Below, in pieces: positions 1-64,000 of a stretch of DNA of 64,000 bases; position 1 is the first letter of the stretch; each line of letters opens with the position of its first letter. A program made the translations under genes and the position numbers. The stretch comes from Rhizobium acidisoli (GTDB lineage: Bacteria; Pseudomonadota; Alphaproteobacteria; Rhizobiales; Rhizobiaceae), in NCBI RefSeq assembly GCF_002531755.2, contig NZ_CP035001.1, positions 645,382 to 709,381 on the forward strand, written 5' to 3'. A model generated the notes under the pieces. It was not told where the DNA came from. It did not search any database and was given only the letters and a program-made list of their open reading frames with translations.

Positions 1-1
1 C

Positions 2-26
2 GTCTGTTTGTCTATAAACAGACAAA
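2..26. promoter_or_regulatory. Operator-like overlapping inverted repeats upstream of fuconate genes
   Basis: Two overlapping inverted repeats are visible. GTCTGTTT (2-9) pairs with AAACAGAC (16-23), and TTTGTCT (7-13) pairs with AGACAAA (20-26), each with a 6-nt spacer. This is the size and symmetry of a dimeric repressor site such as a GntR-type operator. It lies about 195 bp upstream of the dehydrogenase at 222, so it could control the fuconate genes or a gene left of the window. No regulator gene is visible nearby, so the assignment is inference. Confidence 0.4.
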
Positions 27-221
27 TCATAGCTGAAGACGTGACTTGACATCCGGTGAGATCTAGCGCGCTTCCGAAACGAAACCAGGCGGCAGGCTGC
101 CAGCATTCTCTTGCCGCAGGGCGGTCACAGCGCGCAAAATGGGAAAGGGTGAGCCCCGCCTTCGTCAGACAAAACGCATTCCATCGTTCCGCGCAGACAA
201 TTCCAGAAAAGGCCCCGTGAC

Positions 222-956
222 ATGACAAACAGACTTTCCGGCAAGACCGTTCTCATCACCGCCGCCGGCCAGGGTATCGGCCGGGCGACGGCGACAGCCT
301 TTGCCGCGGCCGGCGCCAAGGTCCACGCGACCGACATCAATACCGAGGCGCTGGCGACGTTAGCCGCGGAAACCGGCGTTTCCACCCATCAGCTGAACGT
401 GCTCGAAGAGGATGCGGTGAAGGCCCTCGTCGCCGAGATCGGCGCGGTCGACGTGCTCTTCAACTGCGCCGGCTTCGTGCATGCTGGCTCGATCCTGGAG
501 ATGAAGGATTCCGATTTCGAATTTGCCCTCGACCTCAACGTCAAGGCGATGATCCGCACCATCCGCGCCGTGCTGCCCGGCATGTTGGAGCGCAAGGACG
601 GCTCGATCATCAACATGGCCTCGGTCGCCTCCAGCATCAAGGGCGTGCCGAACCGTTTCGCCTACGGCGTCACCAAGGCCGCCGTCATCGGGCTGACCAA
701 ATCCGTCGCCGCCGATTATGTCGCCGAAGGCATCCGCTGCAACGCCATCTGCCCCGGCACGGTGGAAAGCCCGTCGCTGCAGGACCGCATGCGCGCGCAG
801 GGCGATTATGACGCCGCCCGCGCCGCCTTCATCGCCCGCCAGCCGATGGGCCGGCTCGGCTCGCCCGAGGAGATCGCCGATCTCGCCGTCTATCTTGCCG
901 GCGCCACCTACACCTCAGGCCAGGCGATCGCCATCGACGGCGGCTGGACGATCTGA
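222..956 (+). CDS. SDR oxidoreductase, probable 2-keto-3-deoxy-L-fuconate dehydrogenase
   Basis: A classical short-chain dehydrogenase of 244 aa. The N-terminal nucleotide-binding motif TAAGQGIG lies near residues 13-20, the NCAG motif is near residue 85, and the catalytic Ser-Tyr-Lys set is seen in MASVASS followed by FAYGVTKAA. The sequence ends in the usual IDGGWTI. The next gene, 81 bp downstream, is an L-fuconate dehydratase whose product is 2-keto-3-deoxy-L-fuconate, so oxidation of that intermediate with NAD is the likely job. This substrate comes from context and general resemblance; SDR sequence alone does not fix it. The ATG at 222 is the first start and leaves the whole Rossmann fold intact. 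Confidence 0.85.
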
Positions 957-1037
957 GCCGATTCAGCGATGTGGCCCGGCACGCAGCCGGCCGATCCGGC
1001 CCCTCCTGCAGCCGATCCCGTTAACGGAGAATAGACC

Positions 1038-2315
1038 ATGACCCGCATTACCGACCTTCGTGTCTTCGATCTCCGCTTTCCCACGTCGCAAAGCCTGGAT
1101 GGGTCGGATGCGATGAACCCGGACCCGGATTATTCGGCCGCCTATGTCATTCTCGATACGGATACGCCCGATCTTGCCGGCCACGGCCTGACCTTCACCA
1201 TCGGCCGCGGCAACGACATCTGCTGCATGGCGATCGAAGCGATGCGCCATCTCGTCGTCGGCACCGAGCTTGCCGAGGTGCTCGCCCATCCCGGCAAATT
1301 CTGGCGGCATCTGACCAGCGACAGCCAGCTGCGCTGGATCGGCCCGGAAAAGGGCGCCATTCATCTGGCGACCGGCGCCGTCGTCAACGCCATCTGGGAC
1401 CTGCTTGCCAAACAGGCGGGAAAACCGGTCTGGCGGCTGGTCGCCGAGATGTCGCCTGAAGAGATCGCCGATATCGTCGATTACCGCTACCTCACCGACG
1501 TGCTGACGCGTGAGGAGGCCGTCGAGATCCTGAAGCGCGCCGAAACCGGCAAGGCCGAACGTATCGCCATCCTCGAAAAGGAGGGTTATGCCTGCTACAC
1601 CACCTCGGCCGGCTGGCTCGGGTATGAAGACGAGAAACTGCGCCGCCTTTGCCAAGAGGCGATCGACGCCGGCTTCAACCATATCAAGATGAAGGTCGGC
1701 CGCGACCTGGAAGACGATATCCGCCGCCTGAGGATTGCCCGCGAGGTGATCGGTCCCGATCGTTACCTGATGATCGACGCCAACCAGGTCTGGGATGTCG
1801 GCCAGGCGATCGACTGGGTCAAGGCGCTTGCCCCGGCCAAGCCCTTCTTCATCGAGGAACCGACAAGCCCCGACGATGTCGCCGGCCACCGCAAGATCCG
1901 CCAGGCGATCGCGCCCGTGAAGGTCGCGACCGGCGAAATGTGCCAGAACCGCATCATGTTCAAGCAGTTCATCGCCGAGGGCGCGATCGACATCGTCCAG
2001 ATCGATTCTTGCCGGATGGGCGGGCTGAACGAGGTTCTCTCGGTGCTGCTGATCGCCGCCAAATTCGGCCTGCCGGTCTGGCCGCATGCCGGCGGTGTCG
2101 GCCTTTGCGAATATGTCCAGCATCTGTCGATGATCGACTACATCGCCGTCTCGGGCATCAAGGACGGCCGCGTCATCGAATATGTCGATCACCTGCACGA
2201 ACACTTCCTCGACCCCTGCCGGATTGAGAACGCCGCCTATATGCCGCCCTCTCGGTCGGGCTTCTCGATCGAGATGAAACCGGCCTCGATCAGCAACTAT
2301 ACGTTTCGGGGTTAG
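1038..2315 (+). CDS. L-fuconate dehydratase (enolase superfamily)
   Basis: A 425-aa member of the mandelate racemase/enolase superfamily. These enzymes use Mg2+ and a Lys/His pair to remove a proton next to a carboxylate; this one should convert L-fuconate to 2-keto-3-deoxy-L-fuconate. Visible active-site elements in order are the KMKVGRD lysine motif (K219 approximately), the metal ligands in DANQ (D247), EEPTSPDD (E273) and GEMCQN (E300), and the HAGG histidine (H350). Length and N-terminal layout match fuconate dehydratases rather than shorter mandelate racemases. It follows the SDR on the same strand. A good ribosome site (acggaga) precedes ATG 1038. Confidence 0.88.
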   Translation: MTRITDLRVFDLRFPTSQSLDGSDAMNPDPDYSAAYVILDTDTPDLAGHGLTFTIGRGNDICCMAIEAMRHLVVGTELAEVLAHPGKFWRHLTSDSQLRWIGPEKGAIHLATGAVVNAIWDLLAKQAGKPVWRLVAEMSPEEIADIVDYRYLTDVLTREEAVEILKRAETGKAERIAILEKEGYACYTTSAGWLGYEDEKLRRLCQEAIDAGFNHIKMKVGRDLEDDIRRLRIAREVIGPDRYLMIDANQVWDVGQAIDWVKALAPAKPFFIEEPTSPDDVAGHRKIRQAIAPVKVATGEMCQNRIMFKQFIAEGAIDIVQIDSCRMGGLNEVLSVLLIAAKFGLPVWPHAGGVGLCEYVQHLSMIDYIAVSGIKDGRVIEYVDHLHEHFLDPCRIENAAYMPPSRSGFSIEMKPASISNYTFRG

Positions 2316-2358
2316 CGCCGCGCTGCATGGGGGCGTCGTGCGGGATCGGGTATTAACC

Positions 2359-2375
2359 GCCGCCGATACGGCGGC
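2359..2375. terminator. GC-rich hairpin between convergent genes
   Basis: A 7-bp stem GCCGCCG/CGGCGGC with a 3-nt loop lies between the end of the fuconate dehydratase and the end of the cyclase. It has no clear T-tract, so termination, possibly in both directions, is only a suggestion. Confidence 0.25.
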
Positions 2376-2379
2376 ATGC

Positions 2380-4158
2380 TCATCCCGGCAAACCAGCGAG
2401 CCTTAATCCCTCGCGGAGCCGCATCACATCATGCTCGTCACTCAGATACGAGACATCGACGAGCCAGTTGACGTAGTCGGCGGGACCTGCCATCGACGCT
2501 CCGCACCATCTTGTCGCAACCGCATCAAGAAAGATTTGTCCGCACTTCTTGGCATCATCGATCCGACCGAGGTGACCGTAGGCGGCTGCGCGCCATGCCA
2601 TGTCGCGCGGCTCTATCTCGGGCGTGTCGAACGTTCGCTGCTCCAGTAGCGCCGCGGCTTCGCTGTATCGTTCCACAAGGAACAGAAGACGGGATTTGTA
2701 GTAATTGTACCAACGGGGATGGAGCGGGTTCAGCCGGTACGCGACCTCGGCGCCGGCCAAGCCTTTGAGCGGCTGCCCCAGTGATCCCTGCATCCACGCC
2801 CACAGGATCAGAATGGTCGCATCATTGGGATTCATCGCCTTTGCGAGGTCGAGATGATGCTCCGCCCTTTTGAAGTCTCGCCAGGTCAAACAAATGTAAC
2901 CCAGAGTGCACTGCACCCGGGGATCGCTCGGGTCGAGGGCGAATGCCGCTTCGGCGGATCGAAGAGCCTTGATCCGGTTATCGTCCCGTTCCCTGGGGAT
3001 ACCGAGGCCGCCGTCCGAGGCGCGGTTAAGGTAGATATAGGCGAGACCGGTATGGGCGCGTGCGAAGGTAGGGTCCGCCTTGGCAGCGCTTTCAAACAAC
3101 GCCTCGGCGCGCTCCTGGGCTCCCGGCCGGAAGTCGTCGGAGAGGCGGTTGCCCTGTAGGAAGAGATCGTAGGCTCGCATGTCTTCCAGGCGGCGTCTTC
3201 GGGAGGTGATCTCGTTGTCGTCGATGACGCGTTGGGCGACCATGGCCACGATGCTGCGGGCGATCTCTTCCTGGGTAGAGAAGATATCCTCCATGGACGC
3301 ATCGTAGCGCTCGGCCCAGCGATGAGTGCCGCCTTTCGTTTCGACAAGCTGCACCGTGATCCGGATCCGGTTGCCCGATCGTCTGACGCTACCCTCGACC
3401 ACGTAATCCGCGCCGAGAATGCGACCGATCTCCCGCAAGTCACCCGTCCGGCCGCCCAACGCGAAGGACGAGGTTCTTGCGATCACCATGAGTTCGGTGA
3501 ACCTGGCAAGCTCGATGATGATGTCTTCGGTCATTCCATCGCTGAAATACGCCTGTTCAGGGTCACCGCCCATGTTTTCAAAGGGAAGGACGGCGATGGC
3601 TGGGCCGGTGGATTTTGGGGCGCTCGCAACGGCAAACTTCGCTCCGCTCAACGGCAGATGATACGCCTTTATAGAGCGCGCGATGTTCTTCAGGCGTTGC
3701 TCGCCCACGTACTCGATCGTGGCGTCGATTTTGCCCTGCAGATGTTCATAGGCTGCACCGGAGATCAGAACATCTCCCGGCGGGCACATTTGCTCCAGTC
3801 GCGCCGCCACATTGACGCCATCCCCTAGGATGTCGTCACCGTCTACCACGACGTCGCCGAGATTGATTCCGACGCGAAAGACGATCTTGCTGGTGGCATC
3901 GACGAGACGCTGTTGGCTCGCCACGGAATTCTGCATGGCGACGGCACAGGAAACAGCTTCGACCACGGAGGTAAACTCCGCGACCAGACCATCGCCCATG
4001 AGTTTGACGACACGTCCAGCATGAGCGGCGATGACCGGACGTATCGACGACGTCATCAAGCTGCCGAGAGCCGCAAGCGTTCCGTTTTCGTCCGCCTCGA
4101 CTAAACGCGAATAGCCGACGACGTCCGCTATCAGAATAGCTGCGAGCCTTCTCTGCAA
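2380..4158 (-). CDS. Class III adenylate/guanylate cyclase with TolB-like and TPR regions
   Basis: A 592-aa protein. Residues about 5-170 form a class III nucleotide cyclase domain with the metal-binding IADVVGYSR and the MGDG loop, and GVNVAARLE later. A TolB-like segment follows (IAVLPFENMGGDPEQAYFSDG, about 188-320), then TPR-type helices to the C-terminus. This is the common rhizobial cytosolic cyclase-TPR architecture, expected to make cAMP or cGMP under control of its repeat region. The start appears to be TTG at 4158, since the cyclase domain begins right there in the usual family form (QRRLAAIL) and a G-rich stretch lies just upstream. It converges with the fuconate genes. Substrate specificity was not assigned. 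Confidence 0.85.
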   Translation of the reverse strand: MQRRLAAILIADVVGYSRLVEADENGTLAALGSLMTSSIRPVIAAHAGRVVKLMGDGLVAEFTSVVEAVSCAVAMQNSVASQQRLVDATSKIVFRVGINLGDVVVDGDDILGDGVNVAARLEQMCPPGDVLISGAAYEHLQGKIDATIEYVGEQRLKNIARSIKAYHLPLSGAKFAVASAPKSTGPAIAVLPFENMGGDPEQAYFSDGMTEDIIIELARFTELMVIARTSSFALGGRTGDLREIGRILGADYVVEGSVRRSGNRIRITVQLVETKGGTHRWAERYDASMEDIFSTQEEIARSIVAMVAQRVIDDNEITSRRRRLEDMRAYDLFLQGNRLSDDFRPGAQERAEALFESAAKADPTFARAHTGLAYIYLNRASDGGLGIPRERDDNRIKALRSAEAAFALDPSDPRVQCTLGYICLTWRDFKRAEHHLDLAKAMNPNDATILILWAWMQGSLGQPLKGLAGAEVAYRLNPLHPRWYNYYKSRLLFLVERYSEAAALLEQRTFDTPEIEPRDMAWRAAAYGHLGRIDDAKKCGQIFLDAVATRWCGASMAGPADYVNWLVDVSYLSDEHDVMRLREGLRLAGLPG

Positions 4159-4571
4159 GTGTTGCCCCCCAAAGGACCGACGAATTCGAAACGACTATAA
4201 CACCTATGGCTAGTCGAGAACGGCAAGGAAAACCATCGCAATGAGACGGCATTCTTGAGGAAACGATATCTGGCGGCTGCATGAGCTCAGTGCGCGGCGT
4301 CAAAGCTGACCGAGGAAGGGCCCGAAGAATAGGTCATCAGAATTGACGTATCGGCTGCCGGCCGCAGGCTAATGTCTTGACGCCGACAGTCTTTCCCGCA
4401 GCCGACGGGCTTCCAATCTGACGGGACTGCTCCAATTCACTTGGAGGCGGGCGAAGCTTGCTTTTTTTAGCAGTGAGGAATATTTTCAAACGGTGAATGC
4501 GGAGGGGGCCCAGCACCAGCAGGCCAGCAAATTTTATTGAACTTAAACAATAGAATGTTTGCGATCGAGCC
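4159..4571. other. Divergent intergenic region, cyclase/caspase-like gene
   Basis: About 410 bp separate the divergent cyclase and caspase-Sel1 genes. It is less GC-rich than the genes, with an AT-rich stretch at about 4455-4560 that probably holds the promoter for the gene at 4572. No clear -35/-10 pair, repeat or conserved ORF was found. Confidence 0.5.
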
Positions 4572-7154
4572 ATGCCGAAGTTTCATCACATCCGGAGACT
4601 ATGCGCCTATCTGCTGACCATCGCAGCAATACTGCTGTCGACGGCCACCGCATATGCCGCCATCACCGAAGGTGAAAACGGCCGCCGCGTCGCGCTGGTC
4701 ATCGGCAACTCGGTCTATAAGACACTGCCCTCGCTTCCCAATCCCGCCAATGATGTCGAAGAGGTGGCGACGACGCTGCGCGCGGCCGGTTTCGACGTGA
4801 CGATCGGCGTCAATGTCGACCGCATCGGCCTTGAAGATACGGTGCGCCGGTTTCTGCGTTCGACCAGCAATGCCGAGGCCGGCCTGATCTATTATTCGGG
4901 GCACGGCATCCAGGTCGGCGGGCAGAATTTCCTGGTGCCGGTCGATGCGACATTGGAGACGCCCTATGACGTCGAGACGCAGACCATGCCGCTCGACCTC
5001 ATCCTCAACCATCTCAAGCAGAATTCGCGGGTGCAGCTGATCTTCCTCGATGCCTGCCGCAACAATCCCTTCAACGCCCAGAAATTCTGGATGGCGGAAA
5101 AACTGGAGCCGGTCGGCGCCACCCGCGGCCTTGCCCGCATCGACAGCGATCTCGGCAGCCTGATCGCCTTTTCCACCGAACCGGGCCAGGTGGCGCTCGA
5201 CGGTACCGGTGCGCTCAGCCCCTATTCCGAATCCTTCATCAAACGCGCCAGCGAACCCAACAAGGAAATCCGCCAGGTCCTGACCGATGTGCGCCGCGAC
5301 GTGATCGCCATGACCAACGGCAAGCAGGTCCCGTGGGAAAACTCCTCGCTGATGGACAGCTTCTATTTCATTCCGGCGCCGCCGCCGCCGAGCGTCGAGG
5401 CGATGCAGCAGGTGAGCGTGCCGGAAGGGGCTGCCGCCACGAAGCTGACGATCGCCCCGCCGCATGACGAGACCGGCTCGGCGCTGCTCGTCACCCTCAA
5501 CCAGCTGCCGCAGACCGGCAAGCTCAGCTTCGACGGTAAGCCGGTCGAACAGGGCGCCAAGATGCCGGCCGCAGCGCTGACGGCGCTGACCTATGATTCA
5601 TCAGGCGTTAACGCCGGCACCGTCGGCCTGATCGGTTACACCGTCAGCGATCCCTACGGCCAGGCGACGCAAGGCGTCGTCGCGATCACCGTCTCGGCGG
5701 ATGCCGGCGCCAAGCTCGCCCAGCTCGAACAGCAAAAGCAGGTGCGGCTTGCCGATGCGGATGCCTATTTGAAGGCGCTGCCGCGCGACGTCGACACGAC
5801 GATCGGCGTCGGCCCGGTCGAGGCCGGCCTGCCTGACGTACCGGCATCGGCCACCGAGATGACCTTCAAGGTCGCGGCCCTGCCCGACAAGGGCACGCTG
5901 CGCGCCGGCGACCGGGTGATCGGGCTCGGCCACGTGCTTGAAGCCGCCGATATTCCAGCCCTTTCCTACGAGCCGGGGATCGGCACCGAAACCCAGCCTC
6001 TCGCCCTGACGCTGCAGGCCGCCAACGACGACCTGCCGCCCGCCACCATCACCTTTAAGCCGACGCTCGACGCCTGCGACACCGCCGCCGCCGCCCCCCT
6101 CGACCTGCAGGGCGTCACAGCAGGCAAGCTGCCGAACGAGATTGACCCCGATGAGGCCCTGCCGGCCTGCACCGACGCGATCAAGGCCTATCCCAAGGTG
6201 GCGCGCTTCGTCTACCAGCTCGGCCGCGCCCAGCTTGCCAACCGCGACACCAAGACGGCTTTTGCGACGATCAAGAAGGCGATGGATGCCGGGCATGTCC
6301 GGGCGATCGAGCAGCTTGCCAGCCTGTATATCGTTGGTGCGTCTGTGCCGGCCAATCCCGCGAAAGCGAATGAAATTGTCCAGGCAGGAGCCAAGAAGAA
6401 CGACCCTTACGCACTATACGCCTATGGCAAGAGCCTCTTCTATGGACGCGGAATTAAGGCCGATACCCAGCAAGGTCTCAAGCTCATGCTGCAATCGGCT
6501 GATCTCGGCCATACATTCGCAATGAACGAACTCGGCTATATTTTCCTCAATGGAGTCAACGTTCCCGCCGATCCGGAGCGCGGCATTCGTTTCTACGAGG
6601 CAGGCCTCGAACGCAACGATATCTATTCAATGAATAACCTGGCCTTGGTTTACCGGTTCGGAAAAGCCGTGCCTCAGGATCTCAACAAAGCGCTGGAGCT
6701 TTTCACCAAAGCAGCAGAAGGCGGCCAGCCTTATGCGCCGACCAACCTCGGCCGCATGTACAGAGACGGCATCGGCGTTGTCGCCGACAAGTCGGCCGCG
6801 ATAAAGTGGCTGGAGATGGGCGCAGAACGTGGTGACTACTGGGGAGCGCTCGACCGCGCCAGACTAGCAAAGGACGAGGTCGCAGACCCGGAGAGCACGG
6901 CAATTGCGGCGCGTTATTTTGCGCTCGCAACCGCCGTCAACATGCCGAGAACAGGGGATCCGAAGAACCAAGCTCTAGCGGGACTCAAGTCACTACCTAC
7001 TGCCGCGAAGAAGAAAGCAGAGGCAAGCTTTGTCGCCGAGCTAAGTGCTCAGGAGCAAAAAGCACTTCCCAAGTCAAAGTCGCTGGATGACAGGCTCGTC
7101 AAGCTCGCCAAAGCGACATGGGTCAAGCGAAATCCAAGGTACGATCTCTTCTAA
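4572..7154 (+). CDS. Secreted caspase-like (peptidase C14) protein with Sel1 repeats
   Basis: An 860-aa protein. Residues 1-30 are a signal peptide ending ATAYAA. A caspase-like domain spans about 36-275 with both catalytic residues: His111 in YYSGHG and Cys162 in LDACRNNPF. The middle (about 290-500) has repeated beta-rich segments, including TVSDPYGQ, that resemble cadherin-like modules. From about 550 to 770 there are at least five Sel1-type repeats (for example ALYAYGKSLFYGRG, AMNELGYIFLNG, APTNLGRMYRDG). The signal peptide places it in the periplasm. The family usually cleaves after basic residues; substrate unknown. Base composition drops sharply after about 6320, so the gene looks mosaic. 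The S74-like gene follows by 9 bp. It is separate from, but related to, the protease cluster at 16.9-26.7 kb. Confidence 0.85.
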   Translation: MPKFHHIRRLCAYLLTIAAILLSTATAYAAITEGENGRRVALVIGNSVYKTLPSLPNPANDVEEVATTLRAAGFDVTIGVNVDRIGLEDTVRRFLRSTSNAEAGLIYYSGHGIQVGGQNFLVPVDATLETPYDVETQTMPLDLILNHLKQNSRVQLIFLDACRNNPFNAQKFWMAEKLEPVGATRGLARIDSDLGSLIAFSTEPGQVALDGTGALSPYSESFIKRASEPNKEIRQVLTDVRRDVIAMTNGKQVPWENSSLMDSFYFIPAPPPPSVEAMQQVSVPEGAAATKLTIAPPHDETGSALLVTLNQLPQTGKLSFDGKPVEQGAKMPAAALTALTYDSSGVNAGTVGLIGYTVSDPYGQATQGVVAITVSADAGAKLAQLEQQKQVRLADADAYLKALPRDVDTTIGVGPVEAGLPDVPASATEMTFKVAALPDKGTLRAGDRVIGLGHVLEAADIPALSYEPGIGTETQPLALTLQAANDDLPPATITFKPTLDACDTAAAAPLDLQGVTAGKLPNEIDPDEALPACTDAIKAYPKVARFVYQLGRAQLANRDTKTAFATIKKAMDAGHVRAIEQLASLYIVGASVPANPAKANEIVQAGAKKNDPYALYAYGKSLFYGRGIKADTQQGLKLMLQSADLGHTFAMNELGYIFLNGVNVPADPERGIRFYEAGLERNDIYSMNNLALVYRFGKAVPQDLNKALELFTKAAEGGQPYAPTNLGRMYRDGIGVVADKSAAIKWLEMGAERGDYWGALDRARLAKDEVADPESTAIAARYFALATAVNMPRTGDPKNQALAGLKSLPTAAKKKAEASFVAELSAQEQKALPKSKSLDDRLVKLAKATWVKRNPRYDLF

Positions 7155-7163
7155 AAAGGCGAC

Positions 7164-7835
7164 ATGGGGGCGCCCTACATGAACAGCAATCCAATCATCC
7201 GCGTGCTAATGTGCTCGACATTCATCGCAGGCTCAGGCGCAATCCTGCAGAGCTGCATCTTCGATCCTGGCGCCCGGACATTGTTCGCCAGTGAAGAACC
7301 GACCGTCAATACACAGCCGACAGCGAAAAAACGAACGCCCACCGTCAGAAGGGTAGCCGCCAGGAGCAATGAACCGGCTTTTGTCCGCTCTGAAAATGGT
7401 TCTGGTGGAAATTCCAGTTCTGGCGGTGGCATGGGGGGCGGCTCTGACTCTGGGGGTTCAGACAGCGGTGGCCCCAGTGGGGGGTGGGACGGTTCAGATC
7501 GCCGCTTGAAGACGCAAGTTCGTCGCATCGGCACCTCACCCTCCGGAATTCCAATCTACGCATTCCGCTATGTTTGGGGTGGCCCGCTTTTTATCGGAAC
7601 AGTGGCCCAGGACTTGCTTTTGATCCGGCCTGACGCAGTCATGCAGACTGCGTCAGGGTATTATATGGTGAATTATGCAGATCTCGACATCGATATGGTT
7701 TCTCTAGAAGAAGGTATTTCGCTGGCTACGTCAGGAGCGAGCGCCATAGCGGTAGCGCTCTCGGTTAACGCCGCAAGCTGCCGCCGACGGAAACAAGCCG
7801 TATCTTCAGAAGGTTTCGTTCTCTCCGCAGTATGA
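7164..7835 (+). CDS. Exported protein with S74/intramolecular-chaperone-like C-terminus
   Basis: A 223-aa protein with a hydrophobic N-terminus and a cysteine at about residue 29 (GAILQSC) that could be lipidated, although the lipobox is not canonical. A Gly/Ser-rich low-complexity linker (about 85-110) leads into GSDRRLKTQVRRIG, PIYAFRYVW, IGTVAQDLL and MVNYADLDI. These are the signature pieces of the peptidase S74/tail-fibre chaperone domain, including the Ser of SDRRLK. It may be translated with the caspase-Sel1 gene 9 bp upstream. The start could instead be ATG 7179, which has a G-rich ribosome site 8 nt away. Function unknown; an envelope or surface role is inferred from the N-terminus. 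Confidence 0.65.
   Translation: MGAPYMNSNPIIRVLMCSTFIAGSGAILQSCIFDPGARTLFASEEPTVNTQPTAKKRTPTVRRVAARSNEPAFVRSENGSGGNSSSGGGMGGGSDSGGSDSGGPSGGWDGSDRRLKTQVRRIGTSPSGIPIYAFRYVWGGPLFIGTVAQDLLLIRPDAVMQTASGYYMVNYADLDIDMVSLEEGISLATSGASAIAVALSVNAASCRRRKQAVSSEGFVLSAV
7629..7657. repeat. 11-bp perfect inverted repeat inside the S74-like gene
   Basis: CCTGACGCAGT (7629-7639) and ACTGCGTCAGG (7647-7657) are perfect reverse complements with a 7-nt loop, inside the coding frame near PDAVMQTASG. The mRNA would form a strong hairpin. Whether it is functional is unknown. Confidence 0.6.
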
Positions 7836-7860
7836 TCGAGAAAGCCGTCGACTGACCCCA

Positions 7861-7894
7861 CAAGACTCCGGTGAGACGCGGAGTCTTGGTTTCC
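7861..7894 (+). terminator. Probable terminator after the S74-like gene
   Basis: CAAGACTCCG (7861-7870) pairs with CGGAGTCTTG (7879-7888), a 10-bp stem with an 8-nt loop, followed by the modestly T-rich gtttcc. It starts 25 bp after the stop of the gene at 7164-7835, where a factor-independent terminator is expected, though the T-tract is weak. Confidence 0.55.
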
Positions 7895-8100
7895 TGCCAG
7901 ATCAGTGACAAACGACGCTGTTTGGACGCTTTACACCTTTTACCCTAGTCGATGTCCGGACAACCATCGCTTTCGGGCCGCGATTTGATCAACCTCAGGC
8001 ATCGCGGCATCATCACCTCAGGCCCCTAGCTGCGGCTGGCGCCGACAGTGCCGCGCATCTGAAAACACGAGGTAGGTGAGTGAGTTCGGCGGAAACGCAT

Positions 8101-8490
8101 CCCCCAAGCTCCGTCATCCTCGGCTTTGAGCCGAGGATCCACGCCACAACCGCTGGTGGATGTGGTGTGGATGCTCGGCTCAGGGCCGAGCATGACGGAG
8201 AACGAGGTGGCGGAAGAGGCAATCACAGCGTGGACACCCGCGTTAGGAAGGTGGTTCGCACGCCTCAGATAGCAAGACGCGACCCCAGTTCGACCACGCG
8301 GCTGACCGGCAGGCGGAAGGAATCCGAGGCCCATGCCGCAACCGCCGGTGGCGGCCGCGTGGATTCTCGGCTCAAGGTCTGGTATGACCGAGAACGAGGT
8401 AGCGGAAGTGGCAAATCACAGCGTGGACACCCGCGTCAGCAATGTGGTCCGCTCGCCTCCAATAATAAGGTGCGATCCCAGTTTCCACCA
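8101..8490. repeat. Duplicated palindromic intergenic repeat
   Basis: Two diverged copies of one unit lie in tandem, about 8140-8300 and 8331-8490, offset by 193 bp as judged from the shared segment cacagcgtggacacccgcg (8224 and 8417). The left part contains hairpins such as CCTCGGCT-TTG-AGCCGAGG and GCTCGG...CCGAGC. It resembles the palindromic intergenic mosaic elements common in rhizobia. It fills the gap between convergent genes; short frames inside it look non-coding. Confidence 0.6.
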
Positions 8491-8495
8491 CACCT

Positions 8496-10100
8496 TTACC
8501 CATCCAGCCCCTTGAAGCGCACCGGCTGGTAGCCGCGCATCAGCAGGCTGCCGAGCGAATAGGTGTTGCGGCAAACGCGGCCCTTGCAGGCGTTCGGCGA
8601 GGCCTCCATCACTTCCACCTTCCTATCGGCGGTGAAGCGCATGAACAAGAGCACATGCGAGCCCGGCTTGTTCAGCGCGTCGCCCGGCCGCATTGACCAG
8701 GGGTCGGAGAGGCGCTTGGTGATGCCGGGAATGGCGCGCGTCGTCACGTGCATCTTCAGGCCCCAGGCGTCGCTGACGAAGCCGGAGCAGTCGACGCCGA
8801 GGATATTGGATTGCGGCGCGCTCTTGGTGCAGACATTGCCGGCGGTCTGGCCCTTTTCGACGCCGTCCATGAAATCCTCGAGCCGGGTCTTGCAGCCCCA
8901 GCAATAGGGAACGCCCTTCACCGTCTGGCCGCGCTTGCCGATCAGATAGATCGGCCGGCGCAGCCGGTTCATGTTGATGCAGCCGGGGCCCGGGTCCTTG
9001 CCATAGGCGGTTGATGTCACCAGCCAGTTCAGCGTCTCGAAGCCGATCGCCCGCTCGATGACGTCGCTGCGCGACTTCGGCACGATCGCCAGTTTCGGCG
9101 CCTTGCCCGGCTTGCCGGCATTGAGCGGTTTTGCCGGCCGCGCGACGGCAAGCTTTCGGCCAGGGTCGCGGCCGTCGAGCCGCAGCACCTGCGCCCGGCT
9201 TTCCTGCGATTTGAGATAGAGCACGTCGCCGCGCGGACCGATCGCCACGAAACGCCTGGAAAAGACCGTGCCGGGGTCGATCGGCAGGTCGTAGACCCGG
9301 TCGATCGCCCCGTTCGGCGCGAAGCGCACCACCAGCATGCCGGTGCGCTCCGCCTGATCGGCGGGAACGAGTTCGACCAGCGCATAGGGTCTGCCCGTGG
9401 TGTCGATGTCGAGAAGTTCGACGGTGCCGATGCGGCCCTCGGCAGTCAGTGGCAGCGACAGGAAATTCTCCTCCGAGCTGCTGCGTCGCAGCAGGATCTC
9501 CGCCTTGTCGTTTGCAGCCGAGACTTCGGCGACGATATCGCCGAGCCCGCGGCTCGGCACATATTGAATGACCGGCGGGCGGGCCGCCGGCCGGCTGGTG
9601 CTGCGGCCGATCTCGTCGACGATGCTGTTCAGCGGCCCCGGCGGCACCGAGCCCATCGAGGCGAAGACCGAGCGGGTGTAATCGTCGGCATCGCCGCCAT
9701 CGACCGCGCGCAGCGTCTGCGACCTTCCATCGGCCTCGGTGGAGCGTTCGAGCGGCACGACACCGTCCGACCAGAGGTAGAGTTCGTTGTGGACGACGGC
9801 GAGATCTTCCGGGGTGGCATTTTCCGGCAGCGGCAGGATTTCGGGCTCGGCCTGCGAGCGCTCGGCGTCGATGGCGAGCACGCGGCCATTGTTCTGGTCG
9901 AGAATATAGATGGTGCCGTCGTCGCCGACGGTGATCGCCGCAGGTCCCGATGCCTCGACTTCCTCACTGGCGGAAATAATGCCGACCGAGCGGCCGCCAT
10001 CGCCGCTGCGAAGCTCTATAATCGTCGTGTCTTTGGCAAAAACCGGCGAGGCGACCGCAAGTGCCGCGGCAATCAGAATATGCGACCCAAAACTACGCAT
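8496..10100 (-). CDS. Exported beta-propeller-like protein with C-terminal NlpC/P60-like domain
   Basis: A 534-aa protein starting at ATG 10100, where a clear signal peptide begins (MRSFGSHILIAAALAVA, cleaved near VFAKD). The open frame runs on upstream, but that part has no protein-like character and overlaps the divergent gene. Residues about 30-330 contain repeated beta-strand motifs (GDDGTIYILDQNNGRVLAI) like an NHL/SMP-30 propeller. The C-terminal 170 residues hold VDCSGFVSDAWG, which supplies the catalytic Cys, and the downstream GSHVLLF His. Several further cysteines may form disulfides. A periplasmic peptidoglycan or peptide hydrolase role is inferred from the NlpC/P60 fold; the propeller could bind a partner or wall. 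Confidence 0.7.
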   Translation of the reverse strand: MRSFGSHILIAAALAVASPVFAKDTTIIELRSGDGGRSVGIISASEEVEASGPAAITVGDDGTIYILDQNNGRVLAIDAERSQAEPEILPLPENATPEDLAVVHNELYLWSDGVVPLERSTEADGRSQTLRAVDGGDADDYTRSVFASMGSVPPGPLNSIVDEIGRSTSRPAARPPVIQYVPSRGLGDIVAEVSAANDKAEILLRRSSSEENFLSLPLTAEGRIGTVELLDIDTTGRPYALVELVPADQAERTGMLVVRFAPNGAIDRVYDLPIDPGTVFSRRFVAIGPRGDVLYLKSQESRAQVLRLDGRDPGRKLAVARPAKPLNAGKPGKAPKLAIVPKSRSDVIERAIGFETLNWLVTSTAYGKDPGPGCINMNRLRRPIYLIGKRGQTVKGVPYCWGCKTRLEDFMDGVEKGQTAGNVCTKSAPQSNILGVDCSGFVSDAWGLKMHVTTRAIPGITKRLSDPWSMRPGDALNKPGSHVLLFMRFTADRKVEVMEASPNACKGRVCRNTYSLGSLLMRGYQPVRFKGLDG

Positions 10101-10280
10101 GTCCTCGACCCCCGAACAGGACGATGTCAGGCCGGCTCGGCCTTCTCTGACCGTCAAGTCTTCGAAATGGTAAGATAGATGCGCCTTGTCAGCAAGCCGT
10201 TGCTTTCCAAACGATTTGGAGATTGGCGCCGGCGATAGTACAAGAACATCGTCTCGAAGATTTGCTGGCGGGAAATGCTT

Positions 10281-10871
10281 ATGCTGGAATGGAACGGTGA
10301 CGAACTGGCGCTCGATATCAGCCTGCTGGAGCAGGTGCGCGCCGCAAGGATAGGCTTCTCCGATCGCGTCTGCGCCGCCTCGCAAAGCACCGATGACAAG
10401 CACCTGGCGCAACTGCGCTCCGAGCCGACCTATCTGATGGCCGAATTCCTCTATTCGATGAAGGTCTTCGGCATCAACACGGCAGAGGATATCGAGCGCT
10501 TCGCCGATCTGCACAATGATTACGTGGTTTCGCTCACCCGCGATCCGGCCAAGCTGCAGCGCCTGGGGCTGTCGCAGGATCGCGCGCTCGCCTCGATGTT
10601 CACCGCCGACACCAAGCCGCGGCTGATCCAGAACTGGGCGGAGAAATCCGGCGCCATCGACCAGTCCAATCTCGCCCGTTTCCTGGTGGCGGTTATGTCG
10701 AGCGAGACCTGCCGCAAGACGCTGATCGATTTCGAGACGGCCGGCTTCATGCAGCGCAAGCGCTCGCCCTATGGCACCATGGTCGTCTGGTCGACGGGAA
10801 CGATCGAGGAGATCTTCGGCGAAATGCTGCGGGACCTGCGCCTCAGCCTGCAGCAATTGAAGATCCTCTGA
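10281..10871 (+). CDS. Conserved hypothetical cytosolic protein
   Basis: A 196-aa mostly helical protein with no signal peptide or membrane segment. ATG 10281 is preferred over 10275 because the GGCGGGA ribosome site sits 7 nt upstream of it. The C-terminal half (FLVAVMSSETCRKTLIDFE, then GFMQRKRSPYGTMVV) reads like a winged-helix arrangement similar to MarR/replication-regulator-type folds, but the match is weak. It is transcribed divergently from the propeller/NlpC gene across about 180 bp. It could be a regulator; I do not recognise the family. Confidence 0.6.
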   Translation: MLEWNGDELALDISLLEQVRAARIGFSDRVCAASQSTDDKHLAQLRSEPTYLMAEFLYSMKVFGINTAEDIERFADLHNDYVVSLTRDPAKLQRLGLSQDRALASMFTADTKPRLIQNWAEKSGAIDQSNLARFLVAVMSSETCRKTLIDFETAGFMQRKRSPYGTMVVWSTGTIEEIFGEMLRDLRLSLQQLKIL

Positions 10872-11134
10872 CCCGGCGCCAAAGCAACGGATTGAAGCAT
10901 TCGGCTGGCGCAAAAGGAGCCCGCAGGATCGACCGGCGCCTCGGTCAAGTAACGCGCCCCTTCGATTGTCGAAGATAGTGCAAAACCAGGAAAAACCCGG
11001 AAAACTGTAGCCCGGCAGCGACGCTATAATACGGCGTCTCGAAAATTGTTTGGCCAAATCGCGGGTCTTCGAGCATGATCGGATGGGATGCCAATCTAGT
11101 TTGTTCGCGGGGGCGAACATGATCGGGGGACTTC

Positions 11135-11926
11135 ATGAAATCTCGCTTGAAGCGCACTCTGGCAGCCGTCGCGGGCTGCCTCCTTGCCGGCGGCGCCATG
11201 GCAGCGGACATCCGCTCGCCAATGACGCCGGAGGTTAAGCAGACCACGACGGAAAGCGGCTGGACATTCTCGTTCGCGCCATACTTGTGGATGGCGGGCC
11301 TGTCAGGAGATGTCGCCCAGTTCGGGCTGCCGGAGGTGCATGTCGACGCGAGCTTCAGCGAGATCTTCGATCATCTGGATTTTGGTGCCATGGCGATCGG
11401 GGAAGCCCGCTATGGCCCCTACAGCATTGTTGGCGATGTGATGTACACGAAGATTTCGGGTCAAGCCGGCACCCCGAAAGGGTTTCTAGCAACCGATGTC
11501 GAGCTCTCGAGTGAGACCTTCGCAGGCTTCCTCGGCGCCGGTTATGCCGTTTTCGAAGACAGTTCCGCGCGGCTGGATGTCGTCGGCGGCCTGCGTGTCT
11601 GGTCCGTGGAAAGCGAGCTTTCCTTCCACGGCGGCATTCTGGACGGGCGCTCCAGAACGGATAGCGCAACCTGGGTGGACGGCTTGGTCGGCTTCAAAGG
11701 CACCTACGCCATTACCCCGGAGGTCTACCTGACCGGCTGGGGACTTGTCGGCGCCGGCGGCGCTGACCTCGATTGGGACGTTGCCGCTGCGATCGGCTAC
11801 CGGTTCGCCGACAACGTCTCGGCCGTTGCCGGGTACCGCGCGCTCGGGGTGGATTACAGCAACGACGACTTTGTCTTCGACGTCGTCCAGCAGGGCCCGA
11901 TGTTGGGGCTGGTGATACACTTCTAA
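11135..11926 (+). CDS. Outer membrane beta-barrel protein
   Basis: A 263-aa protein with a signal peptide (residues 1-23, ending GGAMAAD). Alternating amphipathic strands run through the mature part (FAPYLWMAGL, GPYSIVGDVMYT, GYRFADNVSAVAGYRAL), and the C-terminal residue is Phe (LVIHF), the typical BAM recognition ending. It resembles small rhizobial porin-like or Omp25-like barrels. Ribosome site GGGGGA precedes ATG 11135. It converges with the HupE-like gene at 12032. Transported substrate, if any, is unknown. Confidence 0.75.
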   Translation: MKSRLKRTLAAVAGCLLAGGAMAADIRSPMTPEVKQTTTESGWTFSFAPYLWMAGLSGDVAQFGLPEVHVDASFSEIFDHLDFGAMAIGEARYGPYSIVGDVMYTKISGQAGTPKGFLATDVELSSETFAGFLGAGYAVFEDSSARLDVVGGLRVWSVESELSFHGGILDGRSRTDSATWVDGLVGFKGTYAITPEVYLTGWGLVGAGGADLDWDVAAAIGYRFADNVSAVAGYRALGVDYSNDDFVFDVVQQGPMLGLVIHF

Positions 11927-12031
11927 TGCATGTCGCCTGGAAGTGTGCAGCGGTTCCGGGATAACGACATGCATCAAAACAAAGAGCTAAAGCGCGGCCG
12001 GTTCCGGCCGATCCTTGCTCGGCGCCATCTC

Positions 12032-13027
12032 TCATATCCCGAGACCGGCGATCCTGGGAACGAGCCACAACATCGACGCCGTCCCGATCGCGTAGGCGCC
12101 GAGCCGGCGGGTCGGCGCCGGCGGCAAGGCGACGAGAGCGGCTCCGATCCTGAACAGGACCAGTATCGCCGCAACGAAGATGAGCTGCCCCGCCTCAACG
12201 CCCAGGTTGAACGCCAAGAGGCTCAGCGGCACGTCCGATTGCGGCAGGCCGGTTTCCTTCAATGCGCCGGCGAAGCCGAAGCCGTGCAGCAGTCCGAACG
12301 CGAAGGCCACGAGCCAGGGATAGCTCTCGGACAGCCGCCTCTCGCCCGGTTCCGTCTTGACCAGTTCGCGCGCCACAAACGCAATGCTGAGCGCGATCGT
12401 GGCTTCCACCGGCCTTTGGGGCAGGCTGAAATATCCAAGCGACGCTCCAGCCAGTGTGATGCTGTGGGCGATCGTAAACGCCGTGATGGTCTTGAGCAGC
12501 ATCCAGCGGTTTCGGATGAGCAAGATGAGCGCAAGCACGAAGAGCAGGTGATCGAGGCCGGAGAGAATGTGGTCGACGCCGAACAGGAAGTAGGTTCGCG
12601 CCACTTCGATGCTCGTCTGCGTGCCGGCCGCCACGAAGCGCGGCCGATCGGGCAGGAGGCGCGCAAGCTCGGTATCTCCACTCGCATATTCGATGCGCAC
12701 CAGCGCTTCGGTCAGCGTCGACTTGAGGCCGTCGATGCTGATCTCGCCGCCTTTCAGGCCGCCCGCGCAGGCGACGTTCCAGCGCTCGAAATAGGCGCCC
12801 TGCTCGATCGACCGAACCGGCTCGGAATTCTCCGCGCAGGCGGCCGGCAGCCGCGCATGAAGCCCGAGGCGCATCTCGCCTTGCGCCGGCACCTTCCAGA
12901 CGACGGCGAACGTGTCGGTGGCGGTTTCGCGCATGTCGAGATAGGCCGGGCGGACTTCGTGCGCCTGGGCTGCCGCCGCAAGCAGCACGGCGAGCAGGAC
13001 GGCGAATATTCTGCCGATCGGCTTCAC
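12032..13027 (-). CDS. HupE/UreJ-family membrane protein
   Basis: A 331-aa protein. The start is taken as GTG 13027, which overlaps the stop of the upstream PPIase gene by 4 bp (GTGA) and opens directly on a signal sequence (IGRIFAVLLAVLLAAAAQA). After an exported region of about 150 residues come several membrane helices with the HupE/UreJ_2 signature FGVDHILSGLDHLLFVLAL and a later FGLLHGFGFAG. The His-rich helices suggest metal (nickel or cobalt) handling, but in the HupE_2 subgroup the role is not established. It is the last gene of a DUF3604-PPIase-HupE-like operon. Confidence 0.75.
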   Translation of the reverse strand: MKPIGRIFAVLLAVLLAAAAQAHEVRPAYLDMRETATDTFAVVWKVPAQGEMRLGLHARLPAACAENSEPVRSIEQGAYFERWNVACAGGLKGGEISIDGLKSTLTEALVRIEYASGDTELARLLPDRPRFVAAGTQTSIEVARTYFLFGVDHILSGLDHLLFVLALILLIRNRWMLLKTITAFTIAHSITLAGASLGYFSLPQRPVEATIALSIAFVARELVKTEPGERRLSESYPWLVAFAFGLLHGFGFAGALKETGLPQSDVPLSLLAFNLGVEAGQLIFVAAILVLFRIGAALVALPPAPTRRLGAYAIGTASMLWLVPRIAGLGI

Positions 13028-13872
13028 CGGCCGGTCTCCTTGCCGGCAAGGCTCTCGATCGTCACCGTGTAACCCCCGAGAAGCTTCGCAAATTGCTGGT
13101 CTTCGAGTTCGCTGCGCCTGGCGTTCGTCCACTCCCGCGCGACGGCGTCACGCACTTCACCGAGCGAGGGCGTACGGTCGGGCACACGCTCCGTCACCCG
13201 CACGAGGTGCAGCCCGAAACCGGACACGACAGGCCCGATCCATTGATCGAGGGGTGCCTGGTCGAGCGCCTTGGCGAAATCGGCCCCGAAGGTCTGCGTG
13301 ATCGAAGCGCTGTCGGAGAGCGCAGCCTCGGGCGGCAGCAGCGTGGCGTCGCCGAGCAGCGAGCGGTTCGCCTTCGGATCGGACAGCAGAATCTGGAGGA
13401 TGGAGCCGGCGTCCTCTCTGGCCCGGCCGCCGTGCCGCTGCGGGCTCAGGAATACCTGCTCGAAGGCCAGCATGCCCTCGATCCTGAATGCGTCGGCGTT
13501 GCTGGTGAGATAGGCTTCGAGTTCCGCGTCGGTCGGCTCCAGCGCCTCGGCGTCCGCCGTGTTCAGGAACTCCATCTTCTGGCGAAGGCGCCGCCTGACC
13601 ACGGCATCGTCCCTGTCGAGCCCGAGGGCGAGCGCCTGACGGACGAGGACTTCCTCCTTCACATAATCGTCGATCAGCCCCTTGAGCTCGGCCGCGCTCG
13701 GCGGACGCTGCCAGGTCTTGGTGAATAAGGTCGCCATCTGCTCGATCTTCGGCGCGGTAACGACGATTCGTTCCTGCCTTTCGCCGGCGCCGACCAGCGC
13801 GTAGCCGGCGAAGATCGCAAGCGCGAGCGCCAGAAAATGCACGAGGGGTTCTTTGAGAACGCGCTTCAGCAC
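13024..13872 (-). CDS. Parvulin-type (PpiC) peptidyl-prolyl isomerase, membrane-anchored
   Basis: A 282-aa protein with an N-terminal membrane segment (FLALALAIFAGYALVGA, about 12-28), a SurA/PrsA-like helical region (about 40-130), and a parvulin-like domain (about 130-250) ending in GFGLHLVRVTERVP. It should face the periplasm and help fold exported proteins. It lies 16 bp downstream of the DUF3604 gene and overlaps the HupE-like gene by 4 bp, so the three are likely one transcript. Its client may be one of the two operon neighbours, which is inference. Confidence 0.8.
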   Translation of the reverse strand: MLKRVLKEPLVHFLALALAIFAGYALVGAGERQERIVVTAPKIEQMATLFTKTWQRPPSAAELKGLIDDYVKEEVLVRQALALGLDRDDAVVRRRLRQKMEFLNTADAEALEPTDAELEAYLTSNADAFRIEGMLAFEQVFLSPQRHGGRAREDAGSILQILLSDPKANRSLLGDATLLPPEAALSDSASITQTFGADFAKALDQAPLDQWIGPVVSGFGLHLVRVTERVPDRTPSLGEVRDAVAREWTNARRSELEDQQFAKLLGGYTVTIESLAGKETGR

Positions 13873-13888
13873 CGGTTTTCTCGTCGTG

Positions 13889-15832
13889 TCAGGGCGTATA
13901 CCAGATCGGCGAGGTATAGGCGCGTTCGGTCACGGTCATCGATGTGCCCTCCAGCGGCTTGTTGCCAAACCGCTTCACGTCATAGGCAGTCCATCGCGGC
14001 GTCGGGATCTCGATAACCCGCCCGTAATAGAAGGCCTTCAGCGTCGGATCGAAGTCCGGGTCCGTCCAGACGGCGATCAGTTCAGGAGCGCCGATCGTAT
14101 TAGTCCAGGTGGCGTTCCCGATGTCGACCGTGCTGCCGACCGACGGCAGCTTTCCATCGGCGCCGGGCTTGCGGTCGCCGGCCCAGGCGACATCATAGAT
14201 CTGTTCATGGGTGTCGCCTTTGTCGTCCAACCACCCCTTGACGATCTGATAGCGATCGAGATTGGCCCCGATCGGATCCTTCAGCGCCGCGACCAGGAAT
14301 GTCGGCACCTTGCCGTCAGGCGCCTTGGTCAGGTCGCCGCCCATCGGCACGCCCTTGTCGTAGCCGATCGCTCCGGGATTGCGGGTCTCGGCGTCGGCCG
14401 GCGCGAAATCCCAGCCGCCGAAGAAGCGCACCATCATGCGCGATCCCGTTGTGCCATAGGTCTCCTTGCGCTGCATCGCGTCCCAAATGGATTCACGCGT
14501 ATTCTCCGTTGCCCAGACGGCGGCGTAACCTGAGGCGCCGACCTCCCAGTCCATCACCGTGATCCCGGTCTTGTCGTCCTTGACGAAGGTCGCGGTCAGG
14601 CGCTCGGGGCTCGGCTCCTGCGGCGTCGTCTTGCCGAAGAAGTTCTCCTCTTCCATGGCCGAGAGGCCGGTGTGGGCATCCGAACTGCCGACGAGGCCGA
14701 ACTTGTAGGGGTTGGTGCCGAGCTGGGCTTCCAGCTTCAGGCCGTTGCGAAGGGCCGAGCGGGTATATTCGAACTCGAGCATGTCAGGCGTCTTTTTCAC
14801 ACTCGCGTCAAGATTGCCGAAATCCCAGATTTCGAAATCGGCGAACTCGTCATTCGGAGACAGCGCCGGATGGGCTTCGCCCGTCCCCTTCGTCTGGGTC
14901 GTCTCGTAGAGCCGCTCCCACCTTGCGCGCTCCTCCACATAGTCCTTGTCCACCGGCTTGTTGGTGAAGGATTCGATCAACGGGAACATGCGGCCGTTGG
15001 ACAGGTTGCCATTATGTGCGATGGCGAGCACATTGCCGCCGGTCTTCTCCTCATAGGCCTGCATCCACTTCCACAGGTCGCGGGGATTGTCGCTGCCGAG
15101 CGGCTTCAGCGTCGTGTAGGGCAACACTTGCTCGGCCTTGTCAGCATTGTCGCGGAAAATGACGTTGCGGTGCAGGTTGTTGCCTGCCGTGTTCGATGTC
15201 CACTCATAGCCGATGAAGGCCGTGAAACGGCCCGGATCGTTATATTCCTCGGCCGCCTTGATCGTGTCCTGCCAGGCGTTCTTGTAGGGACGCGTGTCCC
15301 GCCCGTAGATCATCGACTGCGGCAACGTGCCCTTGCCGAAGGCGAAGATGATCTCCAGCGCCGCCTTGCCCCCTTGCCCGTTTTTGATTTCCTCGTACCA
15401 GGTCTTGGCCTGCGGATCGGCGATCACCTCCGGCTTGCCGGCGAAGAGGTCGGTGAACATCCCCATATTGTCCGAGTGGTCGGCGACAACCAGGAAATCG
15501 AGCGGACGCGACAGCTTTGCCGGTTGACCGCTCGACGCCATGACCTCCTCTCCGCGCGCGAAGCGGTAGGCGTCGCGCGGCGTCAACCGTGCGCCGAATG
15601 CGCCGGCGTCGAACGAAGCACCCGTGTGCAGGTGCGTATCGCCAAACAGCGGCCGAGTGGGGAAGTTGCGCCCGGCATAGGGCGAGTAGACCGGCTTGCC
15701 GGCGAACGCCTTGTCGGCCTTCTCAGGCGTCAGCGTGCCGATATCGCCGCCCTCTGCCGAATAGCTTGCCGGAGCAATGAACGACGCCGCAAGCGAAGCC
15801 GCCGCGATAGCCATGAAACGGGACTTCATCAT
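13889..15832 (-). CDS. DUF3604-family exported protein
   Basis: A 647-aa protein with a signal peptide (residues 1-26, ASFIAPASYSAEG). The mature protein has features of the PHP-like DUF3604 family: FGDTHLHTGASFDAGAFGA near residue 70, VVADHSDNMG, LAIAHNGNLSNG and GSSDAHTG, a set of His/Asp residues suited to bind metals. The family is probably a periplasmic metallohydrolase; no substrate is established. It heads the operon with the PPIase and HupE-like genes. Confidence 0.85.
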   Translation of the reverse strand: MMKSRFMAIAAASLAASFIAPASYSAEGGDIGTLTPEKADKAFAGKPVYSPYAGRNFPTRPLFGDTHLHTGASFDAGAFGARLTPRDAYRFARGEEVMASSGQPAKLSRPLDFLVVADHSDNMGMFTDLFAGKPEVIADPQAKTWYEEIKNGQGGKAALEIIFAFGKGTLPQSMIYGRDTRPYKNAWQDTIKAAEEYNDPGRFTAFIGYEWTSNTAGNNLHRNVIFRDNADKAEQVLPYTTLKPLGSDNPRDLWKWMQAYEEKTGGNVLAIAHNGNLSNGRMFPLIESFTNKPVDKDYVEERARWERLYETTQTKGTGEAHPALSPNDEFADFEIWDFGNLDASVKKTPDMLEFEYTRSALRNGLKLEAQLGTNPYKFGLVGSSDAHTGLSAMEEENFFGKTTPQEPSPERLTATFVKDDKTGITVMDWEVGASGYAAVWATENTRESIWDAMQRKETYGTTGSRMMVRFFGGWDFAPADAETRNPGAIGYDKGVPMGGDLTKAPDGKVPTFLVAALKDPIGANLDRYQIVKGWLDDKGDTHEQIYDVAWAGDRKPGADGKLPSVGSTVDIGNATWTNTIGAPELIAVWTDPDFDPTLKAFYYGRVIEIPTPRWTAYDVKRFGNKPLEGTSMTVTERAYTSPIWYTP

Positions 15833-16312
15833 ATTTTCCTCCCCCTGGAATTATGCAAAAGCCGAACATTTCTACAATGACATGGACTGGCGAGCCCTCT
15901 CGTGTCCTTGATACAAATCAAAGCCAGGAACGCCGGCCTGTTGCCGGCGCAACGGCGCCAACCATGCCCTTTGGCTGCCGGCCTCACCTGCTTCCTTCCA
16001 GCTATATTGTTAAGAAGCGGAGGGATAAGCTAGACGACAATTTTGATTAGAAAATTCTACCTGATGACACCGACTAATCCCCGGGAGAATACTATCCCTG
16101 CGAACATCGTTTCGATCCGATGTGCTTGTCTGCGATGACGCCGGCCAAAGCCGGCGCCAGCGGAATGTGCGATCTGTCCGGCGAACGCTCCCAAGCCTAT
16201 TTCACCCCTCCCAACCAATTGGCAGTGAGCGCCGTTGCCATCTTTCCGGCCTCTGCCTATTGTCCGCAAGCATGTCGCGCGCGGTAGCGCCCATAAGACG
16301 GATGTGACGACG
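15833..16312. other. Intergenic region between DUF3604 operon and 16313
   Basis: About 480 bp between divergent genes. Short GC-rich inverted segments occur (for example gccggcctgttgccggc at about 15931-15947). The rest is AT-richer near 16005-16060 and may hold promoters. No gene could be supported: the in-frame extension of 16313 upstream to 16235 has no coding character. Confidence 0.45.
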
Positions 16313-16690
16313 ATGACGAAATCCCGGCTCATACCCCTGTCGATCGGCCTGCTGCTGGCGCTGCAGATGCCTCAGCTTGGCCATGCCGGCCCGGCCGAGG
16401 ATGCGCTGGCGGCTCGCAACCCCGCGCTGGCGGCGCTGCGCCAGCATGACGAAAAGGCCTTTGCCGCAGCGACTGCGATCATCGCAGAACACGAAAGCGC
16501 CAAGGGGCTGACACCCGGTCAAGACAAACTCCCGGACGCGACCTCGCCCGGCCGCGACATGGGCTCGGGCCCCGGCAAGGAATTCGCGGTCGATAACCCG
16601 GATATTCTCTGGCTCTATAATTCCTCGCCCGAAGGGATGAGCGACCTGATCTCGATTTTGAAATCAGCCGGGCAGAAACCCAAGAACTAA
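16313..16690 (+). CDS. Small exported hypothetical protein
   Basis: A 125-aa protein starting at ATG 16313, where a signal peptide starts (MTKSRLIPLSIGLLLALQM, cleaved near GHAGPAED). The mature part is about 100 residues, helical near ALAALRQHDEKAFAAA, then low-complexity with Gly/Asp, ending in SDLISILKSAGQKPKN. I do not recognise it. It lies 211 bp upstream of the OmpA/DUF4384 gene on the same strand and may belong to that envelope cluster, though it is probably separately transcribed. Confidence 0.55.
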   Translation: MTKSRLIPLSIGLLLALQMPQLGHAGPAEDALAARNPALAALRQHDEKAFAAATAIIAEHESAKGLTPGQDKLPDATSPGRDMGSGPGKEFAVDNPDILWLYNSSPEGMSDLISILKSAGQKPKN

Positions 16691-16901
16691 ACGCAGGCCC
16701 AAAGTCGAAAAGACGAGATCCGGTGGCGGATATTGCCGATCCAGAGTCTTGCGCACGTCTTTTCCGGGACGGTTTCTTCGCGGCTCCAAATAATTTGTAA
16801 CCCTCCCTCAAGCAAGACAGGCAAAGCCATCCCAATTTCGCCGGTCGGTGCTATTCTCATCTTCAACACAGTGTGAGATTGTTCGAAGAGGAGGTTTTCC
16901 C

Positions 16902-18833
16902 ATGTCGCACCGCAAAGCCATCCTAGCCGCAGCCACCTTTCTCTCGTTCTTTGCGGTGGTTCCCGCCGTCGAGGCGCAGAACGAACGCACACTGACCGAA
17001 GCGCCGGCCCAGACCGGTCCCGTCAGCATCACCTTCGATCGCGCCGAGGCCAAATACGCCATCGGCGAAGTCGTCGGCCTGTTCATCCAGTCGACGGAGA
17101 ACAGCTATGTCACGGTGCTCAACGTCTCGCCGAACGGCTCCGTCATCAAGCTTTTCCCGAATAAATATCAGACCGATGCCCTCGTCGGGCCCGGCAAGCG
17201 CGTGCAGGTGCCGGATCCGGCCAGCGGCGCCCGGCTGCAGGTCTCAGGCCCGGTGGGTCAGGAGCAGATCAAGGTCTTCTATTCCTCCAAGCCGCTGACC
17301 ATCTTTGCCGATCTCGGCGGCAGCGGCAGCGGCATGTTCCGCTCGGTCGACGGCGGCATGGATGCCGTGTCCCGCAGCCTGGAAGAGGCCCGCAGCCTCG
17401 GCACCAAGATCAGCAGCAAGACGCTGATGCTGACGACGGTCGACAGCCCGGCGGCGCTGCCGCCCGCGGCCACCCCGCCCGTCGCAGCCGCCCCCGCAGC
17501 AAAACCGGTCGAACAGGCAGCCAAGCCGCCGAAACCGGCAGCCGCTCCGAAGCCGAAACCGGTGATCAAACAGGAAGCCGCCAAGAAGCCGGAAACGGTC
17601 GACAAACCGAAGGCAGCGCCAAAGCCGGTCGCGCCGAAGCCTGTGGAGCAGGCCGCGCAACAGCCGCCGAAGAAATACAAGATCGTCACCAATCTGGCGC
17701 CCGGCCAGGAGCTTGCCGCCGACGAGCTGCAATTGATCGGCCCCGCCGACGCCACCTCGTCCACTCGGCCAACGCAGTATAAGCAGCCGACCCAGTCCTC
17801 CCAGACGAAGATGCCGAAGCTGCCGATGCCGCAGCTGAAGATGCCGCAATTCAAACTTCCCGGCGGCTTCAGCATCAAGATGCCGCAGCTCAACCTCGGC
17901 CGCTCGGCCGAACCCAGCCAGGCCGGCGAGGAAATCGAAGTGGCGAATGCCGATACACCTCAATGCACCGCTCTTCTCGACAAGCTGAACACCGCCGTCG
18001 CCGCCAAGGATATCAATGCCGCCGCCTCCGAGGCCGATGCGATCGCCGTCAGCGCCGAATGCGGCCAGTTCCAGGTCAATGCCCAGCGCCGCGTTGCAGC
18101 CCTCAGGCTTTCCGCCGCCCAGGAGATGATGGCCGCCAACCAGCCGGTCGCCGATTACGAGCCGCTGCTGGTCGCCGCCGACAGTCCGCAGGTGCTCTGG
18201 CAGGCCTCCGCCACGCTCGGCGAGATCTATTTCTCCGCCCGCCGCTTTGCCGATGCCGCCGCCGATTACCAGCAGGCGATCGAGATCATCAAGAACGAGA
18301 CCCGCACGCCGAAGGCGCCGCCGGCCGACACGATCTCCGATCTCATCCAGCGCGCCGCCCAGGCCCGCATCCTGGCCGCCAATCCGACGAGCGACAACCC
18401 TGAAGGCAGCTTCGTGCCGGCCGAGAAGGACCACCGCAGCGGCGTGCTCGGCGGCATCTATTCCGAAAATGTCCGCGGCATCGTGCCGGTCTCCATTCCG
18501 GTGCCGATCACCTTCGACTTCGACAAGTCGAGCTTCACCTCGATCGGCACCGAGGCCGCCGAGGAATTGCTGGAGGCGCTGAAGGAGCAGAAGCCCGGCC
18601 GCATCATCCTGATCGGCCACACCGACCGGCGCGGCGGCGACGACTATAATCAGAAGCTCTCCGAACGCCGCGCCCAGGCGGTGGCCGATTTCCTGAAGAG
18701 CCACGGCATCGATGCCTCGATCGACGCCGAAGGCCGCGGCGCCTCCGAGCCGGTGGATGTGACGGCAACGGCAAACCTCACCGAAGACGATGTCGACGCG
18801 CTGAACCGCCGCGTCGAATGGCGCCGCGAATAG
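16902..18833 (+). CDS. OmpA-family protein with N-terminal DUF4384
   Basis: A 643-aa protein. ATG 16902 has a strong GAGGAGG ribosome site and opens a signal peptide (FLSFFAVVPAVEAQ); upstream codons in frame are not used. Residues about 35-165 form a DUF4384 domain (YAIGEVVGLFIQS, VIKLFPNKYQ). A Pro/Lys/Ala-rich linker (about 180-275) and an MP-repeat stretch (about 303-331) follow, then a helical TPR-like region (about 345-490). The C-terminal 120 residues are an OmpA peptidoglycan-binding domain (ITFDFDKSSF, LIGHTDRRG, LSERRAQAVADFL). It should be periplasmic and wall-bound. It leads the caspase/trypsin/serpin cluster and could be its anchor. Confidence 0.85.
   Translation: MSHRKAILAAATFLSFFAVVPAVEAQNERTLTEAPAQTGPVSITFDRAEAKYAIGEVVGLFIQSTENSYVTVLNVSPNGSVIKLFPNKYQTDALVGPGKRVQVPDPASGARLQVSGPVGQEQIKVFYSSKPLTIFADLGGSGSGMFRSVDGGMDAVSRSLEEARSLGTKISSKTLMLTTVDSPAALPPAATPPVAAAPAAKPVEQAAKPPKPAAAPKPKPVIKQEAAKKPETVDKPKAAPKPVAPKPVEQAAQQPPKKYKIVTNLAPGQELAADELQLIGPADATSSTRPTQYKQPTQSSQTKMPKLPMPQLKMPQFKLPGGFSIKMPQLNLGRSAEPSQAGEEIEVANADTPQCTALLDKLNTAVAAKDINAAASEADAIAVSAECGQFQVNAQRRVAALRLSAAQEMMAANQPVADYEPLLVAADSPQVLWQASATLGEIYFSARRFADAAADYQQAIEIIKNETRTPKAPPADTISDLIQRAAQARILAANPTSDNPEGSFVPAEKDHRSGVLGGIYSENVRGIVPVSIPVPITFDFDKSSFTSIGTEAAEELLEALKEQKPGRIILIGHTDRRGGDDYNQKLSERRAQAVADFLKSHGIDASIDAEGRGASEPVDVTATANLTEDDVDALNRRVEWRRE
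17809..17895 (+). repeat. Tandem MPxL/MPxF repeats in the OmpA-family protein
   Basis: The coding sequence repeats aagatgccgaag/atgccgcagctg units, giving five MP-x-[LF] motifs (MPKL, MPQL, MPQF and so on) separated by Leu-Pro. It lies between the Pro-rich linker and the helical region of the gene at 16902. The pattern recalls the KMP-type repeats of some large scaffold proteins; that is only resemblance. Confidence 0.6.
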
Positions 18834-18855
18834 CCGGGGCGAGGGGAGTTTGGCC

Positions 18856-20472
18856 ATGTCCGCATCCGTTTCCATGGCCGCCGCATTCGCCCTCCTCAGC
18901 CTGGCGGCGACAGAGACCCTGGCAAAAACCATCGAGGCGCCGGAGCGCGGCGCCGTCCGGGCGGTGCTGATCGGCATCGATCTTTACCGCAACGTTCCGC
19001 CGCTGCACGGCGCCGTCGCCGATGCCGAGGACCTTTCCCTTTCCCTGCGTTCGGTCGGCGTCGAGGACATGACGCTGTTGAAAAACGGCGAGGCCGACCG
19101 CGAGGGCATCTTCCATGCGATCGAAGCCGTGACGGAACGGGCAGGGACCGGCGATCTTGTCGTGCTCGGCATTGCCGGTCACGGCTCCAGCGAGCCGGAG
19201 CGCGTCAAGGGCTCGAAACCGAGCGGCCGCGACGAAGTCTATGTGCTCGCCGGCTTCGATACCCGCCTGCCCGGATCGCGCGAGCGCATCTTCGGCGACG
19301 AGTTCAAGGTGCTGATCCACAAGCTGGAGGCCAAGGGCGCCGATGTCGTCTTCATCGCCGATACCTGCCATGCCGGCGGCATGACCCGCGATGTCGATCC
19401 GCGCGGCGCCGAGATCACCTGGCGCCAGGCGCCGTCCTATACGATCGAGGAGGACGACCTCGCGCCGATCTCGACGACGGCGGATGCACTTTCCACCGGC
19501 TTCGATTTCAAGCGGCTGACCTTCCTTGCCGCCGTCGACGACAACACCAAATCGCCCGAAATCTCCATTCCCGGCATCCCGCAGAAACGCGGCGCGCTGA
19601 GTTATGCCACCGCCCGCGCCTTCGAAGGGGCGGCCGACCGCAACGGCGACGGCGCCGTCAGCCGTCGCGAACTCTTCGAATATGTGCGCCAGGCGGTCTA
19701 TCAGTTCACCGACCAGCGGCAGAATATCTTCACCCAAAGCCCGCCCGGAACCGATCTCGATCGCGCCGTCGTTTATGATTACCAGGGGGCGGGGGCACAG
19801 GCGGCGGCGGAGAAATCAAGCGTTCCGCCGCCCGCCGAGCCCGCGCCGATCAGCGTTGCCGCGCTCGGCGCCGAGCCGGTGCTGCAGGGCATCGAGCCGG
19901 CCGTCACGCCGTTCAAGCTGACGGATGGCGCCAAGGCCGAACTGGTCTTCGATCCCGAAAAGCACGAGGCGATTGCCGGCGGCGATGTCGTCGCCTCCGG
20001 CATCGGCGCCGGCGACATGCCTTTCGTCGTCGACCGGATGGCCGCGCTCGACACGCTAAAGCGGCTGTCGGAGGTCAATCCGCAGACCGTGCGGGTGACG
20101 CCCTCCGATACCGTCCATCGCGAGGGCGAGCGCGTCGGCGTCACGGTCTCCGATCTATCCAGCCGCAAGCTCGTGCTCTTCGACGTCACCGGCGATGGCA
20201 CCGTGCAGTTCCTCTATCCCGCCGAGAAAGATGCCGAGGCTGAGATGCCGGCGAATTTCGACCTCGATCTGTCCGTCGTCGCCCCTTTCGGCACCGATCT
20301 GCTCGTCGCCGTCACCTCCGAAACCCCGATGCCCGAACTCGTCGAGTTCCTGAAGCAGAACGATAGGCGCCGCACCGCCGGCAATATCGCCAGGCGGCTC
20401 GGCGACGTCCTGCCCGAGGGCGCCCGCGTCGGCTTTACCGTCCTCTATACCTCCGCTGGAGCCAAGCTATGA
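18856..20472 (+). CDS. Secreted caspase-like protein with EF-hand loop and DUF4384-like domain
   Basis: A 538-aa protein. ATG 18856 is preferred over TTG 18850 because GAGGGGA lies 8 nt upstream. Residues 1-24 are a signal peptide (ending ATETLAK). A caspase-like domain covers about 34-280 with His109 in AGHG and Cys171 in ADTCHAGG, so the dyad is intact. A perfect 12-residue EF-hand loop, DRNGDGAVSRRE (261-272), lies in the caspase C-terminal part. The last 200 residues include a DUF4384-like domain (EGERVGVTVSDLS, VQFLYPAEKD). Periplasmic, possibly calcium-dependent. It starts 22 bp after the OmpA gene and overlaps the trypsin-caspase gene by 4 bp, so these are one operon. Confidence 0.85.
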   Translation: MSASVSMAAAFALLSLAATETLAKTIEAPERGAVRAVLIGIDLYRNVPPLHGAVADAEDLSLSLRSVGVEDMTLLKNGEADREGIFHAIEAVTERAGTGDLVVLGIAGHGSSEPERVKGSKPSGRDEVYVLAGFDTRLPGSRERIFGDEFKVLIHKLEAKGADVVFIADTCHAGGMTRDVDPRGAEITWRQAPSYTIEEDDLAPISTTADALSTGFDFKRLTFLAAVDDNTKSPEISIPGIPQKRGALSYATARAFEGAADRNGDGAVSRRELFEYVRQAVYQFTDQRQNIFTQSPPGTDLDRAVVYDYQGAGAQAAAEKSSVPPPAEPAPISVAALGAEPVLQGIEPAVTPFKLTDGAKAELVFDPEKHEAIAGGDVVASGIGAGDMPFVVDRMAALDTLKRLSEVNPQTVRVTPSDTVHREGERVGVTVSDLSSRKLVLFDVTGDGTVQFLYPAEKDAEAEMPANFDLDLSVVAPFGTDLLVAVTSETPMPELVEFLKQNDRRRTAGNIARRLGDVLPEGARVGFTVLYTSAGAKL

Positions 20473-23024
20473 GCGCGTCGATCAGCAGCATCCTCAACGT
20501 TGCGGCCGTCATGCTTCTGCTGGCCTCACCGGTCCTTGCCCAGCAGGATACCGATTTTGCCGGCGAAGATGGCGGCCGTGTCATCGGCGGCCAGGCGGCG
20601 AAGAAGGGCCAATGGCCCTGGCAGGTAAAAATCCTGGCGCCCGATCCCGAACAGCGCGGCCGCTTCGGCGGCCATTGCGGCGGCTCGCTGATCGCGCCGC
20701 GCTGGATCCTGACCGCCGCCCATTGCGTCACCAGCGGCCGCTCCGGCAAGCAGGATCTCTTCGCCCGCGACCTGTTGATCGTCGAGGGCAAGTCGAAGAT
20801 CGACAAGGTCATCTCCGTCGACGGGCCGGATAAACCCGGCCTTGCCGTCGAAGACGTCGTCATTCATGAGGATTTCGACCGCAAGGTCTTCGCCAACGAC
20901 ATCGCCCTGATCAAACTGGCCGAGCCCGCCGTCTCCAGGCCGGCCATTCTCGCCTCGGCCTCCGATGACGAGGTGGAGGCGGCCGGCCACAAGGCCGTCG
21001 TCACCGGCTGGGGCTACACCAAGGCCGATCATGGCTGGGACGACAAATACCTGCCGACAGAGCTGCAGGAAGTCGAGCTGCCGATCGTCCCGCGTGAGGA
21101 TTGCCGTGCGGCCTATCGCGACAGCTCGATGCGGATGAACCCGATCGACGAGCGCAATGTCTGCGCCGGTTATGCCGAAGGCGGCAAGGATGCCTGCCAG
21201 GGCGACAGCGGCGGGCCGCTGGTGGCCCAGCGTTCCGACAAAAGCTGGGTCCAGCTCGGCATCGTCAGCTGGGGCGCAGGCTGCGCCGAGGCCGAACATT
21301 ACGGCGTCTATACCCGCGTCGCCGCCTTCCGCGACTGGATCGCCGCCAAGACCGATGGCGACGTGCCGAATGTCGAAACGCCGGCCAGCGATCAGGTCGC
21401 CTCGACCACCACCGGCCCCGGGACCAAGCTCAGGCAATCCGGCCAGAAACTGGCCAATCTCGCCATCACCACCCCGCCCGCCGGCGATACCGCCCCTGCC
21501 ACCACGAGCCAAACACCCGACGCATCAGCCGTCGAACCCGCGCCGGCTGACAAGCCTGCCGCCGGGGAACCCACCGTCCAGCCGCCCGCCATCGAGACGC
21601 CCGCTGTCCAGGCCCCCGATGGCCAAACGCCCGGCATCCAAAGCTCTCCCGGCGATCGCGCGCTGCTGATCGGCATCGACGATTACGAGATGCGCGAGGC
21701 AAAACTCACCGGCTCCGCCAGCGACGTCAAGGCGATGCAGCTCTTCCTGGTGAAGACGCTCGCCTACCGCCCGGAACAGATCCACACGCTGACCAACCGC
21801 AAGGCGAGCCGCGAGGCGATCCTAGCCGAAATCGACGACTGGCTGGTGCGCCAGTCGACGCCTGGCAGCCGGGTCTTCCTCTATTTCAGCGGCCAGGGCT
21901 CGGAGGAAATGGGCGCCGAGGCGACGACCAGCCCGACGCTTGTCGCGGCCGACGCCAAGCTGGTGCGCGAGGCCGGCAAGGTGACGGTCACCAACCAGAT
22001 CCGCGAGACGGAAATTGCCGCACGGCTGAACAGCCTCAAGGACCGCCGCGTCACGCTGCTGATCGATGCCTGCCATGTCGGGCCCGGCAGCCGCAGCGCG
22101 GTGGCGGCACCAAGCGGCGGCAACGTGCGTTGCCTCGGTCCGGCGCTGGCAGCACTCGAAACGCCGAACAAATCGGGCAAGGAGGCGAAATTCTCCTTCG
22201 GCGGCGAAAACGCCATGGTCTGGTCGGCGGTCAATTCAGGCCAATGGGCGCTCGTCGACCGCGAGGCCAAGCCGCCGGTTGGCGTCTTCACCCGCCGCTT
22301 CATCGAAGGCGTCGAGGATGGGGTGGCGCGTGCCGCCGATAAGCCGAATGTCAGCAATGCCGCCCTGCTCGATTATGTCCGGCGCAAATCCGACGAATAT
22401 TGCCGGACGCATGCCGACGATTGCCGCTTCACCCCGGTGCCGCAATTTTATGGCCAGCCGGATGCGCTCGGCCGCGATGTCATCACCGGCGAGGAGGCGA
22501 AAACCCCCGTCGCCGCCGTCGAGAATACTTTGAAGACCGACAATGAGGCGGGCGTCGCCGTCGACGTGCTGCCCGGCACCTCGGTCGGCATCGGCGACAA
22601 GGTGGCGATGCGGGTCTCCACAAAGAAGTCCGGTTACCTGATCCTCGTCGATATCGACGCCTCCGGCAAGCTGACCCAGCTTTACCCGAACAAGCGCTCG
22701 ATGGGGCTGAAGCCGACAGCCAAGAGCGGCGACAACCGGCTCGATCCCGCCCGGCCGGTCGTCGTGCCCGATGCGCGCAATCCCTATACCGGTTTCGAAT
22801 ATGTGGTGGAGGGACCTTCAGGCGTCGGCATGGTCGTCGCCATCCTCAGCGACAAGCCGATCGAAGTACTCGACCTGCCGGATGTGCCGACGCCGCTGGT
22901 CGGCCAGCGTGCCGCCTTCAACTATGTCTATGATCTCGCCCGAACATTGAGGATCGTCGGCGACGACGACACCGGCGCGCAGGGCAAATGGTCGTTCGAT
23001 TCCAAATTCTATCGCATCCGCTGA
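20469..23024 (+). CDS. Secreted trypsin-like protease fused to altered caspase-like and DUF4384 domains
   Basis: An 851-aa protein. Signal peptide 1-25 (LASPVLAQ). A chymotrypsin-fold domain (about 38-292) has His85 in TAAHC, Asp144 in NDIAL, and Ser247 in GDSGGP, with Asp241 at the S1 position and the SWGAGC and GVYT glycines, so Lys/Arg specificity is expected. R37-VIGG is a standard zymogen cleavage site, and six cysteines sit where the family has disulfides. A Pro/Thr-rich linker (300-392) joins a caspase-like domain (about 395-660). Its Cys535 is kept (IDACHVG) but the catalytic His is Gln476 (FSGQG). A DUF4384 domain follows (about 690-780). It is translationally coupled to the caspase upstream, and a serpin gene starts 14 bp downstream. 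Confidence 0.9.
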   Translation: MSASISSILNVAAVMLLLASPVLAQQDTDFAGEDGGRVIGGQAAKKGQWPWQVKILAPDPEQRGRFGGHCGGSLIAPRWILTAAHCVTSGRSGKQDLFARDLLIVEGKSKIDKVISVDGPDKPGLAVEDVVIHEDFDRKVFANDIALIKLAEPAVSRPAILASASDDEVEAAGHKAVVTGWGYTKADHGWDDKYLPTELQEVELPIVPREDCRAAYRDSSMRMNPIDERNVCAGYAEGGKDACQGDSGGPLVAQRSDKSWVQLGIVSWGAGCAEAEHYGVYTRVAAFRDWIAAKTDGDVPNVETPASDQVASTTTGPGTKLRQSGQKLANLAITTPPAGDTAPATTSQTPDASAVEPAPADKPAAGEPTVQPPAIETPAVQAPDGQTPGIQSSPGDRALLIGIDDYEMREAKLTGSASDVKAMQLFLVKTLAYRPEQIHTLTNRKASREAILAEIDDWLVRQSTPGSRVFLYFSGQGSEEMGAEATTSPTLVAADAKLVREAGKVTVTNQIRETEIAARLNSLKDRRVTLLIDACHVGPGSRSAVAAPSGGNVRCLGPALAALETPNKSGKEAKFSFGGENAMVWSAVNSGQWALVDREAKPPVGVFTRRFIEGVEDGVARAADKPNVSNAALLDYVRRKSDEYCRTHADDCRFTPVPQFYGQPDALGRDVITGEEAKTPVAAVENTLKTDNEAGVAVDVLPGTSVGIGDKVAMRVSTKKSGYLILVDIDASGKLTQLYPNKRSMGLKPTAKSGDNRLDPARPVVVPDARNPYTGFEYVVEGPSGVGMVVAILSDKPIEVLDLPDVPTPLVGQRAAFNYVYDLARTLRIVGDDDTGAQGKWSFDSKFYRIR

Positions 23025-23038
23025 AGAGGAGGGAACCC

Positions 23039-24220
23039 ATGCCGAAATCCACTCTGCTGGCGGGTCTTGCCGCTTCGCTGATGACGCTTGCCCCAGCCCA
23101 TGCCGACAACACCGGCGACAACAAAACGATACTCGCCGCGCAGGCGGGGCTTGCCGCCGAGCTCATCGAGCGCACGCTGGCAAAGGAGGGTGCAGCCAAT
23201 ATCATGGTGTCGCCGGCAAGCCTTGCCGCAGCCCTCGGCCTTGCCAGCCTCGGCGCCTCTGCTGAAGGCAAGGCCGCGATCGCCAAGGGCCTCGGTTTCG
23301 GCAGCGAGGTGAAGGGACCGGAGACGGTGCTTGGTGCGATGACCCCGGAGAAGCCGGCAGCGGCGGATGCGCCTCTGGCGACGGCGGTTGCCATCGTCTT
23401 TGACGACAAGCTGGTGCTCGTCCCCGACGCGCTGTCCATGCTCGCCGCCCACCGGATCAAACCATCAATCGAAGATCTCGACGGGCCGAACTCGGTCGAG
23501 CATATCAACGGCTGGGTCAAGGAGACGACGCGGGGCGCCATTCCCGTCATGCTCGACGCGCCGCCCGGCGGCGGCTTCGTCAGCCTGGGCGCACTGTCCT
23601 TCAAGGCGCGCTGGAAGACCTCCTTCGAGAAAGAAAGCCCGGCAAGCCCCTTTCAGCGGCCTGATGGTTCGACGATTTCGGTGCCGATGATGCATCTCGC
23701 AGGCGATGGGCAGAAATTCCGCTTCGACGAGAAATTCGCGGCCGTCGATCTTGCCTATGCCGGCGAAAGCTACAGCATGGTCGTGGTGGCGGCGCGCTCC
23801 GGCAAGGGTGTCGGCGGCGCCGACCTGAAGGCCTTGACCTCCTGGCTGCAGGGGGAAAAATTCGAACCTGCCAAGGGTGAAATCTTCCTGCCCCGCTTTT
23901 CCCTGAGCGACGGGCGTGATTTGATGCCGGTGCTCAATCAGATGGGCTTGGCGGCCGGAAAGGCCAAGGATGCGGCTTTCCCGGGTTTCACCAAGGAAAA
24001 CATTCGCTTGTCGCGCGTTCTTCAGAAGACGATGCTCAAGCTCGACGAAAACGGCACGGAGGCAGCGGCAGCCACGGCAGTAATCACCGAACGCAGCATC
24101 GATCCGAAGCTCGTTCGCGTCGTTGCCGATGCCCGTTTTGCCTTTGCGCTGAGAGATACAAGAACCGGCCTGCTGCTCGCCGCAGGCCTGATCGGCGATC
24201 CGCTTCTGGCCGGTGAATAG
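23039..24220 (+). CDS. Secreted serpin (serine protease inhibitor)
   Basis: A 393-aa serpin with a signal peptide (residues 1-22, TLAPAHAD). ATG 23039 has an AGGAGGG ribosome site; the longer frame overlaps the upstream gene. Serpin landmarks include IMVSPASLAAALGLASLGA, HINGWVKETTRG, ALSFKARWK and the C-terminal FAFALRDTRTGLLLAAGLIGDP. The reactive-loop hinge GTEAAAATA (339-347) is of the inhibitory type. Counted from the conserved C-terminal side, the scissile bond falls at Arg352-Ser353, matching an inhibitor of trypsin-like enzymes. Counted from the hinge it would fall one residue later, so the loop is one residue short. It lies 14 bp after the trypsin-caspase gene, which is the natural candidate target. 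Confidence 0.9.
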   Translation: MPKSTLLAGLAASLMTLAPAHADNTGDNKTILAAQAGLAAELIERTLAKEGAANIMVSPASLAAALGLASLGASAEGKAAIAKGLGFGSEVKGPETVLGAMTPEKPAAADAPLATAVAIVFDDKLVLVPDALSMLAAHRIKPSIEDLDGPNSVEHINGWVKETTRGAIPVMLDAPPGGGFVSLGALSFKARWKTSFEKESPASPFQRPDGSTISVPMMHLAGDGQKFRFDEKFAAVDLAYAGESYSMVVVAARSGKGVGGADLKALTSWLQGEKFEPAKGEIFLPRFSLSDGRDLMPVLNQMGLAAGKAKDAAFPGFTKENIRLSRVLQKTMLKLDENGTEAAAATAVITERSIDPKLVRVVADARFAFALRDTRTGLLLAAGLIGDPLLAGE

Positions 24221-24250
24221 AAATGCCAATGATTGCAGGGGGACACGTGC

Positions 24251-26656
24251 ATGAGAAGTGATCTGATCGCCCGCTACACGATCGGCGAGCCGGTCTATGA
24301 GAACGAGTTCATCGTCTATCCCGCTCAGGACAAGCGGATGGACCATGCGGTCTTCATTGTCGCCCCCGATGTGGCGTTGAAACTGGACAAGGCGCGTTTC
24401 GAGCGGGTCTGGACCTCGATCAACGAGGCGAAATCGCTGACCGCACGGCGCTTCGTCGAAATCGAGGACCTGATCCCGCCATCGCCGGAAGACGACAATT
24501 TCTACATCGTCGAGAAGCGGCCGTCGAAAACGCTGCACCAGTATCTCGACGAAACGGAAATGGTGGCCTACGAGCGCGCCGCCGAAATCGGCCGCCACAT
24601 CCTTGAGGGCCTGGCGACGCTGCACGGCGCCGGTTACGCCCACAATGCGCTGACGGATCAGTGCATCTACGTCTCCGAGGATTATTCCGGCCTGTCGGTC
24701 CGGATCGGCAACCTGCACCTGATCTCGAAGATCGGCGAGCACATCATCCCGCCCTATGTGCCGGAGTTCGGGGCGCCGGAGATCTATGCCAGCGGCACCT
24801 TCTCCGCCTCATCAGCTCTCGACATCTACGCCATGGGCATGATCGCCTACAAGCTCTTCCTGCCGCGCCAGACCTATAACAGCGTCTTCGACAGCGTCAT
24901 GGTCTGGGAAGACGAGCACCAGCGCGAGCAGAGCTGGAAGAACATCCATCTCGATCCCTCCAATATCTTTCCCCGCCTCGACGTGCTGATCCCCGGCTTT
25001 CCCGAAGGTCTTGCAAGCCTGATTGAAAGGATGCTGAGCCGCGACCCGGCCCAGCGCCCGCGCACCGGCGCCGATGCGCTCGGCGAATACACAAGGGTGA
25101 CGACAGGCATCCAGCCGATGTCCTGGGATCCGCGCGGCGGCATGCCGCAGCAGCCGGAGGCGGCGAAACCGAAAAAATGGACGCCCGTCAAAATCTCGAT
25201 GATCGCAGCGCTGCTGTTGATCTGCATCGGCGTCGGCGTCGTCACGATCCCGAAACTGTTGCGCCCGGATCCGAAACTCGTCGCCGATGTCGGCACCTGG
25301 AAGAAGGAAGCCGAAAGCCGCAAACAGAAGGCAATCGCCGCCAAGGCGCCGGAACGCCCGGCCAGCGACCAGGCCAAGCTTTCCTACGACACCGGTGCGG
25401 CGGCGCTGACCTCCGCCGATGCGCTGCTCAAGGACGAGGACTATGAAAAAGCCCTTCCGGGCTATCAGTCTGCCGCCATCAATCTCGGCAATGCGCTGAT
25501 CGCCATTTCGAAGGAGAGTGCCGAGAAGGCGAAAGCGTCAGCCTCGGCTGCCGGCGGCGACAAGGCGCCGAGTTTCGCCGAGGCCGACGCCAAGATGAAG
25601 GCCGCCGCCGACAGCGCCGCCGCCAAACAGATGCACGGCGCCATCGACAATTACGATGCCTCGAAAACCGCTTTCGATGATCTCGCCAAGGCGCTGACCA
25701 CGCTGGCGGCGGCCGAAAAGAACGCAACGGCAAAACGCGAGACCGTCAATCGCATCGGCGCCGGCGATAGTCCCGACGTCGCCAAGGCGAGCGGCCTGAT
25801 GACCGATGCCAAGGCCAAGGCTGAGCAATGGCAGATGCCGGCGGCGACCTCGGGCTATGGCGACGCCGCCAAACTTTTCGACGCCCTCATCGCCGACGTC
25901 ATGGCGTCGAAGGACGAGGCAACGGCGCTGAAGCAGAAGGTCGCCGATCTCAACGCCTCGATCACCACCCGCGCCGGCGCGGCCGATCCGACGCTTGCCG
26001 CACTCGCGCCGAAAATCGGCGAGGCCGATGGCCGCTATAGCGCCGAGGCCTATAAGCTCGCCGTCGTCGCCTACAAACCGATCCTTGCCGATCTCGAGGC
26101 GCTGTCGGCGCGCGGTTTCTGCCCGGTTTCGCCGACCCTTGCCTTCGAGCAAGTGCCGGCGGGAAGTTATTCGCTGGAGAATGTTCGGCTGATGACCGCC
26201 TCGATGAAGGAGCTCGGCGGCATGCTCGGCGTCGCCAATGGCGCCGTGAAGGTCGAAAAATCCTTCTGCATGCAGGCAAAGGCCGTCACCCGCGCCGAGA
26301 TGGCGGCCTATTACACCGCCAACTCCGATCCCGCTAGCGCCCAGGCATACAGCGACAACCCCGAGCTGCCGGCCGACGACGTGCCGCTCGCCGTGGCGCA
26401 GAACTATACCGCCTGGCTGTCGAAACAGTTGAACGCCCCGGTCCACCTGCCGTCGGCAACCGAATGGATGGCCAGTGCGACAAAGATGGAAACGGAAAAA
26501 CTGCCCGACAATGGCGACATCCTCCTGCAATGGAGCGCCACGCCCTGCGAAGCCGGCGGCAACGTCGCCTTCATGGCGCAGGAAGGCTCGACCTTCGTCG
26601 TTTGCTCGGACGCTTCAGCCGGCGGCATCTTCCGGGTGACCGCGGAATTGCGGTGA
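24251..26656 (+). CDS. Membrane pseudokinase with coiled-coil region and C-terminal FGE-like domain
   Basis: An 801-aa protein; ATG 24251 has AGGGGG 8 nt upstream. Residues about 1-280 have a protein-kinase fold in outline, with an APE-like GAPEIY and DIYAMGMIAYKL, but the HRD motif reads HNA (AHNALTDQC) and the DFG motif reads GNL, so the catalytic Asp and metal Asp are missing. One transmembrane helix lies at about 312-335 (KISMIAALLLICIGVGVV). An Ala/Lys-rich helical region (about 340-610) follows, then a C-terminal FGE/sulfatase-modifying-factor-like domain (CMQAKAVTRAEMAAY, HLPSATEWMAS). The kinase lobe should be cytosolic and the rest periplasmic. It lies 30 bp after the serpin and is probably the last gene of that operon. 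Confidence 0.8.
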   Translation: MRSDLIARYTIGEPVYENEFIVYPAQDKRMDHAVFIVAPDVALKLDKARFERVWTSINEAKSLTARRFVEIEDLIPPSPEDDNFYIVEKRPSKTLHQYLDETEMVAYERAAEIGRHILEGLATLHGAGYAHNALTDQCIYVSEDYSGLSVRIGNLHLISKIGEHIIPPYVPEFGAPEIYASGTFSASSALDIYAMGMIAYKLFLPRQTYNSVFDSVMVWEDEHQREQSWKNIHLDPSNIFPRLDVLIPGFPEGLASLIERMLSRDPAQRPRTGADALGEYTRVTTGIQPMSWDPRGGMPQQPEAAKPKKWTPVKISMIAALLLICIGVGVVTIPKLLRPDPKLVADVGTWKKEAESRKQKAIAAKAPERPASDQAKLSYDTGAAALTSADALLKDEDYEKALPGYQSAAINLGNALIAISKESAEKAKASASAAGGDKAPSFAEADAKMKAAADSAAAKQMHGAIDNYDASKTAFDDLAKALTTLAAAEKNATAKRETVNRIGAGDSPDVAKASGLMTDAKAKAEQWQMPAATSGYGDAAKLFDALIADVMASKDEATALKQKVADLNASITTRAGAADPTLAALAPKIGEADGRYSAEAYKLAVVAYKPILADLEALSARGFCPVSPTLAFEQVPAGSYSLENVRLMTASMKELGGMLGVANGAVKVEKSFCMQAKAVTRAEMAAYYTANSDPASAQAYSDNPELPADDVPLAVAQNYTAWLSKQLNAPVHLPSATEWMASATKMETEKLPDNGDILLQWSATPCEAGGNVAFMAQEGSTFVVCSDASAGGIFRVTAELR

Positions 26657-26884
26657 CTGTACCGAAGGGTTGAGATCGAAAAGGAAGAAATCCCGCATGC
26701 CTCAATCGGTGCAACACTTGTCCACGCAGCGCTTGAACATGAGGTCGCAGAGCGCCCTTTTTCTTCATTCGGCAGCCTCGCGCTCAAGCGGTACAATTCA
26801 AGAAATTTCAATTCCACCTTTCATAAAATGCGCGTATATTAAAAGTGGGGATTGCAGTATTCCCGCCTTGAGGGGTCGAGGATA

Positions 26885-27196
26885 ATGTGCTGGAACACAT
26901 CAGCAGCATTCACGCCGGTCGGTTTTGCTTTGCGAGGTCCGGCATCTCGTAAGATCGTATGGACGCTTGGAGACGCGGCGCGTCTCCTGATGAACGATTG
27001 GCCTTGCGATGACGGCGAGGAATATGTGGCGGCCGTGAAAGCCTGCGTCGACGCAATCAGCGGGAAAATTGCCCCGGAACAATTCCGGGAAGCGCTTCTG
27101 CGTGCGGCCGAAGAGGCTGGTATCGCCGCTCTCTGTCTCGTCCCGCAGGGCGTCGCAGCGCGGCGGCCGGACCTGCCGTCGAAGGCGCAAAGATAG
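26885..27196 (+). CDS. DUF982 family protein
   Basis: A 103-aa protein starting at ATG 26885, with GAGG just upstream. It has the DUF982 pattern typical of rhizobia: RKIVWTLGDAARLLMNDWP, then the Tyr/Ala/Cys stretch YVAAVKACVDAI and an AAEEAG segment. These small proteins occur in many copies in Rhizobium genomes and have no established function. It stands alone between the pseudokinase operon and the pentapeptide gene. Confidence 0.8.
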   Translation: MCWNTSAAFTPVGFALRGPASRKIVWTLGDAARLLMNDWPCDDGEEYVAAVKACVDAISGKIAPEQFREALLRAAEEAGIAALCLVPQGVAARRPDLPSKAQR

Positions 27197-27267
27197 TCCG
27201 AATTTCGAGAAGCTAACGTAGGTTGGCGCCATAAGCGATCATTGCCGGCATCGCAGAGGAAACGACA

Positions 27268-27648
27268 ATGAGCGATCACCAGGAACACAACCCATTTGAT
27301 GGCCCTCAGATGCAGGGAATGCATTACGAACGCGCCGATATGGCAGGCACTAATTTCGATGGCGTAAACCTCGCAGACGCACAGTTTTACGCTGTTTTGA
27401 CCAAGGCAAAATTCACCGACAGCAATTTAAGTGAAGCGGTTTTTGACGATATCAGCCTTGCGGATGCGCGCTTTAACAACGTCAATCTGTCTGGAGCCGC
27501 CATCACCAATGCAAATCTATCGCGATTGACAATAAGCGGCGCCACCTTAGCAGGTTCAGACATCAAAGATGCTGATTTTACTGGGATGCGGATCAATGGC
27601 GTTCTCGTAACCGATCTACTCATGGCCTATGAAAAGGCGAAAACCTGA
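27268..27648 (+). CDS. Pentapeptide-repeat protein
   Basis: A 126-aa protein made largely of A[DN]LxX-type pentapeptides (ADMAG, TNFDG, VNLAD, AQFYA, SNLSE, ANLSR, ADFTG), which form a right-handed quadrilateral beta helix. The N-terminus (SDHQEHNPFDGPQ) precedes the repeat. RBS AGAGGAAACGAC precedes ATG 27268. No gyrase-protection role can be inferred from the sequence alone. It lies 72 bp after the DUF982 gene and converges with the Lrp gene. Confidence 0.8.
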   Translation: MSDHQEHNPFDGPQMQGMHYERADMAGTNFDGVNLADAQFYAVLTKAKFTDSNLSEAVFDDISLADARFNNVNLSGAAITNANLSRLTISGATLAGSDIKDADFTGMRINGVLVTDLLMAYEKAKT

Positions 27649-27700
27649 CTTATGCAGCATTCCGGCCTTCCTAAAAGCATTGGAAGAACCCATCACAAAA

Positions 27701-28192
27701 CTATCCCTTTATCATAAGCTCACGCCCGATACGTTTGGTGGGCTCGCTGCGTAACACGATCGCCGTGGTGACCGAGCCGTACCGCGCAACAGCATCGACG
27801 ATGCTTTCCAGCTCTGCTGGCGACGGCACGATCACTTTCAGATGGAAGCAGTCCTCTCCTGTCAGCCTAAGGACCTCGATAACCTGCGGCATCTCTGAAA
27901 ACTGCTTGAGGCAGGTTTTGATGTATTCGTGTGTGGTGCGCAGGCGAACGATCGCCATCATTCCAAGCCCTACCGCGGCAGGATCGATAAGAGCCCGATA
28001 ACCGCTGATGACCCCACGTTCTTCGAGCCGCTTCAGACGTTCTGACGTTGCGGGTTGAGAGAGGCCGACCCTTCTCCCCAGTTCGGAAACGCTGATGCGG
28101 CCATCATCCTGCAAGATTTCGATCATGGAGATGTCGGTCGGATCGAACGCAGCGTGAGTATCGAATTGTTTCGCCATTGACTTTAAATCCAT
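27701..28192 (-). CDS. Lrp/AsnC-family transcriptional regulator
   Basis: A 163-aa regulator with an N-terminal helix-turn-helix (ISVSELGRRVGLSQPATSERL) and the C-terminal RAM-type domain (VIEVLRLTGEDCFHLKV, ending near VARYGSVTTAIVL). The start is uncertain. ATG 28192 is used here; ATG 28177 and TTG 28225 are alternatives, all leaving the helix-turn-helix whole. It is divergent from the RBBP9-like gene at 28282. A damaged copy of part of an Lrp-type gene lies at 30221-30295. Confidence 0.85.
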   Translation of the reverse strand: MDLKSMAKQFDTHAAFDPTDISMIEILQDDGRISVSELGRRVGLSQPATSERLKRLEERGVISGYRALIDPAAVGLGMMAIVRLRTTHEYIKTCLKQFSEMPQVIEVLRLTGEDCFHLKVIVPSPAELESIVDAVARYGSVTTAIVLRSEPTKRIGRELMIKG

Positions 28193-28281
28193 CGGAACAG
28201 GGGCGCCTTTTCCGATGAATGCCAATTTATTCTGCCTGCGTAAACAATCATCCTTGGCGGAGAACGACCAAGAGGTGAAGC

Positions 28282-28815
28282 ATGACTGAAATCATTCATC
28301 TGCCGGGTATCGGCAATTCCGGCGATCTCCATTGGCACACCCTTTGGGAGAAGGCCGATCCGTCGATATGCCGTTTTGCCCCTTCGAGTTGGGACGAGCC
28401 AGATCTATCAGACTGGATCGCAGCGCTGGATCAGGCCGTGCAATCCACGCATACGCCACCGGTTCTGGTGGCTCATAGCCTGGCCTGCCTGCTCGTGGCG
28501 CATTGGCACCAGATGTCCGACTTGCCGATCAAGGGTGCAATGTTGGTCGCTGTCCCTGATCCGGCGTCTCCGGCTTTCCCCACTCAGGCATCAAGTTTTG
28601 CACGGCCACCCGAGAAGAAATTCCGATTTCCTTCTCTCATCGTGGCAAGTACCGATGATCCCTATGGTTCGTTGCCGTATGCCCAAATGCGAGCGGAGCA
28701 ATGGGGCAGCGAGTTGAAAACGATCGGCGCGGCCGGCCACATCAACGGTCAAAGCAAACTGGGTGATTGGTCAGAGGGTCTGGCGCATCTGAGGGACTTC
28801 GCAAGCCGCGTGTAG
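28282..28815 (+). CDS. RBBP9/YdeN-family alpha/beta hydrolase
   Basis: A 177-aa small serine hydrolase. LPGIGNSGDLHWHTLWE near the N-terminus, the nucleophile elbow VAHSLACLL (Ser about residue 75), the late Asp in ASTDDPYG and the His of AAGHINGQS give the full Ser-Asp-His set in family order. Substrates of this family are generally unknown. It is read divergently from the Lrp-type regulator over about 90 bp, so that regulator may control it. Confidence 0.85.
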   Translation: MTEIIHLPGIGNSGDLHWHTLWEKADPSICRFAPSSWDEPDLSDWIAALDQAVQSTHTPPVLVAHSLACLLVAHWHQMSDLPIKGAMLVAVPDPASPAFPTQASSFARPPEKKFRFPSLIVASTDDPYGSLPYAQMRAEQWGSELKTIGAAGHINGQSKLGDWSEGLAHLRDFASRV

Positions 28816-28832
28816 GCCGTGCGCGGCCATCC

Positions 28833-29444
28833 TTACTGATCGGCCGGGACTTCGCGGAGCTGCATGATCTTGTCGATCAAGCCCCATTCCAATGCTTCTT
28901 GCGACGTCATGAAGCGGTCGCGGTCCATAGCGCTTTCAAAATCCTCATAGGAGCGCCCGCAATGTTCCGCGTAGAGCCGTGTCATACGCTGCTTTGTTTT
29001 CAAGATTTCCTCGGCGTGGATTTGCATATCGGTCGCCTGCCCCTGAAAACCGCCCGATGGCTGGTGGATCAGGATGCTTGCATTTGGCAGGGCGGCCCGC
29101 TCACCCGGCTCGCCCGCCATCAGGAGAAACGATCCCATGGAGCGCGCCGTGCCCATGCAGAGCGTGTGAACCGGCGCGCGGATGTAGCGCATGGTGTCGT
29201 ACATGGCGAGGCCGCTGGTCACGACGCCGCCCGGCGAATTGATATAGAGGTAGATGGGCTTTTTGGGGTTTTCTGCTTCCAAGAACAGGAGCTGTGCGCA
29301 GACGAGGGCCGAAACGGTGTCGTTCACCTCGCCATTGAGGAAGACAATCCGCTCGCGCAGAAGCCGGGAATAAATATCGAATGATCGTTCTCCCCGGCTG
29401 GACTGTTCTACGACCATAGGGACGAGCTGCATCGCTTCGCGCAT
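28833..29444 (-). CDS. clpP: ClpP-family protease (paralogue)
   Basis: A 203-aa serine protease of the ClpP family. The nucleophile is in [11 protein letters not shown] (Ser about residue 99), the His in [16 protein letters not shown] (about 124), and the Asp falls in the DRDRFM region (about 173). Family members form double heptamer rings and degrade proteins fed by AAA+ unfoldases. Its Ser motif and the [10 protein letters not shown] loop differ from the most typical ClpP form, and no clpX or tig gene is adjacent, so this is likely a secondary rhizobial ClpP rather than the clpPX copy. Confidence 0.85.
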
Positions 29445-29489
29445 CGGCGACCTCCAAACTTCCAGAGTTTTAGGGTGAGGCTCGCCGCG

Positions 29490-29849
29490 TCAGGCGGCGA
29501 GCATGAGGAGCGGGCTGTTGCTGTTCGCCGGCGCTCTTGCCATTCCGTCGAATCTTACATCCGTCAGTTCGTGGACGATCCGAAGGCAGGTTCCGCCCGT
29601 CGCGTTCGGTGTGATCGTGAACGTCACGGTGCTTTCAAGGAATGGCGGGCTGTCGTCGCGCAGCTTGTAGCGGACCTCTTCGCCAGGAGTGACGGCGATC
29701 GCATCGGGATCGGCCAATGCCTCCTTTGGCAGCCACCTTTCGCGAAATTCGGGCATACTGATAGCGCGCCAGACCTTTTGCGGCGGATCGACCAAGTCAA
29801 ATTCCAGCTCGATGCCGCTATCCTGCTCTTCGGTCTTTTCTTCGTTCAT
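29490..29849 (-). CDS. SRPBCC (AHSA1-like) family protein
   Basis: A 119-aa protein, start ATG 29849 overlapping the ArsR-type stop by 4 bp. It has the helix-grip features of the AHSA1/SRPBCC group: FDLVDPPQKVWRAISMPEFRERWLP and a strand-rich C-terminus (STVTFTITPNATGGTCLRIVHEL). Such proteins are often co-transcribed with an ArsR regulator, as here. Ligand and role unknown. Confidence 0.85.
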   Translation of the reverse strand: MNEEKTEEQDSGIELEFDLVDPPQKVWRAISMPEFRERWLPKEALADPDAIAVTPGEEVRYKLRDDSPPFLESTVTFTITPNATGGTCLRIVHELTDVRFDGMARAPANSNSPLLMLAA

Positions 29850-30160
29850 TGATCCATGTCCTTCAGCAAGACCTTGAGAGCTGCGATGCGGTCGGGCCAA
29901 TAGGCGCGATACTTCGCCAGCCATTGAGCGATGAGAGCAAGCCCCTCCGGATCGACTTCGTAGTTCACGAAACGCCCCTGCCGTTGTTCCCTCACGAGCT
30001 TTGCACTCCGCAGAACCGCAAGGTGTTGCGACATTGCCGGCTGGCTGATCTCCATGCCGTTGCGCAAGGCGCTGGCGTTCATGCTCCCCGCCGCCAGCTT
30101 CTCAAAGATCGCACGGCGGGTCGGGTCCGCCAAAGCCCGAAAAAAGTCATTCTCGATCAT
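29846..30160 (-). CDS. ArsR-family transcriptional regulator
   Basis: A 104-aa winged-helix protein. ATG 30160 is chosen because MIENDFFRALADPTRRAIFE is the normal ArsR N-terminus; the longer open frame reaches into the Lrp-type fragment. The recognition region is seen in ISQPAMSQHLAVLRSAKLV, followed by the wing REQRQGRFVNYEVD. No metal-binding cysteine pair is obvious, so it probably belongs to the non-metal SRPBCC-coupled subgroup. It should repress its own operon with the SRPBCC gene. Confidence 0.88.
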   Translation of the reverse strand: MIENDFFRALADPTRRAIFEKLAAGSMNASALRNGMEISQPAMSQHLAVLRSAKLVREQRQGRFVNYEVDPEGLALIAQWLAKYRAYWPDRIAALKVLLKDMDQ

Positions 30161-30220
30161 GCCGACACATAAGCACACACTTATCTGATTCGCAAGCCTG
30201 TTTTCGAGACGACTTTCTAC

Positions 30221-30295
30221 ACAATCGCCGTGGTGACCGAGCCGTAGCGGGCAAACAGCATCGCCGATGCCCGTCAGCCTGAGGACTTCGATAAG
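30221..30295 (-). pseudogene. Fragment of an Lrp/AsnC-type gene
   Basis: The DNA closely matches two separated parts of the Lrp gene at 27701: the segment caatcgccgtggtgaccgag and the segment cgtcagcctgaggacttcgata. The roughly 60 bp between them is missing. Read on the minus strand it gives LIEVLRLTG and ARYGSVTTAI in different frames. It is a decayed, internally deleted copy. Confidence 0.65.
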
Positions 30296-30355
30296 AGGGC
30301 ATCGCGTTGTTTTCCCGGTAAACAACGCCGATGAAAAAACAGAGGAAGAAAGTGT

Positions 30356-31117
30356 TTATTCCTCCGCATTGGCTAGCCAGATGCGCAATTGGCCGACGGG
30401 TTTGAAACCCAGCTCTGTCATTTCGTTTAGCGCTTTACCGCTATCATATCCGACAAGAGGCAAATCGGCTGCAAAAGCGATGGCAGCCACTGAGATTGCA
30501 TCCCGGAAGGCCTGCGGCGTACCGCTCAAGCTAAAGATATTGGAGATACCGACAACCGCGGGCGATCGATTTGCGATGCATCCCGCATCAAAGCCGTCGC
30601 CGGCCAATCGACCATAGATATGCATGTCGGGATCGGAAAGCAGGGCAGGCGTGAAGACGTTGGCATCGGTCGGGCTACCAGACTCTTTCCACGAACGTTC
30701 CCAGCGATCCAGCGCTGCCGCATCGCGAACGCGTACCCAGCCTTGAGGCACACGCGATGAACTTTTCTGAGGTTCAGCCCAAATCCATGATGCGGAAAAC
30801 AACAACCGGAACCCGCTGTTGCTGAGATCCAGCCTGGAAAAGCCGTCTTTGATACCAGGCCGCCATCCTAGCCGATCTGTCAGCCGATCGATTTCAATCA
30901 GTTGCTCCTCAGTTGCATCTGGGTCGAGGGTCGTCATGTTGGAATAGTATGGAGGTGCGGCTGCATCACTTGACCAAAATGCGCTGGTTCGCTGATCGGG
31001 CAATCCGTGGGCACGGAATATTGCCTGATACAGGTCGGCATTGTTAGCGGCACAAAGGCGCACTTTTTCCTCATCTGAGCGTTCTTGGATGCCGCTTTGT
31101 AAAGAGCTATGTGTCAT
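30356..31117 (-). CDS. Hypothetical protein with possible GNAT-like C-terminus
   Basis: A 253-aa protein; ATG 31117 is taken over TTG 31147 because the latter lies inside an older gene fragment. The N-terminal half (NADLYQAIFRAHGL, YYSNMTTLDPDATEEQLIEI) is not recognised. The C-terminal third (AADLPLVGYDSGKALNEMTELGFKPVGQLRIWL) reads like the last strands of a GNAT N-acetyltransferase, where a Gly-phi-Gly position and a final beta strand are usual. The acetyltransferase idea is a guess. Its composition is lower in GC than its neighbours. Confidence 0.5.
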   Translation of the reverse strand: MTHSSLQSGIQERSDEEKVRLCAANNADLYQAIFRAHGLPDQRTSAFWSSDAAAPPYYSNMTTLDPDATEEQLIEIDRLTDRLGWRPGIKDGFSRLDLSNSGFRLLFSASWIWAEPQKSSSRVPQGWVRVRDAAALDRWERSWKESGSPTDANVFTPALLSDPDMHIYGRLAGDGFDAGCIANRSPAVVGISNIFSLSGTPQAFRDAISVAAIAFAADLPLVGYDSGKALNEMTELGFKPVGQLRIWLANAEE

Positions 31118-31215
31118 AGGAAACCTGTTGATCAGAGCGGCGAACACCTAGCCGGTACATTTCGCGATAAACAGTTGAACGGCTAAGGCCAAGTTGTTTC
31201 GCATCTTCCGAAAGG
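31107..31215 (-). pseudogene. Helix-turn-helix remnant (recombinase or transposase tail)
   Basis: On the minus strand this reads LCRLSEDAKQLGLSRSTVYR followed by EMYRLG, then a stop at 31107-31109. That is a helix-turn-helix of the type found at the C-terminus of site-specific recombinases or in transposases. No upstream part exists in frame. It overlaps the first bases of the gene at 30356-31117 and abuts a palindromic element. Confidence 0.45.
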
Positions 31216-31296
31216 CGGCAAAGCTGCTCGGGCCGCTTCGCGCCAGCAGCAGACGTCCATGGGATAGACTAATCGTTGTTGGTGCCGAGGCTGCGG

Positions 31297-31482
31297 CCCC
31301 CTCATCCGACCCTTCGGGCCACCTTCTCCCCGAGGGGAGAAGAGGGAGCAAGGCGCGCCGACCTTGCTCGAACGCACCCGCCTGTTTAATGGCACTTCGT
31401 TCAATAGGGTCGGTGCCGAAGCGGCGTTCTCCCCTCTTCTCCCCAGCGGGGAGAAGGTGGCCCGAAGGGTCGGATGAGGGGG
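31297..31482. repeat. Palindromic element with ~50-bp inverted ends
   Basis: Left arm starting CCCCCTCATCCGACCCTTCG (31297) and right arm ending ...GGGTCGGATGAGGGGG (31482) are inverted copies. The outer 36 bp match exactly, and the match continues with one small indel for about 50 bp around a core of about 80 bp. Each arm also holds a short hairpin (CTTCTCCCCGAGGGGAGAAG on the left). It is MITE- or RIME-like and non-coding. Confidence 0.75.
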
Positions 31483-31611
31483 CACACGGCACGCCTTTCA
31501 CTTATCGCCCTTCGCTCCATTCATCGCTTTGCCGCGTGCCGGCGCCCTGCCCAATAGCATGGCGGCGTCCCGCAACTCGAACCTTCGATGCTGCGGGTCA
31601 TCTCTCAGCTC

Positions 31612-31797
31612 TCAGCCGTCAGATTTCAACTTGCCGCCGACCGCCCAGGAATCCTTGGCGATCTCCGTTATCAGAATTTCCACCGATTCCGGCGGGCACG
31701 CCAGCGTTTCGACGGCGGCCTTGGTCGCCTCGCGGGCGAAGGCGCGTTTCTGATCGTCGGTGCGGCCGGGATGCATCTGCAGGTGAAGAATGGGCAT
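31612..31797 (-). CDS. 4-oxalocrotonate tautomerase-family protein
   Basis: A 61-aa protein starting at ATG 31797, which leaves Pro as the first residue after Met (MPILHLQMHPGRTDDQKRAF), the catalytic base in this family. A short sheet-helix-sheet core with VSVEILITEIAKDSWAVGG-type ending (written here as seen: VEILITEIAKDSWAVGG) completes the fold. Likely a small hexameric keto-enol tautomerase; substrate unknown. It is divergent from the LysR-family gene at 31921, which is its probable regulator. Confidence 0.85.
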   Translation of the reverse strand: MPILHLQMHPGRTDDQKRAFAREATKAAVETLACPPESVEILITEIAKDSWAVGGKLKSDG

Positions 31798-31920
31798 GTT
31801 TTCTCCTTGGTCATGTTGGCAATCCGTCGCCGTTGGCGCGGCATAACCACCATGTTGCAAATACTGAGGTTGATAAATAAGCTCCTGGTATCGTCATTCG
31901 AAACCTAGAGGTAGGCAATC

Positions 31921-32805
31921 ATGGACAAGCTGGCCGGCATGGCGATGTTCGTCCGGGTCATCGACAATGGCAGTTTCGCGGCCGCCGCGGAGACCGCGCA
32001 AGTGTCGCCTGCCATGGTAGCCAAGCACATCAAGACCATCGAGATCCGGCTCGGGGCCAAGCTGATCCATCGCACCACGCGACGCCATCAGCTCACGGAG
32101 GTTGGCCAGCTCTATTACGAGCGCTGCAAACGCGCGCTTTCCGAAGTGGCGCTGGCCGAGGCTTCGGCGAGCGAGCTGCAATCGGCGCCGCGCGGCCGAC
32201 TTCGGTTGGTGGCACCCGTCAGCTTCGGGACGCAGATCCTGGTGCCGGCGCTGATCGATTACCAGAACGCCTATCCCGACGTCAGCATCGAGCTGTCGCT
32301 CGACAATAATGTCCACGATCTCGTCGGCGAGGGGTTCGAGCTCGGCATCCACATCGGCCCGTTATCCGACGACAGCCTGGTCGCCCGCCCACTCACGCCC
32401 TACCGGCGGATTCTCGCTGCCTCGCCGGATTACCTTGCCCGCCATGGCCGCCCGGTCTCGCCCGAGGCTCTGACCAACCATCTCTGCCTCGGCCACTCCT
32501 ATTGGCGCATGCAGGATCGCTGGCACCTTGTCGGACCGGGAGGCGAACTGCGTGATGTGTTGATTTCCGGAAAATTCTCCACCAACCAGGGGGCGGCACT
32601 GCGCATGGCCGCGCTCAGCGGCGCAGGAATCGTTCTCCAGCCGGAACTGCTGCTCGCCGCCGATATCGCCGAAGGACGGCTTGAACAGGTGCTGCCGGAC
32701 TGGTCCTACAAGCCTGTTCCGATGTCCCTCGTCTATGCGCCGAACCGCCGGCCGACAGCGATGCTGCGGACGGTGATCGATTTCCTGGTGGAACGGTTTA
32801 GCTGA
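31921..32805 (+). CDS. LysR-family transcriptional regulator
   Basis: A 294-aa regulator. The winged helix-turn-helix is at the N-terminus (FVRVIDNGSFAAAAETAQVS, then AMVAKHIKTIEIRLGAKLIH), followed by the periplasmic-binding-like effector domain (RGRLRLVAPVSFG at about 90, through LVYAPNRRPTAML). RBS AGAGGTAGG precedes ATG 31921. It is divergent from the tautomerase gene over 123 bp, the usual LysR layout. Effector unknown. Confidence 0.88.
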   Translation: MDKLAGMAMFVRVIDNGSFAAAAETAQVSPAMVAKHIKTIEIRLGAKLIHRTTRRHQLTEVGQLYYERCKRALSEVALAEASASELQSAPRGRLRLVAPVSFGTQILVPALIDYQNAYPDVSIELSLDNNVHDLVGEGFELGIHIGPLSDDSLVARPLTPYRRILAASPDYLARHGRPVSPEALTNHLCLGHSYWRMQDRWHLVGPGGELRDVLISGKFSTNQGAALRMAALSGAGIVLQPELLLAADIAEGRLEQVLPDWSYKPVPMSLVYAPNRRPTAMLRTVIDFLVERFS

Positions 32806-33006
32806 TGACCGCCTCGACGAAGGAACTCGGCGTTGCCAACATACGCGCAATCGAACTCAAGCCGCTGGAGTGTTTCGCGGCAGCTGGCCGTCCGGGAACA
32901 AATGATATTCGTATCTTTTGGGCCCTGGTGAAGCCGTCCAAGCCGTAGCAAGGGAGGAGTTCAATCTATAAGGTGGCAGACATCGCCCAAAGGGGATTCA
33001 AGGCCA

Positions 33007-33774
33007 ATGCCCCCAGAGAAGAAGGACCGTTCGCCTGTTGCGCTGGAACAGCGCGATATAAGCGCCGACCAGCGCATGTTCTCACCTTCCGCTGCGCGAA
33101 ATTCGGCGCCGATCCTCGCGGTCCTAAAACGTGTCCTTCCAACACGTGGCGCCGTGCTGGAGATTGGATGCGGGACCGGCGAGCACGCCGTGTGTTTTGC
33201 GGGAGCAATGCCCGACCTCACTTGGCAGCCGAGCGATCCGGATGCCGACGCCCGCACCAGCACGTCTAGCTGGATCAAATTTGCAGGGCTGAAGAATGTG
33301 CTGGCACCGCGGGATATTGATGTGTGCTCAGGACAATGGGGCGTCGAACAAACCGGGCATTTTGACGCCATCGTGTCGATCAATATGATCCATATCGCGC
33401 CATGGGCGGCAAGCTTAGGATTGTTCGCAGGAGCTGGCCGTTTGCTTCACGCTGGTGGGCTTCTTCTTCTCTACGGCCCATTCATGCGCGACGGGGCACA
33501 CAACGCCCCCTCGAACGCTGCTTTCGACGCGGCTCTAAGGGAGCGTAACCCATCCTGGGGTGTGCGTGATATCGCTGATCTTGAACAAATGGGTGAGGCC
33601 GCTGGGCTTAATCTCCGCGAGACGATCGAGATGCCCACCAACAATATGTTGCTGGTCTTCTCCGGCGTAGTGCCCGAACGACAAGCGGGCGCGAAAGAGA
33701 CGTGGGCCTATAGCAGCACTCGGGCCCTTTGCTGCCGTTCGAGGTCGATCCGAGGAACGTGCGGTATGTGCTAG
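33007..33774 (+). CDS. DUF938-family SAM-dependent methyltransferase
   Basis: A 255-aa class I methyltransferase of the DUF938 type. The N-terminus SPSAARNSAPILAVL, the SAM-binding LEIGCGTGEHAVCFA (about 51-65), the WQPSDPDADARTS segment, SINMIHIAPWAA and the YGPFMRDGAH motif are all present in family order. The family normally ends soon after the NNMLLVF strand. Here about 35 extra residues (RQAGAKETWAYSSTRALCC and beyond) look frame-shifted or fortuitous. Substrate unknown. It sits 112 bp before the sulfite-oxidase-type gene. Confidence 0.82.
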   Translation: MPPEKKDRSPVALEQRDISADQRMFSPSAARNSAPILAVLKRVLPTRGAVLEIGCGTGEHAVCFAGAMPDLTWQPSDPDADARTSTSSWIKFAGLKNVLAPRDIDVCSGQWGVEQTGHFDAIVSINMIHIAPWAASLGLFAGAGRLLHAGGLLLLYGPFMRDGAHNAPSNAAFDAALRERNPSWGVRDIADLEQMGEAAGLNLRETIEMPTNNMLLVFSGVVPERQAGAKETWAYSSTRALCCRSRSIRGTCGMC

Positions 33775-33886
33775 GATGGGGCCGAAGACGGAACGCGACA
33801 GACGCACTGCGAGGGGCGGTGTGATCGAACCGGAATTCGCGCGACCGAGTGCCAACATTGTGCTCTTGGAAGGGGAGACAAGGACG

Positions 33887-34996
33887 ATGCCGACACCAGA
33901 GCTACCCAGTCTAATAGTTCGACAGAAATCCCCACCAAACATCGAGTTTCCGTTTGCGTCACTTTCCGATTGGCTGATCCCAACCGAGCTGTTCTTCGTG
34001 CGAAACCATTTCCCATCGCCGGACCTCGATGCGCGAGATTGGAGATTACGCGTTGGCGGGGCGGTGGAGCGGCCGATCGAACTTGACCTCGACAGCATCA
34101 AGGCGATGCGGAGCACGACGTTCACTGCCGTCGTCGAGTGCGCAGGCAACGGGCGCGTCTACTATGTGCCGCCGAGGGAGGGGTTGCAGTGGCAGAACGG
34201 AGCCGTCGGCAATGCTGCGTGGACAGGTGTTCCTCTGCGCGAGATTTTGGAAATGGCCGGCGTTAAGCGAACCGCATGTGAAGTTCTGCTCGCAGGCGCC
34301 GACAGCGGCGTCGTCGACACGAACAAGAAAACGGCTTCTCCCGGCCCGATCGCTTTTGCGCGCAGTTTACCGCTTGAGAAGGCCATCGCTGACAGCACGA
34401 TCCTTGCCTATTCAATGGACGAGGAGCCGTTGACACCTGATCACGGCTACCCGCTACGCGCGGTCGTGGGTGGCTGGTTCGGCATGGCTTGGGTCAAGTG
34501 GATCACGCATATCACGGTTGTGGAGCAACCGTTCCTTGGCTACTGGCAGGCGCGCGACTATTTCCGTTGGGAGCGCAGCCTCGGGGAACCCAGGCTGGTC
34601 CCCCTTGCGGAGATGGAAGTCAAAGCGCAGATCGCGCGTCCCGTGCAGGGGGCGCGTCTCATCGCCGGCCAACCGTATCGGATTTTCGGAGCCGCCTGGA
34701 GCGGAGAGTCTGCTATCCGGCAGGTGCAGGTCTGCACCGGAGATGGCAGGGGCTGGCGCGAGGGAAGGCTCCTCGAAACAGAACGTCCCTTTGCATGGCG
34801 CTTGTGGGAGTACATGTGGACCCCTGAAGACGTGGGGCCATATATACTGCGATGTCGCGCGATCGATGGGGCCGGGTGCGTGCAGCCCGACCTCCCGCAT
34901 TCCGACTGCGAGAGCTATGCGGCCAATTGGATCGTTCCGGTGGAGGTTACGGTCGTTCCCGAGCCACAGACCTACGAGGAGGAATTCGTGATCTAA
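33887..34996 (+). CDS. Sulfite oxidase-family molybdopterin oxidoreductase
   Basis: A 369-aa protein starting at ATG 33887, which has AAGGGGAG 9 nt upstream; the in-frame ATG 33776 would add a non-family N-terminus. The molybdopterin domain has the conserved Cys in VVECAGNGR, the FFVRNHFPSP entry, and the PDHGYPLRAVVGGWFGMAWVKW core. A C-terminal dimerisation-type domain (GAAWSGESAIRQVQV, ending EEEFVI) follows. No haem or TAT signal is seen, so the protein is probably cytosolic or of unknown electron acceptor. Sulfite oxidation is plausible but not proven. Confidence 0.85.
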   Translation: MPTPELPSLIVRQKSPPNIEFPFASLSDWLIPTELFFVRNHFPSPDLDARDWRLRVGGAVERPIELDLDSIKAMRSTTFTAVVECAGNGRVYYVPPREGLQWQNGAVGNAAWTGVPLREILEMAGVKRTACEVLLAGADSGVVDTNKKTASPGPIAFARSLPLEKAIADSTILAYSMDEEPLTPDHGYPLRAVVGGWFGMAWVKWITHITVVEQPFLGYWQARDYFRWERSLGEPRLVPLAEMEVKAQIARPVQGARLIAGQPYRIFGAAWSGESAIRQVQVCTGDGRGWREGRLLETERPFAWRLWEYMWTPEDVGPYILRCRAIDGAGCVQPDLPHSDCESYAANWIVPVEVTVVPEPQTYEEEFVI

Positions 34997-35244
34997 TCCA
35001 CCCGCATGGGGCGGAATGGCGGCTTTTGGCCCAACGGCGACCCGCGTTGTCACTGCGCCATAGCCGCTTTGCAGCAACGGCGGCCGGTGGCTCGACGACC
35101 GCTATGACGGCGCTTATCGGACGCGGTCAAAGGCGAAGCAGACCATCGATTTCCAGGCATTCGATCGGGTATCGACGTTGCGGGCTGTTGCGAGACCGAC
35201 CGCCAGTTCATACGTTCTAATCCAACCTCACAAGGAGCAGCAGA

Positions 35245-36036
35245 ATGCAGATCGACCTCGCAGGCAAGACCGCTCTTATTACTGGATCGACCGAAGGTAT
35301 CGGCTACGCGATCGCCCGCCAGCTCGCGAGGGCTGGCGCGGACGTGGTGATCAACGGACGGTCCGAAGAAAAGACCGCAAATGCCGCCGAACGCCTGAAA
35401 GCCGAAGGTGCCGGCGGCACCGTAGCCGCCGTCGCAGCCGATGTCGCAACCGCTGAAGGGTGTGATGCTCTCGTCGCCAAGGTTCCTCATGTGGACATCC
35501 TCATCAACAACGCGGGCATTTTTCAGCCGCTCGACTTCTTCGAGGCGAACGACGAGGTGTGGGATCGCCACTGGCAGGTAAATGTCATGTCGGCCGTCAG
35601 GCTTTCGCGTGCCTACCTTCCGGGCATGCAGAAGGTCGACTGGGGTCGTGTCATCTTCATCGCTTCGGAATCCGGGTTTAACATTCCGGTGGAGATGATT
35701 CACTACGGCGTCAGCAAGACCGCCGATATCGCGGTTGCCCGCGGGCTCGCCAAGCGCATGGCTGGTACGGGCGTTACCGTGAACTCGGTCCTCCCCGGCC
35801 CAACACTATCCGAAGGTGTCGAGGCGATGCTTGCCGAAGAGCGTGCGAAGACGGGCAAGCCGATCGAGGAGGTCGCGGCAGACTTCGTCAAGAAGCATCG
35901 TGGCAGTTCGATCATCCAGCGAGCTGCAAGCGTCGAGGAAATCGCCAACCTCGTAACCTATCTGGCGTCGCCTTTGGCATCCGCGACGACCGGGGCTTCC
36001 ATGCGCGTGGACGGAGGACTGATCGACTCGCTCTGA
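35245..36036 (+). CDS. SDR-family oxidoreductase
   Basis: A 263-aa classical SDR with GSTEGIGYAIA at the nucleotide site (about 14-24), NNAGIF (about 88), the catalytic Ser in FIASESG, and YGVSK, ending in RVDGGLIDSL. ATG 35245 follows an AAGGAG ribosome site. It is one of four SDR genes in the window. Neighbours give no clue to substrate. Confidence 0.85.
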   Translation: MQIDLAGKTALITGSTEGIGYAIARQLARAGADVVINGRSEEKTANAAERLKAEGAGGTVAAVAADVATAEGCDALVAKVPHVDILINNAGIFQPLDFFEANDEVWDRHWQVNVMSAVRLSRAYLPGMQKVDWGRVIFIASESGFNIPVEMIHYGVSKTADIAVARGLAKRMAGTGVTVNSVLPGPTLSEGVEAMLAEERAKTGKPIEEVAADFVKKHRGSSIIQRAASVEEIANLVTYLASPLASATTGASMRVDGGLIDSL

Positions 36037-36431
36037 GGTGATCCCTTGCCTGCTCGTCGTGATTGCCGGCCTGCGAAAGTCGGAGCACTACCGGGGCAGC
36101 GTTGGCGTGTCGATTGGATGACCGCAAATCGTGTCCAGATGCACTAACGTCAAAACGAACGGAAGTCTGCTCTGCGGCAATGGCAAGGTCTGCCATTGCG
36201 GCTGATAAGGAGGCGGCGAAGCTGTCTTTCAATAAATTTGATGATCGCTTCGCGCCACACCCGGCGGACTATCTCCGCGGAAAGTGCCCGGAAACGGGCA
36301 CACCCATTGTTCTCCAGGTCATGCTGATAGAAATCGTGGATAGCCATCGCATTTGCCGGTGATGTAAGGTGATCCTAAACTAGGGAAATTGTCGTTTTCC
36401 TCTGGATGAGACTTGCGCTGCCTCCACCTGC
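36037..36431. other. Intergenic stretch upstream of SDR fragment
   Basis: About 395 bp with only short open frames of no recognisable family. It probably holds the 3' end of the SDR transcript and decayed DNA next to the SDR relic. Confidence 0.4.
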
Positions 36432-36545
36432 CGGCGGCGGACCATCCACCGCCACCAGCAGGTTCGCACCGGTGATCAGGCTCACAGCCGGCGATGCCAG
36501 GAAGACCACGGCGCCCACCACATCATCGGTTTCACCGATCCCGCC
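36432..36545 (-). pseudogene. C-terminal fragment of an SDR gene
   Basis: On the minus strand this reads GGIGETDDVVGAVVFLASPA and SLITGANLLV, nearly identical to the end of the SDR gene at 40617-41390 (GRIGETDDVV...). The end is altered (VAVDGPPP instead of VDGGWSVA), and nothing upstream in frame remains. It is a relic or partial duplication of that gene. Confidence 0.8.
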
Positions 36546-36677
36546 AAACGATCCTGCAGCTCAATAGATGGACTATTAACTTCGAAATAACTCAGGCGGT
36601 GCAAGTCCATGGCAGCGGAGCCAATTGATCGTATGATTGCCGTATTGCCGAAGACGGCTTAGCTTGGGAACGGACCC

Positions 36678-37124
36678 GTGCGTGTTCGCATTATCTGTGT
36701 GCTGATTCTGTCCATCGCGTTTGGGCTCTTCATGCCTGTGGTGATGGAGTTTGGCCGGGCGCTTTACGTAGACGACGACTTCGGAGCACTCGCTTCACCT
36801 GATCTCGTTTTTCTCGCCTTTTCGGTCATCCCAGGCATTCTCGCGGCAGCGGGCCTTTGGCTGGCGGATGTTCGGCAGCGCAGGTTGCCGTTGCTCGCCT
36901 TGCCGCTCGGTATCCTCATGTCGATCGGTGTGGGCTATGGCAGCACGGCCTTCGCGTTTCGCAACGCGATGGGCCGCTACGACATCCTGACCAACGACTG
37001 CTATTACACAAACGCCTTGGCTTTTCAGGGCAGGACCGGAATCTTCATTTCATGGGGCGGACGAACGGCTTTTCATCCACTCGAAAAAGTTCGATCGATG
37101 AATCCCGTACCAGCCGGAGCCTAG
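36678..37124 (+). CDS. Small membrane protein, unknown
   Basis: A 148-aa protein starting with GTG 36678. Three hydrophobic segments are visible: residues 5-22 (IICVLILSIAFGLFMPVV), about 45-62 (VFLAFSVIPGILAAAGLW), and about 70-90 (LLALPLGILMSIGVGYG), so it is probably an inner-membrane protein. The C-terminal part (YDILTNDCYYTNALAFQG) is polar. I do not recognise a family. Confidence 0.5.
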   Translation: MRVRIICVLILSIAFGLFMPVVMEFGRALYVDDDFGALASPDLVFLAFSVIPGILAAAGLWLADVRQRRLPLLALPLGILMSIGVGYGSTAFAFRNAMGRYDILTNDCYYTNALAFQGRTGIFISWGGRTAFHPLEKVRSMNPVPAGA

Positions 37125-37324
37125 TCAGCAATCGCCAGCGGGACGCGATGAGCCACCTTTATGTGCCGGTGCGGAGGCACCGGCTGAAGCTCGACGGCAA
37201 ACGCGCGTGCCGGCCGTGCGCGCCACCGGGCTGGCGACGCGCAACAGCGATGGCTGGCAGCTCGCATGCTGACCGGAACAACGATGCCCGCCGCCGCCTC
37301 GGCGGAACTTGGCATCGCCATGGC

Positions 37325-37939
37325 TCAAGCTTGCGCCATGAATGCCTGTGTCGTGATCGCATTTGCGTAGAAAGGTGCGATGTCGCTCAGGAACGAGGTC
37401 TGCTGCTCCCGGGTGAAGGCCGCCGACGCATCGTAGATGACGTTGGTGTGATAGCCGAGGTCGTGGGCGTTGCGCACGGTCGACTCGACGCACTGGCGCA
37501 GGGCGAAGCCCATGACGTAGATGTCGAAGATCCGGTTATTGCGCAGATAGCTGTCGAGCGTGGTGGCGGCAAAGGCGCTGCTGCCGCCCGTGCGCTCGCT
37601 GATGACATATTCGCCGTCGCGAGGCTCGAACCCTGGGAAGAAATCGGTCTGCTCGCCGAGGAACGAGCCGTAGTCGCGCACCATCTTGCGCAGCCCGTAC
37701 TTCCCTTCGCCCAGCACCCGGTAGTTCGGCTCGAGTACCATCCTGACGTGGATGACCTCGATGTTGCGGCGCCGGGCGTCTTCGAGGACCGTCTTCGAAT
37801 TGGCGATCGCGGTCTCGATCTGCTCGCGGTCCTGGAACTGGCCGTTGATGCCGCCGGTGGGGGCCAGCCAGTCGTTCTGGTATTCGATGAGGATCAGCGC
37901 GCTCCTGGCGCCGGCTTCCTTGGATGCATGGTCGGTCAT
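37325..37939 (-). CDS. Isochorismatase-family cysteine hydrolase
   Basis: A 204-aa protein of the isochorismatase-like fold. The nucleophile is Cys in FALRQCVESTVRNAHDLGY (about residue 150). The usual catalytic Asp in the first strand is Glu here (LILIEYQNDWL), and the usual Lys is replaced in VISERTGGSSAF, so the mechanism or subgroup differs from nicotinamidases. It is third in a minus-strand operon with an SDR and a GST, likely under the divergent AraC-type regulator. Confidence 0.8.
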   Translation of the reverse strand: MTDHASKEAGARSALILIEYQNDWLAPTGGINGQFQDREQIETAIANSKTVLEDARRRNIEVIHVRMVLEPNYRVLGEGKYGLRKMVRDYGSFLGEQTDFFPGFEPRDGEYVISERTGGSSAFAATTLDSYLRNNRIFDIYVMGFALRQCVESTVRNAHDLGYHTNVIYDASAAFTREQQTSFLSDIAPFYANAITTQAFMAQA

Positions 37940-37993
37940 GATGTTACTCCTTTGTTTGAATGATGTTCGGGTGCTTAGCCCCAGCGGCCGGCA

Positions 37994-38668
37994 TCAGGCC
38001 GCAAGAAGAGCCTGATGCTGGCGCAGATGCGCGCTGAAGCGGTCGGCATAGTCTTCGACCACCGCATTCCCCACGCTGGCGCGCGCCGCAAGTGCCGCCC
38101 GCCACGCCGAGACACGCGGGAAGCCTTCGAAGATCGGCTGCGACACCGCGGGATCGATGATCGCGAAATAGCGGAAGAGCGGGGCGTAGACCGCATCGAC
38201 CATGCCGAAGGCGGCGCCGGCGAAATACGGCCCCGACCCCAGCTCGGCCTCCAGCTTCCGGAGCCGGTCGCGGAACGCGGCCCGCTTGGCGTCCGCGGTC
38301 ACCGGATCGGTGGCGTTGAGAAACTGCCAGCCATCGGCCAGGGTCTGCGTGGCGAACTCGATCCACGCCCGCTGCCGGGCGCGCAACAGCGCGTCCTCGG
38401 GATACATCGCCGCGCCGCCCCGCGTTTCCTCCAGATACTCGCAGATCACCATGCTTTCGAAGAGGATGGCGTCCTCCTCGTCGGTCTGGTGCACCTTGAG
38501 CAGTGGAACCTTGCCGGTCGGCGACAGCGCCAGGAACCAGTCGGGCTTGGCCGAGAGGTCGACGTTGATCCGCTCGAACGGCACGTTCTTCTCGAGAAGG
38601 ACGATCGCGGCGCGTTGAACGAACGGGCAGAGCGGGTGGCTGATGAGTGTCAGGCTGGGGTCGGGCAT
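37994..38668 (-). CDS. Glutathione S-transferase
   Basis: A 224-aa GST starting at ATG 38668. The thioredoxin-like domain has LISHPLCPFVQRAAI, a Cys-type active site, and GKVPLLKV with ESMVICEYL. The all-helical C-terminal domain follows (FGMVDAVYAPLFRYF, the N-capping motif). It probably conjugates or reduces small electrophiles with glutathione in the cytosol. Overlapping longer frames upstream belong to the SDR strand context and are not used. It lies between the SDR and the isochorismatase-like gene. Confidence 0.88.
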   Translation of the reverse strand: MPDPSLTLISHPLCPFVQRAAIVLLEKNVPFERINVDLSAKPDWFLALSPTGKVPLLKVHQTDEEDAILFESMVICEYLEETRGGAAMYPEDALLRARQRAWIEFATQTLADGWQFLNATDPVTADAKRAAFRDRLRKLEAELGSGPYFAGAAFGMVDAVYAPLFRYFAIIDPAVSQPIFEGFPRVSAWRAALAARASVGNAVVEDYADRFSAHLRQHQALLAA

Positions 38669-38718
38669 GATAGCCTCTCGATGTGACGGCAATTCCGGAT
38701 GAAGGGGCGGCGCAACGC

Positions 38719-39477
<759 letters not shown>

Positions 39478-39647
39478 GGTCTGTCCTTCCTGGAGTGGTC
39501 TCGCCGGAATGCCGCACCACTGCGGCGTCGTTCCGATGCCAACCAGATAAGCCGGGCGAGCGGCGCCCGCCCGCCCAATGCTCTCAATCTATTGCCTGAT
39601 TGTCTCAGGCTCTTTGCTTGTTCGAAAAACAGTGCCATAGAAGGCTA

Positions 39648-40547
39648 ATGACCGAGCATCTCCAGCCGCATATCGACCTCGCCCTGCGCCACGTGCGATC
39701 GGGGATGACCGTTACGCCGATCCAGCGACTGGAGATCGGCGTGGGGCAAGCGACATCAGGCACGTCGCCGTGCCTGTACCGCTCGATGATCTGCTTCATC
39801 CTGCAGGGGTCGAAGGATGTGGTGATCCACGATACCCTGTTGCGCTATGACTCCTCGCAGTATCTCGTCAGCGCGCTGGATCTGCCGCTGAGCGGCCAGA
39901 TCCACGATGCCGATGGCGGCCGGCCCTATGTCGCAGTGTCGCTCGTCCTCGACCCCGCATTGCTGGCCGAGATCGCGTCCACCATGCCGCCGGTGCGCGA
40001 CGCCGATACGCCTGGCATCGGGCTCGCAATCAATCCGATGACCCCGCCGCTGCGCGACACGCTGCTGCGCCTGCTGGCGCTGCTCGACACGCCCGGCGAC
40101 ATTCCGGTTCTGGCGCCGATGGCGGAACGCGAATTGCTTTATCGTCTCCTGCAAGGCCCGCAGGGACGCCTGCTGCGCCATATCGCCCGGCCCGAGGGGG
40201 CGCTTGGCCGGATCCGGCGTGCGGTCGAGTGGATTCGCGATCACCAGAACGGGCGGCTGCGGATCGAAGCCCTCTGCGACGCAAGCGGCATGAGCCGCGC
40301 CAGCCTGCACCGCCACTTCGTGGCACTGACGGGGCTCAGCCCGATCCAGTATCAGAAGCAGCTTCGATTGCAGGAGGCGCGACAACTGCTGCTCTCCGGT
40401 GACCGAACCGCTTCAGATGTGGCCTTCGCAGTCGGTTACGAAAGCGCCTCGCAATTCAGTCGCGAATATCTCCGGCAATTCGGCGTACCCCCGGTGCGCG
40501 ACATACGCCAGCTCAGGCAGGCGATCGGCAGCTCAGCAGCGGCGTAA
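39648..40547 (+). CDS. AraC-family regulator
   Basis: A 299-aa protein starting at ATG 39648 (GAAGG just upstream). The N-terminal part is of the AraC_N type (PCLYRSMICFILQGSKDVVI, YLVSALDLPLSGQI). The C-terminal 100 residues carry two helix-turn-helix units (IEALCDASGMSRASLHRHFV and SDVAFAVGYESASQFSREY). It is divergent from the SDR-GST-isochorismatase operon, its likely target. Such AraC_N regulators often respond to small electrophilic or oxidised compounds; the inducer is not known. Confidence 0.88.
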   Translation: MTEHLQPHIDLALRHVRSGMTVTPIQRLEIGVGQATSGTSPCLYRSMICFILQGSKDVVIHDTLLRYDSSQYLVSALDLPLSGQIHDADGGRPYVAVSLVLDPALLAEIASTMPPVRDADTPGIGLAINPMTPPLRDTLLRLLALLDTPGDIPVLAPMAERELLYRLLQGPQGRLLRHIARPEGALGRIRRAVEWIRDHQNGRLRIEALCDASGMSRASLHRHFVALTGLSPIQYQKQLRLQEARQLLLSGDRTASDVAFAVGYESASQFSREYLRQFGVPPVRDIRQLRQAIGSSAAA

Positions 40548-40616
40548 TCGGCCATCTTGCATCGTCTGTGTGAGGCTCGGCGGCCGAACGACCGTGCGGA
40601 GGGGATGAGGCGGTCG

Positions 40617-41390
40617 TCAGGCGACGGACCATCCCCCGTCCACCAGCAGGTTGGCGCCGGTGATCAGGCTCGCAGCCGGCGATGCCAGGAAGACGACAGC
40701 CCCCACCACATCATCGGTTTCACCGATCCGGCCGAGTGGAATGTGATCGAGCGTCGCTTTGCGATTGTCGGCATCGGATAGAAAAGGGGCTGTGCCATCG
40801 GTGTGGATGAAAGTCGGCGATACGGTGTTCACGGTCACATTATAGGCTGCCCATTCGGCGGCAAGGCAGCGCGTCAGGTGATTGATCGCCGCCTTGCTCA
40901 TGCAATAGATGGCCTCGCCGCGCAGCGCCACCGTGCCGGCCTGTGAGCTGATGTTGATGATCCGCCCCCCGTTGCGCTTGATCATGTGACGCCCGACTGC
41001 CTGCGTCATCAGAAAGGTGCCCTTGATGTTGACATCGAGGATCTCGTCAAGGTCCTTCTCCTCGACGAGTTCCGCGAGATTGCCCGGCGCCACGCCGACA
41101 TTGTTGATGAGGACGTCGATCCGGCCGAATGTCGTCAGCGCCGCGTCGACGGCTTGGGCGATATGGGCCTTGTTGGGAATATCCAGTTCAACAGCGAGAA
41201 CTTTTCGTCCCGTCCCCTCGAGCTCGGCAACCAATCCCGCCGACGCTGCGACATCGCGGACTCCCAAAACAATATCGGAGCCTGCCGCGGCACAGGCAAG
41301 CGCGCAAGCCCGACCGATGCCACGGCTGGCTCCCGTCACCAAAGTCACTTTGCCCTCAAGGCTGAAGTCCGGCGCATTCTTCTGCATCAT
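40617..41390 (-). CDS. SDR-family oxidoreductase (gluconate 5-dehydrogenase-like)
   Basis: A 257-aa SDR. TGASRGIGRACALA, NNVGVAPG, INISSQAG and YCMSKAA give the full classical set; it ends VDGGWSVA. ATG 41390 or ATG 41387 is possible. Its C-terminal coding region is partly duplicated as a relic at 36432-36545. Substrate unknown; the resemblance to gluconate dehydrogenases is general. Confidence 0.86.
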   Translation of the reverse strand: MMQKNAPDFSLEGKVTLVTGASRGIGRACALACAAAGSDIVLGVRDVAASAGLVAELEGTGRKVLAVELDIPNKAHIAQAVDAALTTFGRIDVLINNVGVAPGNLAELVEEKDLDEILDVNIKGTFLMTQAVGRHMIKRNGGRIINISSQAGTVALRGEAIYCMSKAAINHLTRCLAAEWAAYNVTVNTVSPTFIHTDGTAPFLSDADNRKATLDHIPLGRIGETDDVVGAVVFLASPAASLITGANLLVDGGWSVA

Positions 41391-41586
41391 GGTGCCTCCC
41401 TCATGAAATCAATTTATGGCAGGGTCGGCGGGCGGATGCCAGATGCCAGGTCTGCTTTGCTTGGGGCCGGATAGCCCCAGAAGCAACCATGCCGTTTGGC
41501 GGTGCGCTGGTTGCTGCGCTTCGATGAGCGTAGACTGCGGACACGATGCCGAAGCTCGCGCAGGCGCGAAAACCGGTTCAGGAAAA

Positions 41587-42558
41587 CTATCCCGAGGGTT
41601 CCAGGCGGCGATCGCCGCGCAGAAGGGTCAGCCAGGCCTGCGACACTTTCTCCGCGCCTGTGCCGCCGATATGGCAATCGTCGTAGCGGTCATCTCCATC
41701 GAGTAACGCGTCGGAATTTACACCCTCTCGAATACCGTGGCCGCTTTTTGACAGGGCCAGTTGCGCCCGCACTATCGCATTGTCTGGAATATGCTCCTTG
41801 AAGCCGCCGTTGCTCGGTTCGAGGCATTTCGATGCGATCGAGATGTAAACGGGTGCCCCGACGCCGTGCTGACGCAACGTGCCAACCATCGACATCAAAC
41901 GTTGCCCATACGCCTCCGCAGTGGTGCCGATAACGAGGTCCTTCTCTCCTTGCACCCAGAGAACGCTGGTTATCCGATAACCGGAATCGTGAAGCTGTTT
42001 CAGTGTATCGACCAGCACAGGATTGAGATCACCACCCTTCGCCCATCGGGCGACCTCGGATCCGGAATAGGCGAGGGGGGCGAGGATGACGCTGTCATTT
42101 TGTCCCGATGCGATCAATTTGTTCCCGAGAAGCGTCCAGTACTCTCCCTTGGTATCGGTCGATCCAAGAAGTGGCGACGCGGCGATAAAGCACTGTTTGT
42201 CAAAGGCGTTTACAACGCGAGCGCCATAATTTGACCGGTGCCGTTGTCCACCGTCGTTGGCCGCATTCGATTGGCCAAGAATGAGTAAGACAGCAGTTCG
42301 ATCCGTTTGGGTCGGGCAGGTTACAGGCGTTTTTGTTTCATCTCCGATCAGTCGTTCCTTGTCGTCGAAAATGTAACGGCTTGGAGGCGCCGCCTTCTCT
42401 GCGCCAAACGTTTTCCGCAGCACGGAAAGTTGTGGCCAAGGAAAGATCTCATGTCTCGCGGTCACGCCGCCGAGAACATACATGGCGATCAAGGCGCCCA
42501 GGCCGACTGTTATTGTTCTGCGCATGTCGTTTAGCTCGGAAACATCATCCGGTGACAT
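41587..42558 (-). CDS. SASA/DUF303-like SGNH esterase, membrane-anchored
   Basis: A 323-aa protein (start ATG 42558; ATG 42525 is an alternative). One N-terminal membrane helix (TITVGLGALIAMYVLGG) anchors a SASA/DUF303-type esterase domain. The nucleophile motif LILGQSNAAN, the later WVQGEKD and the catalytic DCHIGGTGAEK are visible. It may deacetylate a surface sugar or polysaccharide, which is inferred from family usage. Lower GC than neighbours suggests an accessory gene. Confidence 0.75.
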   Translation of the reverse strand: MSPDDVSELNDMRRTITVGLGALIAMYVLGGVTARHEIFPWPQLSVLRKTFGAEKAAPPSRYIFDDKERLIGDETKTPVTCPTQTDRTAVLLILGQSNAANDGGQRHRSNYGARVVNAFDKQCFIAASPLLGSTDTKGEYWTLLGNKLIASGQNDSVILAPLAYSGSEVARWAKGGDLNPVLVDTLKQLHDSGYRITSVLWVQGEKDLVIGTTAEAYGQRLMSMVGTLRQHGVGAPVYISIASKCLEPSNGGFKEHIPDNAIVRAQLALSKSGHGIREGVNSDALLDGDDRYDDCHIGGTGAEKVSQAWLTLLRGDRRLEPSG

Positions 42559-42784
42559 GGAGCCTACGGACCGATCAAGGCTGCTCCAGCCATGAAGGTT
42601 CCTTTCCACCAGCCACATCGGCTTGCTCGGGCATGCTCTTTAAAAAAAGAGTTCGTCGCGAAGATCGAGCCCAATCGACGACTCTTCACGTGGAGTCGCC
42701 GGAATCTGCTCTAAACTATAGTTCGGACCAGTGATTACAATCATCCGGTTGGGTGAGAGATCGTGTCTGCTCTGCAGAATGCTG

Positions 42785-43250
42785 CCTCGAAGGACGGGGC
42801 GGGCGCTCGGGGCGTTGATATTCGCAAGAAGCAGCGTTGCGGCGTGCTTCGAGGCTTCGCCCTTTCGGGCTACGCACCTCAGCATGAGGGAAGTTGGAGG
42901 ACGCCGCGCCCCGATAACAGGCACTTGAGATGCCATATGCAAATCACGGGGAGGCGGAGAATGCAGCGCCGGGGTTCAAGAGAGCCTCATCCTGAGGTAC
43001 CCCGTAGGGGCCTCGAAGGACGAGGCGGGTGTTCAGGCGTTGATCCATGCAAGAAGCAGCGTTGAGGCGTGCTTCGAGGCTTCGCCCTCCGGCTGCGCAC
43101 CTCAGCATGAGGGACGTTGGAGGATGCCGCGCCCAACAACAGGCGCTTGAGATGGCATATGCAAATCACGAGGGTCGGAGAAAGTAGCGCCGGAGTCCAC
43201 GAGAGCCTCATCCAGAGGTGCCCCGTAGGGGCCTCGAAGGGCGGAGGCGG
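42785..43250. repeat. Tandem intergenic repeat, ~225-bp unit
   Basis: Two full units and part of a third begin with cctcgaagg at 42785, 43011 and 43232 (periods 226 and 221). Each unit includes gcaagaagcagcgtt, a hairpin around gcttcgaggcttcgccctt, a segment near catatgcaaatcacg, and gagcctcatcc...gaggt. The partial third copy keeps only the first bases. Non-coding, between the SASA gene and the tad cluster. It is a rhizobial-style mosaic element. Confidence 0.75.
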
Positions 43251-43310
43251 GTGTGCCGACAACAGGTGCAGCAACTCCAATCGTTGCCGGCTTCGCGCCT
43301 TAGGCAGCCG

Positions 43311-44186
43311 TCACCGCCGCGCCGGCGGCTTCACCGCCGCCCGACGTTGCAGCGCAAAGCGCGCCGCCGAGCAGTTGATGTCGGGCACGAGATCGTAGGT
43401 CTGCTGGTAGAGGCTCAGCGCCAGCGTCTTGTTGCCGCGGTTTTCCGAGGCAAGGGCGGCAAGTGCCGTGCGTTTGTAGGCCTCGACGATCGGTTCGGCC
43501 GCCTTTGCCAGTGCCGCGTCGTCCGATGGTTCGGCCGCCAGCGAAAGGGCGGCATAGGTTGCGTCGCCATCGCGGCCGACGCGGCCGCCGACGGCGCCAT
43601 TGAAGCTTGCTTCGGAGACTTGGCGCATGCGGCGGGCGTTCTTGATGCAAGTCGGGATGCGGGCGGCCTCGGCATTGATGCGCTCGGCCGTCGGCCCTCC
43701 CTCGGTGCTGCCGCTGTCCGACAGGATGACGTAGCCGATGATGCCGACGATGGCGAGATAGGCAAGACCCATGCCGGCGAGGAAGGCCGGCTGTTTGAGC
43801 AGCGGCTTCTTCGGCTTGTCGTCTCCCGTCTTGGAAGCCTCCTTCTTCGGCGCTTCCTTGGCGGCGGCTTTGACGACGAACTGGAATTCGACATCCTTGC
43901 CGAGACGAAAACTATCGCCGGCTTTCAGCGAGGCCGTCTGCAGCAGCGCTTCGCCGCGCAGCATGATCGGATTCAGCCCCATGCGGCGAATGATGAAGCC
44001 GCCGTCGCTCTGTTTTTCGATGCGCGCATGGATCGGCGCCAGGAACGGATCGTCGACGACGATATCGGCATTGCCAGCCCGGCCGATCGACATCTCCGGC
44101 CGGTCGAGCACATGGCTGCGGCTCTGGCCGCCGGGACCGGTCTGCAGAAGGCTGGGTTTGTTTCCGCGAAAGAAGGAAAAGGCCAT
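43311..44186 (-). CDS. FHA-domain membrane protein linked to tad genes
   Basis: A 291-aa protein. An FHA domain covers about 25-105 (MSIGRAGNADIVVDDPFLAP, then IHARI), the phosphothreonine-binding fold. A Lys/Glu-rich linker leads to one transmembrane helix (about 138-157, FLAGMGLAYLAIVGIIGYVI) and a periplasmic C-terminal region of about 130 residues with paired cysteines. It is the last gene of the tad minus arm, 2 bp after tadC. It may connect Ser/Thr phosphorylation to the pilus machine. Predicted only. Confidence 0.8.
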   Translation of the reverse strand: MAFSFFRGNKPSLLQTGPGGQSRSHVLDRPEMSIGRAGNADIVVDDPFLAPIHARIEKQSDGGFIIRRMGLNPIMLRGEALLQTASLKAGDSFRLGKDVEFQFVVKAAAKEAPKKEASKTGDDKPKKPLLKQPAFLAGMGLAYLAIVGIIGYVILSDSGSTEGGPTAERINAEAARIPTCIKNARRMRQVSEASFNGAVGGRVGRDGDATYAALSLAAEPSDDAALAKAAEPIVEAYKRTALAALASENRGNKTLALSLYQQTYDLVPDINCSAARFALQRRAAVKPPARR

Positions 44187-44188
44187 GA

Positions 44189-45091
44189 TCAGAACATCCC
44201 ACTCGACATCATCTCGACAATTGCCGGCGCCAGCACCAGAAGCAGGATCGACACGACGATCATCATCGCCGGCATGACGATCTTGGCTTTCAGCTTTTCA
44301 CTGGCCCTGTCGGCTTTTTCCCAGCGGCGGAAGCGCAGGTCGCGCGCATGTTCGCGCAACAGTTCGACGCGGTTGCTGCCCTCGACCTCGCCCTGGATCA
44401 CCGCACGGATGACGCGGATAACCTCCTCGGCGGTCATGCGCCGCTCTAAACGCTGCAGTGCCTCGACCATGCCGGTGCCGAGCGCCACGTCCTTCAGCGT
44501 CTGATCGATCTCTTCGCTCATCACCGTGCCGGGTGCAGCCTCGGCATAAAGCCTCAGGCTTTCCGGCAGTGTCGCCTGCGCCTGCTGGGTCATGACGACG
44601 AGATCGAGGAAATAGGGAAACTCGCGCGAAATGCGTTCCTTGCGGTCCTGCATCTTGTCATCGGCGACCACCCAGAAATAGATGGCGGGGATCAGCCCGA
44701 GGATCAGCCCGGCGACCAGGCCGCCGATGATGCTGCCGCTGGCAATGCCGAACAGCACCCCGAGCAGGATGAAGCCGAAGAGGCTCAGCACCACGAGAAG
44801 CGCGATATATTCGCGGCCCGTCACGCCGCCGAAGGGCCGGCCGCCATAAATCAGCTTCTGCTCGAGCTGGGCGCCGTAATCGGCGAGCCATGGCTCGAAA
44901 TGCAGCAGCACGAATTCGACCGGCGTGCGCATGCCGATGCTGTCGACGACATTCGGCGGCGGGCCGTCGCCGCCGCGGGACCGGCGCACCACCTGGATGC
45001 TGCCGAGCAGATCGCCGATCCACCAGGCGAAGAGGGCGGCGGTGATGCCGGCAAAAACGACGGCGATGGGTGCGAGGGGTATCTGAGACAT
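44189..45091 (-). CDS. tadC: TadC, type II secretion F-domain inner-membrane platform protein
   Basis: A 300-aa protein with an N-terminal helix, a cytosolic T2SS-F domain (PYFLDLVVMTQQAQATLPES at about 165), and helices near the C-terminus (MPAMMIVVSILLLVLAPAIV). This is the TadC half of the tad platform. It overlaps tadB by 1 bp and is followed by the FHA-TM gene. Expected to form a heteromer with TadB in the inner membrane. Confidence 0.9.
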   Translation of the reverse strand: MSQIPLAPIAVVFAGITAALFAWWIGDLLGSIQVVRRSRGGDGPPPNVVDSIGMRTPVEFVLLHFEPWLADYGAQLEQKLIYGGRPFGGVTGREYIALLVVLSLFGFILLGVLFGIASGSIIGGLVAGLILGLIPAIYFWVVADDKMQDRKERISREFPYFLDLVVMTQQAQATLPESLRLYAEAAPGTVMSEEIDQTLKDVALGTGMVEALQRLERRMTAEEVIRVIRAVIQGEVEGSNRVELLREHARDLRFRRWEKADRASEKLKAKIVMPAMMIVVSILLLVLAPAIVEMMSSGMF

Positions 45092-45954
45092 CAGACCGAC
45101 ACCTTCATCATCGAGCGCATCCAGAAGAAGCCGGTGGCATAGAGAATGGCGCCGACGATCGCGATGACGATGCCGATAGCGTTGCCGAACACCTTGTCGA
45201 TCAGCTCGGGCTGGCCGAAGAAGATCATCAGGATCATGAACAGGGCACCGCCATTGACGACGCGGAAATTCATGCGCGCCTGCGACGACGAGGTGGTGAT
45301 CTTCTGATCGAGCTTCCAGATTTCCTTGAAGGATTTCGACATTTCCGTCAGCGGCTCGGAAATGTCGCCGCCCTGGCGGGCGAAGAGACCGAGGGCCGCA
45401 TCGACCATCTTGAAGTGCAGGCTCGGCACGGTGCGGCCGTGGCGGTCGAGCGCCTCGACCAGGCCGATGCCGAGCTTCTGTTCGCGGGCGATGCGCTCGA
45501 ATTCGCGCGAGGCCGGCATCTGGCCGGTATCGGCTACCGCATTGACGGCGACGGCAAGCGGCTTGCCGGTGCGCACCGCCGAGACGATCTGGTCTACGGC
45601 ATAGGGAAGCTGCGATTCGATCTGCAGCCAGCGCCGCTGCAGGAAATAGCGGATCACCGCCTTGGGCAGGAAGAAAGCGACCGGGATGGCGATGACGATG
45701 CCGAAGATCGGCCCGAAAATCAGCGAGACCACCAGGAAGACGACGATTGCCGTGATGCCGTAGGCAAGGATCATCGTATAGGGCGGAACGGCATCGCGGC
45801 CGAAGACCTGTGCTGCTTCGCTGGCGAGCGCAATATCGCGTTCGGTGGCGCGCAACAGCGGCGCCGGCCAGCGCACCGGCGCGCCCCAGACGAGCAGCCC
45901 CGCCGTCACCGCGCCGAGGGCGACCGTAAAAATCTGCAGAATGCTGATATCCAT
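45091..45954 (-). CDS. tadB: TadB, type II secretion F-domain inner-membrane platform protein
   Basis: A 287-aa protein with membrane helices near residues 5-24 and 66-95, a T2SS-F domain (SQLPYAVDQIVSAVRTGKPL), and C-terminal helices (GGALFMILMIFF and later). The order after the CpaF ATPase and before TadC is the conserved tad order. The two together form the platform on which the ATPase acts. Confidence 0.9.
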   Translation of the reverse strand: MDISILQIFTVALGAVTAGLLVWGAPVRWPAPLLRATERDIALASEAAQVFGRDAVPPYTMILAYGITAIVVFLVVSLIFGPIFGIVIAIPVAFFLPKAVIRYFLQRRWLQIESQLPYAVDQIVSAVRTGKPLAVAVNAVADTGQMPASREFERIAREQKLGIGLVEALDRHGRTVPSLHFKMVDAALGLFARQGGDISEPLTEMSKSFKEIWKLDQKITTSSSQARMNFRVVNGGALFMILMIFFGQPELIDKVFGNAIGIVIAIVGAILYATGFFWMRSMMKVSV

Positions 45955-46008
45955 GGCTTCCCCCTTAAAAACAAAAGTAATTCTTCGCTTCCGCGAAACC
46001 TGAACCGC

Positions 46009-47907
46009 CTAAACGAACATATCGAGTTTTTCGATTTCGCCGTCTTCGCCGAACTCGACGAGCTCGGCGACGAAGCTCGGCAGATAGCCGGTAAAGGCAT
46101 GCACCGCCTGGCCGCCGGCGCGGCCGACGAGATGGAAGATCGGTTCGACGATGACGAGGCCGGTATCCGGATCGATGCCGATCACCTCGGATATTTCGGT
46201 GACCGCGCGCCGCCCGCTTTCCAGGCGGTTCAGCTGCACGACGAGCTCGACGGCGGCGACGATCTGCTGGCGGATCGCCATGACCGGCAGCGAACTCTGG
46301 CCCTGCAGCACCATCACCTCCAGGCGGGTCATCATGTCCTGCGGCGTATTGGCATGCGCCGTCGTCATCGAGCCGGCATGGCCGGTGTTCATCGCCTGCA
46401 GCATGTCGATCGCCTCGGCCCCGCGGCACTCGCCGACGATGATGCGGTCGGGGCGCATGCGCAGCGCGTTGCGCACGAGATCGCGGATGGTGACGCTGGT
46501 TTCGGATTCCGCCGTCTTCGGCCGCGATTGCAGATAGACGACATGGATGCCGTCGAGCTGCAGCTCGGACGTATCCTCGACGGCAACGACGCGCTCGCCG
46601 ATCGGGATGAATTGCGACAGGCTGTTCAAGAGCGTCGTCTTGCCGGAGCCGGTGCCGCCTGAGACAACGATATTCTTGCGCGCACGGACCGCCGCCTCGA
46701 GGAAGGCGCGCATCGGTTCGCTGAGCGCCCCTGCGGTCACCAGCTTGCTGATGTCGAGCCGCGACTTGCCGCCGAATTTGCGGATGGTGAGGCAAGCGCC
46801 CTTGACCGCCAGCGGCGGAATGACGGCGTTGACGCGCGAACCGTCCGGCATGCGGAAGTCGGCCATCGCCTCGCTCTCGTTGATCGAGCGGTTGGAATCG
46901 ACGGCGATGCGCTCGATCACCTTCATCAACTGCCGCTCATTGGCGAAGGCGAAGGGATATCGCTCCAGCAGGCCGAATTTTTCGACGTAGATCTCATCAT
47001 AACGCGTCACCATGATTTCCGAGATGACGTCGAGATCCATCAGTTCCGAGATCGTCCCCCAGCGGTACATCAGCTCCTCGATATTGGAGCGCAGATGCAT
47101 ATGGGCGATCTCGTAGCGGTCGCCGGCATTGAACAGCGCCTGGCGGGACTGGAAGGCGGCGCTGAAGCGCGTGTCGAGCTGGGCGAAGTCGGCGCGGGTG
47201 GATTCGAAATTCAGCTTGAGCTGCAGCGCCGAGATCAGCGCCTTGCCGACATCGAAGAGGCGGCGATTGTCCTGCTCCTCGCGCGACAGGCTTGCGGCAG
47301 TCGACGAGGCGTCGCGCCGCCCGGTACGGGCGATGCGTTTTGCCAGCCACCGATAGACGGCGTTCTTGATGACGAGGATGACGAGATCCTGCGGCGCCCC
47401 GTCGAGAGCCTCCTTGATGAACATGTCGAGCCGTTCGCGGATGCGGTTTCGCGTGTCCTCGCGGCCGAAATCGGAGGATTTCACCAGCCGGTCGTACTGC
47501 GTGTCCTTCAGCAGTCGCTCGTGGATCTCCATCTGCAAGGCGAGCACGCGTTCCTGATCGGGAAACTGCGTCACCGCTTCGGCCGCCGCGGCCGGTTCGA
47601 CGAGCTCGATCGTGACGTTCGGCACCCAGATCGACATGCCGGCCGAAACCGCAACCGGCGTGCCGGCCCGCAGCGGCTGATCATCGACCCGGGTCGGGTT
47701 GCGGCCGTGATGCTGCACCGACCAGCCCTGGCCGGATTTGCGCAGCACGAATTGCGGCGAGGAGACGTGGCTGCCGCGCAGCCGCACGACGCCGGCGCCG
47801 GCCGGCAGCGTCAGCGTGCTGCTTTCGCCGACGAAATAGGTCTCGTTTGCCGAGAGCGGGATCACCTCCCGGCCGCTGCCGTCCTCATAAGAAATCTTCA
47901 ACAGCAT
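46009..47907 (-). CDS. tadA: CpaF/TadA ATPase with N-terminal FHA domain
   Basis: A 632-aa protein. Residues about 1-105 resemble an FHA fold (YFVGESSTLTLPAGAGVVRL, RGSHVSSPQFVLR), not present in ordinary CpaF. The rest is a secretion ATPase of the VirB11/CpaF type: N-terminal CpaF domain, Walker A VSGGTGSGKTTLLNSL (about 410-425), Walker B/Asp box VAVEDTSELQL, and the HAN and GECRG motifs. It powers pilus assembly. It sits 54 bp before tadB and 20 bp after cpaB. A second ATPase without the FHA part is at 54309. Confidence 0.9.
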   Translation of the reverse strand: MLLKISYEDGSGREVIPLSANETYFVGESSTLTLPAGAGVVRLRGSHVSSPQFVLRKSGQGWSVQHHGRNPTRVDDQPLRAGTPVAVSAGMSIWVPNVTIELVEPAAAAEAVTQFPDQERVLALQMEIHERLLKDTQYDRLVKSSDFGREDTRNRIRERLDMFIKEALDGAPQDLVILVIKNAVYRWLAKRIARTGRRDASSTAASLSREEQDNRRLFDVGKALISALQLKLNFESTRADFAQLDTRFSAAFQSRQALFNAGDRYEIAHMHLRSNIEELMYRWGTISELMDLDVISEIMVTRYDEIYVEKFGLLERYPFAFANERQLMKVIERIAVDSNRSINESEAMADFRMPDGSRVNAVIPPLAVKGACLTIRKFGGKSRLDISKLVTAGALSEPMRAFLEAAVRARKNIVVSGGTGSGKTTLLNSLSQFIPIGERVVAVEDTSELQLDGIHVVYLQSRPKTAESETSVTIRDLVRNALRMRPDRIIVGECRGAEAIDMLQAMNTGHAGSMTTAHANTPQDMMTRLEVMVLQGQSSLPVMAIRQQIVAAVELVVQLNRLESGRRAVTEISEVIGIDPDTGLVIVEPIFHLVGRAGGQAVHAFTGYLPSFVAELVEFGEDGEIEKLDMFV

Positions 47908-47927
47908 GGCTTATTCCCCCGCAACGC

Positions 47928-48866
47928 TCACATGCGCGTCCAGTTGATGCTCGGCAGTTCCTCGACGGTATTGTCGGCCGGATTGCGCAGCACGAGGTTC
48001 AGGCTGCCGTTCGACTGGCCCATGGCAAAAATCAGCATCTCGGCTTCCGCCGGCGTCACTTCGACGGTGACGTTGTTATAGGTGCTGTTGGCCTTGGTGA
48101 CCGCGCCTTCCGCCGTCGTCGCCGCGCCGACGGCCAGCACTTTGACATTCTGCAGGAAGGTGCGGGTGACGACGCGTGTGCGCGAGCTGATGCCGAGTTT
48201 ATAATCCTGCGCCTGTTTACGGTAGGCGTTGACGTCATTCTCGTCGGCGCCCGGATATTGGGTGAGATAATTCTTCAGCATCTGCTCGACCGGCGAGGGC
48301 GGCTGGGCCGGAGCCTGCGGCTGCCCGGCTGCAGCAGGCGCCTGGCCCGGAACGGCGGGTGCCTGGCCGGGGGTTGCCGGCTGAGTCGCGGCGGCCGGTG
48401 CGACGGGCTCGACCGGCTCATCGACCGTGCCGAGAATATCGACATAGCTGCCCGGCTCGACGAAGTGGCCGACGGCCGCGGCCGCGTTGACGGGAAGGGT
48501 GAGCGCCCGTTTGCCGGGCGCGATCATCGTCGTCAGGCGGCCGCCGTCATTGTCGTCGAAATACTGGAAAAGCAGCACCGAGCCGGCCGGGATGTCGGCG
48601 GCGGCCGTCCTGTCCTTCAGCCATTCCTGGTAGGCGCTGGCCGCCGGAACGGCGAGCTTGGCAAGCGCCCCGAAGCTTTCCGGCAGCATGACCGGTTCGG
48701 CGAGCATATCGGGCGTGATCGCCTGACCGCGCGTCACCTTCCGGTCTGGCTGGAGCCGCATGAAGGCATAGGCCACCTGCTCGTTCTTGACGCTCTCGGT
48801 CCAGAAGTAGAGCAAAACGCCGGTGATGAGCCCGACGATGACGGCCGCGATGAGCTTCCAGTTCAT
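47928..48866 (-). CDS. cpaB: CpaB/RcpC, Flp pilus assembly protein
   Basis: A 312-aa protein with an N-terminal membrane segment (LIAAVIVGLITGVLLYFW), an SAF-type domain (RKVTRGQAITPDMLAEPVML), and the RcpC-type core (KRALTLPVNAAAAVGHFVEPGSYVDIL). A Pro/Ala/Gln-rich insert (about 152-190) interrupts it. In the Flp system it acts in the periplasm with the secretin. It overlaps the next upstream gene by 4 bp. Confidence 0.85.
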   Translation of the reverse strand: MNWKLIAAVIVGLITGVLLYFWTESVKNEQVAYAFMRLQPDRKVTRGQAITPDMLAEPVMLPESFGALAKLAVPAASAYQEWLKDRTAAADIPAGSVLLFQYFDDNDGGRLTTMIAPGKRALTLPVNAAAAVGHFVEPGSYVDILGTVDEPVEPVAPAAATQPATPGQAPAVPGQAPAAAGQPQAPAQPPSPVEQMLKNYLTQYPGADENDVNAYRKQAQDYKLGISSRTRVVTRTFLQNVKVLAVGAATTAEGAVTKANSTYNNVTVEVTPAEAEMLIFAMGQSNGSLNLVLRNPADNTVEELPSINWTRM

Positions 48867-49792
48867 GGTGTTATTCCCCCTACGAAGGGTTGCCTGATTT
48901 GAATGACCTCGACGGTTCGGCCGTCGCTCTTGCTGCTGGTGTAGAGAACATTGGCCTCGACGCTGCCGCGACGGCCGTAAAGGGCAGTGACCCCGCCGCG
49001 CTGAGCCGGCGGCGCCTCGATGGTGAAGCCGTCACGGGTGAGAAGCTCGGCGCGCGCATCCGACCAGCGCACCGCCGACAGCGAGCCTTTCGAGACGACC
49101 GTGCGCGACGTGTGGCCCTTGTCGCGGTCGCCGATATCGCTCAGCACCTCGACACCGGCCGGCGGACGCAGCGACGGCGGCAGCTTGCCGGCATCGGCGG
49201 GTGCGGCAAAGGCCGGCAGCGACGAGGCCACGTCTTCGAAACGGGTCATCAGCACCTCGGTCACCGGCGCATCGGCAGGCCTGCGGATCATGATCGAGAC
49301 GCCGGGGATCGGCGCCCTTGCCGAGGGATTTGCCGCGTCCTGCCGTCGGAGATAATCGAGCGCTGCCTCGCCGTCGCCGTCGAAGAAGCGGACCACCACG
49401 GCGAGATCGTCGCGGATGCGGCTGGTCTTCGGGACGATCAGCATATTGGCGGCGATGACGGCGGTCAGTTCTTGCCTGTCATTGCTTTTCGGCAGGGCAG
49501 GCCGGGTATTGACGGCCAGCACCCGCAGCCATTCGTCGGTGATCTCGGAAATGCTGCGATCGCTCTGATAGGGGGTGAATTCGAGCGGCTGGCCGTTGAT
49601 GACGAGATCGCGCGGCGCCCGCTCCGGCGCGCCGAGAATGCCGGCCAGCATCGAATTCAGCGTCGCCCGGAAATCCTTGTAGACCTCGGCGCGGCCCGGC
49701 GTGGCCGCGACCATGGCGACAAGCCCGATGAGGAGAGTTATGCCGGCGAGATGGCTGGCGAAACGAATTGAGATGCGCGCACCCTGTCTCAT
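48863..49792 (-). CDS. Exported tad-associated protein of unknown family
   Basis: A 309-aa protein, start ATG 49792, giving a clean signal segment (HLAGITLLIGLVAMVAATPGRA). The in-frame extension upstream overlaps the TadE-like gene and looks non-coding. The mature part (FTPYQSDRSISEITDEWLRV, DDLAVVVRFFDGDGEAALD, ALYGRRGSVEANVLYTSSKS) is not a secretin and I do not recognise it. It is coupled to cpaB (4-bp overlap) and probably works at the periplasmic side of the machine. Confidence 0.7.
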   Translation of the reverse strand: MRQGARISIRFASHLAGITLLIGLVAMVAATPGRAEVYKDFRATLNSMLAGILGAPERAPRDLVINGQPLEFTPYQSDRSISEITDEWLRVLAVNTRPALPKSNDRQELTAVIAANMLIVPKTSRIRDDLAVVVRFFDGDGEAALDYLRRQDAANPSARAPIPGVSIMIRRPADAPVTEVLMTRFEDVASSLPAFAAPADAGKLPPSLRPPAGVEVLSDIGDRDKGHTSRTVVSKGSLSAVRWSDARAELLTRDGFTIEAPPAQRGGVTALYGRRGSVEANVLYTSSKSDGRTVEVIQIRQPFVGGITP

Positions 49793-49793
49793 C

Positions 49794-50414
49794 TTATTTC
49801 GCTCCCGGAAAGACGCCGTCGAAAAGATCGCCGGAATCATCAGCCACATCGCGGATTTCCCGGCGCAGCGTCGGGTCGTAGCCGCGGCGGGTCGTATCGT
49901 TGTTGTGCGAGGCAAACAGCGTTGCATCGTCCACCGTGAAGGCATCCTTCCAGCGGACGCTCCTGATCGTATCGAGGTCGTCGGAATCCCTGAACTTGTA
50001 GACGCGGTCGGCCGTCGCGGTGACCAGCTGCGGCTTTTCATTGGCGAGGTCGCCGACCATGTCGCCGAAGTCGCGGCCGTCGCTTTTCAGCGTGTTATTG
50101 ACGTCGTCCCAGACGAAGGTGCGCTGGGGGTCGCCGTCGCCCTCATGCGAGGGGGTGCGCGAGCAGCTCATGGCATCGCGTCCGGGCAGCGCCGGCAGAG
50201 AGGGGAGCGGAAAGACGTTCGAGAAATCCGACGTGCAGTCCAGCCCATTCGCCTCGGCGAAGGCGGCGTTGCGCATCGCCAGCATGGTGCCGACCTTCTT
50301 GGTGGAAATCCTGTTGGCATGGATCATGAAGATCACGATCAGCAGGATGACGGGTGCGGCGAGCACGAATTCGATCGAGGCCAGGCCGCGCCTGTCGCGG
50401 TGCAGCCGCATCAT
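49794..50414 (-). CDS. TadE-like pseudopilin
   Basis: A 206-aa protein (start ATG 50414 preferred; 50474 would overlap the upstream gene by 29 bp). The N-terminus reads MMRLHRDRRG|LASIEFVLAAPV, a type IV prepilin cleavage site with the conserved Glu at +5 and a hydrophobic helix. The mature domain is acidic and strand-rich. It is expected to be cut by the prepilin peptidase at 52886 and to join the pilus base or tip. Confidence 0.82.
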   Translation of the reverse strand: MMRLHRDRRGLASIEFVLAAPVILLIVIFMIHANRISTKKVGTMLAMRNAAFAEANGLDCTSDFSNVFPLPSLPALPGRDAMSCSRTPSHEGDGDPQRTFVWDDVNNTLKSDGRDFGDMVGDLANEKPQLVTATADRVYKFRDSDDLDTIRSVRWKDAFTVDDATLFASHNNDTTRRGYDPTLRREIRDVADDSGDLFDGVFPGAK

Positions 50415-50445
50415 CAGGCCGCCGGCTGGTGCTACGCCGGCAGGA

Positions 50446-52086
50446 TCAATGTGTGTTGACGGCAGCCCAGGCATTGGCTCCTCCCTTGTCGAAGACGCGG
50501 GTCAGGCCGGTGAAACTATCGGCAGCCGGGCTCTGCTTGATGGTGTTCGAAACCTCGCCGGTATCGTCGGCGAGCGTGGCGGGCGCAAGCGATGCCAGCC
50601 AGTCCTGCGTATAGAGATCGAAGGCCGTGTAATTGTGGACCCAGCTCTGCGCGAGCGCGTAGGCGGATGGCGTCTTGTCCTTGAAGATGCGGATCTGCAA
50701 CCGGGCCCGCGGCGCACGCGAAACGATCGCCAGCGTCTGGTAGTCGTCAAGCTGCTCGCCGCCGAAGGGCGTGAAGTTGAAGGGGATGCGTCCCTTCAGC
50801 CAGTAAGGCTTGGGGAAGGAGATGACTGGCAGGGCGGCGCCCGCCACAGAGATCGCCCCACCGGCAGGCCCGCAGACCTGGTTCCAGATCATGTCGAACT
50901 TGCGGGTGAAATCATTCTCGTCCTTCGTCTGCTTGTCGGAATAGCGCGGCGGCACGTCGATCGGCAGCTGGAAGGGGTTCACGACGCCGAACTCGATGCC
51001 GAAGAACTCCTCTGCCACGAAGAAGCTGGCATCGAGCGTCAGTTCCTCCCACCAGCTCAGATCGGCATATTGCTCGATGATCGCCTTGAACGGGATCTTG
51101 CTCAGGTAAGCCGGGCCGAAGGCTTCATAAAAGATGTAGAAGTTCACCAGCGTATTGTCGATGCCGCTCTTGTGGTTGACAAAGTCGCGGATATGGCTGC
51201 CGTCGACGCCGCCTGCGGTCAGCGGACCCTTGCCGTTGGGGAAGCCGCGATTGGCGAATTCGCCGCGCATCAGGAACGGGTCCTGCCCCTCGGTGCCCCT
51301 GCTCATCGCCAGGCACATTTCGGCATAGGCCGCAGCGGGATTGACGCCGTCGCGATCGACCGGAAGGTTGCCGCCGGCACCTTCTCCGGCGTCGTTGCAG
51401 GATTCGCACGGCGGATGGAAGACGACATGATCCGACTTGTTCAGGCGCACCAGATGCAGGGCTTCGTTGCCGACACGCTGGGGAAAGCTCTCGACGAGGT
51501 AGTCGTTGAGATCGTTCATGCCGTCGATGATGTCGCTGGACTTTTCGATGAGGCCCCAGGGATCATAATCGATCTGTGCTTTCACCGTGTATGCAATGGC
51601 AATGGTGGCTTCGGTCGCCCGGAACCCCTGAAACGCCAGGCAGGCGCCGTAAATGATGCCGCCGACGATCGGGACCTTCTGCCAGCCCGGGCAATAGGGC
51701 ATCGGCGGCATCGGCGGCAGCAGGGACGCCGGGCCGAAGCCCTCGGTGAAGGAATATTCGGCGAGTTTCGCCAGAATGGCGGTCGAGCGCAGCGCCAGCT
51801 CCGCCGTGGTCAGCTGGAAGGCGACCGAGGTCGCCATGACGACGGTTGCCTGCGAGGAGGCGACGTTGTTCATCGCCATGATGTTGAGATAGCGCGCTTC
51901 CCAGTCGGCATGGACGAGCGCGGCGGCGTCGGCCGTGTCCTGGGTGCGCTGCTTGTCGTAGATCATCTGTCCCGTATTCAGGATCCAGACGATCATCAGC
52001 GCGAGCGCGATCGTCATGTAGAGAATGATCGGCGACAGGAAGCCGCGCTCGTCGCGGTGCAGGCGCTTGATGAGGGTCGGTGTCAT
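50446..52086 (-). CDS. TadG-like pilus-associated protein
   Basis: A 546-aa protein, start ATG 52086 overlapping the upstream stop by 4 bp. The N-terminus is TadE/G-like (RDERGFLSPIILYMTIALAL, then GQMIYDKQRTQDTADAAALVHADWEARYL), a leader followed by a long helix. The large mature region has several Cys pairs (CPGWQKVP, CESCND) and no clear von Willebrand MIDAS motif. It probably lies in the periplasm or at the pilus base. Confidence 0.78.
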   Translation of the reverse strand: MTPTLIKRLHRDERGFLSPIILYMTIALALMIVWILNTGQMIYDKQRTQDTADAAALVHADWEARYLNIMAMNNVASSQATVVMATSVAFQLTTAELALRSTAILAKLAEYSFTEGFGPASLLPPMPPMPYCPGWQKVPIVGGIIYGACLAFQGFRATEATIAIAYTVKAQIDYDPWGLIEKSSDIIDGMNDLNDYLVESFPQRVGNEALHLVRLNKSDHVVFHPPCESCNDAGEGAGGNLPVDRDGVNPAAAYAEMCLAMSRGTEGQDPFLMRGEFANRGFPNGKGPLTAGGVDGSHIRDFVNHKSGIDNTLVNFYIFYEAFGPAYLSKIPFKAIIEQYADLSWWEELTLDASFFVAEEFFGIEFGVVNPFQLPIDVPPRYSDKQTKDENDFTRKFDMIWNQVCGPAGGAISVAGAALPVISFPKPYWLKGRIPFNFTPFGGEQLDDYQTLAIVSRAPRARLQIRIFKDKTPSAYALAQSWVHNYTAFDLYTQDWLASLAPATLADDTGEVSNTIKQSPAADSFTGLTRVFDKGGANAWAAVNTH

Positions 52087-52880
52087 AGCAGGTTCACCTC
52101 CGCCTTCGAGATCGTGTAGTAGCGGCCGTCTTTCCTCTGGCCGCGGGCAAAGACCCAGCCGGCATATTCGAGCAGCAGGAAACGCGCTTCGACTGTGGCG
52201 GTCACCGGCACGTGCGGCGAGCGGTTGATGGCGGCATAGAGCGCCATCGGCGCGCGATCGACGGTCACGGTGACGTTCTGCGGGTCGAACATATAGCGGG
52301 CCTGGTTGCGCATCGCCCGCCAGTTCTTCGAAAGGCCGGAGGCATCGGCAAGGCTCTTCAGCGCTTCTTCCGGCGGCTGGCAGGCGCCGACACATTTCAG
52401 CTGGTCGTAGGGGGCGGCCGGGATCAGCGCCAGGCGGGCGGCAAGATCGGCTTTTCCAGGTGCGGCATCGTCATCGCAGGTCTTGGCGTCGATGAAGCTC
52501 CGGATGGTGATCGGTAAAGCCGGGCAGAAATAGACGCGGGCGCTGCGGGCCGCCGCATAGGCGGCATAATGGGTGAAGAGGTGGTTTTTCGCCAGGATCG
52601 CGAACTGGAACACCACGAACATGAAGAAGACGAAGACCGGCGTGACGAGCACGAAATCCATCATCGTCGTGCTGCCGGAGCTATCGCCGTGCAGCTCTGA
52701 TATCCGGCGCCGGCGGGCGGAAAGCCGCGGCAGCAGCAGCATCGAGGCAAGCAGGATCATCGCGATCGCAAAGGTGCCGAAGAGCGCGCCGTGATCCTCG
52801 GGGATCCAGAAGGTCCGCGAGTGCAGGATCGAACTCCAGAAGGCACCGTCGAAGAGGGGGCGTTCGAGTTCCGCGCGCAT
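52083..52880 (-). CDS. TadE-like pilus protein with extra N-terminal helix
   Basis: A 265-aa protein. An N-terminal segment (GTFAIAMILLASMLLLP) precedes a TadE-like leader GSTTMMDFVLVTPVFVFFMF, in which Asp stands where the pilin family has Glu. The remainder is exported, with paired cysteines (CDDD, CVGACQPP). Because of the first helix it may span the membrane twice. It overlaps the TadG-like gene and follows the prepilin peptidase by 5 bp. Confidence 0.75.
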   Translation of the reverse strand: MRAELERPLFDGAFWSSILHSRTFWIPEDHGALFGTFAIAMILLASMLLLPRLSARRRRISELHGDSSGSTTMMDFVLVTPVFVFFMFVVFQFAILAKNHLFTHYAAYAAARSARVYFCPALPITIRSFIDAKTCDDDAAPGKADLAARLALIPAAPYDQLKCVGACQPPEEALKSLADASGLSKNWRAMRNQARYMFDPQNVTVTVDRAPMALYAAINRSPHVPVTATVEARFLLLEYAGWVFARGQRKDGRYYTISKAEVNLL

Positions 52881-52885
52881 TGCCG

Positions 52886-53449
52886 TTACCTCACGAGTGA
52901 AAGAGGGGTGAAATCAGGCATGAACAGGCACCAGAGAAGTCCGAGAGCGGCGGCAACGCCGAAGCGGACGGTATGATGTGTTTCGCGCGGCTTCAGCACC
53001 GAAGCGGCATCGCGGAAACCGGCGGGCAGCAGCAGGGCGAACAGTCCGACGTTCCCGGCCAGCACGCTCCACTGAACACGCCGCGCCATCGAGAACAGGG
53101 CGATCACGCCGCCGACCATTAGCGATGCGAGCGTCACGTCGATGGCGGGCCAGAGGCCGAGAATGGCGCCGAGCGCCGCCATCAGCTTGACATCGCCGCC
53201 GCCGCAGCTTCCGGCTGCGAAGGCGATGATGAAGATCATGCCGGCCGCAATCAGGCCGGCAAAGGCAAGGCCGATCCCTGCGAGACCTCCACCGGCTGCC
53301 GCCAGCATGAAGCCAGCAAGCAGGCAGGGATAGGTGACGGCGTTCGGGATGTGACCCTGGCGGTGATCGAGCACCGCCGCGGTCGTGGCGCAGGCGACGG
53401 CAAGAGCCGCCGCCGCAGGCATCAGGGTCAGATCGTAGGTCATATCCAT
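52886..53449 (-). CDS. cpaA: CpaA/TadV prepilin peptidase
   Basis: A 187-aa polytopic protein of the A24 family. The two catalytic Asp regions are seen: LDHRQGHIPNAVTYP and GSCGGGDVKLMAALGA. It cleaves the Flp-type and TadE-type leaders at the inner membrane. It lies 14 bp downstream of the small pilin-like gene. Confidence 0.9.
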   Translation of the reverse strand: MDMTYDLTLMPAAAALAVACATTAAVLDHRQGHIPNAVTYPCLLAGFMLAAAGGGLAGIGLAFAGLIAAGMIFIIAFAAGSCGGGDVKLMAALGAILGLWPAIDVTLASLMVGGVIALFSMARRVQWSVLAGNVGLFALLLPAGFRDAASVLKPRETHHTVRFGVAAALGLLWCLFMPDFTPLSLVR

Positions 53450-53463
53450 GACACGGGATCCGC

Positions 53464-53667
53464 TTATTGACCCGGCTCGGGAATTCTCTCAGCGTCGGAG
53501 AGAGCCGTGTTCTTTTCGTTGAACCATTCGCCGATCTGTTTGCCGAATGCGAGTAGAAGCAGCATCAGCGGAATGACGATCAGGGCGACGGCAAGGACGA
53601 TCTGGGCCATGTCGCCACGTTCGTCCTGGTGAAGTGCAATTGCGAGAGTCTTGAGTTTTCCAAACAT
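53464..53667 (-). CDS. Small Flp-pilin-like protein
   Basis: A 67-aa protein starting at ATG 53667 (GAGGAA ribosome site). DERG is followed by DMAQIVLAVALIVIPLMLLLL, a leader and hydrophobic helix like type IVb pilins, but the usual Glu-Tyr after the cut is missing. The tail (FNEKNTALSDAERIPEPGQ) is polar. It heads the minus tad arm, the usual place for the pilin gene, so it may be the shaft protein or a variant pseudopilin. Confidence 0.65.
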   Translation of the reverse strand: MFGKLKTLAIALHQDERGDMAQIVLAVALIVIPLMLLLLAFGKQIGEWFNEKNTALSDAERIPEPGQ

Positions 53668-54177
53668 CTGCGTATTCCTCGTTCCTAGGTTTGTTTCGGA
53701 TCGAAGACCTGAGAGAAGATTACCAAGCATACGGTATCGATCCGAACCAGCACGTTGCTCGTTCCAATGATATGTTCTGCTTCAGCTTTTCTTCCCCGGC
53801 GGCCAACGCTTGTTGAGCAACACCATTAAGACCCAAGAGTGCGCCCAAGGCCAGCCCTCCGTCAAGCAAACGGAACGAAGGGTTCCAATTGTCTGGGAGG
53901 TGTCTCTTGATGAAACGGAGTTGACGGCGGTAATTTTCAACTAACCGCCTGAAGACACTATAGTTTTACCCCGAAGAAGCTACTTTGTGACGGCTTTGCC
54001 AACTGTCGCCGACTGCCCCATAATTGGTCAATTCTTTCAAGGCGATAGAATAGACACCACAGCGCAGGCCCTATCGGCCGCTCGCGCGGGACGCGGCCAT
54101 GGCGTTGCTTGGCGATCTGGATTAAGCTTCTCCGACATTATGGGCCTCGCCCTTCAGTCGTTCCGGAGAAACGAACC
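53668..54177. other. Divergent intergenic region of the tad locus
   Basis: About 510 bp between the two tad arms. It includes a possible stem (ggcggt...accgcc near 53923-53948) and an AT-rich part near 53905-53975 suited to promoters for both directions. No conserved ORF could be supported. Confidence 0.45.
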
Positions 54178-54309
54178 ATGGAAACGATGAGCAGCATCCT
54201 GATACTTGCATTGGTCCTCATTCCATTGATGATGTTCTTTCCAACCGCAGTTCAAATGATGGCGACACTGTTCGGCATGAGCACGGTTCTGGTGGGGATG
54301 CCGCTCTGA
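54178..54309 (+). CDS. 43-aa pilin-like membrane peptide
   Basis: Starts at ATG 54178 (after cgttccggagaaacgaacc) and its stop TGA overlaps the next gene's ATG (TGATG). The peptide is one helix, SSILILALVLIPLMMFFPTA, with the VLIPLMM stretch recalling the 67-aa protein at 53464 (ALIVIPLMLLL). It has no leader peptide of the DERG kind. It is coupled to the second ATPase. Probably a tiny pilus or regulator subunit; a short membrane peptide of this kind would be missed by most gene callers. Confidence 0.55.
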   Translation: METMSSILILALVLIPLMMFFPTAVQMMATLFGMSTVLVGMPL

Positions 54310-55451
54310 TGAAGGCCGTATCCGACGACGCCGCCGAACAGGCGACCTTCCAGGTCCTGACCCGGGCGCTGGACAAGCTCTTGGGCCCGATCCGCTTTCT
54401 GCTCGAGGATCCAAGCGTGTCGGAAATCCTGATCAACGGGACATCCGATATCTTCGTCGAAAGGCGCGGCAAGCTCGAGCGCGCCGATACGCGTTTTGCC
54501 AGCCGCGAGGATCTGGAATCGGCCGCGCGCAGCATCGCGCAATTCTCCGGCAAGCGGTTGACGCCGGAGGAGCCGAGCGTCGAGGCCCGCCTGCCGGACG
54601 GTTCGCGCGTGCAGATGATCCAGCCGCCGGCCGCCCGCACCGGGCTCTGCATCTCCATCCGCCGTTTCTTGAAAGAACATCGCAGCATTCGCGATCTCGT
54701 CACCCAGGGCAGCCTGACCGAAGCGTCGCTGTCGCTGCTGCAGGCGGCCGTCGGGCTGCAGAAGAACGTCATCATTTCAGGCGGCACCGGCACCGGCAAG
54801 ACGACGATGCTGAACGCGCTGTCGGAGGCCTTTGCCGACCACGAGCGGATCATCGTCATCGAGGACACCTCGGAACTGCAGATCCGCAAGGAGCATGTCG
54901 TCTATCTCGAGGTGACGAAGCCCGACCGTTTCGGCCGCGGCGGCGCCAGCATCCGCGACCTGTTCCGCTCGTCGCTGCGCATGCGCCCCGACCGCATCAT
55001 CGTCGGCGAGTGCCGCGGCGGCGAGGCGCTCGATATGATTCAGGCGATGACCTCGGGCCATAGTGGCAGCCTGTCGACGGTGCATGCCAACACGCCCTAC
55101 GACGCCCTGCACCGGCTGGAAACGCTGGCGCTGATGTCGGATATCGACATGCCGCTCCGGCCGCTGCGCGCCCAGATCGCCTCGGCAGTCGACGTCGTCG
55201 TGCAGATCGCCCGTTTCAAGCGCACCGGCCGACGCCGGGTGATCGAGATTTCCGAGATCAAGGGCCTGAACAATGACGGCCAATATATCGTCGAGAGCAT
55301 CTATAAGCTCGAAGGCGACGGCCATTCCAATTCCGACGGCGCATTGCTCTGGACCGGGGTCGTGCCGAGTTTCGCTGCCGATGCGGTGGAAGAGCTGCAA
55401 GGCGCGGAGCGCGCCGAATGGATGACGCCCGCCGCGCGGGAAACGGCTTGA
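54309..55451 (+). CDS. CpaF/TadA-type secretion ATPase, second copy
   Basis: A 380-aa protein. CpaF domain (IRFLLEDPSVSEILINGTSD), Walker A ISGGTGTGKTTMLNAL (about 155-171), VIEDTSELQI, GECRGGEALDM and the HANTPYDALHRLE box are present. It lacks the FHA extension of the gene at 46009. Encoded divergently from the minus arm together with a 43-aa pilin-like peptide, so a second, alternative motor is likely. Confidence 0.88.
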   Translation: MKAVSDDAAEQATFQVLTRALDKLLGPIRFLLEDPSVSEILINGTSDIFVERRGKLERADTRFASREDLESAARSIAQFSGKRLTPEEPSVEARLPDGSRVQMIQPPAARTGLCISIRRFLKEHRSIRDLVTQGSLTEASLSLLQAAVGLQKNVIISGGTGTGKTTMLNALSEAFADHERIIVIEDTSELQIRKEHVVYLEVTKPDRFGRGGASIRDLFRSSLRMRPDRIIVGECRGGEALDMIQAMTSGHSGSLSTVHANTPYDALHRLETLALMSDIDMPLRPLRAQIASAVDVVVQIARFKRTGRRRVIEISEIKGLNNDGQYIVESIYKLEGDGHSNSDGALLWTGVVPSFAADAVEELQGAERAEWMTPAARETA

Positions 55452-55498
55452 AAGCTATTGGCAGACTCCACTGCTGGAAAGCGGGTCAGGATTTGCCG

Positions 55499-55822
55499 TC
55501 AGGCGATACTCAGAAAAACGGCGAGCGATCTTGTGACCGCCAGGAGAGCATCATCTTCCAGGCGGCCGATTATCGGGCCAATTCTATCCCGTTTCACGGA
55601 CATGGTTTTATCCACCATCACTTGCGAGACTTTGCGCAAACCGCTGAGTGCTGTCGGCTCGATGGTTGGCCGAATGATCGGCGCATCGATGAGCGTGCCA
55701 GAAATCAGCAGCACGGTAACCGTGCCCGTTGCGTCGAATTGATCTGCCTGGATGATAAGCGCCGGACGAGGCTTGCCGAAATCGCCGGTGATTGCGACGG
55801 TTACGATGTCACCGCGCCTCAC
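55499..55822 (-). CDS. mazF: MazF/PemK-family toxin
   Basis: A 107-aa protein starting at ATG 55822, overlapping the antitoxin by 4 bp. RGDIVTVAITGDFGKPRPAL and the central and C-terminal DKTMSVKRDRIG motifs fit the MazF endoribonuclease fold. It would cut RNA when free of the antitoxin. It converges with the second CpaF gene. Confidence 0.88.
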   Translation of the reverse strand: MRRGDIVTVAITGDFGKPRPALIIQADQFDATGTVTVLLISGTLIDAPIIRPTIEPTALSGLRKVSQVMVDKTMSVKRDRIGPIIGRLEDDALLAVTRSLAVFLSIA

Positions 55823-56043
55823 GCCTCACCTTCGGAGTCCAGATCGGCGAGTGCGCCATCGAGGAAATCCTGCAAATCGCGATCTCCGGCGTCGGCAAGG
55901 GCTGCCTGAACGGACTGACGATGGCATTCCTCGGCAAAACCGGGGCGGCGGGTATCGGGCACCCATATTTGCACGGGACGCAGCCCAGCAGCCCGCAAGG
56001 CCTCGCGGCGCTTTTGAACTCTTTCGTTGACCGGCGTTGCCAT
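55819..56043 (-). CDS. mazE: MazE-type antitoxin (DUF3018-like)
   Basis: A 74-aa protein, ATG 56043 (GGAG 6 nt upstream). NERVQKRREALRAAGLRPVQ with a small strand (VQIWVPDT) forms a DNA-binding-like N-terminus; the acidic tail (LQDFLDGALADLDSEGEA) should wrap the toxin. It is 4-bp coupled to the toxin. It lies just after the operator and promoter at 56062-56099. Confidence 0.85.
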   Translation of the reverse strand: MATPVNERVQKRREALRAAGLRPVQIWVPDTRRPGFAEECHRQSVQAALADAGDRDLQDFLDGALADLDSEGEA

Positions 56044-56061
56044 GTTTGGCTCCATTATGGC

Positions 56062-56073
56062 GTTACATGTAAC
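56062..56073. promoter_or_regulatory. Operator palindrome of the mazEF pair
   Basis: GTTACATGTAAC is a perfect 12-bp palindrome, 18 bp upstream of the antitoxin ATG 56043. It overlaps the -10 hexamer, the arrangement expected for autorepression by the antitoxin or TA complex. Confidence 0.7.
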
Positions 56074-56099
56074 ATAGGAGCCTGGTATTGCCTTGTCAA
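56071..56099 (-). promoter_or_regulatory. Sigma-70-type promoter for mazEF
   Basis: On the minus strand TTGACA (56099-56094) is followed after exactly 17 bp by TATGTT (56076-56071). Both are close to consensus. The -10 overlaps the GTTACATGTAAC palindrome, and the coding start is about 28 bp below the -10. Confidence 0.7.
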
Positions 56100-56164
56100 T
56101 GTCCGGCGGTTGGGCTGCTCAGGCACATAGAAATGAAACCTGCTTAGTGTTGCTGGAGCAGGCC

Positions 56165-56713
56165 CTATGCGCCGCCATCCTTTTCGGCGCTCGCCGCCAT
56201 ATGCCTCAGCTCGTCCCAGAGGCTTTCGGCGAAGCTGCGCAGGACCGTGAGTTCGAAGTCGTCATCGCCGGTGCGGACGATCTGCACGGAGAGATGGCCG
56301 ACCATGGTCATTGCCGAACTGCCCTCGGCAAACACGGTCGGATCGAGATCGACGGCGGTGCCCTTTGAGAGCAGCAGCCGCGAGGATCGGCCGGAAACGC
56401 CGATACGGACGCGCCCGTGGCTCTGGTCCATGACGAAGGCCTTTCCGGCCAGCGCTGCCGTCAGGGCGTCGAGACCGGCTGAAGCAAGCGGCTCGTCGCC
56501 GGCGATGAACCATTGGCGGAAGCCGGCCTTGCGGATCGAACTGTTGGTAAAGCCGGCCTTGACCAGTTCGGCGGCCAGTGCCGGCGGCTCGATCGCGCCG
56601 AGCACGTGCAGCAGATGGCCTTCCGGCAAGGCTTCCATCCGGAGACTGGCCCCTGTCATGCCGTTATATCTAGCGCCGGCGAGAACCGGTCGATGCTCGG
56701 GAAGATCAGGCAT
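56165..56713 (-). CDS. soxG: Sarcosine oxidase subunit gamma
   Basis: A 182-aa protein, start ATG 56713 (overlaps the soxA stop by 8 bp). It resembles the small SoxG subunit: LRMEALPEGHLLHVLGA, RQWFIAGDE, SHGRVRIGVSGRSS. It completes the heterotetramer SoxBDAG that oxidises sarcosine to glycine and formaldehyde, passing the methylene group to tetrahydrofolate. It is last in the minus-strand operon. Confidence 0.85.
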   Translation of the reverse strand: MPDLPEHRPVLAGARYNGMTGASLRMEALPEGHLLHVLGAIEPPALAAELVKAGFTNSSIRKAGFRQWFIAGDEPLASAGLDALTAALAGKAFVMDQSHGRVRIGVSGRSSRLLLSKGTAVDLDPTVFAEGSSAMTMVGHLSVQIVRTGDDDFELTVLRSFAESLWDELRHMAASAEKDGGA

Positions 56714-59660
56714 GGAGCTTCTCGTTTTCGGGATCGATGAAGACGGGATGGCAGAGCACCGCATCGGTGTATTCATTGTGCAGCCCGTTCCAGACCGTCA
56801 CCTTCTCACCGATGCGCTCCGGCCCGCGCCGGACGAGCGCCAGACCGATCTTATGGCCGAGCGTCGGCGAAAAGGCGCTTGAGGTGACATAGCCCTGATC
56901 GTTTTCGAGCGTTGCCGCAGCACCTTCGGCAAGGATATGCGAGCCGGTGCGGAAGCCGCTTGCCGGGTTGAGCGGCTTGACGCCGACGAGGCGCGGCCGC
57001 TCGGGATCCTGCAGGCCCTCGCGGGCAAGCATCGCCTTGCCGATGAAATCTGGCTTGGTGCTGGAAATCATGCGGCCAAAACCGAGATCGCCTGGGGTGA
57101 CCGTGCCGTTGATCTCGGCATGGGTGACATGGCCCTTCTCGATGCGCAGGACGCCGAGCGCTTCAGCGCCATAGGCGCAGATGCCATGCTTTTCCCCGGC
57201 CGCCATGATGGCGTCGGCAACGCTCTCGCCGTAACCGGCCGGCACGGCCAGCTCGTAGGCGAGTTCGCCGGAGAAGGATATCCGGAAGAGCCGGCCTTCG
57301 AGGCGGCCTGCGAATAGCGACACCTTGCGGGCGCTCATGAAGGGGAAGGCGGCATCCGAGATATCCTCGTCGACGATCTCCGAAAGGATTACGCGGGACT
57401 TCGGCCCGGCAACGGCCATCTGCGCCCATTGATCGGTCGAGGAGGCGAAGCAGACGTCGAGCTCCGGCCAGAGCGTCTGGGCGCAGAATTCGAGATGGGT
57501 CAGCACCCCGGCGGCAAGCGCCGTTGTCGTCGTCATGAAGAAATGCTCGTCGCTGAAGCGGCTGGTGGTGCCGTCATCATAGATGAAGCCGTCCTCGCGC
57601 AGCATGATGCCGTAACGCGCCTTGCCGACGGCAAGCTTGGCGAAGCCGTTGCAATAGACACGGTCGAGGAAAGGCGCGGCATCGCGGCCGAAGATTTCGA
57701 TCTTGCCGAGGGTCGAGACGTCGCAGAGGCCGGCATTTTTGCGAATGTTCAGCACTTCGCGGTCCACGCTCTCGCGCCATGTCGCCTCGCCTGCGCGCGG
57801 GAACCAGGACGATCGGTACCAGAGGCCGGCTTCGACGAAGACCGCGCCGTTCTTCTTAGCCCAGCCATGCAGCGGCGATTTGCGCGCCGGCTGGAAATCC
57901 TTGCCGCGCGATGCCCCGGTCAGAGCGCCGAAGGAGACCGGCGTATAGAAAGGCCGGAAGGTCGTCGTTCCCACCTCGGCGGGCGACACGCCGCGCGCCT
58001 CAGCCAGAATGCCGATGGCGTTGATGTTGGAAAGCTTGCCTTGGTCGGTCGCCATGCCTGATGTTGTATAACGCTTGGCAAGCTCGACATGGCCGTAGCC
58101 TTCGCGCACCGCGAGGCCGAGGTCCTTGAGATGCACGTCATTCTGATAATCGACGAAAGCCTTGCCCTTCGAGCCCTTGACGGACCAGAGCGGCTTTGAG
58201 CCTCGAGCCGCTTCCGGGGCAGCGGCAAAGGCCGGGTCCGCCGCTGCAAAACCGATCGCCTTCAGGGCGGCGGCCGCCTTTGCGGCGCCATCGCCGAGGC
58301 AGGCCGTGGTTTGCGCAAGCCCGGCAGCCGCGCCGGCAACGGCAAGACCGTCCTGCGCGGCCGGCGCCAGAAACGCTGCGGCCTCGTCCGACCATTGCGG
58401 CTTGCCGCCGCGATGGCAGGCAAGATGGATGATCGGGCTCCAGCCGCCCGACATGGCAAGCGCATCGGCGTCGATGCGGCGGATACCGCCTGTGGTTTCA
58501 ACGCTGACGCCGCGCAGGCGCTGGCCGCCGAACGCATCGATCACCCGGGCGCCCTTCAGCACTTCGGCGCGGCCCTGCCAGCCCTTGCCGGCATCGGGGC
58601 GGCTGTCGACGATCGCCGCGACGGCGAGGCCGGCCGCCTCGAGATCGGCGGCGGTGCGGTAGCCGGCATCGTTGGTGGTGAAGATCACCGTGCTTTTGCC
58701 TGGCGCCACCGCCTGCCGGTTGAGATAGCTGCGCATGGCGCCTGCCATCATCACGCCTGGTATATCGTTGCCGCCGAAGACGAGCGGCCGTTCCTCTGCC
58801 CCTGTCGCCAGGATCGCCTGGCGGGCGACGATGCGCCACAACCGTTCGACCGGGCGCTCCGGATCGGGGAGCGCCACATGCTTCTGCACGCGTTCGACGG
58901 CGCCGAAGACATTGTCGTCGTACCAGCCGAAAACGGTCATGCGCGGTAGGCGGCGCACATTTGAAAGGCTCTCGAGTTCGGCCAGCAACTCGCCGAGAAG
59001 CGCGTCGGCCGGCTTGCCCTCGACAGTGCCGTGGGAAAGCAGGCTGCCGCCGAGTTCCGGGCCTTCGTCGGCGAGGATGACGCGGGCGCCGGCGCGGCCG
59101 GCGGTCAGTGCCGCGGCAAGGCCGGCAGGGCCGGCGCCGATCACCAACAGATCGCAATGCGCCCAGCATTTCTCGTAGGTGTCGGGATCGGCCTCATAGG
59201 AGGCTCTGCCGAGACCCGCCGCCTTGCGGATCACCGGCTCGTAGAGCTTTTCCCACAGCGCTGCCGGCCACATGAAGGTCTTATAGTAGAAACCGGCGCT
59301 GAGGAAAGGCGAGAGCAGGCCGTTGACCGCGCCGACATCGAAGCCGAGCGACGGCCAGCGGTTCTGGCTTCTTGCCGCCAGCCCCTCGTAAAGTTCGATC
59401 ATCGTCGCCCGCGTATTCGGCTCGGTGCGCCCGCCGCTGCCTGTCGTCACCAGCGCGTTCGGTTCGGCCGCACCCGCCGTCAGGATGCCGCGCGGGCGGT
59501 GATATTTGAAACTGCGGCCGACGAGCTGGACGCTGTTGGCAAGCAGCGCCGAGGCGAGCGTATCGCCCGGATGGCCTGCGAGCGCCTTGTCGTCGAAGCT
59601 GAAGCCGAGTGTCGTGGCGCGGTCGATGCGGCCGCCGGAGGAAAGACGGAAGCTCGTCAT
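56706..59660 (-). CDS. soxA: Sarcosine oxidase subunit alpha
   Basis: A 984-aa protein, start ATG 59660 (4-bp overlap with soxD). N-terminal ferredoxin-like region without iron-sulfur cysteines (LAGHPGDTLASALLANSV), an NAD(P)/FAD-binding domain (LLVIGAGPAGLAAAL at about 170), and a C-terminal GCV_T aminomethyl-transferase-type half that holds folate. Length and order match the known alpha subunit. Works in the cytosol with beta, delta and gamma. Confidence 0.92.
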   Translation of the reverse strand: MTSFRLSSGGRIDRATTLGFSFDDKALAGHPGDTLASALLANSVQLVGRSFKYHRPRGILTAGAAEPNALVTTGSGGRTEPNTRATMIELYEGLAARSQNRWPSLGFDVGAVNGLLSPFLSAGFYYKTFMWPAALWEKLYEPVIRKAAGLGRASYEADPDTYEKCWAHCDLLVIGAGPAGLAAALTAGRAGARVILADEGPELGGSLLSHGTVEGKPADALLGELLAELESLSNVRRLPRMTVFGWYDDNVFGAVERVQKHVALPDPERPVERLWRIVARQAILATGAEERPLVFGGNDIPGVMMAGAMRSYLNRQAVAPGKSTVIFTTNDAGYRTAADLEAAGLAVAAIVDSRPDAGKGWQGRAEVLKGARVIDAFGGQRLRGVSVETTGGIRRIDADALAMSGGWSPIIHLACHRGGKPQWSDEAAAFLAPAAQDGLAVAGAAAGLAQTTACLGDGAAKAAAALKAIGFAAADPAFAAAPEAARGSKPLWSVKGSKGKAFVDYQNDVHLKDLGLAVREGYGHVELAKRYTTSGMATDQGKLSNINAIGILAEARGVSPAEVGTTTFRPFYTPVSFGALTGASRGKDFQPARKSPLHGWAKKNGAVFVEAGLWYRSSWFPRAGEATWRESVDREVLNIRKNAGLCDVSTLGKIEIFGRDAAPFLDRVYCNGFAKLAVGKARYGIMLREDGFIYDDGTTSRFSDEHFFMTTTTALAAGVLTHLEFCAQTLWPELDVCFASSTDQWAQMAVAGPKSRVILSEIVDEDISDAAFPFMSARKVSLFAGRLEGRLFRISFSGELAYELAVPAGYGESVADAIMAAGEKHGICAYGAEALGVLRIEKGHVTHAEINGTVTPGDLGFGRMISSTKPDFIGKAMLAREGLQDPERPRLVGVKPLNPASGFRTGSHILAEGAAATLENDQGYVTSSAFSPTLGHKIGLALVRRGPERIGEKVTVWNGLHNEYTDAVLCHPVFIDPENEKLHA

Positions 59661-59938
59661 GCCGGTTCTCCGCCGAGCTTCGCAAGGGCAGCATCCCTGA
59701 CGCCATGGACCGCATGGGTGACGGTATCGCGCTCGACGATCAGCCAGCGTCGGCATCCGGAGGAATGGTGCCAATATTCGCTGTGGCGGCCGCGCGGATT
59801 GTCGCGCAGATAGACATAGTCGAACCAGGCATCAGCACCGGCGTCCGGCGCCGGCCTGACAAGGCCGGCATCGCCGCGGATCGAGAATTCCTCCTTGGGC
59901 CGGACGCCGCAATGGGGACAAGAAATCAGGCTTGCCAT
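59657..59938 (-). CDS. soxD: Sarcosine oxidase subunit delta
   Basis: A 93-aa small subunit with a zinc-type CPHCG motif near the N-terminus and the YVYLRDNPRGRHSEYWHHSSG region. It overlaps soxA by 4 bp and lies 13 bp after soxB. It is the small zinc-binding piece of the tetramer. Confidence 0.9.
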   Translation of the reverse strand: MASLISCPHCGVRPKEEFSIRGDAGLVRPAPDAGADAWFDYVYLRDNPRGRHSEYWHHSSGCRRWLIVERDTVTHAVHGVRDAALAKLGGEPA

Positions 59939-59951
59939 CGTCTAAATGTCC

Positions 59952-61202
59952 TCAGTGCAGATTGGGCTGGGCGCCGACGCCCTTTTCATCGATCTGATGG
60001 CCGCGCGCGAAACGGTCGAGCCGGAAGGCGCGCGCCGTCTGATGCGGCGTGTTGCGGGCGATCAGATGGGCGTAGCAGAAGCCGGAGGCGGGCGTCGCCT
60101 TGAAGCCGCCGTAACACCAGCCGGCGTTGAGATAGAGATTATCGATATGGGTGCGGTCGATGATCGGCGAGCCGTCCATGCTCATGTCCATCACCCCACC
60201 CCAGGAGCGCAGGTAGCGCACGCGCGACAGGGACGGGATCATTGCAACCCCGGCCTCGGCGACATGTTCGACCGAAGCCAGATTGCCGCGCTGGGCATAG
60301 GAATTATAGCCATCGATATCGCCGCCGAAGACGAGGCCGCCCTTGTCGGACTGGGAGACGTAGAAATGCCCGGCGCCGAAGGTGACGACATTGTCGATGA
60401 AGGGCTTCAGCCCTTCGGAGACGAAGGCCTGCAGCACATGGCTTTCGATCGGCAGGCGGAGGCCGGCCATATCGGCGACGACGGTGGAATTGCCGGCCGC
60501 CGCCAGCGCCAGCTTGCCGCAGCCGATGAAGCCTCTGCTGGTCTCGACACCGGTCACCCGACCGTTTTCGCTGCGGATGCCGGTGACTTCGCACTGGGTG
60601 ATGATATCGACGCCGCGGCTGTCTGCGCCGCGGGCATAACCCCAGGCGACCGCGTCGTGGCGCACCGTGCCGCCGCGCGGCTGGTATAGACCACCCATGA
60701 CCGGGAAACGGGCATTGTCGAAATCGAGGAACGGAAGCTTCTTGCGCACCGCCTGCCGGTCGAGCAGCTCGGCATCGACGCCGTGCAGCCGCATGGCGTT
60801 GCCGCGGCGCGTATAGGCGTCACGCTGCGCATCGGAATGGAAGAGGTTGAGCACGCCGCGCTGCGAAACCATGGCGTTGAAGTTGAAGTCCTGCTCCAGG
60901 CCTTCCCAGAGCTTCATCGATAGTTCGTAGAAGGGATTGTTGCCCGGCAACAGGTAGTTGGAACGGATGATCGTGGTGTTCCTGCCGATATTGCCGGAGC
61001 CGAGATAGCCCTTTTCGAGCACGGCGACATTGGTGATGCCGAACTCCTTGGCGAGATAATAGGCGGTGGCCAGACCGTGACCGCCGCCACCGACGATGAC
61101 GACGTCGTAATGCGGCCTCGGCGCGGGATCGCGCCAGGCTGGCGCCCAGCCTTTGTTGCCGCGAAGGCCGTTGAGAAAAATCGAAAGAGCGGAATAGCGC
61201 AT
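59952..61202 (-). CDS. soxB: Sarcosine oxidase subunit beta
   Basis: A 416-aa FAD-dependent oxidoreductase of the DAO type. VIVGGGGHGLATAYYLA near residue 35 binds FAD, followed by NTTIIRSNYLLPGNN and the C-terminal SPIIDRTHIDNLYLNAGWCYGGF. It is the catalytic subunit, first in the soxBDAG operon. Divergent from the GlxA-type regulator across about 87 bp. Confidence 0.92.
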   Translation of the reverse strand: MRYSALSIFLNGLRGNKGWAPAWRDPAPRPHYDVVIVGGGGHGLATAYYLAKEFGITNVAVLEKGYLGSGNIGRNTTIIRSNYLLPGNNPFYELSMKLWEGLEQDFNFNAMVSQRGVLNLFHSDAQRDAYTRRGNAMRLHGVDAELLDRQAVRKKLPFLDFDNARFPVMGGLYQPRGGTVRHDAVAWGYARGADSRGVDIITQCEVTGIRSENGRVTGVETSRGFIGCGKLALAAAGNSTVVADMAGLRLPIESHVLQAFVSEGLKPFIDNVVTFGAGHFYVSQSDKGGLVFGGDIDGYNSYAQRGNLASVEHVAEAGVAMIPSLSRVRYLRSWGGVMDMSMDGSPIIDRTHIDNLYLNAGWCYGGFKATPASGFCYAHLIARNTPHQTARAFRLDRFARGHQIDEKGVGAQPNLH

Positions 61203-61253
61203 GGGTCAATCCGAATGGAACGAGCGCATGATGCCAGAAAGGCGACGCGCCAC

Positions 61254-61261
61254 TTGCGCAA
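61254..61261. promoter_or_regulatory. TTGCGCAA palindrome in sox/GlxA divergent region
   Basis: A perfect 8-bp palindrome 52 bp upstream of soxB and 28 bp upstream of the GlxA-type gene. It may be part of a regulator site. The element is short, so this is weak. Confidence 0.3.
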
Positions 61262-61289
61262 TTAGGACATGAATGGTTAGAAAAGAGAC

Positions 61290-62249
61290 ATGTCCTCGCC
61301 CGATAACAGAAATGTCCAGGAGATCGGCTTTATCCTGATCCCCGGATTTGCGCTGATGTCCTATGCCTCGGCGACCGAGCCGCTGAGGGCGGCAAACCTT
61401 CTGGCCGGGCGGGAAATCTATCGCCTGTCGATCTTTTCGCCGGACGGCGCGCCGGCGCTCTCATCATCTGGCGTCAGCGTGCCGGCCGAACCTCTTCCGG
61501 CCAGGGGCTCCGGCCTCGGCACGGCCTTCGTCTGCGCCGGCGGCTTGCCGCGCGACTGGCGTTATCCCGGCGTGCTTGCCTGCCTGAGGCAGCTGGCGCG
61601 CGAAGGTGTGAGGATCGGCGGCATTTCGGGCGGTCCCTATTTGATGGCTGCCGCCGGACTGCTTGCCGGCCGCGATTTTACCATCCATTGGGAACATGCC
61701 GCCGCCCTTCTCGAGGCCTTCCCGGACCTCACGCCACGCCAGGCGCGTTTCATGATCGACGGCAACCGGATCACCTGCGGCGGCGGCATCGCGCCGCTCG
61801 ACATGATGCATGTGCTGATCGCCGAGCGCATGGGACCGGATTTTGCCCGCCGCGTCAGCGACTGGTATCTTCACACCGAGGTCAACGAGCCCGCCGCCCC
61901 GCAGCGCGCCTCGCTCGCCGAGCGCTACGGCGTCCATCATCCGGGGCTGCTCAGCGTTCTCGAACGCATGGAGGAGACGATCGAGATGCCGCTCGGCCGC
62001 GCCGCCATGGCGCGCATCGCCGGCGTCACCACCCGCCATCTCGACCGGCTCTTTTCAGCCCATCTCGGCACCACCTTCCTCGATCAATATCACAGGATCA
62101 GGCTGCAGCATGCCCATCGCCTGCTGAAACAGAGCCCGCTTTCGGTCTCGGAAATTGCGGTCGCCACCGGCTTTTCCAGTCTCAGCCATTTTTCCCGGAT
62201 GTTCCGCGCCGCCTACGGCATCGCTCCGCGCGAGGCGCGGCGGGAATAG
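61290..62249 (+). CDS. GlxA-family (DJ-1/PfpI + AraC) regulator
   Basis: A 319-aa protein. The N-terminal DJ-1/PfpI-like domain (IGFILIPGFALMSYASATEPLRAANLL, FVCAGGLPRDWRYP, GISGGPYLMAAAGLL) is followed by two AraC-type helix-turn-helix units (MARIAGVTTRHLDRLFSAHL, VSEIAVATGFSSLSHFSRMF). Such regulators control glycine betaine, dimethylglycine and sarcosine catabolism in relatives. It is divergent from soxBDAG, so it probably activates it. ATG 61290. Confidence 0.9.
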   Translation: MSSPDNRNVQEIGFILIPGFALMSYASATEPLRAANLLAGREIYRLSIFSPDGAPALSSSGVSVPAEPLPARGSGLGTAFVCAGGLPRDWRYPGVLACLRQLAREGVRIGGISGGPYLMAAAGLLAGRDFTIHWEHAAALLEAFPDLTPRQARFMIDGNRITCGGGIAPLDMMHVLIAERMGPDFARRVSDWYLHTEVNEPAAPQRASLAERYGVHHPGLLSVLERMEETIEMPLGRAAMARIAGVTTRHLDRLFSAHLGTTFLDQYHRIRLQHAHRLLKQSPLSVSEIAVATGFSSLSHFSRMFRAAYGIAPREARRE

Positions 62250-62320
62250 GTTTTCTTCACGGTTGAGAAAATTTCACTATGACGATAGGGTCGGCTTCGG
62301 ACAAAAGCGAAGGCGGCAGC

Positions 62321-63004
62321 ATGAAAACCAAGCGAGAAGCGGCAAATCAACCGGAAGAGGCGCATGCCGGACGCACGCCCTTTTCCCAGGATCCGCACGC
62401 GGTTCGGGAACCGAAGGAAAACAACCTCGAAATGGCGATCGGCCATGAGGTGCGCGCCTACCGCAAAAAGCTCGGCATCACCGTTACCGATCTGGCAGCC
62501 GCGACCGGCATTTCGCTCGGCATGCTGTCGAAGATCGAGAACGGTAACATCTCGCCGTCGCTGACGACGCTGCAATCGCTGTCACGCGCGCTCGGCGTGC
62601 CGATGACCGCCTTTTTCCGCCGCTATGAGGAGCCGCGCAACGCCGTCTTCGTCAAGGCGGGCCAGGGTATCGAGCTGGAACGGCGCGGCACGCGCGCCGG
62701 CCATCAATATAATCTGCTCGGCCATATCGACAACAATACCAGCGGCGTCATCGTCGAGCCCTATCTGATCACGCTGACCGCCGATTCCGACGTCTTCCCG
62801 ACGTTTCAGCACGAGGGCATGGAGTTTCTCTACATGCTCGAAGGCGAGGTCATTTACCGCCACGGCGACCAGCTTTTCCAGATGCAGCCGGGCGACAGCC
62901 TGTTCTTCGATGCCGATGCGCCGCATGGGCCGGAACAGCTGGTGAAGCTGCCGAGCAAGTACCTCTCGATCATCAGTTATCCCCAGCAGAACTCCAGAAG
63001 CTGA
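62321..63004 (+). CDS. XRE-family regulator with cupin domain
   Basis: A 227-aa protein (ATG 62321 chosen; GAAGGCGG lies 8 nt upstream; ATG 62279 is possible). XRE helix-turn-helix (VTDLAAATGISLGMLSKIEN) and a C-terminal cupin (FQHEGMEFLYMLEGEVIYRH, LQMQPGD-like LFQMQPGDSLFFDAD). It sits between the GlxA-type gene and glxB on the same strand. It likely senses a small ligand of the methylamine or amino-acid pathway and controls glx genes. Confidence 0.88.
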   Translation: MKTKREAANQPEEAHAGRTPFSQDPHAVREPKENNLEMAIGHEVRAYRKKLGITVTDLAAATGISLGMLSKIENGNISPSLTTLQSLSRALGVPMTAFFRRYEEPRNAVFVKAGQGIELERRGTRAGHQYNLLGHIDNNTSGVIVEPYLITLTADSDVFPTFQHEGMEFLYMLEGEVIYRHGDQLFQMQPGDSLFFDADAPHGPEQLVKLPSKYLSIISYPQQNSRS

Positions 63005-63093
63005 CTTGCCTTAAAAGAAAAATTTATTCTTCCCAGTTGATGCCCTGAAACAGACCTGCTACTCGTTTCTCAACATGAACGGAGGCACGCGCT

Positions 63094-63999
63094 ATGTGCG
63101 GCATTGTTGGACTGTTCCTCAAGGACAAGAGCCTTGAATCTCAGCTGGGAAACCTGCTCTCGGATATGCTGATCACCATGACCGATCGCGGACCGGATTC
63201 GGCCGGCATCGCGATCTATGGCGGTGCTGCCGAGGGCAGGGCGAAAATCACCATCCAGTCCGCCAATCCGGGCGCGGATTTCGAAGGCCTTGCCACCGAC
63301 CTCGAGAAGGCCGGCATCAAAGCCGATGTCTCGGTCAAGAGCACGCACGCGGTCATCGAGCTTGATGCCTCCAAACTTGGAACCGTGCGCAAGGCGCTCG
63401 AAGAGATCCGTCCGGCGGTCCGCCTGATGGGGTCGGGCGAAAGCGTCGAGATCTACAAGGAAATCGGCCTTCCGAAAGACGTCGTGAAGCGGTTCGACGT
63501 CCGCGCCATGGGCGGCACCCACGGCATCGGCCATACCCGCATGGCGACGGAATCCGCCGTCACCACGCTCGGCGCCCATCCGTTCTCGACTGGCGCCGAC
63601 CAGTGCCTCGTGCACAACGGCTCGCTGTCCAACCACAACAATCTGCGCCGCGAACTCATCCGCGAAGGCATGACCTTCGAGACACAGAACGATTCCGAAG
63701 TCGCCGCCGCCTATCTGACGGCCGAAATGGCCAAGGGCAAGGATCTCGGCCAGGCGCTGACGGGCGCGCTCGACGATCTCGACGGCTTCTTCACCTTCGT
63801 CGTCGGCACCAAGTCCGGCTTCGGCGTGGTGCGCGACCCGATCGCCTGTAAGCCCGCCGTCATGGCCGAGACCGACCAATATGTCGCCTTCGGCTCGGAA
63901 TACCGCGCGCTGGTCAACCTTCCCGGCATCGAGAATGCCCGTGTCTGGGAGCCGGAGCCGGCGACCGTTTATTTCTGGGATCACGACAAGGCCGCCTGA
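63094..63999 (+). CDS. glxB: Class II glutamine amidotransferase, GlxB-type
   Basis: A 301-aa protein starting MCGIVGLFLKDKSLESQLGN, so Cys2 is the N-terminal nucleophile after Met removal. The Ntn-hydrolase glutaminase features TDRGPDSAGIAIYGG and VHNGSLSNHNNLRREL are present. It is the glutaminase subunit of a three-part glutamate-synthase-like system (glxBCD; also the mgs type that makes N-methylglutamate). The other subunits would lie beyond the right edge. Ribosome site GGAGG precedes ATG 63094. The stop TGA at 63997-63999 is one base from the window end. Confidence 0.9.
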   Translation: MCGIVGLFLKDKSLESQLGNLLSDMLITMTDRGPDSAGIAIYGGAAEGRAKITIQSANPGADFEGLATDLEKAGIKADVSVKSTHAVIELDASKLGTVRKALEEIRPAVRLMGSGESVEIYKEIGLPKDVVKRFDVRAMGGTHGIGHTRMATESAVTTLGAHPFSTGADQCLVHNGSLSNHNNLRRELIREGMTFETQNDSEVAAAYLTAEMAKGKDLGQALTGALDDLDGFFTFVVGTKSGFGVVRDPIACKPAVMAETDQYVAFGSEYRALVNLPGIENARVWEPEPATVYFWDHDKAA

Positions 64000-64000
64000 G

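Follow-up and report, generated by a model that had tools for sequence, protein, structure and literature searches.

A predicted envelope operon joining caspases, a trypsin zymogen and a serpin in Rhizobium acidisoli and related Alphaproteobacteria

Genes and features of the locus

Five genes, here called A to E, lie on the plus strand of a 64,000-nucleotide stretch of Rhizobium acidisoli DNA (the window, from a contig of 709 kb), with junctions of 22 bp, a 4-bp overlap, 14 bp and 30 bp. The original prediction, made from the sequence alone, had described five tightly packed genes on one strand, and the coordinates and all four junctions were confirmed. The closest protein matches come from Rhizobium leguminosarum and its kin. 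A sixth conserved gene, overlooked in that prediction, belongs with A to E; it lies 211 bp upstream of A and is present upstream of A in all 10 other loci that carry A, B, C and E in this order (L032, L033, L034, L035 [61%], L143, L144, L173, L125 [57%], L124 [50%] and L179 [54%]). A scan for promoters and terminators returned 5 promoter-like sites where 1.6 were expected and 9 terminator-like sites where 11.2 were expected; none of them served as evidence. The features are as follows.

8496-11120, minus strand: open reading frame, 874 aa, no Pfam family at E 0.001
11135-11926, plus strand: open reading frame, 263 aa, no Pfam family at E 0.001
11930-13072, plus strand: open reading frame, 380 aa, no Pfam family at E 0.001
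16313-16690, plus strand: small protein of 125 aa, predicted to be secreted, matching no Pfam family; kept directly upstream of gene A
16902-18833, plus strand: gene A, DUF4384, linker, TPR-like region (below the Pfam cut-off) and OmpA; predicted peptidoglycan anchor
18856-20472, plus strand: gene B, secreted-looking caspase (orthocaspase) with an EF-hand-like loop and a weak DUF4384 (Pfam and motifs)
20469-23024, plus strand: gene C, predicted trypsin zymogen with a fused pseudo-caspase domain and DUF4384 (Pfam and motifs)
20577-20582, plus strand: Arg37-Val38 of C, predicted zymogen activation site of the trypsin domain (sequence; alignment to solved light chains)
21189-21191, plus strand: Asp241 of C, S1 pocket, trypsin Asp189 position (numbering by motif)
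21207-21209, plus strand: Ser247 of C, trypsin nucleophile (motif)
21894-21896, plus strand: Gln476 of C, where the caspase His is expected (motif)
22071-22073, plus strand: Cys535 of C, retained caspase Cys (motif)
23039-24220, plus strand: gene D, serpin (Pfam, alignment, solved relatives)
24092-24094, plus strand: Arg352 of D, predicted P1 bait of the Arg352-Ser353 (R-S) bond (alignment)
24251-26656, plus strand: gene E, membrane pseudokinase with a predicted periplasmic helical stalk and FGE-like C-terminus (Pfam, hydropathy, model)
24641-24649, plus strand: His-Asn-Ala replacing the kinase HRD, residues 131-133 of E (motif)
25187-25249, plus strand: the one predicted membrane segment of E, roughly residues 313-333 (hydropathy)

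Pfam bore out the predicted domain make-up of A to E, with the EF-hand of B and the FGE-sulfatase domain of E only below cut-off. Gene A matched DUF4384 (6e-20) and OmpA (2e-16; 60.3 versus 27.2 bits) and contains Asp575 and Arg590, which we take to be its peptidoglycan-binding residues. Signal peptides had been predicted for A to D; all four starts look Sec-like by eye, but a 19-residue hydropathy scan was clear only for A and C, barely positive for B and negative for D.

Gene E matched Pkinase (4e-12) and, below the cut-off of 23.3 bits, FGE-sulfatase (0.003; 17.7 bits), and precomputed PF03781 assignments exist for three of its homologs (P0261-P0263). It had been called a pseudokinase, rightly so: its HRD reads HNA and its DFG Asp is Asn. 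All 28 homologs have Ala in place of the HRD Asp (His-x-Ala), and the DFG Asp is Asn in most of them, Asp in three Chthonobacter-like rows and part of a motif that was not found in one. Judged by these motifs, E would not be an active Ser/Thr protein kinase. Its model has a modest mean pLDDT of 73, with the helical stalk (residues 340-620) well predicted; a fold search placed PknA/PknB-type kinases of Mycobacterium tuberculosis on top, and the 50 matches listed were all kinases, bearing on the kinase part alone. Downstream of E, a DUF982 gene (26885-27196, plus strand) is kept in six Rhizobium loci and was not found in L035, L124 or L125.

Trypsin zymogen and caspase domains

Gene C matched Trypsin (2e-54), Peptidase_C14 (6e-14) and DUF4384 (3e-16). 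Its trypsin domain has an intact His-Asp-Ser triad, an S1 Asp of the Arg/Lys type, an activation motif (Arg|Val-Ile-Gly-Gly) and six cysteines (residues 70, 86, 212, 232, 243 and 272). Plasma kallikrein and factor XI are its best solved relatives by sequence and by fold, and residue 38 of C aligns with the start of the light chain in the solved structures of plasma kallikrein and factor XIa. The model of C is of modest confidence (mean pLDDT 68); the 50 fold matches listed were all trypsin-type proteases and bear on the trypsin part alone. Among the best 120 of 864 matches, which are 90-95% identical, the triad and S1 Asp patterns occur in 119 and Arg precedes [IV][IV]GG in all 120. The fetched loci provided 22 more varied trypsin genes, with the His and the Ser/S1-Asp motifs in 22 of 22 and the catalytic Asp motif in 20; of the 19 in which the activation site could be located, 18 have Arg there and one has Gln.

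The caspase domain fused to this trypsin had been described as altered, which holds for the window, where Gln replaces His and Cys is kept. The 120 listed orthologs have Gln/Cys in 118, Arg/Cys in one and His/Cys in one, the Cys being present in every case. Lacking the p20 His/Cys dyad, the fused domain of Rhizobium C is by its motifs a predicted pseudo-orthocaspase. The same Gln/Cys pair occurs in L124; both motifs are kept in L125 (Chthonobacter rhizosphaerae), L135 and L136-L138, both are lost in L126-L129, and the domain is absent in L130. A dead caspase domain as a fixed design element was thus rejected outside Rhizobium and L124, the motifs being intact in other lineages.

Gene B (Peptidase_C14, 2e-12; EF-hand and DUF4384 below cut-off) has an intact p20 dyad (His109/Cys171) and an EF-hand-like loop from residue 261. 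In L136-L138 the arrangement is the reverse of that in Rhizobium, with B dead (GAG, DTG) and the caspase domain of C intact (GHG, DSCF). At least one adjacent caspase with both catalytic motifs was found in 13 of the 14 serpin loci examined; at the remaining one, L174, the pattern missed the Cys motif. These motif patterns suggest that one working caspase may be needed per cluster, whichever gene bears it.

A second caspase gene lies in the window at 4572-7154 (plus strand), with a secreted-looking start, caspase and Sel1 repeat regions and both motifs. Stretches similar to it occur near the cluster in L124, L126, L128, L129, L161, L174 and L175, and pRL11 carries a caspase gene of equal length about 4 kb from the operon (a likeness by length, not alignment). 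Where B is missing and the caspase of C is dead, this gene may provide the working one. Between the two caspase loci of the window lie the three open reading frames listed above that match no Pfam family. At L135, a protein with a CHAT domain, which is related to the caspase clan, adjoins the caspase of the serpin cluster (L135:2518-5391, minus strand).

Serpin and its bait residue

Gene D is a clear serpin (Pfam Serpin, 1e-55; 190 bits against a cut-off of 27), with conserpin and miropin as its best solved relatives. Its inhibitory hinge (ENGTEAAAAT; motif ExGTEAAAA) is near-invariant in 22 aligned serpins chosen from 120 listed matches, and across the same 22, down to 35% identity, Arg352 is invariant while the flanking residues vary. 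The reactive loop up to Arg352 is one residue shorter than that of antitrypsin, as it is in C1-inhibitor and antiplasmin. On this alignment D is an inhibitory-type serpin with a predicted Arg bait that fits the candidate trypsin C. The original prediction had placed a protease and its likely inhibitor in one operon, a claim strengthened by the match between this Arg and a trypsin with an S1 Asp.

To score the bait in the serpins of the fetched loci, an Arg was sought 13 or 14 positions beyond the P15 Gly; short loci duplicating longer ones were dropped, as were two rows in which no hinge could be recognised. P1 Arg was found in 19 of 19 serpins clustered with homologs of A, B or C (10 of 10 lineages, by our own grouping), in 8 of 14 unclustered ones (13 alphaproteobacterial, 1 from an unassigned MAG) and in 13 of 83 serpins of other bacteria and archaea, which come from the best 80 loci listed in a search. 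Fisher's test gave p 2e-12 unweighted and 1e-7 with only the clustered side collapsed to lineages, the rows being related in both cases. In a quick tree of 99 serpins, computed with the loop left out, cluster membership amounts to 3 changes, giving only 3 independent contrasts, with which a sign test on the association between P1 Arg and clustering was not significant and could not have become so. The tree left out near-copies and some short or second serpins (including those of L033, L143, L175, L140, L049, L043, L061, L102 and L103), and long branches were flagged at L139 and L160. The three contrasts weaken the use of P1 Arg as proof of independent evolution. The association, as read from these sequences, is consistent but not proven.

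On four plasmid records (NZ_CP092350.1, CP090110.1, CP090201.1 and CP090113.1) the serpin gene matches in two pieces, which suggests frame breaks or sequencing errors.

Conservation and distribution

The order A-B-C-D-E on one strand was found at 10 loci: the window, L032, L033, L034, L035 (R. lusitanum), L125 (Chthonobacter rhizosphaerae), L143, L144 (R. johnstonii pRL11), L173 and L179 (N. galegae, with frame breaks in the record). The original prediction had staked its reading on gene order being conserved in other rhizobia, and the order is indeed kept in Rhizobium, Neorhizobium and Chthonobacter, with looser forms in other families and beyond the Rhizobiales. Two of the looser clusters come from bacteria outside the Rhizobiales: one reads OmpA-caspase-trypsin/caspase-serpin on one strand (L136-L138), the other DUF4384-OmpA-trypsin/caspase-serpin (L135), where the caspase and the CHAT protein are encoded on the other strand; a third reads OmpA-caspase-trypsin-serpin (L130). 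In L070 (Aureimonas endophytica), L174 and L175 a trypsin gene is followed directly by the serpin, and L160, L171 and L177 have some of the parts only. Since the named ones among the 28 E homologs all come from Rhizobium, Neorhizobium or Chthonobacter, the looser clusters appear to do without E. On plasmids, D, C and E each matched 87 Rhizobium records and 1 Neorhizobium record (compared as genus totals); records of other genera numbered 7 for D, 1 for C and 0 for E, with C and E searched at a stricter E-value than D.

Serpins are rare in these groups, occurring in 4 of 247 genomes of the family (so that most Rhizobiaceae have none), 17 of 397 of the order and 9 of 385 of the class. A clear homolog of A, B or C lies within 10 kb in 10 of the 17 serpin genomes of the order sample, and clustered serpins account for 5 of 9 genomes in the class sample and 2 of 4 in the family sample. 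The seven unclustered genomes of the order comprise five of genus g53, G289 and G928; in three of them all that lies nearby is a caspase with a weak match, at a distance of about 8 kb. The g53 serpins (L168, L169, L170, L172 and L176) have Arg at the bait or one residue before it, with no clear module adjoining; in L169 a glutathione synthetase gene lies beside the serpin. In G928 the fusion is present and the serpin, without the bait Arg, is on another contig.

Among the matches listed, a full one-frame trypsin-caspase fusion occurs in eight genomes (G000, G023, G277, G155, G266, G230, G137 and G282). A serpin-controlled cascade would have a serpin wherever it has the protease, but five of these eight carry none, and the serpin as a universal partner of the fusion was rejected on this count. 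Nor was a serpin found in any of the 14 genomes tested among the 86 with any match to C. Chthonobacter albigriseus (G155, L124) lacks D but has retained the small gene together with A, B, C and E, its trypsin intact. Because fusion genomes without a serpin exist, this one included, either another brake would be present there or the serpin would be a refinement.

Relation to described systems

Animal plasma cascades resemble C and D in the closest solved trypsin relatives (plasma kallikrein/factor XI), the Arg|[IV][IV]GG motif and a serpin with an Arg bait. Plasma kallikrein and factor XI are paired with the serpins C1-inhibitor, antithrombin and antiplasmin. The present set differs from them in being bacterial and encoded together and in its link with a caspase and a predicted wall anchor, the cascade here being a predicted one.

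The system had been put forward as undescribed. Asplund-Samuelsson et al. 2012 (PMC3501461) give a Rhizobium metacaspase operon a single sentence and a figure, and we infer that it is almost certainly the present operon, so that the claim does not stand for the operon itself; the main text of that paper does not contain the words serpin or trypsin, and its operon section holds no bait, zymogen, pseudoenzyme or distribution analysis and no working model. The wiring and the wider distribution appear to be new within the open-licence literature searched, in which no paper was found on the match between bait and zymogen, the dead kinase or the sixth gene, and none joining serpin, trypsin, caspase, operon and Rhizobium; the main text of PMC2853523 likewise has no occurrence of serpin. 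Pseudo-orthocaspases of Rhizobiales with a QC dyad have been described as a trypsin with an intact triad, a Gln-Cys p20 and DUF4384 (PMC6426788), the architecture of gene C with the same triad, dyad and DUF4384. The word serpin does not occur in the main text of that paper, no operon context was seen in it, and it proposes that the pseudo-forms are not regulators of the true ones.

The role of prokaryotic serpins has been called enigmatic (PMC8233489). Miropin, the siropins and the bifidobacterial serpins share the serpin fold and the inhibitory hinge with D, miropin being among its nearest solved structures, but they target host proteases (PMC8233489), whereas D has a candidate target next door. 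The caspase/trypsin conflict systems of multicellular bacteria likewise have caspase and trypsin domains in one neighbourhood (PMC7159879, PMC8195603); unlike these NTPase-centred systems, the present set has no NTPase partner recognised in its five proteins, a predicted envelope location and a serpin.

One phenotype of the operon was come across. In a transposon screen pRL110591, called an outer membrane protein, was specifically required for lentil root colonisation (PMC11103875), and its bearing on the operon depends on identifying pRL110591 with gene A (WP_011655314.1). We infer this identity by counting protein accessions, since WP_011655321.1 is annotated as L-fuconate dehydratase, the name given to pRL110598 (PMC7105596), and counting back from there leads to gene A. 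By the same count pRL110586, which was up 2.3-fold in a praR mutant (PMC4149787), is likely the DUF982 gene after E. PMC5118466 names only pRL110582, which is outside the operon.

Interpretation

We tentatively read A to E and the small gene as a single envelope protease cascade, in which a trypsin zymogen would be ignited by a caspase and terminated by a serpin, and put this reading a little short of an even chance. Trypsin C would be made as an inactive precursor and the assembly fixed to peptidoglycan by A, while DUF4384 (in A, C and weakly B) and a pairing of B with the caspase domain of C would hold the proteases together. B, whose class cuts after Arg or Lys, or auto-cleavage would cut C at Arg37, and the freed trypsin would act on the envelope or on incoming proteins. 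Serpin D, cut at Arg352, would capture the trypsin covalently, which would give the cascade a threshold as well as an off-switch. E, predicted to span the membrane with its dead kinase on the inner side and its stalk and FGE-like tip on the outer, might signal this state to the cytoplasm through binding and not through phosphorylation. Speaking for this reading are the conserved gene order, the rarity of serpins and their clustering with homologs of A, B or C, the equal plasmid counts of D, C and E, the Arg bait beside a trypsin with an S1 Asp and an Arg activation site, the kinship of that trypsin to plasma kallikrein and factor XI, and the caspase with both motifs near almost every serpin examined. 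Speaking against it are the fusion genomes that have no serpin, the small number of independent contrasts, P1 Arg in unclustered serpins, the g53 serpins with no clear module beside them, the lineages in which the caspase domain of C is intact or missing, the clusters that do without E, and the modest confidence of the models of C and E. The fuller picture of a clotting-style bacterial cascade anchored in the cell wall, with the second caspase domain as a docking subunit (dead in Rhizobium) and the dead transmembrane kinase as its read-out, is rather doubtful. A dead docking subunit would be no general requirement, since the caspase domain of C is intact in L125, L135 and L136-L138 and missing in L130; this point slightly lowered our confidence in the cascade.

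The target of the serpin could also be the caspase or a foreign protease. Were D mainly a brake on caspase B, its Arg bait would serve the caspase and C would be a downstream effector, which we regard as unlikely. Orthocaspases cut after positively charged residues (Arg/Lys; PMC6426788), serpins are cross-class inhibitors that can trap cysteine proteases (PMC7863939), and 13 of 14 serpin loci have a caspase with both motifs nearby; L177 has caspase and serpin adjacent with no C-like trypsin found in the fetched 20 kb, and the five g53 genomes combine an Arg at or near the bait with 8 to 23 PF00656 matches and no trypsin beside the serpin. Away from the serpin, however, those g53 genomes do have 6 to 8 PF00089 matches; in the window the serpin has the fused trypsin right beside it; and in L070, L174 and L175 the serpin directly follows a same-strand trypsin-DUF4384 gene in which no caspase domain was recognised.

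An outward-facing serpin, directed against trypsin-like proteases of plants, predators or competitors and set within a loose envelope-proteolysis operon, would accord with the action of miropin and the bifidobacterial serpins on host proteases (PMC8233489), with the many genomes that keep the trypsin and have no serpin, and with a plant-surface role, to which the need for gene A in lentil root colonisation (PMC11103875; if pRL110591 is gene A) would point. Such a serpin would have no need to sit between the trypsin zymogen and its operon partners, as it does in an order kept in 10 loci, and we hold this explanation to be improbable as well. An anti-phage or self-killing system, in which infection or damage would fire the caspase/trypsin pair and kill the cell with the serpin as antidote, recalls the caspase and trypsin effectors of bacterial conflict systems (PMC7159879, PMC8195603), and the PADLOC caspase model matches B and C. 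Neither Pfam nor PADLOC reported an NTPase or nuclease domain among the five proteins, the predicted location is the envelope, and the matches of the kinase to PADLOC models seem to reflect general similarity among kinases. We hold this reading to be very unlikely; membership of the anti-phage systems was rejected, the PADLOC matches being only to generic-looking caspase and kinase models.

The regulated proteolysis of the original prediction is partly supported. With this locus, a genetically tractable root symbiont has a predicted trypsin zymogen together with a serpin that matches it, a caspase that may activate the zymogen and subunits that could control it. If the proposed protease cascade is real, bacterial serpins would have a target within the cell that makes them, and this would be the first proteolytic pathway of a bacterium's own to be regulated by a serpin.
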